Shown here piece after piece: positions 1 to 34,368 of a stretch of 34,368 nt of DNA; the stretch's first letter is position 1, and each line of letters starts with the position of its first letter. The DNA is taken from the IMG/VR virus record IMGVR_UViG_3300006869_000039, positions 1-34,368 of that record. One strand, given 5' to 3'. The DNA is from a virus. A program made the position numbers and the translations under genes. The notes under the pieces were generated by a model. That model did no database searches. It saw nothing but the letters and a program-made list of their open reading frames with translations, and was not told the DNA's origin.

Positions 1-1068
1 ACAGGCTCGGCATACAACCCTGAGGATGCACTAAGGCTATACTTCCAAACAGGTAGTGTTATAGGTAGAAGCTATACTCAGGATGGTGAGTTTAATAATG
101 CTAGGGTTCCTATCACTGAGCTTACATCCAACTCAGGAGCAAGTAAAGCTCAGATGTTGATATACAACTATAACCACTACCTTGATATGATTAGAGCGGT
201 GACAGGACTTAATGAGGCTAGAGATGGCTCTACCCCCGACCCTAACTCATTAGTGGGATTACAGAAGCTTGCAGCATTAAACTCAAACACAGCAACAAGA
301 CATATACTAGATGGTAGTCTTTATATATATAGAACACTTGCTGAGTCATTAACATATCGTATTGCAGATATACTAGAGTATTCAGACTTCAAGGATGAGT
401 TTATTAATCAGATAGGTAAATATAATGTAAGTATACTTGGAGATATCTCTGAGCTTTACCTATATGACTTTGGTATATTCATAGAGGTTAGCCCTGATGA
501 GGAGGAGAAAGCTCAGCTTGAGCAGAACATTCAGATGGCACTATCTAAGAATGACATCAACCTTGAGGACGCTATAGATATTCGTGAGATTAGAAATATC
601 AAGATGGCTAATCAGTTCCTGAAGATGAAGCGTAAAGCACTTCAGCAGAGAGAGAGCGAGATGGCTATGCAGCAGCAGGCTATGCAGCAGCAGACTCAGC
701 TACAGTCACAGCAGATGGCGGCAGAGGCTGCAATGCAGAAGATACAGGCTGAGACACAGTCTAAGATGCAGATTAAGCAGGCTGAGGTTGCTTTTGAGAT
801 TGAGAAGCTTAAGCACGAGGCTGAGCTTAAACGTCAGCTTATGCAGACTGAGTTTGATTTCAATATGCAGCTACGTGATGTTTCAGAGGGAGCACTGCAA
901 AGTAGAGAGGACCAAAGAGAGAAGGCTAAGGCAGAAAGAATTAGTCAGCAGAATACTCAGCAGTCTCAGCTTATCAATCAAAGAAAGAATAATCTACCTC
1001 CACAGACCTTTGAATCTAACGAGGATAGCTTAGATGGTTTTGATTTAGCCGAGTTTGAACCTCGATAA
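1..1068 (+). CDS. Portal protein, C-terminal part (gene cut by window start)
   Basis: The reading frame is open from base 1, giving 355 residues before the stop; the first in-frame ATG at 154 is internal, because coding sequence of the same character precedes it. The stretch reading EARDGSTPDPNSLVGLQKLA, followed by NSNTATRHILDG, resembles the C-terminal core of portal proteins of Bacteroidota podoviruses. From about codon 205 to 320 it becomes a Gln/Lys/Glu-rich coiled coil with short poly-Gln runs coded by CAG (about 661-720). The portal forms the ring at the capsid vertex through which DNA is packed and ejected. Its position directly before scaffold-like and capsid genes fits this job. The missing N-terminus lies upstream of the window. 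The family call rests on recognised sequence character and gene order, not on a search. Confidence 0.78.
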   Translation, partial: TGSAYNPEDALRLYFQTGSVIGRSYTQDGEFNNARVPITELTSNSGASKAQMLIYNYNHYLDMIRAVTGLNEARDGSTPDPNSLVGLQKLAALNSNTATRHILDGSLYIYRTLAESLTYRIADILEYSDFKDEFINQIGKYNVSILGDISELYLYDFGIFIEVSPDEEEKAQLEQNIQMALSKNDINLEDAIDIREIRNIKMANQFLKMKRKALQQRESEMAMQQQAMQQQTQLQSQQMAAEAAMQKIQAETQSKMQIKQAEVAFEIEKLKHEAELKRQLMQTEFDFNMQLRDVSEGALQSREDQREKAKAERISQQNTQQSQLINQRKNNLPPQTFESNEDSLDGFDLAEFEPR

Positions 1069-1087
1069 AATCGTTAAAAAAAATAAC

Positions 1088-1095
1088 TAACTTTG
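1088..1095 (+). promoter_or_regulatory. Possible Bacteroidota -7 promoter element
   Basis: TAACTTTG fits the TAnnTTTG -7 consensus and sits 15 bases before the scaffold-like gene's ATG. No TTTG lies at the expected 19-20 base distance upstream; the nearest is at 1054-1057. This may therefore be a weak promoter or a chance match. Confidence 0.3.
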
Positions 1096-1110
1096 TAAAA
1101 ATTAAATTAA

Positions 1111-2250
1111 ATGGAAATTAAAGTAAAAGCAGTTGAGTCTCCTGAGACTAAATCTATTCAGGAAGTGGAGAAAGAGCTTCTTGAAAAGCATGAAGAGTCA
1201 TTGAATAATGAAGCAGGAGAGACTAACAATAGCGGAGTGGAAGAAAGCACTGAGAGTGCCGCCACCACACAAGAGCAAGAAAGTGTACAGCCGCAAGGCG
1301 AAGCACAAGAAGAATCCTCAGAGTTAAGTGAGGAAGACGTTCTTTCATATATTGGAAAAAGATATGGCAAGGAAATCAATTCATTCGATGACTTGATGAC
1401 TGAGCGAGAATCTTCAGAGGAACTACCTGAAGATGTAGCAGCCTATCTAAAATATAAACAAGATACGGGGCGTGGATTTGAAGACTTTGTAAAGTTACAG
1501 CAAGACTTCGATGAGATGCACCCTGATGATTTGCTAGAGTCTTATTATAAAGCCACAGAGGAAGGGCTTGATGATGACGACATAGATATAATGTTAGACG
1601 AGTTTGACTATGATGAAGAGATAGATGATGAGTCTGAGGTTAAAAAGAAAAAGCTAGCAAAGAAAAAAGAGATTGCAAAAGCTAAGAGCTACTTCAATGA
1701 GATGAAGGAACAGTACAAGCAGCCACTTGAGTCAAGGGTTAGTGAGAGTTCCCAAGTCGATACTGAAAAGCTTGAGGCTTACGAGCAATATATAAAATCT
1801 GCTGAGACCCAAAAGGAAGAGGGTGAGCGTAGAAGACAGTGGTTTACTGAAAAGACCGATGAGGTTTTTGGAGGAGAGTTCAAAGGTTTTGAGTTCTCTG
1901 TTGACGGTAACTCAATTCTATATTCACCACAGTCTGTAGATGCAATGAAGAAGGAGCAGTCTAATGTAATGAACTTTATAAATAAGTTTATGACAGAGGA
2001 TGGCTTAATCTCCGATGCTCAAGGATACCATAAGGCGATAGCAGTTGCATCAAACCCTGAGAAGTTCGCTCAGTTCTTTTATGAGCAAGGTCGAGCTTCA
2101 GCTACTGAGGATGTTGCACGCAAGATGAAAAACATTGATATGTCTGAGCGTAAGACACCTGAGGTAACGTCAAGGGGCGGAGTGCAGGTTCGAGCTGTAA
2201 ACCCTGATTCGGGTAGAGGCTTGAAAATAAGAAGTATAAAAAGAAAATAA
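1111..2250 (+). CDS. Acidic scaffold-like / capsid assembly protein
   Basis: This 379-residue protein lies between portal and major capsid genes, the usual place of a scaffold. The first 190 residues are strongly acidic (Glu/Asp/Ser/Gln-rich, probably disordered). A conserved-looking patch, EEDVLSYIGKRYGKEINSFD, starts at about residue 73. A Lys-rich helical stretch begins at about 180 (KKKKLAKKK), and the C-terminus is basic (ends KIRSIKRK). An acidic helical body with a basic C-terminus that can bind coat protein is typical of scaffolds; the assignment is by position and composition, not by a recognised domain. The ATG at 1111 follows an A-rich leader (AAAAATTAAATTAA) instead of a Shine-Dalgarno site. 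No protease domain is seen in it. Confidence 0.55.
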   Translation: MEIKVKAVESPETKSIQEVEKELLEKHEESLNNEAGETNNSGVEESTESAATTQEQESVQPQGEAQEESSELSEEDVLSYIGKRYGKEINSFDDLMTERESSEELPEDVAAYLKYKQDTGRGFEDFVKLQQDFDEMHPDDLLESYYKATEEGLDDDDIDIMLDEFDYDEEIDDESEVKKKKLAKKKEIAKAKSYFNEMKEQYKQPLESRVSESSQVDTEKLEAYEQYIKSAETQKEEGERRRQWFTEKTDEVFGGEFKGFEFSVDGNSILYSPQSVDAMKKEQSNVMNFINKFMTEDGLISDAQGYHKAIAVASNPEKFAQFFYEQGRASATEDVARKMKNIDMSERKTPEVTSRGGVQVRAVNPDSGRGLKIRSIKRK

Positions 2251-2271
2251 TTTTAAAAAAAGAAAAAGAAA

Positions 2272-3711
2272 ATGGCAGTAGACCCAACACCGGGATTTGA
2301 CTTGCAGCCATCTGCAACTCAGATTCCCACAGCAACAAACTACATTACCAACTTCGACTTCTTGAATCAGTATCTCCCTGATACTTATGAGAAGGAGTTT
2401 GAGCGTTATGGTAATAGAACGATTGCATCTTTCCTACGTATGGTAGGAGCAGAGATGCCGTCAAACTCTGACCTTATTAAGTGGGCAGAGCAAGGAAGAT
2501 TACACACTAAGTACACAGGCGTAGGTACAGCGGCAGCAGCGGCAGCTGACACCGCAGTATTCCAAGTGAATGATGTTTTAGCACCTGCAGGTTCAACAGC
2601 AGGAGCTTTAGGTACAGCACAGATTGCTCTAAGAGTAGGGCAGACTGTTATGGTTGTTCAGAATGGAGGTACAGGAAGCAACAAAGGTATTATCACTGCA
2701 GTTGACCTTCCTAACGACCAATTCACTGTAGCCTTCTATGAAGCAGGTGGACTTGTAACAGCGGGTACAGGATTAGGTAGTAATGACGTAACAGTATTCA
2801 TCTACGGTTCTGAATTTAAGAAAGGAACTGAAGGAATGAGTGGTTCTTTAGAAGCTGATGACACTATCTTTGAGAACTCTCCAATCATCTTGAAAGACAA
2901 GTATGCAGTATCAGGTTCTGATATGGCACAGATTGGATGGGTTGAGGTAACAACTGAGAACGGAGCTACAGGATACCTATGGTACATGAAGTCTGAGCAC
3001 GAGACTCGTTTACGTTTTGACGACTATCTTGAGACAGCAATGATTGAAGCAGTTCCTGCAGAAGCAGCAGGTGGTGCAATCGCAGCAGGATTCAAAGGTT
3101 CTGAAGGTATCTTCTACGTTGTAGAAAATAGAGGTAACGTATTCAGCGGTGGTAACCCAACTTTATTATCAGACTTTGATAATATCATTTCAAGATTAGA
3201 CAAGCAAGGTTCTATCGAGGAGAATGTTATCTTCCTAGACCGACAGTTCTCTTTCGACATTGATGATATGTTGGCACAGCAGAACTCTTACGGAGCGAAT
3301 GGTACATCTTACGGATTGTTTGACAATGACGAAGAGATGGCGTTGAACCTTGGGTTCACAGGATTCCGTAGAGGATATGACTTCTACAAGTCTGATTGGA
3401 AATACTTGAATGACCCAACAATGAGAGGTGGTTTACCAACAGGTGCAGGTTCAGGTCGTGTAAACGGTCTATTAGTTCCTGCAGGTTCCACTACTGTATA
3501 TGACCAAATCATGGGTAAGAATGCTAAGCGTCCTTTCCTTCATGTACGTTACCGAGCTTCAGAGACTGAAGACAGACGATACAAGACTTGGATTACAGGT
3601 TCAGCAGGTGGGGCACGTACTTCTGACTTAGATGCAATGGAGGTTCACTTCCTTTCTGAGAGAGCAGTATGTACTCTAGGAGCAAACAACTTCTTCTTAT
3701 TCCAAGAGTAA
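2272..3711 (+). CDS. Major capsid protein
   Basis: This 479-residue protein follows the scaffold-like gene and precedes a strong terminator. The N-terminal region (YGNRTIASFLRMVGAEMPSN, about residues 44-63, then DLIKWAEQGRLHTKY) resembles major capsid proteins of Bacteroidota podoviruses, including crAss-like phages. Residues 85-190 are Ala/Gly/Thr/Val-rich with beta-strand character, probably an inserted domain. The product should assemble into the HK97-fold icosahedral shell. Codon choice is more uniform than in neighbouring genes, with many GGT, GCA and TTA codons, as expected for the most abundant virion protein. The start follows a purely A-rich leader about 20 bases after the previous stop. 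Fold assignment is inference; identity is supported by gene order and sequence character. Confidence 0.75.
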   Translation: MAVDPTPGFDLQPSATQIPTATNYITNFDFLNQYLPDTYEKEFERYGNRTIASFLRMVGAEMPSNSDLIKWAEQGRLHTKYTGVGTAAAAAADTAVFQVNDVLAPAGSTAGALGTAQIALRVGQTVMVVQNGGTGSNKGIITAVDLPNDQFTVAFYEAGGLVTAGTGLGSNDVTVFIYGSEFKKGTEGMSGSLEADDTIFENSPIILKDKYAVSGSDMAQIGWVEVTTENGATGYLWYMKSEHETRLRFDDYLETAMIEAVPAEAAGGAIAAGFKGSEGIFYVVENRGNVFSGGNPTLLSDFDNIISRLDKQGSIEENVIFLDRQFSFDIDDMLAQQNSYGANGTSYGLFDNDEEMALNLGFTGFRRGYDFYKSDWKYLNDPTMRGGLPTGAGSGRVNGLLVPAGSTTVYDQIMGKNAKRPFLHVRYRASETEDRRYKTWITGSAGGARTSDLDAMEVHFLSERAVCTLGANNFFLFQE

Positions 3712-3731
3712 GAATGATTTAACACAAACAA

Positions 3732-3762
3732 GGGGAGTGTCTAATGGCACTCCCTATTTTTT
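3732..3762 (+). terminator. Rho-independent terminator after the major capsid gene
   Basis: GGGAGTG (3733-3739) pairs perfectly with CACTCCC (3748-3754) around an 8-base loop, and a T-rich tract follows (TATTTTTT, 3755-3762). It lies 21 bases after the capsid stop codon and 20 bases before the next ATG. It would give the capsid mRNA a defined 3' end while allowing some read-through to the tail genes. Confidence 0.85.
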
Positions 3763-3781
3763 AAAAATTAAATTTTATCTA

Positions 3782-4525
3782 ATGAAAACAAAAGAAAGAT
3801 TCGTAAGCAAGAGCTATCGGCTCACAAGAGAGGTTGCACCCTTATCATTTATGTTACCATCAAGGGGCAGCAAAAGATTTCCACTACTATGGTTTGATGA
3901 CGACAAAGGTATAAACAGACCTATTCGTTATGCCATCAATCAAAAGACTCCTTTTGAGGATGAGCAGGATGGTAATGCCATTGTAGAACCTATTATATTT
4001 GAAGATGGATTTCTTCATGTACCAAAAACTAATCAGATATTACAGCAGTTCCTACACCTACACCCTATGAATGGTAAATCATTTATAGAAATTAATGAAG
4101 AGCAGGACGCTTCAGCAGATGTAGAGATTCTAAACCTAGAGGTTGATGCGTTGATAGAAGCTCGTCAGCTTAGCTTAGGACAGCTTGAGAATATTGCTTC
4201 AGTAATATTTGGCATAGACACATCGAAGGTGTCTACAGCAGAGATGAAACGTGATATCTTAGTCTATGCTAGAAAATATCCTGAGGACTTCCTAGATATT
4301 GTCAGAGACCCAATGCTGAAGCTTCAGGCTACAGTGAGAAGATTCTTTGATACAGGAATACTACAGTTTAGAAAGAACCAAAAAGAGGTATGGTATGCAA
4401 CGACAACAAACAAGAAGAAGATGCTTAACATACCATTTGGTGAGGACCCATACTTAACAGTTGCTAGCTTCTTCCAAACGGATGAAGGAGTGGAAGCTTT
4501 AAAAGTTTTAGAGAAGCTTTTGTAG
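3782..4525 (+). CDS. Unassigned structural protein downstream of capsid gene
   Basis: This 247-residue protein has no domain I can name. The N-terminal half looks beta-rich (FPLLWFDDDKG near residue 35, FLHLHPMNGKSFIEINEE near 95) and the C-terminal half helical (EVDALIEARQLSLGQLENIA near 130). Its place between the capsid and connector genes suggests a head completion, decoration or head-tail joining role. I chose ATG 3782 over a GTG at 3737: the GTG lies inside the terminator hairpin and would add 15 residues coded by the hairpin and T-tract, whereas 3782 follows a good AAAAATTAAATTTTATCTA leader. The gene ends in TAG and its last bases overlap a promoter for the next unit. Confidence 0.6.
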   Translation: MKTKERFVSKSYRLTREVAPLSFMLPSRGSKRFPLLWFDDDKGINRPIRYAINQKTPFEDEQDGNAIVEPIIFEDGFLHVPKTNQILQQFLHLHPMNGKSFIEINEEQDASADVEILNLEVDALIEARQLSLGQLENIASVIFGIDTSKVSTAEMKRDILVYARKYPEDFLDIVRDPMLKLQATVRRFFDTGILQFRKNQKEVWYATTTNKKKMLNIPFGEDPYLTVASFFQTDEGVEALKVLEKLL

Positions 4526-4549
4526 TTTGGCATATATTTTGTATATTTG
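4519..4549 (+). promoter_or_regulatory. Consensus Bacteroidota promoter (TTTG-N19-TATATTTG)
   Basis: TTTG at 4519-4522 and TATATTTG at 4542-4549 match the Bacteroidota -33 (TTTG) and -7 (TAnnTTTG) elements with a 19-base spacer. This is the best promoter match in the window. Transcription should begin near 4555. The -33 element lies inside the last codons of the preceding gene. Confidence 0.7.
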
Positions 4550-4554
4550 TTTAT

Positions 4555-4616
4555 CCTCATAACGAAAGTTAATTTCATACTCTAACAGAGGGCTTTTACG
4601 AGCCCTCTTTTTTTTT
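4555..4616 (+). ncRNA. Candidate short RNA or attenuated leader
   Basis: The RNA predicted to start near 4555 would run only about 60 bases to a strong terminator. It contains a small TAAC-GAAA-GTTA hairpin with a GNRA-type tetraloop (4560-4571) and then the terminator stem. No start codon with a useful open frame lies in it. It may be a free small RNA, or a leader that limits transcription into the connector/tail genes. The promoter and terminator are seen directly; the RNA is inference. Confidence 0.35.
4587..4616 (+). terminator. Rho-independent terminator before connector genes
   Basis: AGAGGGCT (4587-4594) pairs perfectly with AGCCCTCT (4601-4608) around a 6-base loop, followed by eight T residues (4609-4616). 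It lies upstream, not downstream, of the next gene cluster. Confidence 0.88.
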
Positions 4617-4619
4617 CAT

Positions 4620-4627
4620 TATCTTTG
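4620..4627 (+). promoter_or_regulatory. Probable -7 promoter element for the connector/tail genes
   Basis: TATCTTTG fits TAnnTTTG and sits four bases after the terminator T-tract and 18 bases before the ATG at 4645. The -33 position falls in the terminator loop and lacks a clean TTTG (only a TTTT run). It could restart transcription for the tail operon after the terminator. Confidence 0.5.
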
Positions 4628-4644
4628 TGTAAAGAAAATAAAAG

Positions 4645-5586
4645 ATGATAAACTCAGTTAGAAATACCGTTCTATCTATTCTTAACAAGAACAATTACGG
4701 ATATATCTCTCCATCTGATTTCAACCTGTTTGCCAAGCAAGCACAGCTAGATATATTTGATGAATACTTTTATCAGTATAACTATCAGATACAGAAAGAG
4801 AATGCCCGTCAGTCAGGTACAGGATATGCAGATATCAAGAGAAGCTATGAGGAGGTTATAGAGTTTTTCTCAGAAACAAAATATCTTACTCACAATGTTG
4901 ACAATACCTTTTATCTGCCTGCTCAGCTGTATACAGGTGATGACTATTATCTTATTAATAAAGTCTTGGGTTTTGAGACAACGGTAACAAGTGGTACTAG
5001 CACTGCTGTGTTACCAAACAGTCTTGAGGATAGTGGTGCTGATTTTATATCTAGTGGAGTTCAGGTGGGTGATATTGTATTTAACCTTAGACCTGTTGCT
5101 CCAACATTTGCAACAGTAACTCAGGTGTTAAGTGGTAACATACTAGTATTATCTTCAGATATATTTACAGTAAATGCTTCAGCATATATAATATTTAAAC
5201 CAAAGCAGAACGAGCTTGAGAAGGTTACTCAAGGAAAGATAACAATGCTTAACAACTCTATGCTTACTGCACCAAATAGATTGTTTCCTGCATATACTCA
5301 GGAAGGCAATTTACTTACAGCATATCCCTCATCATTGACAGAAGGAATCCTTTGTCAGTATATAAGATATCCTAAAGACCCTAAGTGGACGTATGTTACA
5401 CTTACTAATGGTGAGCCTGTATTTGATTCATCACAGGCTGACTTCCAAGACTTTGAGTTGCCGATTGATGACCAAGTAGATTTAGTAAACAAGATTCTTC
5501 AGTATGCAGGTATGTCAATTAGAGAGATACAAGCGGTACAGTTTGGTAAAGCTGAGGAGCAAATGAATGACCAACAAGAAAAATAA
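4645..5586 (+). CDS. Head-tail connector / tail-completion-like structural protein
   Basis: This 313-residue protein opens with MINSVRNTVLSILNKNNYGY, then ISPSDFNLFAKQAQLDIFDEYF. That helical N-terminal pattern is common in proteins coded beside the tail adaptor in Bacteroidota podoviruses. Residues about 110-185 form a beta-rich, Thr/Ser/Val-rich domain and the C-terminus is helical. It starts an operon whose next stop and start codons share one base (TAATG at 5584-5588), so its product is probably made in step with the next protein. I infer a role in the neck or tail tube from position; I see no catalytic motif. Confidence 0.55.
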   Translation: MINSVRNTVLSILNKNNYGYISPSDFNLFAKQAQLDIFDEYFYQYNYQIQKENARQSGTGYADIKRSYEEVIEFFSETKYLTHNVDNTFYLPAQLYTGDDYYLINKVLGFETTVTSGTSTAVLPNSLEDSGADFISSGVQVGDIVFNLRPVAPTFATVTQVLSGNILVLSSDIFTVNASAYIIFKPKQNELEKVTQGKITMLNNSMLTAPNRLFPAYTQEGNLLTAYPSSLTEGILCQYIRYPKDPKWTYVTLTNGEPVFDSSQADFQDFELPIDDQVDLVNKILQYAGMSIREIQAVQFGKAEEQMNDQQEK

Positions 5587-6509
5587 TGTCATATATAACA
5601 CAATACCAATACTATGAGAATGGGGGCAATAGCCCTGAGGATGCTAATTGGGGTTCATACCAATACATCTCCCTGTATGATATCGTCAACAACTATATGC
5701 TGATGTACTCCGGGAATCATTCCATGGTTAACAACGAGGAGAGATATAAGATTCTGTTCCATGCTAAGCGTGGTATACAGGAGCTAAACTATGATGCGTT
5801 CAAAGAGATAAAGGTTTTACAGCTAGACGTTTCTGATAGCTTGAGATTTGTTCTGCCTCCTGACTATGTGAATTGGGTTAGAGTATCTCTATATAAGGAT
5901 GGGCTGATAAGACCGCTTACTGAAAATATTCAGACTAATTATAGCGATGCTTACCTTCAGGATAATACCTATAGGATTTTATTTGATGAGTCAGGAAATG
6001 TACTTAAACCCGAGAACTCAAACCTAGATATTGATAGAATAAAAGGAACACAGAAGAGTATATACCTAAATGAAGCTAGTCCATTCTATGGATTAGAGGG
6101 ATACTGCTATGATGGCTATTGGTTCTTTGATTATGGTGTAGGAGCTTTCTACGGACTTAACACAGAAACAGCTAACGCTAACCCTACATTTAAGATAGAT
6201 AAACGCTCAGGAGTAATTAACTTTGATTCCTCTATGTCAGGAGAGTCATGTATATTAGAGTATGTATCTGATGGAATGGAGGGTGGAGATGATAGCTTAG
6301 TTCAGGTTAACAAGCTCTTTGAGGAGTATATATATTCATACATCACGTTTGCTGTTCTTAATGCTAAGTATGGTGTACAGGAGTATTTAGTTACAAGAGC
6401 TAGAAAGAAAAAGACTGCAGACCTTAGAAACGCTAAGATACGTATAAGTAATATTCACCCCGGCAGGTTACTAATGAATCTTCGTGGTAGGGATAAATGG
6501 ATGAAGTAG
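5586..6509 (+). CDS. Tail tubular protein A-like / adaptor protein
   Basis: This 307-residue protein has an N-terminal helical segment (ERYKILFHAKRGIQELNYDA near residue 53) followed by a beta motif, RFVLPPDYVNWVRVSLYKDG (about 87-106). This pattern is seen in T7 gp11-like adaptor proteins and their counterparts in Bacteroidota podoviruses. The C-terminal part is helical and ends in Arg/Lys-rich residues. Such proteins form the ring joining portal to tail nozzle. The start codon overlaps the previous stop by one base, and the gene ends in TAG immediately before the next ATG. The assignment is by motif pattern and by the following gp12-like gene. Confidence 0.58.
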   Translation: MSYITQYQYYENGGNSPEDANWGSYQYISLYDIVNNYMLMYSGNHSMVNNEERYKILFHAKRGIQELNYDAFKEIKVLQLDVSDSLRFVLPPDYVNWVRVSLYKDGLIRPLTENIQTNYSDAYLQDNTYRILFDESGNVLKPENSNLDIDRIKGTQKSIYLNEASPFYGLEGYCYDGYWFFDYGVGAFYGLNTETANANPTFKIDKRSGVINFDSSMSGESCILEYVSDGMEGGDDSLVQVNKLFEEYIYSYITFAVLNAKYGVQEYLVTRARKKKTADLRNAKIRISNIHPGRLLMNLRGRDKWMK

Positions 6510-9500
6510 ATGGCTAACACTAAAAGACATTTTATATCGGGCAAGATGAACAAGTCTGTTGACGAGAGACTTCTGCCTAATGGCGAGTACGTTGACGCAT
6601 TGAATGTTCGCTTAGGCTCAACGGAAGCATCAGAGATAGGCTCTGTAGAGAACGCAAAGGGAAACACTCAGCTTACTACATTAGAGTTTAATGGCACTGC
6701 GTTGAGTAATAATGCTAAGTGTATCGGTGTATATGAGGATGGCACTCGTGAGACAATATATTGGTTTGTTCACGACCCCAACTTCTCAGCAGGAGCTATC
6801 AATAAGCTTGACCTTATAGTGTCTTTAAATGTAAAGTATGATATACTAACGTATCATGTTGTAAGTGAGCGTGATGGGACAACATCAAGCACTACATTAA
6901 ACTTCAACCCTACATATTTAATAACAGGTATCGACATGGTAGAGGACCTACTGTTTTTTACTGATGACTACAATGCTCCAAGGGTTATAGATATAACAAG
7001 GAACTATCAAGAGCCATCAGGTGGTGTAGACCAATTCACCGAGGAGGAGATACTTGTAATAAAGAAGCCGCCTGTTGAATCTCCAAGTGTTGTGGTTCAG
7101 CTTCAAGATGGTGAGGAAAATTATCTTGAAGAGAGATTTCTTTGTTTTGGTTACAGGTATAGATATGAGGGCAATCAATATTCTGCCACATCACAATTTT
7201 CAAAACCTGCTTTTATTCCTAGCAGCTTTTTTATTAGCAGTACATCTTTCCTTAATGAAGGAATGGTGAACTCTAAAAATATTGCGACTATATCTTTTAA
7301 TTCAGGGGGACCTTTAGTGAAAGGTATAGACTTATTATTTAAAGAGTCAAACAGTAATATTATAAAGGTTATCAAGAAGTTTGATAAAAGTAATGATGGG
7401 ATAGCTGATAATACTATTGTTAATCAAACCTTTGACTCTAATCAGATATTTACAATACTTCCTGACTCAGAGCTATTAAGGCTATTTGACAATGTCCCTA
7501 GGTTTGCAAAGGCACAGACCGTAATGGGTAATAGATTGATGTATGGTAACTATGTTGATGGATATGATTTGAAAGATAAAAATGGGAACCCTCTTAGAAA
7601 TGAATATCAAACCTCACTAGAGGCAATAGAATCACAAATAGCCGCTTTACCTGTAGAGATTGATACTAATACATTTAATATAGATGGAGCATCTTCAGTA
7701 GTAGTTGATAGTGTTCTTAGAATAGATTTTGAAGACCAAGAATTGAAAGCGGGAAGTGTTATTGATATTACATTCACAATTGAACACGACCAATTTACAA
7801 ACTCAGCAAGTCCGGGAAGTGTACCAACACAAAATTCAGGTCAGAAATTTGTTGCTTTCACCTATGTTTTACCATCTGACTTTGCTACAATTAACGATTT
7901 AGCTACAAGCACCGACTTTATAGATAGTATAGGTTCAGCTTCCACTATTAAACCTGTATATGATGCTGTTAACCCCACATCATGTAGCGGTATAACATTA
8001 ACTGATAAGTTTAATTGCTCTATTCCTGATACCTTAACAGGTTCAGGTACTCCGGCTACTTGGACAAAGTATACATCAGGAAGAACTACTGCTATAAACC
8101 CTCCTGCTACACCTTCAGCAGGAGAACCTATTCTTATAACATCTAGTGGTGGTAGTGATGATTTGGAGTTAACCATACTAGCAATGAGATGGGTAGACAC
8201 CCCTACAGGACCTACGTTAAATGCTTATGAGTATTATAATATAATAAGTGCAAACGTAACATTTAGGTCTTCAGAATCATCATTAAGCCTACATAGTAAT
8301 AGAAACTATGAGGTGGGTATTATATATATGGATGATTTTAATAGGGCTACAACCGCATTGATAAGCTCCCAAAGTAATGGGGTATTTGTCCCTTGTGGTA
8401 ATTCTTCTTTACAGAATAAGATACAGGTTACTATCCCTTCATATCAGCTAGCACCATCTTTTGCTACAAGATATAAGTTTTGTATTAAGCCTGATAGAGA
8501 GGGTTATCAAACAATATATTCTCGGATATATTTTCAAGACCCTATAACAAGCAATACATTTTTTCTTCTTGATGGAGAAAATGCACAGAAGGCAGAGGAA
8601 GGAGCTAGGCTTATTGTCAAAAGGGATTCTACAGGAGCACTCCCTTCTTGTACTTATGCCACTGTTCTTGAGAAAAAAGCACAGGTAGAAGATTTTATAA
8701 CTCCTGATAGCGGTGCGACAGTTCCTGCAGGAGTTTACATGAAGATGTTGGCAAATGATTTTATTGCAATTCTTGACGATGATGATATTATTTCTCCGGG
8801 AACAAAATATGTGGAAGAAAATAATTTTACAGATTTCCCCACATTAGTTTATGATAACTTAGGAGGCTTTACTATTCCTGCGGGGAGTACAATAAAAGCG
8901 GAGATGACATGGACTAGAGAAGGAAGTTCTGTTTTTGATGTCCCCGGAAATGATTGCTCATTGACTGTAGAGTTTATATCTCCTACTGATTATCCTGATA
9001 TTGTTGATTGGTTTGATGGAGCTAATATTGAAGATGCTTTTACTAGTGCTTTTAATTCAATACCATTTAATGATTTTACACAAACTATTTATAGGCAACC
9101 AAACACAAGCTCAACCACTCCAAATTATGGACTGACAAACGCTCTTAATAATGTGCAATATGTGTGGTATAGGAATGCAGGTGATATACGATTTGTTACT
9201 AGAGGCTTGCAGTCATATGGTAACACAAAAAATAGAAGGTCAAAAATTAGTGTTAATTGGGAAATAATTAGAGCAGAAAACACTATTGTTTTTGAAACAG
9301 AACCAAGTGATGCGTTACCTGACGTATGGTATGAATCCTCTGAGTCATATGCGATTGACCAATCAACAGGATACCATGATGGAAACGTACAGCCTCAAAA
9401 TGCGTCTCAACCTGCTATTATAGATACCGACTTTGGGAACTGCTACTCTTTTGGTAATGGTGTTGAGAGCTACAGGATTCGTGACTCAATAAAAGGTAAA

Positions 9501-10907
9501 GCCTTTGACTTGGGAGAAAGATTCTTTAGCACATCGGCTGAAGACTATCAGGAGGCTGATAGGTTTGCAGCTATTACATATAGTGGTGTATTCAATACTG
9601 AGACCAATGTAAACAAGCTCAATGAGTTTAACTTAGGTCTCCTTAACTTTAAAAACCTTGAGGAGTCCTTTGGTGAGATACAGATACTATCAGGTAGAGA
9701 GACTGACATACTTACATTACAGGAGGATAAGATATCATATGTCCTTTCAGGTAAGAACCTACTCTCTGATGCCGCTGCAGGTAGTGCAATCACATCAGTA
9801 CCTGAGGTGCTAGGAACACAGATTGCAAGAGTTGAGGAGTATGGTATCAGTAATAATCCTGAGAGCTTTGTGCAGTATGGCTACGACAATTTCTTTACAG
9901 ACTCAAAGCGTGGTGCTGTCCTTCAGCTAAGAGGTCAGGGGCAGGCTCAGCAGTTGACAGTAATATCTGAGCTAGGTATGCGGTCATGGTTCAGAGACTT
10001 GTTCTTAGGAAAGAATGATACTCAGAAGCTTGGAGCATTCGACCCATATATGAATGAGTATGTGCTATCATCAAATGATACTAAGCTACCTGTAGAGGAG
10101 GTCGTATTAAACTGTGGTGTAAAGAGAAGACTTACAGTATCAGCGGCGACACCTGTAAGCTTTACGGTGAATGTGGGTAATACGGTTGGTGTTTGTGATA
10201 TTGACTATGACATCATATCATTCTCAGACCCCGGCTCAATCACAATCGCTGAGGACTACACAGGAACATCTGTAAATACAGGCACTACAGGTGCAGGGAC
10301 GTTGGCATTTGCTAAGGACTCGGTATCAGATGACAATGTGGTAATTACATTGACACCTGCATCATCACCTCCGGGAGGAAAGCAGGTTGTTGTTCTCGAT
10401 ATAACGGTAGGGTGTCCTCAAGCACAGGAGATAACGCTGATAGAGGTTTGTGTATCAAAGGATAATCAAGCAGCAAAGACAATACATAATGAGTACCAAT
10501 GGACTGATGGCTCATTTACATCGGCATTAAAAAGCAAGCAGGTTATATTCCCTTCAGGAGATAGGAACTTACTTACTCCTGAGATTGCTGACTATACAAC
10601 TATAGTAGCCCCACAAGGTGGAAGTATTATCCCTAACGATGGAGATACGCTAACTATTAGAAGTATTAAAAAGAAAGGTGATACCTACGACTTTGATTTT
10701 ACAGCACCAACTCCTAATAGATTGATGTTCTGTAGAAGTAATACTCTATATCCGGGGACAGCTGCAGGATATAATTCACTTATTGCAGACCCTAATCTAC
10801 AGGTATTAACAGTATCATCTCCTTCTTTGGGAACTGTTCAGGGAGATGTTACGATACCATCTTCTACAGACCAATATATGTATATTATTTACGATTACTT
10901 TAGTTAA
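6510..10907 (+). CDS. Large tail hub / stabilisation protein (T7 gp12-like N-terminus)
   Basis: This 1465-residue protein starts HFISGKMNKSVDERLLPNGE and continues YVDALNVRLG. This matches the N-terminal pattern of tail tubular protein B/stabilisation proteins of podoviruses (F-x-G-x-MN-x-D-x2-R-x-LP-x-GEY-x-DA-x-N). The body is beta-rich, consistent with a propeller-like nozzle. Near residues 1195-1310 there is an immunoglobulin-like stretch rich in Thr/Val/Gly/Ser, followed by a C-terminal region coded by TACCAATGG and similar codons that may bind fibres. It is longer than T7 gp12 (about 800 residues), so extra domains are present. Codon choice is uneven: about 7.07-9.33 kb mixes GAA and GAG for Glu, while about 9.55-10.5 kb uses almost only GAG. 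The start directly follows the previous TAG. Confidence 0.6.
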   Translation: MANTKRHFISGKMNKSVDERLLPNGEYVDALNVRLGSTEASEIGSVENAKGNTQLTTLEFNGTALSNNAKCIGVYEDGTRETIYWFVHDPNFSAGAINKLDLIVSLNVKYDILTYHVVSERDGTTSSTTLNFNPTYLITGIDMVEDLLFFTDDYNAPRVIDITRNYQEPSGGVDQFTEEEILVIKKPPVESPSVVVQLQDGEENYLEERFLCFGYRYRYEGNQYSATSQFSKPAFIPSSFFISSTSFLNEGMVNSKNIATISFNSGGPLVKGIDLLFKESNSNIIKVIKKFDKSNDGIADNTIVNQTFDSNQIFTILPDSELLRLFDNVPRFAKAQTVMGNRLMYGNYVDGYDLKDKNGNPLRNEYQTSLEAIESQIAALPVEIDTNTFNIDGASSVVVDSVLRIDFEDQELKAGSVIDITFTIEHDQFTNSASPGSVPTQNSGQKFVAFTYVLPSDFATINDLATSTDFIDSIGSASTIKPVYDAVNPTSCSGITLTDKFNCSIPDTLTGSGTPATWTKYTSGRTTAINPPATPSAGEPILITSSGGSDDLELTILAMRWVDTPTGPTLNAYEYYNIISANVTFRSSESSLSLHSNRNYEVGIIYMDDFNRATTALISSQSNGVFVPCGNSSLQNKIQVTIPSYQLAPSFATRYKFCIKPDREGYQTIYSRIYFQDPITSNTFFLLDGENAQKAEEGARLIVKRDSTGALPSCTYATVLEKKAQVEDFITPDSGATVPAGVYMKMLANDFIAILDDDDIISPGTKYVEENNFTDFPTLVYDNLGGFTIPAGSTIKAEMTWTREGSSVFDVPGNDCSLTVEFISPTDYPDIVDWFDGANIEDAFTSAFNSIPFNDFTQTIYRQPNTSSTTPNYGLTNALNNVQYVWYRNAGDIRFVTRGLQSYGNTKNRRSKISVNWEIIRAENTIVFETEPSDALPDVWYESSESYAIDQSTGYHDGNVQPQNASQPAIIDTDFGNCYSFGNGVESYRIRDSIKGKAFDLGERFFSTSAEDYQEADRFAAITYSGVFNTETNVNKLNEFNLGLLNFKNLEESFGEIQILSGRETDILTLQEDKISYVLSGKNLLSDAAAGSAITSVPEVLGTQIARVEEYGISNNPESFVQYGYDNFFTDSKRGAVLQLRGQGQAQQLTVISELGMRSWFRDLFLGKNDTQKLGAFDPYMNEYVLSSNDTKLPVEEVVLNCGVKRRLTVSAATPVSFTVNVGNTVGVCDIDYDIISFSDPGSITIAEDYTGTSVNTGTTGAGTLAFAKDSVSDDNVVITLTPASSPPGGKQVVVLDITVGCPQAQEITLIEVCVSKDNQAAKTIHNEYQWTDGSFTSALKSKQVIFPSGDRNLLTPEIADYTTIVAPQGGSIIPNDGDTLTIRSIKKKGDTYDFDFTAPTPNRLMFCRSNTLYPGTAAGYNSLIADPNLQVLTVSSPSLGTVQGDVTIPSSTDQYMYIIYDYFS

Positions 10908-10910
10908 GAT

Positions 10911-11723
10911 ATGGCAGCACTAACAGGAGAATACACACTAACATATAGCGAATCATCACAAGGGTTCCCTTCATTCTATTCATACATACCTGAGATGATG
11001 ATAGGAATGAATAACTATCTATATACATTTAAGGGTGGTAACATATGGAGGCATAATACCAATGACACAAGGAACAACTTCTATGGTGTGCAGTACAGCT
11101 CTCAGATAACAAGTATATTCAATGAGGAGCCTCTTGAGAACAAGCTGTTTAAGACCATTAACCTTGAGTCTGATAAGGCATGGAGTGGAACATTTACCTC
11201 TGACGTTCAGACCACAGGGACTATTGATGCCTCGTGGTTTGAGAAAAAGGAGGGGGCGTGGTTTGCTTTTATGAGAAACTCAGGCACTACACCCGCAGCG
11301 AGTGAGGAGTATGTGCTACGTTCATTGAATGGTATCGCAGTAAGTAACAGTGTTAACTCTGCAGCTCCTGCTGCAGTGGAGATAAACTTCCCACTTACAA
11401 CATCTATAGGCAGCATACTAAGTATCGGTGACACCTTATACTTTATTGCATCTCCTGTAGCACCTAGCTCAACACCAACGATATGTGGTACAGTGACAGC
11501 AGTAAATATTGATTTGCCAAATAATGTTAATCAGATTGTCGTGGATACTACGGCAGGAAATATTCCTCCGGGAGCTGCTGATTATTTTATGTTTGTAAAG
11601 AATCAGATTGCTGAGTCACATGGTATATTAGGTCACTACTGTGAGTTCGTTCTCACAAACGATAGCACTGAAGCTACTGAGTTATTTGCAGTAGAGAGTG
11701 AGGTGATGAAATCTTTCCCTTAA
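10911..11723 (+). CDS. Tail-associated protein (stabilisation-protein-like fragment)
   Basis: This 270-residue protein begins three bases after the tail hub stop. Residues about 20-65 (FPSFYSYIPEMMIGMNNYLY, then TFKGGNIWRHNTNDTRNNFY) form a pattern I associate with the C-terminal region of tail stabilisation proteins in Bacteroidota phages, there as part of a longer chain. Here it stands as a separate gene. The remainder is beta-rich with Thr/Ala/Pro-rich loops. A role in the tail hub or fibre attachment is inferred from sequence pattern and adjacency. No enzymatic motif is visible. Confidence 0.5.
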   Translation: MAALTGEYTLTYSESSQGFPSFYSYIPEMMIGMNNYLYTFKGGNIWRHNTNDTRNNFYGVQYSSQITSIFNEEPLENKLFKTINLESDKAWSGTFTSDVQTTGTIDASWFEKKEGAWFAFMRNSGTTPAASEEYVLRSLNGIAVSNSVNSAAPAAVEINFPLTTSIGSILSIGDTLYFIASPVAPSSTPTICGTVTAVNIDLPNNVNQIVVDTTAGNIPPGAADYFMFVKNQIAESHGILGHYCEFVLTNDSTEATELFAVESEVMKSFP

Positions 11724-11729
11724 ATTTAC

Positions 11730-11737
11730 TATCTTTG
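11730..11737 (+). promoter_or_regulatory. Probable -7 promoter element for internal-protein genes
   Basis: TATCTTTG fits TAnnTTTG, lies just after the stop at 11721-11723, and is 23 bases upstream of the ATG at 11760. It is identical to the element at 4620-4627. No TTTG is found at the -33 position. Confidence 0.45.
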
Positions 11738-11759
11738 TGTGTAATCAAAGAATATACAC

Positions 11760-12527
11760 ATGGGACTAACATTAGCAGCAATTGGCTTAGGGGTACAGGC
11801 TCTATCAGGAGTCGGCTCATTTATCCAAGCAGGTCAGAGACAGAAAGAAATTGATAAAGCAAATGCAGCGGCACAGAAGGCTGTTGCTGAAGCAAAGAAA
11901 CAGATTCAACTAAAACCTTATGAGGCACTAACAGTTAGCGACACACCATATGAACGTCAGCGTGAGATGTTTGCATCTCAGGCGGCACAGGCAACACAGG
12001 CGGCAGCCGAGATGGGAGCCGCAGGTATGGGTCGTGTAGGTGCTATTGCTATGGCAGGAGACGAGGCACAGGCTAAGGTTCGAGACCAACAGATACAGCA
12101 GCTTGAAGCGATTGAGCAGTTGAAGGCTCAGGATGAGGCACGAGCATCACAGCAGTTGGCAAGTCTTTCATTACAAGAAGCTGAGGGGGCACAGAAGGCA
12201 GCGGCTGACGCACAGTCGGCTAAGGCTGCAGCTATCACCTCAGGTTTTGGTGCATTGACAAGCATCGGTCAGCAGATGGCATCAGTAAATCCTAAAACGG
12301 GAGAAGCTATGTTTGAGCTATATGGAAAGGATAAGTCAGGAGCAGCGGGTAGTCAAGGAGGAACTAAATCAGCGACTGCGGGAGGAACATCTATAGGAGG
12401 TTTTGACCCTCAACTTGCTTTTTCAGCTCTTCAAGGTGGAACAACCCCTGAAGGTCTTAGTACAAATCAAATGAATGCTTTATTAGAATATGCACAGTTA
12501 GGAGGCATGACTCAAAGAAACTATTAA
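11760..12527 (+). CDS. Internal virion protein-like (Ala/Gln-rich coiled coil)
   Basis: This 255-residue protein has a short apolar, glycine-containing N-terminus (MGLTLAAIGLGVQALSGVGS), a long Ala/Gln/Lys/Glu helical body (about 25-165), and a low-complexity Gly/Ser/Thr tail. The layout is like T7 gp14-type internal core proteins, which are ejected first and insert in the outer membrane. It precedes two further genes of internal-protein type (608 and 3334 residues), so the three may form the ejectosome of this phage. The assignment rests on layout and position. Its own promoter-like TATCTTTG suggests a separate expression unit. Confidence 0.5.
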   Translation: MGLTLAAIGLGVQALSGVGSFIQAGQRQKEIDKANAAAQKAVAEAKKQIQLKPYEALTVSDTPYERQREMFASQAAQATQAAAEMGAAGMGRVGAIAMAGDEAQAKVRDQQIQQLEAIEQLKAQDEARASQQLASLSLQEAEGAQKAAADAQSAKAAAITSGFGALTSIGQQMASVNPKTGEAMFELYGKDKSGAAGSQGGTKSATAGGTSIGGFDPQLAFSALQGGTTPEGLSTNQMNALLEYAQLGGMTQRNY

Positions 12528-12530
12528 CAC

Positions 12531-14357
12531 ATGGCTACATACTATAAATACGCAGAGCGAAGTGCAGAGGACTATGTCGATTGGGGAGCGATAGGTAAGA
12601 CAATGTCAGATACTCTGCTCAAGGAGCAGCAGAATCGTGACAAGATGAAGGCTGATATCGATAAAGCCTCTAATGAATTTGGAGAGGTATTGTCAAACGC
12701 ACCTCAAGGAGACCATAGAGGGTTAAATGAATATTCTCAAGAGTTTGCAAGTAATGCTCAGCAGTATCAGCTTATGCAGCTAAGGAATCTTAAGGCGGGA
12801 AAGCTTTCATTAAAGGACTATCTAATAGGTAGAGAGAATCTAAAGCAGGGAGCTAATGATGCCTTTGATATAATTAAGAAGTACAATGACAAGTATAGTG
12901 AGTATCAGCAAAGATTAAATGATGGAGTATCATCAGGATATGAAACATTCCTGCTTGGAGAGGTTGAGGGATTTGGTAATTTAACTAACACATCTTTATA
13001 TATCAATCCTACTGACGGAAAGGTTAGTGCGGGCAAGAGAGTATTAAGGGACCCAAGTAAACCTTACGACCCTAATACCAATCCATATACATCTAAGATG
13101 AGCGATAACCCTAATGACTTTAGGTCATTGGTAGACTTAAATTTTGCTCTGAGTGCTCAGATTGATAAGTACGACTCACAGGGAGCTATAGCGAACATCG
13201 CTAATAGCTTTGCTAAAGACTATCAGGTTATTACTGAGAAGGGAGCTAGAGGAGCATACACAAAAGTTTCAGATATTACACAGCTAGGAGAGGATGGTGT
13301 AAAATTTAAAGAAGCATTAGAACAAAAGATTCGAGCTGACTTTAGAACAAATCCAATACATACGATAAGTGCACTTAAAGATTATATAACTCAAATTCCT
13401 GTAGATGAGAATGGTAACTTTGATAAGGAGGGAACATTGACTACAATAGATTTTACTAGGAATCCTGAGGAAGCAAATGCTCATACCATACTATTAAAAC
13501 CAAATCCTTCACAGCCTGAAGGTGGTACAGATGTTATGGATGAAGATGCTGAAGGAGCACAGGAGCTTTTAGATTATATGATGGAGCAGGTAGGAAATTC
13601 AGTTATGGCATCATTAAACAAAAAGATTGAGATTTCTGCAGGCAGAGCTCCTCAGCAATTATCACAAGCGAGCAGGGCTGCTTCATCTAAAAGAAAGAGT
13701 GATAGGAATAGCTTAAATCTTTTAGCAGACCTATATTACGGTACAGACGAGGAGATAGATACCGCTCTTGAGAACTTGAGAGGATTAGGTACAACTCATG
13801 GTCCTATTAAAGACATACAAAGAACTCCAACAGGGGTGACTGTTATAACTGAGGGAGGAACAATTCCTTTTAGTTTTAAAGCAGGTGCCGGTGGAGTAGA
13901 TGCTCCCCTTAAAACAGTTACAGAATTTATTGAAGGAATATCTACAGAGTTTGGTATAAACTTTAGTGATGCTGTTAAAGGAGCTAACATTAAAAAAGGA
14001 AAATCCTTTAATAACTCGACAGAAACTTTTGATGCACCGATAGCTGTAGCAGTAAGTCCTAAAGATATGGTTAGAAAAGGGTTGGATGACCTTCTAAGTC
14101 AGATGCTTGATGAAGGAAAAGGAAGCGATAAAAACCTAGCTAGAGAGGTAGGTTTACAGCTTAAAGCATCAGGGGGTAAATATTCAATTCTTCAAGATGG
14201 AGTTGAGCTGCAGTCAGGTATACCTGCAAACACCACTGCTGTCATGCAGGCATTGAAGGGTGTGATACTTAATGATGAGATGTTAATAGAGAACGCTATT
14301 CCTGCACTTCAAAAGCAAGGAATAACAATAGGTGAAGGAGCAAATCAAGCCCCATAA
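12531..14357 (+). CDS. Putative internal virion / ejected protein, 608 residues
   Basis: The sequence opens MATYYKYAERSAEDYVDWGA and is mainly helical for the first 170 residues, with Gln/Lys/Asp-rich segments. The C-terminal half mixes beta and helical stretches; I see no catalytic motif or membrane segment. It starts three bases after the 255-residue internal-protein gene and ends ten bases before the giant gene, so the three are probably translated from one mRNA. T7-like phages carry two or three such proteins (gp14, gp15, gp16 equivalents) in this order, and this one occupies the middle place. Function beyond that is unknown. Confidence 0.45.
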   Translation: MATYYKYAERSAEDYVDWGAIGKTMSDTLLKEQQNRDKMKADIDKASNEFGEVLSNAPQGDHRGLNEYSQEFASNAQQYQLMQLRNLKAGKLSLKDYLIGRENLKQGANDAFDIIKKYNDKYSEYQQRLNDGVSSGYETFLLGEVEGFGNLTNTSLYINPTDGKVSAGKRVLRDPSKPYDPNTNPYTSKMSDNPNDFRSLVDLNFALSAQIDKYDSQGAIANIANSFAKDYQVITEKGARGAYTKVSDITQLGEDGVKFKEALEQKIRADFRTNPIHTISALKDYITQIPVDENGNFDKEGTLTTIDFTRNPEEANAHTILLKPNPSQPEGGTDVMDEDAEGAQELLDYMMEQVGNSVMASLNKKIEISAGRAPQQLSQASRAASSKRKSDRNSLNLLADLYYGTDEEIDTALENLRGLGTTHGPIKDIQRTPTGVTVITEGGTIPFSFKAGAGGVDAPLKTVTEFIEGISTEFGINFSDAVKGANIKKGKSFNNSTETFDAPIAVAVSPKDMVRKGLDDLLSQMLDEGKGSDKNLAREVGLQLKASGGKYSILQDGVELQSGIPANTTAVMQALKGVILNDEMLIENAIPALQKQGITIGEGANQAP

Positions 14358-14367
14358 AAAAAATAAT

Positions 14368-14574
14368 ATGGACGAAAAATATATTCAAGACTTGTGGGAA
14401 TGGACAACAAATCAAGACCCCACTTTTACACAAAGGTATACGTTTGACTCTTGGAAAAATAAACTTGAATCTAATTCACAGTATAGAGAAGATTTTCATA
14501 ATTGGGTTTCTTCTGTTGATTCTACTTTTCCTGAAAGAAGACCTTTTAATGATTGGAGCAATCTTGTATCTTCA
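14368..14574 (+). repeat. Tandem 34-residue protein repeat at the giant protein's N-terminus
   Basis: Residues 1-34 and 35-69 share W12/W46, D17/D51, T19/T53, F20/F54, R23/R57, F26/F60 and W29/W63, all exactly 34 residues apart. The DNA copies are diverged, so this is an old protein-level duplication, not a recent DNA repeat. It may be a packaging or docking module. Confidence 0.75.
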
Positions 14575-17500
14575 CAATCAGCAGATATCCCAACGCAAGT
14601 TGATGAACAACCTTTAAAAAAAAAAGACGTTACGGAATCTGTATCGGCAGATGGTTTATCGGAGCAGCAAAAGACTACTGACTTTCTTGACTACTCTCAG
14701 ATGGTCAGCTCACCTATCATGCAGGATGCTGCCACTAGACCATTGGTTGCAGAGGAGGATGTACCAACAACTACAGAGGAGCTAACTCAGACCCTGTCAA
14801 CAGCTCAGAGACAGGGAGGACAGAGATATGTTGAGATTGATGGAGAGTATATAGACCTACTTCACCCTGACGGAGATAAGAGAAGGAAGAACATAGATAG
14901 ATACCAAGAGTACCTATCAAGCCCTATGAAAAAAGGTATACCAACCATATCTGTAGGAGAATCTAAGGGATATGTATTACCATCAATTACTGCTCCAATA
15001 CCTTCCAAAACAAAAGAACAAAAACAGAAGGATGAAGCCGAAGGCAAGCGTGTATCTAAAGTAAAAAGGTTTACTGAGAATGAAAAAGTAGAATATGATT
15101 CTTACAATCCCCTTGTAAACGCATCATCAACACCACTTAAAGCTAGTCAGCAGAAAGGATACCTTCCGGGCAATGTAGAGTCTATACCAAGGGCAGCAGA
15201 TATTGTTAGTGGTAGAATGAAACCTGTGGTTCCTTTTGATATGGAGGCTTATAACAGAGATAAGGAGTTATATGCTATGATGTATGATGCTGAGGTTGAG
15301 ACATACAAGGACTACCTAAAAGATAAAGCAGATTATGTGAGAGCGGCAGATGGTAGGTACTATAACCCTGAAAACTTTAATGCAGGAGAAATATTTAATA
15401 ACAAAATAAATAAGCTTGTAAACCAAGAATTGATAGAAAAGGAAGAGGAGGCTGTGTCTATGATGCTTAGCGATGAGCTCTCTCCCTTTGGTTTTAAGGT
15501 AGACAAGACAGGAACATTTACCGACAGGATAATTGTTACTGCACCAAACGGTCAGCGTCAGGAGTTTAGTTTAAATAACTTCTTTGATGATACAGACTTC
15601 AATGAGTCGGTAAGGTTGAAGGCTTTCTTAAAGAGACAGTATGCTAAGGAGCTTACGGGGGGTAATATACCAAGAGATATATATGGTAAGGAGCTTAGTC
15701 TTCTTGATATTGATGTATCTCCTCAACAAAATGCCGACATAATTAATAAGCTTACATCCTCTGAACGTAGAGCTTTAGACCTAGATAGAGAGCGAGTAGT
15801 TGCGGGGCAGAGTCAGCTTATATACGAGAGCGACAAAGAGATTAATAATTTAAACGCTCAGCTTGAGGATACCAATAAAAAGATTGCAGAGGCAGAGAAG
15901 CTTCCTGAAAGCTATAAGGAGTGGAGAGGTAATGTCGAGGTCACTGTTAAGAATCAAGAGAGAGCAGACAGACTTCAGTTCTTAAATAAAAAGAAGAGTG
16001 CATTAGAGAAGGAGATAGATGATGCTAGCTTTGAGAACAGAAGACTTAAGAAAGATAAGCCAATTAATCCTGTATACAAGGAGTTTTTTTCAGATAATCT
16101 TGACGCACAGATTCAAACAGACACAGAGGTATTAAATGAAGAAAATAGAAGGCATATATATCTTGTAGATTTATTTAAAGAAAAGGAGGATGCCTTCCTT
16201 GAAGCAGAGAAGCAGGCATTAGCATTAGCTGAGCAGTCGTTTGATAAAAAGACTCAGACATGGAAAAGTGAAGAGGCAGAAAGGGATTATAATAAATTAA
16301 CAAATGTTTTAGAAAACGAAAAAATATTGTTAAACAAGTATGGAGAGAAGCTTCTGAATGAGGATATTAGACTGAAAATAAAAGACGAGCAGTTAACAAG
16401 AGATGTAGGTAGAAAGGCTGCTATTCAAGCAGAGATTGGAGAGCTTGGGGACTCTATAGTTTCTGCTATAGTTAGTGGAGCAGGGGCTGTCATAGAGGGA
16501 GGTACTGAGGAGTTTGCAGGAAATATTATTAGGAACATAAATAATATGTTCTATGATGAGACTGATGAGGAGTATATCACTGATGAAGAAATGAACGACC
16601 TTAAGAAACAATCCTCTATAAAAAAAGATTGGGTTGATTCTTACGGTAGTTGGGCAGACCTTACCCCTGAAGCTATGCAGGCTTTTAGGGAGTCTCTAGG
16701 TGTTGCGTCTATAGGATTCTATGGAGCACTAGAGTCATCACCCGCCATGCTATTATCTCTGATACCGGGAGGGAGAGCATTAGCTCCTCTTGGTTTCTCT
16801 TTCTTGAGTGCTCAGAACTTGAGAGAGCAGATGGATAACAACCCTGACTTTGACTATATGTCAGAGAATGATAAGCTAAAGTTTATAGCTCCTATGGCTT
16901 TTACAATTGGTCTTCTTGAGAACTATGGTGTTAGAAACGTAATGAGGAACTCATCTTTCCTAGGCAAGACAGCTGCAAAGCTAGCGGGAAAAGGACCGAC
17001 ATCAAAGACACTTAATGAAATATCTGACGACTTAGGTAAAAACTATTTCCAAAGAGAGGTTCGCAAATATGTAACGACAGGTCTTGGTGAGTTGGAGACA
17101 GAAGCAATGCAGGAGGCTTTAGATATATATGGCAAGGAGTATATGGACCTAAAGATGAAGAATAATTTTTGGGACCAAGATGTAAGATTCTTTAAGGATG
17201 AGAAGGGAGATGTTAACTACTTCTCAAAAGCAGCGTTGTCTCAGATTATTGAGTCAGGTATGGCAGGATTCTTTGGAGGTCTTACAATGAAAGCTCCAAG
17301 CACTATCGCAAATGCTGTAAAGGGAAACAAGGTTGAGGAGATAGATGACTTCACCTTTATGTTTTATGAAGCGGGTATGGAAAGTCCTACTATAGCAAAT
17401 GCTCAAAGAGCTCAGATAAACAACGACATTGCTAGTGGTAAGATAACAAAGGAGCAAGGGGACGATATGTGGAATACATATACACGTACCGTTGGTCAGA

Positions 17501-20500
17501 TGAGAGAGGTAAAGAAAGTTGCAGGTCAGTATGATACCAATACTAAGAAGAAGCTTCTGTCTCTTCTTATGGAGAAGAAGCAGCTAGAGGAGAAGATTGA
17601 TGGTGTCGATAAATCATTGACAAGAGAGGAGCAGAGAAAGATAAAGGTAGCTGAGGAGAGGATTCAAGAGACGCTAGCTAGTGGTGAGACTAAGCTTACT
17701 GAGGACAAGGCAGCATATGAGCAGGCTAAGAAGGATGGATATAAAGGAACATTCGAGCAGCATAGAAATGGTGTAAAGATAAAGGAGGTAGCAGAGCAGG
17801 CAGTAGAGCAGGAGGTTAAGAAGAAGAAGCCTGTAAAGAAAGCTCCTATCAAAGAAGAAAAACCTGTTGAAGCTCCTGCTGTTGAGGAGACTACAGAGGA
17901 GGCTCCTGTCACTGAGGAGGAGCGTGCTAAGATGCGTGAGGTATTGGGTGAGCCTGCGGCAAAAGAGCAGGCAGTTGAGGCTCCAAGCTTATTAAATAAA
18001 GAACAAAGAGAAAAATATCTTAAATTAAGTAAAGAAGAAAGAGATGCGTTAGATGAAATAATAAATGATGAAGAGCTTGAAAGAAGTATAGGTGCAAAAG
18101 AGCAGCCTGAATCAGAGCAGATAGAAATAGAAGATGAAATGTTTCCTGTTAGTTCTACTATTTCTTTTGAAGATATGATAAACCAATCTTTAGGGATAAA
18201 ACCAAAAAAACAAAAGGCAGATGGTGAATTGTTCATTTTCGGAAGAGATGTGTATGATATTGATGCTGCTACAAAATTAGCTGAACAGGATAATGTTAAT
18301 GTTGTTGATATTCCGGTGGGGACTCTTCCTAAAATGAGACAACCATTAGTAACTAAAACAGAAAGGGGTATTGAAAACGCAGACTTATCTAAGCCTGTTA
18401 TAATTGCAACAACTAATAAAGGTTTACTTTTGATAGACGGTCACCACAGACTTGAGAAAGCTATAAGAGATGGTAAGCCGGTTAAAGCTCAAATACTTTC
18501 AGAAAATCAAACTAAAAATATAAAGACACAGGAACAGGTAGTTGAGAAAGCTCCTGTTAAGGAAGCTCCTAAAAGAAAGAGAAGAAGGAAGAAGCCTGTA
18601 GTTCAAGAAGCACCTGTTAAGAAGGCTCCTAAGAAAACCACTAAGAAGAAAGCACCCGTCAAGGAAGAACCTCAGGTATCTGAAGAGGTACAGAAAGAGA
18701 TTGATAGAGCTGAAAGGTTAAGGGATAGGATTGTGGCTGAGAAAGCCAATAAGTTATCTAAAGCAAAAGGATTTGAGCAGAAGGAGGAGATAAGAGATGA
18801 GATACGACAGGCTGAGAAGAAGTATAACAACATCATCACTGAGCTTAAGGAAGGTAAGCGTACTAGATTTAGATTGAGTGACGATGCGAAGGTAGAGACT
18901 GAGGAAGGGTTTATTACTGAAGATGCTATCGTTGAAGTAATGAAAGGTCTCGGCTCTGCAGAAGCGAACTTCAAGATTCCTGTAGGAGAAAAGCAGATAG
19001 AGGTTGACCCAATAGCATTAAGCAAATCCCTAAAGAAAATCACAGACGCACAAGCCAAGAAGCTAGGCTTCAAGTCTGTAGCTGATATGTTAAAGAACAT
19101 CGAGGAGTTTAATGGTATACCTATGGTCGTAGCTATGTCAGATGTATTGGCGGCAGGTACAGTGAAAGACTCAATGGGTAATGACATGGAAGTTGGTGGA
19201 GGCTTACTATATAATGTACTCGGACCAAACAAAACATTGGCATGGGCAGGGGTGAATAAGGATGGTGCTAATACTCAGTTTGAAGAAGCGAAAGCAATGT
19301 ATCGTGCCAACAAAGAACTATTTGATAGGTTATGGAAGGAAGGTAAGCTACCAAAGAACCATGTACCTATGGTAGTTGTAAGAATGGATAATGCGGCTAT
19401 AAATTCTAATGAAGCCATGTTTAGATTTATGGCTCCCAAGTTAAAGTCTTTTCCTAAGAAAGTTCAGAAGATAGCTTTTGATACTTTTTTAAATCAACTA
19501 GAATCAAAGAAAAAAACCAAATCAGTTGAGCCTGCACTAATAGAAGCCTTTATAAAGAAAAATAAGATAAAAGATTTAGGAACTCTATTTGATTTGATTG
19601 TTGAAGACGCAAAGAAAAGAGCTAAAGGGAATGAGGATACTTTCCCACTGACCACGAAGAGTTATGTTCTTGATATGATTGCTTCCCCTGTAGGTGTAAA
19701 AAAAGCATCTAAGCCTGTAGCAAAAGCAATAATGAATGCTACAGATTATAACGGAGAGATATTTTTAATAGACCATATCCTTTCTAAAATCGGTGAGACA
19801 TCAATGGTAGAGGGAGAGCGAGGCGATGCGGTAGCTATCATGGGTGTCGATGTCAGTAAGAATGGTGGTGTAACAAAAGCTAAACACAATAACTATGGCT
19901 TCGGTCCTAAGGGTAGATTGATTGCGTTGATTAAAAACCCTACAAATGTTTTACAAATATTTCCTGAGTGGAGAACTAAAGCATTTAAGATGTTTGAAGT
20001 GAAACCAAGTACAGGGAAAATGAAAACAGATGCTCAAGTCTTAGCTGATGTATATGGTCAGGTCTTTGGTGATAAAGCTTTTAGGGGTTCTCGACTCACT
20101 AAAGAGATGTCAGATATAGATATGGTATCTGCACAAATGAGGTTCGCATTCCCTTCCGTAAGCGTGTCACAATCTCAGCAGGAGTTTGATGAGGTGCTCA
20201 AGCAGGAAGGAATCAGAACTGCAGAAGCCAACGGGAATACTATCCTTGGTCTCACGAAAGATGGAAAGATATTTTTAAATCCATCTAGGAAATCTTTATC
20301 TACACCGATTCACGAGTTCGGTCACATATGGATTGATTACCTACGCTCAGAAGAGTCAGGCTCTAAAGGTAGTAAGCTACTAGATAGAGGACTTGAATTG
20401 GTTGAAGGAACAAAAGCCTTAGAGAGTGCTATCAAAAAGTATGGAGACAATGCATTAGCTCGTGAGGAGGCGTTGGTTGAGCTCATGGGAACGAAGGGTG

Positions 20501-23500
20501 AAACGATAGCGAATGCAGCTAAACGTGCTAAGTTTGTTGAGTGGTTCAATGCCTTCTTTAAATACATCAAGGAGAAGCTCACTAGGTTTGCCGACATCAA
20601 AGCTAAGGACATCAAAGACATAACCCTTGAGGACTTTGTTGACATTGGTCTTGCCGAACTATTCTCAGGGGAGGCAGTCGATGCCAAGTTCAAACCTGAG
20701 GAGGCGGCTGAGTCTGTAAAGGCTAGGATGCAGAAGGCTAATATAAAACCATCTATGTCTGCTCAGAATATTATAAAGAAAGCTAGGGCTGCTGAAGAAC
20801 CAATTCGTGATGCGGTAATCATTGATTATCTGATGAGCGAAAAGAAGCTAACCCGTAAGCAGGCTATCAGTGCACTTAAGAGAGCCAACAGAGGTGACCT
20901 GAAGGATGCAGTAAAAAGATTATTTAATAATGTTGAGGACATAACTGACATCAAAGAGAAGGATGCACAGCTTATTAAAGATATACTGAAGTTTGATAGG
21001 TCTATAACTAGAGCTGACAAGATAGCACAGAAGAAAATTAAGGATGAAATCAAGATTAGACTTAAAGCTATACAAAGAAAATCCAAAGGCAAGCTATCTC
21101 AGGCACAGCTTCTTGCAGTAACAAATAGATTCGCTAATGTAAACCTATCAAGCGAGAAGTCTATTGATTCATTCGTTGACTATATGCAGAAGGTGTTCTC
21201 AGATGTTGATTATGCAGCAAAGATGACAAGCCTAAACAAAAGCATCACTGATGCAAAGACAAACATCAATAGCAAGATTGGTAGAGGGGCAGATGGGTTG
21301 GCTTATGAGTTAAGGAGATTGTTAAACATAAGCCCTACTATTATTCCTGACTCTGTCCTTGAGGAATACTCTGACCTCGTCACATCATTCGGGGAAAGAA
21401 AGACGGTTCTTAAATTGAAAGATTCTGTTGAGGTAAAGGAAACGATAGCAAAAATATTTACTGAGCTAGAGAATCAAAACTCAAAGTTAGGTGAGCTTAC
21501 AGAAAGGTTTGAGGCTTTTGATGATAAAAAGTTTACCAAGACAGGAACGGTTAGTTTCTCTGAGACAGTTGCTCAGATGGTAAAAGATAAAGTCATAACA
21601 GAAGGCGAGGCTAAGCTGATGAGGAAGTTCAAGTCAGATATTATGCCTATAGAGAAAGCTGAGGGCAAGACTGAGGAAGATAAGCAGAAGGAGATGGAGG
21701 AAGAGAAAAAGAATCTAATAGAGAATATCAAAAAATCTCCTGTCGATGTTCAAAGAATAGAGCTAGCAATTGAGAAAGCTTTAGTGAAAGATTTTGCAAG
21801 ACTCATAAAGACTGATGCCGTCAATGACTTGAACAACGCACAGCTTAAGAATATTGAGAAGGCTATTGATAATATAAACAATGGGTATGTCACTCATTAT
21901 GTTCTGTTAGCATCAGAGAACTTAGAATCAATCAACAGGTCTAAGATGGGAGCCGAAGGTATAAGAGATGCTAAGCCTCTTGCTGTTAGTACACAGATAG
22001 CAAAAATTAAAACACTATATAGAAGTGGTTCAGATGCTAATAAATTCTATAAGCTCATAGAAAGAAATCCTCTTGTAAATATAGATATGGTTCTTGGAGA
22101 CTTCTCAAGCAAGAGAGTATTTAATTCTGTGCTTGAAGAGTCTGCAGAAGCCGTTGCGACTTTTAACACTGAGCTAAATAAGGTGTATAAAAGAATCGAT
22201 GAAGCAGAGATAATGCTTCAAAAGAAGTTTGAATACAATGGCAATAAAATATTGGAGTCTAAATACAAGCAGATGGCTTACATGGTTCAGCAGGAGTTTG
22301 AATCTAATCCAAACAATCCTCAGGTAAATCCTGCGGCTGCTGTTATCAAAGAGACTATCAAAAAACTTAGAGACAGCAACCAAAACTATGAGGCAAAGAT
22401 ACTTGAGAAAATATTAAAAGATTATTCTACAGATGGTGAGATAGATTTAAAGAAGCTAGATGATAGCTTTGTTTATGCTGAGCTAAATATGATAAAGGTT
22501 GTTCAAGATATAAATTCAAAGCTTACAGATAAGGCTACATATACAGCCTCAGTTATTAGAGGTGAATCAATAGAGCCTCTAAATGACTACATACATCAGT
22601 CTGTTTTAAATACAGATGGTGTGGCAGTGGATGATTCTCGTGCTCTTAGTGAAAGCTATATGGAGAATATCAAACCATCAACAAAAGCTAAGAACCTTAT
22701 TGAAAGAACTAAAGGTGCTAAAGCTATAAACTTTGATATCACTGCATCTGTAAGGCGAGGAGCAAAGATGACATTAATGGACTACCATTTAACCTCTGCA
22801 TTCAGGACAGCAAACAGAACGCTAAACAAGATGGAAGAACAGCTTGAGGATGAAGGACAACAGAGGCAAATATTCTTAGCTGTAAGAGATGCATACAATC
22901 AGGCTATATCTGATGTACTTGAGAATACATTTACAAGCAGTAGTATTAGTGAGCAGATATTTCAGTATGCAGCTAAGCAGGGATACAGGTCTATGCTTGC
23001 AAGTATACCAAGAGTTTTTGGAGAGTTACTTTCTAACTATGCATTTGCATTAACCAATCCTGTTGAATTTACTGAAGGAAGTAAACCTAAAAATATGAAG
23101 GTTGCTTTTAGTGAGAGAGGGATTGAGGTAATGAATAACGTAAGGAGTAAGGAGACTGCAAGGGTATATGGTGAGGGATTATCCGGTAGGTTTGTAGAGA
23201 CATCTATGATAGAAAAGAAGATGGGATTAGCCGCTGACGCAGCAAAGAATCCTGTAGTGAATAGATTGAACCAAGGTCTTTCATATCTTAAAAAATATCC
23301 TAGGGGCGTTGAGTTTATAGCTGACTTTATGATTACTACCCCTGATAAGCTAGTTACAAGACCAATGTGGTTTGGTTCATTTGCAACTGAGTTTAAAAAG
23401 ATTACAGGGCAGGAGGTTAACTTCGATAAGATTGCAGAGAATGATGCTGAATACATGGAGAAATTTGAGAAAGCTATCAATCAAGCAAAGAAAAAGGCTG

Positions 23501-24372
23501 ACGCAAATTCAGTTTTAATTGGAGCAACAGATAATCCATTACAGGGTATATTAAAGAATAAGAAGAGAGCTTCTGATAAAGCTTCTATAATTAAAACGAT
23601 TAACAGTTTTATGCAGAGATTCTTATTGTTTGAATACAATGCATTTAGAAAGGGAATGTATGCATCTATAGGTAGAGGGGACATATCTCCGGGTAAAGGT
23701 CTTTTACTTATGCTTGCCGTATCAGCAAGGATGACAATGTATACAGTAATGATACCTATATTAAACTCACTTATGTTTGGCGATGACGAAGAGGAAGAAG
23801 AGGAAAGCACATATACAAGAGTTTACCGAGCACTATTGTCTACTGCAACAAATATAATGATAGGAAGAGACTTTGGTGCTATAGTAAAAATGATTCAAAA
23901 TATGTTTATAGAAAAGGCAAACAAAGACTTTGGTGAGGACTTTGGTATTAGAGAAGGGGAGTACGACCCGTTCAAGAATCAAGTTCAATATAATATTATA
24001 CCACCTGAAAAACCTTGGAAAGAAACGAGCTTCATTCAAGACGTTGTTCCTAATCTTATTGGACCATACTCCCCCCTAGTAAAGTCAATAACATTTGGTA
24101 TTGATAAGTATTTCTTTGCTAAGCCAAAGGAAGAAGATGAGGCTAAGGAAAGACAACGAAGGGAAAAATATCAAAGAATACCTCTTGAGATTGGAGGTCT
24201 GACAGGATTGGTTCCTTTCTATAGAGACCTTAGAAAATATCTGAATGAAGATATATACAAGGGTCTTAGAGCTAAAGATAGTAAGGGAGAAAGCGAATCT
24301 AAAGCTGAACAAGAAAAGAAAAAGAAAGCTTTTGCTCTTCGTAAAAAGAAACGTAAAAGAAGAAATAAATAG
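14368..24372 (+). CDS. Giant polyvalent virion protein with ParB-like and zinc-metalloprotease domains
   Basis: This is a 3334-residue protein. Start: ATG 14368, after the previous stop, rather than GTG 14332, which overlaps it. In order: two 34-residue W/F/D repeats (1-69); coiled coils (about 500-690); hydrophobic glycine-rich segments near 692-730, 778-815 and 952-980; a Lys/Glu coil and Lys/Pro/Ala linkers; a ParB/sulfiredoxin-like domain (about 1308-1380, motif IDGHHRLEKA with DGHHR at 1357-1361); a Lys-rich linker (1392-1440); a mixed domain of polyvalent-protein type (about 1530-1960); a zincin HExxH site, HEFGH at 1982-1986, with a downstream Glu-rich helix (REEALVELMG) that may supply the third ligand; long helical regions; an apolar segment near 3110-3139 followed by an acidic run; and a Lys/Arg tail. 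Polyvalent proteins of phages and conjugative elements join such domains and enter the host with the DNA. Here I infer an ejected protein that acts on host factors and membrane. Catalysis is untested. Confidence 0.65.
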   Translation: MDEKYIQDLWEWTTNQDPTFTQRYTFDSWKNKLESNSQYREDFHNWVSSVDSTFPERRPFNDWSNLVSSQSADIPTQVDEQPLKKKDVTESVSADGLSEQQKTTDFLDYSQMVSSPIMQDAATRPLVAEEDVPTTTEELTQTLSTAQRQGGQRYVEIDGEYIDLLHPDGDKRRKNIDRYQEYLSSPMKKGIPTISVGESKGYVLPSITAPIPSKTKEQKQKDEAEGKRVSKVKRFTENEKVEYDSYNPLVNASSTPLKASQQKGYLPGNVESIPRAADIVSGRMKPVVPFDMEAYNRDKELYAMMYDAEVETYKDYLKDKADYVRAADGRYYNPENFNAGEIFNNKINKLVNQELIEKEEEAVSMMLSDELSPFGFKVDKTGTFTDRIIVTAPNGQRQEFSLNNFFDDTDFNESVRLKAFLKRQYAKELTGGNIPRDIYGKELSLLDIDVSPQQNADIINKLTSSERRALDLDRERVVAGQSQLIYESDKEINNLNAQLEDTNKKIAEAEKLPESYKEWRGNVEVTVKNQERADRLQFLNKKKSALEKEIDDASFENRRLKKDKPINPVYKEFFSDNLDAQIQTDTEVLNEENRRHIYLVDLFKEKEDAFLEAEKQALALAEQSFDKKTQTWKSEEAERDYNKLTNVLENEKILLNKYGEKLLNEDIRLKIKDEQLTRDVGRKAAIQAEIGELGDSIVSAIVSGAGAVIEGGTEEFAGNIIRNINNMFYDETDEEYITDEEMNDLKKQSSIKKDWVDSYGSWADLTPEAMQAFRESLGVASIGFYGALESSPAMLLSLIPGGRALAPLGFSFLSAQNLREQMDNNPDFDYMSENDKLKFIAPMAFTIGLLENYGVRNVMRNSSFLGKTAAKLAGKGPTSKTLNEISDDLGKNYFQREVRKYVTTGLGELETEAMQEALDIYGKEYMDLKMKNNFWDQDVRFFKDEKGDVNYFSKAALSQIIESGMAGFFGGLTMKAPSTIANAVKGNKVEEIDDFTFMFYEAGMESPTIANAQRAQINNDIASGKITKEQGDDMWNTYTRTVGQMREVKKVAGQYDTNTKKKLLSLLMEKKQLEEKIDGVDKSLTREEQRKIKVAEERIQETLASGETKLTEDKAAYEQAKKDGYKGTFEQHRNGVKIKEVAEQAVEQEVKKKKPVKKAPIKEEKPVEAPAVEETTEEAPVTEEERAKMREVLGEPAAKEQAVEAPSLLNKEQREKYLKLSKEERDALDEIINDEELERSIGAKEQPESEQIEIEDEMFPVSSTISFEDMINQSLGIKPKKQKADGELFIFGRDVYDIDAATKLAEQDNVNVVDIPVGTLPKMRQPLVTKTERGIENADLSKPVIIATTNKGLLLIDGHHRLEKAIRDGKPVKAQILSENQTKNIKTQEQVVEKAPVKEAPKRKRRRKKPVVQEAPVKKAPKKTTKKKAPVKEEPQVSEEVQKEIDRAERLRDRIVAEKANKLSKAKGFEQKEEIRDEIRQAEKKYNNIITELKEGKRTRFRLSDDAKVETEEGFITEDAIVEVMKGLGSAEANFKIPVGEKQIEVDPIALSKSLKKITDAQAKKLGFKSVADMLKNIEEFNGIPMVVAMSDVLAAGTVKDSMGNDMEVGGGLLYNVLGPNKTLAWAGVNKDGANTQFEEAKAMYRANKELFDRLWKEGKLPKNHVPMVVVRMDNAAINSNEAMFRFMAPKLKSFPKKVQKIAFDTFLNQLESKKKTKSVEPALIEAFIKKNKIKDLGTLFDLIVEDAKKRAKGNEDTFPLTTKSYVLDMIASPVGVKKASKPVAKAIMNATDYNGEIFLIDHILSKIGETSMVEGERGDAVAIMGVDVSKNGGVTKAKHNNYGFGPKGRLIALIKNPTNVLQIFPEWRTKAFKMFEVKPSTGKMKTDAQVLADVYGQVFGDKAFRGSRLTKEMSDIDMVSAQMRFAFPSVSVSQSQQEFDEVLKQEGIRTAEANGNTILGLTKDGKIFLNPSRKSLSTPIHEFGHIWIDYLRSEESGSKGSKLLDRGLELVEGTKALESAIKKYGDNALAREEALVELMGTKGETIANAAKRAKFVEWFNAFFKYIKEKLTRFADIKAKDIKDITLEDFVDIGLAELFSGEAVDAKFKPEEAAESVKARMQKANIKPSMSAQNIIKKARAAEEPIRDAVIIDYLMSEKKLTRKQAISALKRANRGDLKDAVKRLFNNVEDITDIKEKDAQLIKDILKFDRSITRADKIAQKKIKDEIKIRLKAIQRKSKGKLSQAQLLAVTNRFANVNLSSEKSIDSFVDYMQKVFSDVDYAAKMTSLNKSITDAKTNINSKIGRGADGLAYELRRLLNISPTIIPDSVLEEYSDLVTSFGERKTVLKLKDSVEVKETIAKIFTELENQNSKLGELTERFEAFDDKKFTKTGTVSFSETVAQMVKDKVITEGEAKLMRKFKSDIMPIEKAEGKTEEDKQKEMEEEKKNLIENIKKSPVDVQRIELAIEKALVKDFARLIKTDAVNDLNNAQLKNIEKAIDNINNGYVTHYVLLASENLESINRSKMGAEGIRDAKPLAVSTQIAKIKTLYRSGSDANKFYKLIERNPLVNIDMVLGDFSSKRVFNSVLEESAEAVATFNTELNKVYKRIDEAEIMLQKKFEYNGNKILESKYKQMAYMVQQEFESNPNNPQVNPAAAVIKETIKKLRDSNQNYEAKILEKILKDYSTDGEIDLKKLDDSFVYAELNMIKVVQDINSKLTDKATYTASVIRGESIEPLNDYIHQSVLNTDGVAVDDSRALSESYMENIKPSTKAKNLIERTKGAKAINFDITASVRRGAKMTLMDYHLTSAFRTANRTLNKMEEQLEDEGQQRQIFLAVRDAYNQAISDVLENTFTSSSISEQIFQYAAKQGYRSMLASIPRVFGELLSNYAFALTNPVEFTEGSKPKNMKVAFSERGIEVMNNVRSKETARVYGEGLSGRFVETSMIEKKMGLAADAAKNPVVNRLNQGLSYLKKYPRGVEFIADFMITTPDKLVTRPMWFGSFATEFKKITGQEVNFDKIAENDAEYMEKFEKAINQAKKKADANSVLIGATDNPLQGILKNKKRASDKASIIKTINSFMQRFLLFEYNAFRKGMYASIGRGDISPGKGLLLMLAVSARMTMYTVMIPILNSLMFGDDEEEEEESTYTRVYRALLSTATNIMIGRDFGAIVKMIQNMFIEKANKDFGEDFGIREGEYDPFKNQVQYNIIPPEKPWKETSFIQDVVPNLIGPYSPLVKSITFGIDKYFFAKPKEEDEAKERQRREKYQRIPLEIGGLTGLVPFYRDLRKYLNEDIYKGLRAKDSKGESESKAEQEKKKKAFALRKKKRKRRNK

Positions 24373-24374
24373 TC

Positions 24375-24536
24375 ATGCCGTTTAGAAGTAAAGCACAAAG
24401 AAGATATATGCACGCATTCCTACCTGAGTTAGCACAGGAGTGGGAGAGGTATCCGAATCAGAAGAAGCTTCCTGAGAAGGTGAAGAAGAAAAAGAAATCT
24501 AAGATGAGGAATCGTAGGAAGACTAAACGTACTTGA
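24375..24536 (+). CDS. Small basic phage protein (MPF-SKAQRRYM type), 53 residues
   Basis: An ATG two bases after the giant gene's stop opens 53 codons ending in TGA. The protein starts MPFRSKAQRRYMHAFLPELA, a pattern found in many phage small proteins (typically MP-F/Y-x-SKAQ-x-R/Y-x-M), and ends in a Lys/Arg-rich tail (KKKKKSKMRNRRKTKRT). The positive charge suggests binding to DNA or RNA, but no role is established. It is the last + strand gene, and its final 14 bases overlap the 3' end of the convergent - strand gene. No terminator hairpin follows it. Confidence 0.75.
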   Translation: MPFRSKAQRRYMHAFLPELAQEWERYPNQKKLPEKVKKKKKSKMRNRRKTKRT

Positions 24537-24936
24537 TGTACTTTAGTTTTTTCTGTGGCTCGTAGTATGCCATCAGCTCATTGTCATTGTAGCTACCATC
24601 TCTCTTTGGTATGCCGCCCCAACGCAGTGTTCCATACAGCTCGTGAATCTTTCCATAGATTATCCCATCCTCACAAGCCCATATCATCACAGGGTTTAAT
24701 CTCTTGGCTGAAAGTTTAACAATTTTTTGCAAGGCAACGGGCAACGGGTACGCCTGAGAGATTGTTCTCAAGCGACCCTTCACCTCTACATATGATACGA
24801 GTTTATCATCTTTGTCAAATACTCTGTAGTCGATGTCATCGGGTCCAAGCTTTTTATATGAACCCTTGAAGACCTTAACGAAAGTCTCTATAGCTTTACG
24901 CTCTCTCCTTAAATCTTCTTCAGACTCTAACCTCAT
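24523..24936 (-). CDS. PD-(D/E)XK nuclease-like protein, 137 residues
   Basis: The segment DDIDYRVFDKDDKLVSYVEV (about residues 33-52) followed by KGR contains D36, a gap of 14, then E51-x-K53, the metal-binding D...ExK core of the PD-(D/E)XK nuclease fold. A Glu in the first helix (E17) could be a further ligand. The protein is short and of single-domain size, like phage resolvase- or repair-type nucleases of this fold. It is the last gene of the - strand replication module, translated through an ATGA overlap with the zinc-ribbon gene. Its 3' end overlaps the convergent 53-residue gene by 14 bases. The fold call is by motif; the substrate is unknown. Confidence 0.55.
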   Translation of the reverse strand: MRLESEEDLRRERKAIETFVKVFKGSYKKLGPDDIDYRVFDKDDKLVSYVEVKGRLRTISQAYPLPVALQKIVKLSAKRLNPVMIWACEDGIIYGKIHELYGTLRWGGIPKRDGSYNDNELMAYYEPQKKLKYIKYV

Positions 24937-25091
24937 TCAATCCTAGTATATACTATCACAGTATCTACCGTACAGTCATCGTTAGGACAGCTTGAGTTGG
25001 ATACGATACCTTCTTGTTCATCAATACCATAGTCTTCGTAGGAGTGGTCCCCACCCCAAATTAAATTTTCATTACAGTTTGGACATTTCAT
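24933..25091 (-). CDS. Zinc-ribbon peptide, 52 residues
   Basis: The ATG at 25091 begins inside the stop of the HNH gene (ATGA overlap, 25088-25091), and the TGA overlaps the next ATG (24933-24936). Such chained overlaps are strong evidence of translation. The peptide begins MKCPNCNENLIWGGD and later has SSCPNDDC, so two Cys pairs (CPNC and CPNDDC) can bind one zinc ion, as in small phage zinc ribbons. The middle is acidic. Its role is unknown; it may modulate the HNH or nuclease-like neighbours. Confidence 0.78.
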   Translation of the reverse strand: MKCPNCNENLIWGGDHSYEDYGIDEQEGIVSNSSCPNDDCTVDTVIVYTRIE

Positions 25092-25474
25092 TTCGTGTGT
25101 TTTTCAGCATGGCATCGTGAACATAGCACCATGCATTTGTTTATTTCATCTATTATCTTTTCTTTTGAGTAGCCAAAGTATACCCCCTCACTAACATTAA
25201 ATAGCTTGTCATTGTTGTGGTGATGGAACTGCATCGCCTGAATAGAAAAATTACTGTTGGTATCCTTTGAGTATCCACATCCCTCACAAGCTAGCGTCTC
25301 CTTATAATCTCTGAACCACTTCAGCTTATCGTCTCTATATTTTCTTTTCACATGGCTATAGCACTTGCGACATTTTCTTCTGCGATAATGCTTGCCGTTC
25401 TTTATTCCTGCAGAGTTATACTCTGTCAGGGGTTTCTCCTCTCCACATACCCTGCACTTCCTAAGCTCTTCCAT
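25088..25474 (-). CDS. HNH endonuclease with N-terminal zinc finger
   Basis: This 128-residue protein has an N-terminal zinc finger with Cys pairs C7/C10 and C35/C38, then an HNH domain: C63/C66, a His cluster FHHHN (residues 83-87), INKC (residues 111-114) and a final CSRCHAEKH (residues 118-126). The invariant His, Asn and His of HNH nucleases and the supporting CxxC zinc ligands are all present, so it is probably active. It lies inside the operon, overlapping the previous gene by 14 bases and the next by 4. This argues for a resident nicking or DNA-processing role over a free-standing homing enzyme, though homing origin is possible. Substrate unknown. Confidence 0.85.
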   Translation of the reverse strand: MEELRKCRVCGEEKPLTEYNSAGIKNGKHYRRRKCRKCYSHVKRKYRDDKLKWFRDYKETLACEGCGYSKDTNSNFSIQAMQFHHHNNDKLFNVSEGVYFGYSKEKIIDEINKCMVLCSRCHAEKHTK

Positions 25475-25652
25475 TGTTTATTGAATCTGATAAGGTCCTC
25501 AAGACCTCCGTAAGCATCGAGACCTCGGAGGCGACCTCATCATATTCCTTATCAACTAGGTGTTCATATATTGCATTAGAGTGCTCGTGTATCTGATTCA
25601 TAACAAAATTGATATGAACAAGTCTCTCTCTATCTGCAGTGTTTATATTCAT
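25461..25652 (-). CDS. Unknown small helical protein, 63 residues
   Basis: The protein MNINTADRERLVHINFVMNQ... is predicted helical throughout by its hydrophobic spacing and has no Cys or catalytic motif. It starts within the previous gene's stop (4-base ATGA overlap at 25649-25652) and overlaps the HNH gene start by 14 bases, so it is translated in a chain. I do not recognise the family. Conserved overlap on both sides supports that it is real. Confidence 0.65.
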   Translation of the reverse strand: MNINTADRERLVHINFVMNQIHEHSNAIYEHLVDKEYDEVASEVSMLTEVLRTLSDSINNGRA

Positions 25653-25882
25653 GAATCCATGGCAGCCAATAAAGAACTTCCTAACTGTTGGTCTAGGGTC
25701 TTTATGCTTCTATATATTTTTCTTGAGTTCCTCTTTGCCTCCTCTCTATCCTGCTTAGTCGAGTCTATTCCAAGGTAGGTATACATAGCACAGTCAATCC
25801 TCAGTAGCTCATCCATCTTCTGCTTATTGCTCCAAGAGGTGAACTCAATTATCTTTTCTATGTCATCAATTGTGTATACCAT
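25649..25882 (-). CDS. Unknown small protein, 77 residues
   Basis: The sequence MVYTIDDIEKIIEFTSWSNK is followed by KQKMDELLRIDCAMYTYLG and a Lys/Arg-rich helical C-terminus. No domain is recognised. Its start is preceded by a TAAATTAAATACAATAGCAA leader of the same A/T type seen before other genes here, and it overlaps the DnaA-like gene's end by 17 bases. The helical, charged character and position among DNA metabolism genes suggest an accessory role, but nothing specific can be said. Confidence 0.65.
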   Translation of the reverse strand: MVYTIDDIEKIIEFTSWSNKQKMDELLRIDCAMYTYLGIDSTKQDREEAKRNSRKIYRSIKTLDQQLGSSLLAAMDS

Positions 25883-26366
25883 TTGCTATTGTATTTAATT
25901 TAGTTTTAAACTCTCCTATCTTTTTCTTAGGCACTCTCTCTCTTATTATTTTAAACAGAGGTTCGTAAGCTTCTGTCTTTTGAATAGACAAATATAATTT
26001 TTTAAAATTAAAAAGCAAGTCTTCGTACTCTTTTCTTGTGTTTATAAGACAGCTTCTTAGCTCGTTCTCATTCATCAAGAACACAGGGTCGGGGTCCTTG
26101 CGATAGTCTCTTCGGCATTTAACATACCTCAGCTTCAGGTCTGTGTCCGACATGATAGTATGCTCAAAGTTATTTAAGGCATTTATTATTGTGGCGTGAC
26201 TCTTTCCAAACATCCTAGCTATCTTTATAAGAGAGAAGCCATCGTCATGGAGAATCTTGTAGCATACAGCTCTTCCATCTACAATCCACCTCTTCTTTGT
26301 ATTCTGCATTACATCTGTCTCGAAGTGAGCGTTAGTTATCTTTATAATTTTTTCTAGTGGTGTCAT
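25866..26366 (-). CDS. DnaA domain IV-like DNA-binding protein (no AAA+ domain)
   Basis: Residues about 33-68 (VCYKILHDDGFSLIKIARMF then GKSHATIINALNNFE) match the helix-turn-helix of the DnaA C-terminal domain, whose signature is a FG-x-RDH-S/T-T-V-like motif; here it reads FGKSHATII at 53-61. The remaining 100 residues are helical and charged. DnaA domain IV reads DnaA boxes; the AAA+ domain that melts origins is absent from this 166-residue protein. It could recruit host replication factors, act as an operator-binding regulator, or block host initiation. The leader CTTAAATCAAATTACA precedes the ATG. Overlaps the preceding gene by 35 bases. Confidence 0.65.
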   Translation of the reverse strand: MTPLEKIIKITNAHFETDVMQNTKKRWIVDGRAVCYKILHDDGFSLIKIARMFGKSHATIINALNNFEHTIMSDTDLKLRYVKCRRDYRKDPDPVFLMNENELRSCLINTRKEYEDLLFNFKKLYLSIQKTEAYEPLFKIIRERVPKKKIGEFKTKLNTIANGIHN

Positions 26367-26691
26367 TGTAATTTGATTTAAGTGTTTTCTTTTCTAATAT
26401 ATAATCTAAATATGTGTCGCAGTCTGTCTCGTTTATCTCCAAGAATAGCGTCATCTGTCCGGGCTGCTTGATATATGTGAGCTCAAAGAATAGTGGCTCC
26501 TCATGCTCAACGATTCCACCTACCATCTGTGTCTGTCCCTCCTTGATTGGTAGCAGGTCCTCATAGGTGTCCATCTGTAGGAGTATCTCCTCTGTCTGCT
26601 CTGTTGTAAAGTCTGCTAGAGCCATGAAAAGGGAGCCGTTTATCTCGTACTCTGCCCAATCATCCCTTAAATATTTCTGTTTTAAATCCAT
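26332..26691 (-). CDS. Unknown acidic protein, 119 residues
   Basis: The chain begins MDLKQKYLRDDWAEYEINGS and is acidic with alternating beta-like stretches (GQTQMVGGIVEHEEPLFFEL). No domain is recognised. It overlaps the VRR-NUC gene by 32 bases at its start and the DnaA-like gene by 35 bases at its end, typical of this dense operon. Possibly an accessory factor of the VRR-NUC/helicase pair; this is only inference from position. Confidence 0.6.
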   Translation of the reverse strand: MDLKQKYLRDDWAEYEINGSLFMALADFTTEQTEEILLQMDTYEDLLPIKEGQTQMVGGIVEHEEPLFFELTYIKQPGQMTLFLEINETDCDTYLDYILEKKTLKSNYNDTTRKNYKDN

Positions 26692-26899
26692 AATCTTTTA
26701 ATTCTTTTAATCTGTATTCCTGTAACTTAGAGACCTTTCCACCGGGTCTCTTCACTTCTGAGAACAATACATTGCAGTTAGGTGGTATAGCTATCAGGTC
26801 AGGTATCCCATTCTTATTGGTCTTGACTAGCTTGATAACGTAGTACCCTTCAGATTCAAGTTGCTTAATTCTTTTTGATTGGATTTGTTGTTCCGTCAC
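26660..26899 (-). CDS. VRR-NUC domain nuclease, 79 residues
   Basis: The whole protein is one VRR-NUC domain of the PD-(D/E)XK superfamily: GIPDL (31-35) supplies the active Asp (D34), SEVK (47-50) supplies E48 and K50, and KVSKLQ (55-60) supplies the trailing S-x2-Q. Stand-alone VRR-NUC proteins of this size are common in phages and cut branched or single-strand DNA junctions; eukaryotic FAN1 is a large relative. All key residues are present. The start overlaps the SF2 helicase end by 35 bases, implying coupled translation and joint function in unwinding and cutting DNA junctions. Confidence 0.88.
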   Translation of the reverse strand: MTEQQIQSKRIKQLESEGYYVIKLVKTNKNGIPDLIAIPPNCNVLFSEVKRPGGKVSKLQEYRLKELKDYGFKTEIFKG

Positions 26900-28136
26900 C
26901 TAACAAATGTACAAAATCCTTTTTAAAGTAATTAACCGTATATGTTTTCTTCTTTGATACTGCCTTGTATATGTCATCCTCTATCCCTCCCTCGCTGAAT
27001 ATCCAATAGACATCGCTCTCTAGTCTGTCCCTTGTTGTCATCCTGTCACGACTCTGCCAATAGCTTGTCGCACTGAAGTCAATGTTGTAGTAGACAAGAG
27101 CGTCTGCCTGACGTAGAGAGATACCCTCCCTACCTGAGACAATCTGCAGGGCGATAGACTTATCTGTCTGCTCAAATTCACTCAGCTCTGTAGTGACATC
27201 CTCTCCGTATGCCTGCTTGATTGCCTTGAGTTCTTCTTTGAACTTGTAGAATATTCCTATCTTCTTTCCATTGAACCTTTCTCTTATGAAGCTCGCTTTA
27301 GTCATATCAATAATCATGCTAGCTCCCGACTCAAACTTTATTGTTCCTGAGTATATCTGATGAAGCTTCATCATCAGCTTTACCGAGGTGTCTGCAAGTA
27401 TCACCTCATCCTTTCCCTCAACCACTAGGTCCTTGTTAAGTCTCTTTGCTAGTGCGTATGTCTTGTCATCCATCCTCACTCTTAGGATGTGCTCTCGTGT
27501 GTCTACGTCAAAGCCTGCCTGCTTCTGAGAGTAGTTGATGGTGTAGTCTGACATCATCTTTACGATGGTATCAAGACCCCTGCTATAGTCATTGATAATG
27601 TTTCCGTTTATCTTCCTCTGCTTTACATTCACCCAATCACTAGCAAACTTATAGAAGTTTCCATACCTACTGAATGGGTTGGTGCGTATGCCGTACACCT
27701 GATGGTACATCTGTGAGTATGACTCAGGTGTCGGTGTCCCTGACATAAGTATGACATACGGGTCGTATCTTTGTATGAGGCTCTTTACATCCTTAGCTCT
27801 CTTGCTAGGCTTTGGGAAAGCTCCCATCGAGTGTGCCTCATCACATATGATAACGTCCCATCTGATGTTTGGTATCTTATGTATCGACTCATAGTTTATG
27901 ACAAATAGACAGAAGCTATTGGGACATAGCTTGTCATAGTCATCCATGATGCTTGATATTGCTTTCTTCTTGGTAAGGAATAGTACGTTTTCAACATTGA
28001 GCTGTTGACAAATTCCTAAACTCGTCAGTGTCTTTCCTGTTCTTACCTCCATCGCAAGATAAAGAAAGCCTTTGGAACGAATCATCTCCGTTCCTTTGGC
28101 TATAATATCTTTCTGATAATCTCTAAACTCTATCAT
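26865..28136 (-). CDS. SF2 DNA helicase (DEAH/SNF2-like), 423 residues
   Basis: Helicase motifs are in order: Q-like RDYQKD (5-10), motif I as VRTGKT (31-36), motif II DEAH (99-102), motif III SGTP (132-135), motif V GREGISL (335-341) and motif VI QSRDRMTTRDR (361-371). ATP binding and hydrolysis residues are all present. The two RecA folds are complete, with a short middle insertion. It resembles phage helicases paired with VRR-NUC nucleases, and the downstream gene here is one. The start ATG lies in an 18-base sequence repeated at the previous gene's start. Likely role: remodelling of replication or recombination intermediates; DNA translocase activity is inferred. Confidence 0.9.
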   Translation of the reverse strand: MIEFRDYQKDIIAKGTEMIRSKGFLYLAMEVRTGKTLTSLGICQQLNVENVLFLTKKKAISSIMDDYDKLCPNSFCLFVINYESIHKIPNIRWDVIICDEAHSMGAFPKPSKRAKDVKSLIQRYDPYVILMSGTPTPESYSQMYHQVYGIRTNPFSRYGNFYKFASDWVNVKQRKINGNIINDYSRGLDTIVKMMSDYTINYSQKQAGFDVDTREHILRVRMDDKTYALAKRLNKDLVVEGKDEVILADTSVKLMMKLHQIYSGTIKFESGASMIIDMTKASFIRERFNGKKIGIFYKFKEELKAIKQAYGEDVTTELSEFEQTDKSIALQIVSGREGISLRQADALVYYNIDFSATSYWQSRDRMTTRDRLESDVYWIFSEGGIEDDIYKAVSKKKTYTVNYFKKDFVHLLGDGTTNPIKKN

Positions 28137-28150
28137 CTCTTTTCATTTTA
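28133..28150 (-). repeat. 18-base direct repeat, copy A (helicase side)
   Basis: On the - strand it reads TAAAATGAAAAGAGATGA. It contains the stop codon of the 112-residue gene and the start codon of the SF2 helicase gene. Copy B at 28483-28500 is identical; the bases just outside differ, so the repeat is exactly 18 long. Confidence 0.95.
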
Positions 28151-28486
28151 ATCAGTTTCATAAGTGTCATTAAGAACCACTACTACTTTTACTTTACCAT
28201 CTTCTGTATGGTATCTTACATATTGCACCCAAAAATAATCCTCCAAATCTATATCATCTCTACCTCTGTCCCTCCATTCTTCCCCTGTTTTATCATCCCA
28301 TCTTGTCAAGTAGTCTTTTTTATTTTTTGATTCGAAAGCTTTAGTCTCAAGAAGACGCTGTTGCTCAGGACTAAAAACCATAACTGTATCAAGCTGAGGC
28401 ACAAATGGTAAATCTATAGTGATTCCATCTTCAGGATGGAAGTCTCCACAGCTACATAATATGCAGAATGTTATTTTACAATTCAT
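28148..28486 (-). CDS. Unknown 112-residue protein in a repeat-bounded cassette
   Basis: The protein begins MNCKITFCILCSCGDFHPED, is acidic and Trp/Tyr-containing in its second half (WDDKTGEEWRDRGRDDIDL), and matches no family I know. The Cys-rich apolar first 14 residues could be a weak signal or membrane-proximal segment. Its start codon lies in copy B and its stop codon in copy A of a perfect 18-base direct repeat. Glu codons favour GAA (6 of 9 by hand count), unlike the GAG-favouring helicase next door. Together these suggest a gene recently inserted as a unit. It overlaps the 65-residue gene upstream by 11 bases. Confidence 0.65.
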   Translation of the reverse strand: MNCKITFCILCSCGDFHPEDGITIDLPFVPQLDTVMVFSPEQQRLLETKAFESKNKKDYLTRWDDKTGEEWRDRGRDDIDLEDYFWVQYVRYHTEDGKVKVVVVLNDTYETD

Positions 28487-28673
28487 CTCTTTTCATTTTA
28501 TCTCTAATATTTATACACTTCTCGTAGTCCTCTACACTTATGTAGTAGTCGAGTGTTACCTGCGGGTCTTCGTGGTTCTTAGGTAGCATGAAGGAGCCCT
28601 TGGAAGAGAGCTCCTCATATGTTATCTCACCCATCAGTAGTCTGTATGAATTTAAGTATGACTGCTCACTCAT
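28476..28673 (-). CDS. Unknown 65-residue protein
   Basis: The chain starts MSEQSYLNSYRLLMGEITYE and ends INIRDKMKRDEL. No domain is recognised. The ATG shares one base with the preceding stop (TAATG at 28671-28675), so it is probably translated by re-initiation after the secreted protein. Its last residues, KMKRDE, are coded by copy B of the 18-base repeat. If the repeat-bounded unit were absent, the frame would end KMKRDDRV and overlap the helicase start by 14 bases, like other gene pairs here. Confidence 0.6.
   Translation of the reverse strand: MSEQSYLNSYRLLMGEITYEELSSKGSFMLPKNHEDPQVTLDYYISVEDYEKCINIRDKMKRDEL
28483..28500 (-). repeat. 18-base direct repeat, copy B (cassette start)
   Basis: Identical on the - strand to copy A (28133-28150), 350 bases away. 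It codes the C-terminus of the 65-residue protein and supplies leader and start codon for the 112-residue gene. Confidence 0.95.
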
Positions 28674-29137
28674 TAGTTTATGAACTTGAATCTATAGCTT
28701 GACTTACTGTACTCTGTTGTGTGTGTCATAGCTATCGCATACTCTCCTCTCTCTGATATAGCTTCCATAAACTGAGCGTACTCCTTGTCGCTGAAGTATA
28801 TCATTCCATCAAAGCAGAAAGCCTCAATCACTACCACTTCTCCTAACGGTGTCTTTATCTTGACATCTTGGAAGGTGTCATCATACCATGTCTCCTTAGA
28901 CTTTCTTGCGTATGGATAGATTGTGATAGCAAACCTCTTGTCCTTCTTGTTGTGCTCGATAAAGTATGCACACTTTGAGTTTGTTGTTGCTGAGTTTGTG
29001 AACACACCCATTACCGTTTGGTGTGCAAACATTTCTCCTGTCTCTACACCGAAGTCATCGACATAGTTTCCTATCTCCCACTGAGAGTAGGCTGTTACTG
29101 ATAGCATCATTGATGCAAATAAAAATAATTGTTTCAT
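28673..29137 (-). CDS. Secreted or periplasmic protein with signal peptide, 154 residues
   Basis: The N-terminus MKQLFLFASMMLSVTAYSQW is a classic signal peptide: two-residue positive n-region, apolar core, and A-Y-S/Q cleavage after residue 18. The SQ-W start of the mature chain is a style common in Bacteroidota exported proteins. No lipobox Cys is present, so it is not a lipoprotein. The mature 136 residues are beta-rich (FAITIYPYARKSKETWYDD, then TPLGEVVVIEAFCFD) with two Cys. It sits in the replication operon after an AATTAAATCAAATACA leader. A surface role such as superinfection exclusion is plausible, but no homologue is recognised. Confidence 0.7.
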   Translation of the reverse strand: MKQLFLFASMMLSVTAYSQWEIGNYVDDFGVETGEMFAHQTVMGVFTNSATTNSKCAYFIEHNKKDKRFAITIYPYARKSKETWYDDTFQDVKIKTPLGEVVVIEAFCFDGMIYFSDKEYAQFMEAISERGEYAIAMTHTTEYSKSSYRFKFIN

Positions 29138-29147
29138 TGTATTTGAT

Positions 29148-29348
29148 TTAATTGTTAGGAGATTCAGAGTCCTCCCTTTGACTCATTGCTTTAAATGTTA
29201 TAGGCATCTTCGATAGGTATGGCATCACCTTGTCAAGCTTCACAAACTTTATATACTTTCCCTGCTCATCGAGGGCTTTTATCTGCTTGATAACTATGTC
29301 CTTTCCATTGTGTTCATATCGAACTACCTCTAATCTGTGTGGTTTCAT
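29148..29348 (-). CDS. Unknown small basic protein, 66 residues
   Basis: The chain MKPHRLEVVRYEHNGKDIVI starts with beta-like strands, is Lys-rich in the middle (KYIKFVKLDKVMPYLSK) and ends in an acidic Ser/Asn tail. No family is recognised. An A/T-rich leader (AATAAATAGAT) precedes the ATG. It lies between the 74-residue unknown and the secreted protein with gaps of 6 and 10 bases, consistent with one mRNA. Confidence 0.6.
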   Translation of the reverse strand: MKPHRLEVVRYEHNGKDIVIKQIKALDEQGKYIKFVKLDKVMPYLSKMPITFKAMSQREDSESPNN

Positions 29349-29354
29349 ATCTAT

Positions 29355-29579
29355 TTATTTATAATATTTATTTACTATTTCTAAAGCTTGTTCGTAATAT
29401 TCATTATAATCATCCATGTGGTCATCAACATATTGCTCACCATTACCAAACATATAGCTACTGCATAAATTTCTAAAAATATTTTTATTCATTCTCTTTA
29501 ACTTTCCTTTGTTAAAGTATAACTCCATCATTATACAAGCTAATGCACATTCTTTTGGAACCGGTACTATTACTCTCAT
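29355..29579 (-). CDS. Unknown small protein, 74 residues
   Basis: The chain starts MRVIVPVPKECALACIMMEL and then has a basic helical stretch (KGKLKRMNKNIFRNL) and an acidic Tyr-rich end (DDYNEYYEQALEIVNKYYK). No domain is recognised. Leader AATTAAATAAAATGAT precedes the ATG, six bases after the primase-helicase stop. Its base composition is more A/T-rich than the primase-helicase gene, which may mean later acquisition. Confidence 0.58.
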   Translation of the reverse strand: MRVIVPVPKECALACIMMELYFNKGKLKRMNKNIFRNLCSSYMFGNGEQYVDDHMDDYNEYYEQALEIVNKYYK

Positions 29580-29585
29580 ATCATT

Positions 29586-32003
29586 TTATTTAATTAGTTT
29601 ATACTGTGGGTCCACCTTGGGAGCCTTCTTAATTATTATCCATCGACCTGTTGAATCTCTGCCCTCCTCGGGTTGGAGTCCCTCCTTAAACAAAGAGTAT
29701 GCCACAAGCCATTGGTAGAACTTGGTCCTTGATATTGTCATCTTTGCCTTGGGTCCGTAGTCAGGATACTCCTGCACAAAATCAAAGTATAGGTCCTGCT
29801 TGTACAGCTTCATGCCCGGCACAAGATTCCTATTCTCTCCCTGACCATCCAACAATCCACACCATTCGATGAAGTCATGCGTTGTCTCTGCAGACAACTG
29901 ACGTACCTTGAGGTTTACAAACGCAGACTTGCGTAGTCCCTTAGCCAAGTACATCTGAAGGCATCCTATCATGTAGTTGTCGAAGTCACACCACTCGTCA
30001 TCACTCCAATCTCCAAACATCAGCTTACCGAACTCATCCAATGGAGTGAAGTTCTTGCTGTAATGCTGATGCAGTTCCAACTCCCACTTCCTCCTTGCGA
30101 AGCTATTACCTGCACCCTTGATGGCGTAGTTGGTTGTTATGGCAATCTTGGGTGACTTACTGAATGGTATCTTGATAGCATCCTTGTTCTTCTTCTCAAG
30201 CGTCAATCCCTCCGTTACCACACTGAACAACCTCTCGAAGTCAAAGTGTTTCTTGACATCATCGAAGACAAGTATCTGTGTGTCTGCAGACACAAGCTGA
30301 TAGGCAAAGCTTCTCTCGAATGTGAATGACTTACCATCAATCGTTACCACCTTCTTCATCTTTGATAGTGCGTTCATAAAGATTCCCTTTCCTGTACCAC
30401 CCTCAGGGTTGTCTGATATCACCTCGTCATTGAGGATTACTGCAGGGCAGTAGGATAGGTTCTTGTGTGCGTGAAGCAGGAAGCCTATCGTTGACTCCAT
30501 ACTATTCACTCTTGACTCATGACCTGCACATATATTTGTAATGAACTTACGATACACACTACCACTACCATCACACATCTTGAACACCCTGTCTATCACA
30601 TGGTCCTTCCATACATACCCACCGAGGTCCAAGTAATCTATCGGAGTAATCTCATCCTTGGTCACACGCACTGCACAGTTCTTATAGTACAGGTAGGCAG
30701 TGTCCTTGGTATCCTCAATGAAGTATATGTCTATCGTTGAGAGAAGAGTTAAGAACTCCTCACGAAACAATCTTGTTTGGTCTGCGAAGTAGTTGTATAT
30801 CGCCATGTCATCCAAGTCTATTACGTGGTTTAGTATGAAGTCCTTTATCTCTTTCTCTGAGGTGTGGTCGATGAGGTTGTTAGTAACCTTCACGAACACA
30901 TAGTTCTTGCTACCCTCCGGACAATACTTGTAGAACCCATTGTCCTCCAAGAAGTCCTTGAAGAGTATGTGTACTATCTTGATTGTTCCCTTGTCGTTCT
31001 TGGACCAAAAGACTTTCTTAGATTCATCGTCCTCTATTCGATTCATTACGGAGTCTATCGTTGCACCATCTAGGTCTGACTCCTCTAACTGATGGCGAAC
31101 TTCCTTTTTTGATACACCCCTCCTCAAACTCTGCTTGATGTTGTTGATAGCCTCCTCATCCTCGTAATACTTAGTACCGAAGTTCTGAGTGTTTCTGTAT
31201 GCCGAGTCAATCGTTCTTGATATCTCCTCCAATGTGAAGTCTGCATTCTCAAACTGATTGAGTACGTATCCTGCTAGGCTCTTGTTGATTCCATAGTCAT
31301 TGAAAGCCATAGCCAATACATATACATTCTGATTCCTCTGCCCCTCAATCATCGGGTACTTCTTTGTCCACCACTTCACAAGGATATCTACTACCTTGTT
31401 CTCATCGGTGATTGGTATTGTCGGTGCATCCCTATGTGATACGTACTCCTTGTACTCCTTCTCCTCTATGGTATCCCATACGCTTGAGTTCTTGTTAACA
31501 AATATTAACGGGTCGTAGCTTTCGTAACATACCCTGCTCAGGTTCTTGCAGGTCTTGTCGAAATACTCAGAGTTGTAATGCTTCTCCAATGAGTTGAAGT
31601 AGTTGACATGGTTGTCTACATCCTGAGGTATCTTTACCAATACCTTTAGTCCATTGCCTGATGGGGAGATGAACACCGAGTATGTGTACTTGTCCTTACT
31701 GATTGCCTCCTTATCCTGAAGCAAATCTTTCTGCTTGGTATATCCATCGAAGTCCAAGCATATCAATCCACTATGCTCAATGATTGATGAGTCGTTCCTC
31801 TTGTTGAATGTACCACTGAAGCATATCGCAGGGAGGTTCTTCTTGATGTCGTTCCTCTCTGACTTGTTCTTCTCTGCACGTATCCTCTTCACTAGCTCCT
31901 TTGATGAGCCATCCTTGATTCTCTCAAGGATTTTATCTACACCTCTGTAGAAAGGAGTCTCTGTCTCCATTATGTTCTTGAATATTGTGATGTCTGATGT
32001 CAT
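29586..32003 (-). CDS. Primase-helicase: VirE_N/prim-pol-like N-terminus with D5-type SF3 helicase
   Basis: This 805-residue protein carries an N-terminal primase-like domain with HSGLICLDFDG (77-87) and SPSGNGLKVLV (113-123), patterns of the VirE N-terminal/BT4734-type domain seen in Bacteroidota mobile elements. A helical primase C-terminal-like region follows (about 200-275, RNQNVYVLAMAFNDYGINKS). The C-terminal SF3/D5-type ATPase has Walker A EGGTGKG (534-540), Walker B QILVFDDV (576-583), sensor ITTNY (622-626) and Arg pair FARRKW (635-640). It should prime and unwind DNA at replication forks. It is the first gene after an origin-like gap and starts a transcription unit bounded upstream by a terminator. 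No separate DnaB or DnaG gene is seen. Codon 84 and 86 aspartates could be catalytic metal ligands. Confidence 0.82.
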   Translation of the reverse strand: MTSDITIFKNIMETETPFYRGVDKILERIKDGSSKELVKRIRAEKNKSERNDIKKNLPAICFSGTFNKRNDSSIIEHSGLICLDFDGYTKQKDLLQDKEAISKDKYTYSVFISPSGNGLKVLVKIPQDVDNHVNYFNSLEKHYNSEYFDKTCKNLSRVCYESYDPLIFVNKNSSVWDTIEEKEYKEYVSHRDAPTIPITDENKVVDILVKWWTKKYPMIEGQRNQNVYVLAMAFNDYGINKSLAGYVLNQFENADFTLEEISRTIDSAYRNTQNFGTKYYEDEEAINNIKQSLRRGVSKKEVRHQLEESDLDGATIDSVMNRIEDDESKKVFWSKNDKGTIKIVHILFKDFLEDNGFYKYCPEGSKNYVFVKVTNNLIDHTSEKEIKDFILNHVIDLDDMAIYNYFADQTRLFREEFLTLLSTIDIYFIEDTKDTAYLYYKNCAVRVTKDEITPIDYLDLGGYVWKDHVIDRVFKMCDGSGSVYRKFITNICAGHESRVNSMESTIGFLLHAHKNLSYCPAVILNDEVISDNPEGGTGKGIFMNALSKMKKVVTIDGKSFTFERSFAYQLVSADTQILVFDDVKKHFDFERLFSVVTEGLTLEKKNKDAIKIPFSKSPKIAITTNYAIKGAGNSFARRKWELELHQHYSKNFTPLDEFGKLMFGDWSDDEWCDFDNYMIGCLQMYLAKGLRKSAFVNLKVRQLSAETTHDFIEWCGLLDGQGENRNLVPGMKLYKQDLYFDFVQEYPDYGPKAKMTISRTKFYQWLVAYSLFKEGLQPEEGRDSTGRWIIIKKAPKVDPQYKLIK

Positions 32004-32179
32004 AACTGTGTCGATTTAATGTCGATTTAATTTTTCTAACTATTTGATTCTCAGTAGTAGTGTCAATAATGTCAATTTTTTCTTTCTATCCTAGAGATAA
32101 ATAAAAAATAAATAATAAAGAATATATATACTCTATATAGAGAGGGATATTTTTGACATTCGACACACTTGATTGGTAG
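32004..32179. other. Origin-like or operator-like intergenic region
   Basis: The longest non-coding gap on this strand contains a very A/T-rich run (about 32092-32130), a perfect 12-base palindrome CTCTATATAGAG (32131-32142), and six GTCRA motifs: + strand at 32010, 32021, 32062 and 32071; - strand reading from 32164 and 32157. The first pair is a perfect 11-base tandem repeat. It lies directly upstream of the primase-helicase gene. Iterons beside an A/T-rich unwinding stretch are typical of phage origins; operator sites for a repressor are the alternative. No TAnnTTTG promoter is found for the - strand here. Confidence 0.45.
32010..32031 (+). repeat. Tandem 11-base repeat GTCGATTTAAT x2
   Basis: Perfect copies at 32010-32020 and 32021-32031, just upstream of the primase-helicase start codon. 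Related GTCAATAAT and GTCAATTTT lie at 32062-32079. Confidence 0.9.
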
Positions 32180-32207
32180 AAAAAGGGGAGATGTCAGCAC
32201 TCCCCTT
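32180..32207 (-). terminator. Rho-independent terminator after the SSB-like gene
   Basis: Read on the - strand, AAGGGGAG (32207-32200) pairs with CTCCCCTT (32190-32183) around a 9-base loop, and the end of the stem runs into a T5 tract to 32180. It lies 27 bases past the stop of the 87-residue gene, so it separates the recombination genes from the primase-helicase unit. Confidence 0.82.
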
Positions 32208-32233
32208 AATCGTTAACCAATAAACGGCTGAGG

Positions 32234-32497
32234 TTAGAAGGGTAGCCCTTCTTCCTTAGCTTCTTTCTTAGGCGTAGCCTTCTCAGACTTAGCCTCGTAG
32301 GTGTCTAGCTCCACGTAGTAGTTCCCACTTCTAGCTTGGTTGACATTGAAGTTAATCCAACCATCCTTCATGTGTTCCTTGACAAACGCCATAGCATCAT
32401 CAACCTTTAGTGATAGTCTGCCCACTACAAACTCAGGGGCATTGTCTCTCCTCTTGAAAGAGAAACCATTTGCAAAAATTTTCTCGTCTTGTGACAT
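32234..32497 (-). CDS. Small ssDNA-binding-like protein with SSB-type acidic tail, 87 residues
   Basis: The chain starts MSQDEKIFANGFSFKRRDNA, has beta-like strands (FVVGRLSLKVDDAMAFVKEH) and ends KEEGLPF. That ending resembles the acidic D-D-x-P-F tail of bacterial SSB, which recruits partner proteins. The short body has aromatic and basic residues (F12, F14, K15, R16, R17, W48) suited to single-strand DNA. It lacks the length of a full OB-fold SSB (about 110 residues before the tail), so it may be a divergent or minimal version. It follows the exonuclease and annealing genes and is followed by a terminator. The function is inferred from tail and neighbours. Confidence 0.55.
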   Translation of the reverse strand: MSQDEKIFANGFSFKRRDNAPEFVVGRLSLKVDDAMAFVKEHMKDGWINFNVNQARSGNYYVELDTYEAKSEKATPKKEAKEEGLPF

Positions 32498-32576
32498 AAT
32501 AAAAATTTATATTTCCGATGGTGATTTAAAAGCCCACACATAATACATCGGATACATCATGCGTAAGCTATCTGTG

Positions 32577-33311
32577 TTATATCTCTTCCTTAACGTAGTA
32601 GTTCTGAATGTCTAGCGTAGAATCCTCACCGAAGAACTTATTGTACACCTCTATTGCTCGGTGCATCTTCTCCTTTCCTCTAGTGTAGAAGTCCTCGTTA
32701 CCTGTAAACATTCCCATACGCCCTGTCTTCTTCTCTATTACCAAGAACATCATCGGCTTACCAAATAGCAGTTGGTATATGTACGCTTGTGAATCGTAGT
32801 TGTACTTCCTTGCGTTCCACTTGAAGTCATCAATGTTTGATGTGGTCTTAAGGTCTACAACGTAGTCCTTGTGTACGATATCTGCCTTGCCTTTCCATTC
32901 AGTACCCTCGTACATTGTCGTTGCAGGTTCCTCAAAGGTGTTGCCATTTGCATATATTATCTCAAAGAAATCAAGGTTGCCTCTCATCTTGTCTACCAAG
33001 AACTCAATGGCTTCCTTCTCAGTGCGTAGCAGTGCTACCTCCTTACCATTCTCCTCAATGAACTCCTTGTATGCCTTGGTGTTTCTAGATGCCGAGTCTA
33101 CCCACACCACATCCTTAGCTTTCTCCGGCTCAAGAATCAGTTGATGAAAGTATCTTCCCTCTGCAAAGTTCTTGTTGTCGGGACGAGATACCCCGAACTG
33201 CTCGGGGTTCTTTAGTAGCGTACCGATGTCTGAGTTGGAGAGGTACTGCTTACCTATACCCCCATAATACTGCTTGTCATCACGCAGTAGTTCTATTACA
33301 TTCTCATTCAT
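32577..33311 (-). CDS. RecB/YqaJ-like PD-(D/E)XK exonuclease, 244 residues
   Basis: The nuclease core is clear: FAEGRYFHQLILEPE (49-63) with H56, KGKADIV (140-146) with metal ligand D144, VVDLKTT (151-157) with D153 and K155, and DSQAYIYQ (173-180) with Q175 and Y177. These are motifs of the RecB-type phage exonuclease group (DUF3799/YqaJ-like) that chews one strand from double-strand ends. It directly follows the annealing-protein gene (start three bases after its stop), so the two form a two-component recombination system. The ATG at 33311 follows TAAGGT. All key residues are intact. Confidence 0.85.
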   Translation of the reverse strand: MNENVIELLRDDKQYYGGIGKQYLSNSDIGTLLKNPEQFGVSRPDNKNFAEGRYFHQLILEPEKAKDVVWVDSASRNTKAYKEFIEENGKEVALLRTEKEAIEFLVDKMRGNLDFFEIIYANGNTFEEPATTMYEGTEWKGKADIVHKDYVVDLKTTSNIDDFKWNARKYNYDSQAYIYQLLFGKPMMFLVIEKKTGRMGMFTGNEDFYTRGKEKMHRAIEVYNKFFGEDSTLDIQNYYVKEEI

Positions 33312-33314
33312 ACC

Positions 33315-33914
33315 TTATGATTTTAGTGCGTCTGCAATCTGCTTCTCTTGTTTCTTATTCACGTTGTACTTCTGCTCTATGTTAGCTACAATCTGCTTGA
33401 AGCCAAGGTGCTTGTTCTGTGCTACGTACTTAAGCATCTCCTCCATCTTATCTGCAGGGATGTCCTCAAGCTTTACACTGCTTTTCTTTGGCGTAGGTTT
33501 CTTTGCAGGTTCCTCCTCCGTAGGTACATCCTCTCCGGTCCATAGCGATAGCCCTAGTCCATGCATTGCAATAGCTTTTGTCGTTGCTCTCTGAATGGTT
33601 TTGTTTACGTCAGTAGATGTTAGCTTGTCTACTGATATCGCATTGTTTCTGAAGTCCATTACGGGAAGCATATCAATATGCTCTATATCATCAACGACTA
33701 TACCTACCTTCACCCATGCAGTCTTCCCATCAGTGAAGAAGTTGAATCCCGTATGGTCATGCTCGTATATGATACGTTGTGCGTTAGGATAGTTCTGCTT
33801 GAGCATATGCCATGCGTTTGCCCATGATAGATAGTCTAGTCCTCCTTTCTTCTCGACCTTGTCTCTAACATTGATGGTCGATAGTGTCTTGTAAATTGAA
33901 TTTGTTTTACTCAT
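33315..33914 (-). CDS. Single-strand annealing protein, Sak/DUF1071 type
   Basis: Residues 24-35 (GGLDYLSWANAW) and 102-129 (DVNKTIQRATTKAIAMHGLG, then LSLWTGED), with PVMDFRNNAIS (84-94) between, are the conserved blocks of the Sak/DUF1071 family of Rad52-like annealing proteins. The C-terminal 65 residues are a Pro/Lys linker (130-147) and a helical tail. It promotes annealing of complementary strands after resection and is partnered by the exonuclease coded next. Its ATG overlaps the previous gene's end by 8 bases, within an AATTAAATTAAATAAAA leader that is also coding for the upstream gene. Confidence 0.85.
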   Translation of the reverse strand: MSKTNSIYKTLSTINVRDKVEKKGGLDYLSWANAWHMLKQNYPNAQRIIYEHDHTGFNFFTDGKTAWVKVGIVVDDIEHIDMLPVMDFRNNAISVDKLTSTDVNKTIQRATTKAIAMHGLGLSLWTGEDVPTEEEPAKKPTPKKSSVKLEDIPADKMEEMLKYVAQNKHLGFKQIVANIEQKYNVNKKQEKQIADALKS

Positions 33915-34317
33915 TTTTATTTAATTTAATTAATAATTGATTTACTTTATAGTATGCCTTTAAGACCTGCTCTCTCTCGTCTCTCAACTCCAAGAGTTTC
34001 TTCTTACGTTTGCTGTGATTTACCTCATGCTTTATGTGTCTCGTCAATTGGTCTACTCTATCTTTAAAGTTTGCTAAAGATAATGTATATATACCAAACA
34101 ACCAACCCTTAGTTCGAAATAAATCATAGTCTTCATCGCTTATCTCCTCGTAATATTCACTCATGGTTGTATCCATTATCGTGACCTGTTGTGTGCGATT
34201 GTCTCTGACTATCTTTATTCCATGTGAGAGGTATGAATCATATTCCGAGGTCTCGTACCTGCAGGACGAGTGGTCTTTACTCGCTTGCGTGAACACCTCA
34301 TCCAAGCTATACTGCAT
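33907..34317 (-). CDS. Unknown 136-residue protein upstream of annealing gene
   Basis: I start this gene at ATG 34317 (MQYSLDEVFTQASKDHSSCR). The longer frame from 34362 adds 15 Arg/Met/Ser/Thr residues (MRMMDTRTSSRRLRA) that lie in the wrong frame over the end of a better upstream coding frame. The protein is charged, with an acidic middle (SEYYEEISDEDYDLF) and a Lys/Arg-rich C-terminal helix (KRKKKLLELRDEREQVLK). No family is recognised. It overlaps the annealing-protein start by 8 bases and the upstream gene by 11, so it is part of the same operon. Confidence 0.6.
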   Translation of the reverse strand: MQYSLDEVFTQASKDHSSCRYETSEYDSYLSHGIKIVRDNRTQQVTIMDTTMSEYYEEISDEDYDLFRTKGWLFGIYTLSLANFKDRVDQLTRHIKHEVNHSKRKKKLLELRDEREQVLKAYYKVNQLLIKLNKNE

Positions 34318-34368
34318 CGCTCTCAATCTTCTTGATGATGTCCTTGTATCCATCATCCTCATACATTA
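34307..34368 (-). CDS. 3' end of an unknown upstream gene (cut by window end)
   Basis: The frame reads MYEDDGYKDIIKKIESDAV and stops at TAG 34309-34307. The Asp/Lys/Ile composition is like the other small proteins here, and the overlap with the next start (ATGCAGTATAG) follows the operon's pattern. The ATG at 34366 may be internal, since the frame is open to the window edge. Confidence 0.45.
   Translation of the reverse strand, partial: MYEDDGYKDIIKKIESDAV

Follow-up and report, generated by a model that had tools for sequence, protein, structure and literature searches.

The window analysed here, a stretch of 34,368 bases, is a whole IMG/VR virus record that carries no completeness estimate. 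On its plus strand, the region 1-14357 encodes a portal protein (phrog_6547), a scaffold-like protein and a capsid-type structural protein (phrog_13704), followed by further virion structural proteins, one of them 1465 aa long, and by proteins of 270, 255 and 608 aa. A giant gene closes this virion block, 3′ of the portal, major capsid and tail-type structural genes, while past about 24.5 kb the genes lie on the minus strand and include a helicase, a primase-related protein, an exonuclease and a Sak-like annealing protein (replication/recombination). The best named relatives of the capsid protein are from the uncultured podovirus ctfjg026 (67% identity), Maribacter phage Panino (53%) and the Flavobacterium elemo phages (49%), and relatives of the 1465-aa protein also include Cellulophaga and Tenacibaculum phages. 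These named relatives make a Bacteroidota host likely, in agreement with the occurrence of matches to the giant's N-terminal leader in Bacteroidetes and Flavobacteriales metagenome-assembled contigs, and the window phage, a marine one, is probably a podovirus of this phylum. The 270-aa protein (10911-11723) has a match to the C-terminal portion of phrog_14478, to which the adjoining upstream 1465-aa structural protein belongs, and likely arose by duplication. The features considered below are as follows.

11760-12527, plus strand: 255-aa protein, smallest of the trio; placed like T7 gp14 but not claimed as its homologue
12531-14357, plus strand: 608-aa protein, middle-sized of the trio; placed like T7 gp15 / N4 gp51
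14368-24372, plus strand: giant polyvalent ejection-type protein of 3334 aa, single stop-free ATG frame
14368-14667, plus strand: N-terminal leader, residues 1-100; mini-domain, LKKKD (KKK at 84-86) and Ser/Gly tract
16435-17577, plus strand: N2 block, residues 690-1070; mildly apolar segments, common to about 22 relatives
17830-17967, plus strand: first low-complexity Lys/Pro/Ala/Glu linker, preceding the ParB-like domain
18220-18522, plus strand: ParB/sulfiredoxin-like domain, about residues 1285-1385; DGHHR at 18436-18450, accessory cargo
18529-18687, plus strand: second low-complexity Lys/Pro/Ala/Glu linker
18955-20154, plus strand: conserved 400-aa domain, residues 1530-1929; no fold assignment, directly N-terminal of the zincin
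20155-20733, plus strand: zincin metallopeptidase, residues 1930-2122; H1982, E1983 and H1986 (20311-20325), E2034 (20467-20469)
20785-24369, plus strand: predominantly alpha-helical C-terminal region, residues 2140-3334, the family chassis; apolar segment 3111-3129 and basic tail

The frame translates without a stop into 3334 residues, as an earlier note on this DNA had read it, and an alternative in-frame GTG start lies at 14332, 12 codons upstream of the ATG. Both motifs on which that note relied, DGHHR (residues 1357-1361) and HEFGH (1982-1986), were recovered at exactly the positions it gave. Neither is attributable to chance, as the expectation from the protein's own composition is 1e-5 for each; that for HExxH is 0.006, and there the matter is settled by conservation. 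The same note counted four apolar segments, which is only roughly right: mildly apolar stretches occur at residues 690-708, 781-813, 837-855 and 956-974 (Kyte-Doolittle 1.0-1.4), making the N2 block a possible membrane-active part, but only the strongest segment, 3111-3129, reaches 1.63. The basic tail it described is present, the final 60 residues holding 21 K/R versus 8 D/E. A whole-chain Pfam scan of the giant gave low-complexity or sub-threshold matches only, and no PHROG or Pfam polymerase match that would indicate an RNA polymerase was found in the chain.

Searches with the whole chain, the C-terminal part and the zincin (for the last, 80 of 177 matches were kept) identified relatives in viral contigs at 28-91% identity, most of them single ORFs of 2,100-3,700 aa. 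In the window, the giant is the last and largest of a trio of 255, 608 and 3334 aa, and this arrangement is kept in 69 of the 72 relatives with enough upstream sequence, where a gene of 130-360 aa is followed by one of 350-800 aa and this directly by the giant. The small gene product, including most homologues of the 255-aa protein, generally has an apolar N-terminal segment, and the genes downstream of the giant are mostly on the opposite strand. The order is that of T7 gp14-gp15-gp16 and N4 gp52-gp51-gp50, whose products are established to reside in the head and to be ejected along with the genome (see also PMC12633501, PMC10172136). As the matches obtained for the three window proteins (PHROG and Pfam in the case of T7) include no T7 or N4 family, a shared layout rather than homology is claimed, and it is in this sense that the giant occupies the place of the large ejected core protein of T7-like phages, as had been proposed. 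T7 gp16 itself is a 1318-aa protein with a lytic domain, not a zincin. Giants of cultured phages point the same way: elemoA gp21, which has the C-terminal module in common with the window protein (E 2e-93), and Gundel_1 gp074, which has the zincin in common (E 2e-46), are both listed as structural proteins, although this is a database annotation, and a Foldseek search against viral models matched the Gundel_1 protein and an elemoC structural protein.

The zincin is the most firmly characterised part of the chain. Across 75 aligned zincin domains, H1982, E1983, H1986 and the third ligand E2034 were 100% conserved, and G1961, N1971, T1979 and W1988 were also invariant. Residues 1901-2100 were 81-90% identical at the protein level to two relatives (L001 and L002), with 86-90% for the central 200 residues of the zincin, whereas the fourfold-degenerate sites were only 42-62% identical; the C-terminal region showed about 50% protein identity to the same relatives at similar synonymous divergence. 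As the fourfold-degenerate sites are strongly diverged, the high identity of the zincin reflects purifying selection, and recent transfer as its cause was rejected on the same ground. Directly adjoining the zincin, with no gap in most relatives that have it, is the 400-residue domain 1530-1929, in which D1592, W1626, Y1645, W1656, R1751, H1840, N1842 and Y1843 are invariant and which may represent a pro-domain or a second enzyme. Where the earlier note suspected further enzymes in the long regions between its named domains, this conserved domain is the one addition, and no other known enzyme was found in the window member.

AlphaFold modelled the pair formed by this domain and the zincin with pLDDT above 90 for most residues, and the zincin model contains strands, the HExxH helix and a Glu helix. 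A VIA-align comparison matched it to the catalytic domain of anthrax lethal factor, a solved zincin (Z 6.0, 139 residues, rmsd 4.4), a score in the middling range that says nothing on function; most VIA-align rows lie over a coiled coil, at model residues 163-224, and give no information on the remainder. A Foldseek pdb search with the zincin-block model returned nothing significant, and sequence searches of the PDB with profiles of the zincin, the block and the C-terminal region gave no match. Among characterised phage proteins, the HExxH segment of the N4 virion RNA polymerase (vRNAP; residue 2228) aligns to the window zincin with E 0.0008-0.002 for a single comparison, and the HELGH segment of P1 DdrB is marginal (E 0.012). 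Taken together, the invariant ligands and the confident model make a gluzincin-type metallopeptidase well supported, as the earlier note had read from HEFGH, and proteolytic activity is predicted. The HExxH motif is missing in several giants of the family (L023, L024 and L026), and the protease is therefore not needed for ejection.

Comparison among close relatives indicates how the chain is assembled. For example, L003 is 83% identical to the window protein over residues 1388-3303 but differs N-terminal of that and has no ParB-like domain; after the zincin it has an additional stretch of about 340 residues that includes an HEVQH motif, and an apparent drop to 31% identity at residues 2001-2100 was discarded as an alignment artefact of this insert (91% in the other comparison). 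L014, which shares its contig with L088, has 71-97% identity in each 100-residue stretch of 2100-3300 and 81% in the linker, but its protease block differs, with 36% identity in the zincin and a 1530-1929 region that does not align. Judged from these alignments, the block of the 1530-1929 domain and zincin is swapped cleanly inside an otherwise closely similar backbone. The cargo of relatives is likewise diverse and includes GNAT, ParB_N, DUF3293, LPD23 and SprT-like domains. Separately, the syntenic giant of Maribacter phage Panino (L010:18229-23718) has a tRNA-methyltransferase-like domain.

The ParB-like domain of the window protein is one such exchangeable cargo, since it is absent from the giant's closest relatives, which nevertheless have the flanking Lys/Pro/Ala/Glu linkers in common with it, since L058 carries a different DGNHR region at the same place, and since ParB_N occurs elsewhere (a match in 1 of 14 other giants). 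Residues 1289-1384 match phrog_17560 (E 1.3e-9) and, at E 2e-4, a 'ParB' protein of 110 aa from Erwinia jumbo phages. A single-protein search of viral contigs with the region found none, whereas an alignment-based search gave seven further viral homologues, mostly small proteins, and P, D, G, H and R residues are invariant in 8 relatives. The joint profile of these homologues reached the serine kinase SbnI (E 8e-5), aligned through DG.HR, and sulfiredoxin at E 0.6, while hhalign to the ParB region of DdrB, as a single target sequence, gave a probability of 0.6%. Membership of the ParB/sulfiredoxin-type family, which the earlier note had read from DGHHR, is thus supported by the profile match, but the fold is unconfirmed because AlphaFold gave this part a pLDDT of about 40, with too few relatives in the alignment.

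For the ParB-like domains of phages, the usual proposal is an NTP-regulated nuclease (PMC5512222), and the earlier note had suggested a nuclease or ATPase. However, the nearest solved relatives by profile are the SbnI serine kinases, and an archaeal ADP-dependent serine kinase had been annotated as ParB (PMC5120207), so that a kinase is as good a guess as a nuclease or ATPase. A phosphotransferase, such as a kinase of free serine, in place of a nuclease/ATPase is plausible for this domain, though less likely than not, given the usual proposal for such domains, the unconfirmed fold and the weak identity.

C-terminal of the protease block lies the chassis, which was modelled helical almost throughout residues 2140-3334 (mean pLDDT 65.6), and these 1,200 residues are predicted to be all-helical; neither Foldseek pdb with the model nor a PDB profile search gave a match to a solved structure. 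The order is reminiscent of the N4 vRNAP (gp50; Schitoviridae), which is likewise about 3,500 aa long, ejected and the third of an ejection trio, and in which an HExxH domain is followed by a 110 kDa, mostly helical domain with no known relatives (PMC12633501), as an HExxH domain precedes a large, mostly helical C-terminal domain in the window giant. In contrast to the N4 protein, no RNA polymerase was found in the window giant, the zincin similarity is limited to a strand and the HExxH helix (E 0.0008, one comparison), and C-terminal homology is not detectable by sequence; homology of the chassis to N4 C2 was sought in this way and not found, and hmmsearch with the window block profiles gave no match to the vRNAP. 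The helical C-terminal prediction would also suit a purely structural core or conduit protein in which the named domains are vestigial or serve as scaffolding, and the N4 vRNAP region that holds the HExxH domain is needed for encapsidation, with no known processing (PMC5512222). This reading is unlikely, as HExxH...E is 100% conserved in 75 proteins and the kinds of cargo domain vary from phage to phage, which is not expected of a scaffold.

At its other end, the giant begins with a leader that is a divergent member of a family found on otherwise unrelated giants (hhalign 92.9%, E 3.8e-7). Leaders span ~70-100 residues with 1-2 units of ~30 residues (e.g. LYDxLxxxGYYTKSFEEF), and usually end in [GP][LV]KKK[DE], typically [LV]KKK[DE], followed by Ser-rich sequence. 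KKK occurs in the first 200 residues of 66 of the 76 giants with an intact start (median position 68), compared with 12% of random 200-residue stretches from the same proteins. A leader-only search with no size condition gave 97 viral loci, of which 80 were kept (L117-L196); the leader lies within 25 residues of the ORF start in 80/80 of these, and all 43 complete ORFs with a leader are at least 1000 aa long, most lacking the window's other blocks, although leader-bearing sequences are related and these counts are not independent. For example, phi38:1 gp101, annotated as structural, has two copies of ELDEFGIP[VL]KK at its N terminus, and the first 65 residues of the 5,553-aa gp55 of Bacteroides phage BKO1-TP3 (L116:5630-19824), annotated as a DarB-like antirestriction protein, resemble the leader (E 7e-3, no KKK). 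In P1, the DarB packing signal lies within the first 30 residues (PMC9024508). We tentatively propose, at somewhat less than even confidence, that the portable leader is a head-targeting tag of Bacteroidota phages for unrelated giants, up to the 5,553-aa DarB-like protein, with enzyme blocks mixed behind it; it could instead serve folding or assembly rather than packing. If it is a targeting tag, the leader would play in Bacteroidota phages the part that capsid targeting sequences play in T4 and P1.

With at least two distinct conflict-type enzyme domains in one chain near virion genes, the giant belongs, by its domain content, to the class of phage polyvalent proteins that Iyer et al. described in 2017 (PMC5512222), and the earlier note's assignment is borne out by the zincin and ParB-type domains, the position of this late gene beside virion genes and the virion structural annotation of homologues in isolates. 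Known polyvalent proteins such as P1 DdrB likewise combine a multi-domain chain, a zincin and a ParB/Srx-type domain with late genes beside virion genes. However, the similarity to DdrB is marginal for the zincin (E 0.012) and not detectable for the ParB-like domain, and the window giant is far larger, has a constant helical chassis and leader, and belongs to a Bacteroidota-type podovirus. Closer to the window giant in genomic place are Gundel_1 gp074, elemoA gp21, the ctfjg026 giant and phi38:1 gp101 (1691-3859 aa). Each shares part of its architecture (the zincin in Gundel_1, the C-terminal module in elemoA, the protease block and leader in ctfjg026, and the leader grammar in phi38:1) but lacks at least one window block. 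The giant is placed in a new Bacteroidota-phage family of presumably ejected polyvalent proteins, of a kind already known (PMC5512222; N4 vRNAP). In the open-licence papers searched, no description was found of the family, the pairing of the 1530-1929 domain with the zincin, the clean exchange or the leader.

On balance, we consider it probable that the giant is the largest of three ejection proteins of a probable Bacteroidota podovirus, a polyvalent protein whose zincin frees its N-terminal enzymes. Its architecture would comprise the leader, an N-terminal part with apolar segments, exchangeable cargo, the 400-aa domain with the zincin, and the helical chassis. The leader would carry the giant into the prohead, and the packed protein would very likely enter the host along with the DNA. 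On infection, it would leave the particle before the DNA, at least partly unfolded and together with the 255- and 608-aa proteins; unfolded extrusion through the tail has been proposed for N4 and crassviruses. The apolar parts of the two smaller proteins and the helical chassis may help to form a conduit. Once refolded inside the host, the zincin would most likely cut between cargo and chassis, and the freed enzymes may act on nucleotides, DNA or host factors.

Metallopeptidases of polyvalent proteins have been proposed to cut either their own chain or a host target (PMC5512222), and the zincin may be an effector that cuts a host protein (e.g. a defence or envelope protein), with the giant delivered in the same way. 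This is a substantial possibility, if short of an even one: the protease block is far more constrained than its surroundings and is exchanged as a unit, although its position between variable cargo and constant chassis suits self-processing. Because of this position, self-processing is favoured over a host target, at about an even chance, but the existence of family members that lack HExxH and the packaging of the N4 vRNAP in unprocessed form (PMC5512222) count against cleavage. Gene splits after the zincin in L019 and L069 were not used as evidence of self-cleavage, as they are possible frameshifts.

The family adds a widespread aquatic group to the few giant ejected proteins known. Its constant parts are the leader, protease block and helical chassis, and its exchanged part is the cargo; with these distinguished, two questions become testable, namely the substrates of zincins in ejected phage proteins and how Bacteroidota phages choose the giants that they pack.

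Some relatives depart from the single-chain form. In two distant ones, L005 (10001-20775) and L062 (4582-13674), the giant is split into two genes that flank a third, ferritin-like one of 164 aa, and both first halves end in Cys while the second halves have a Cys at residue 3-4: are the two halves disulfide-linked? The ctfjg026 giant (L009:741-12320, 3859 aa) carries two HEFGH motifs, at residues 1615 and 2500.
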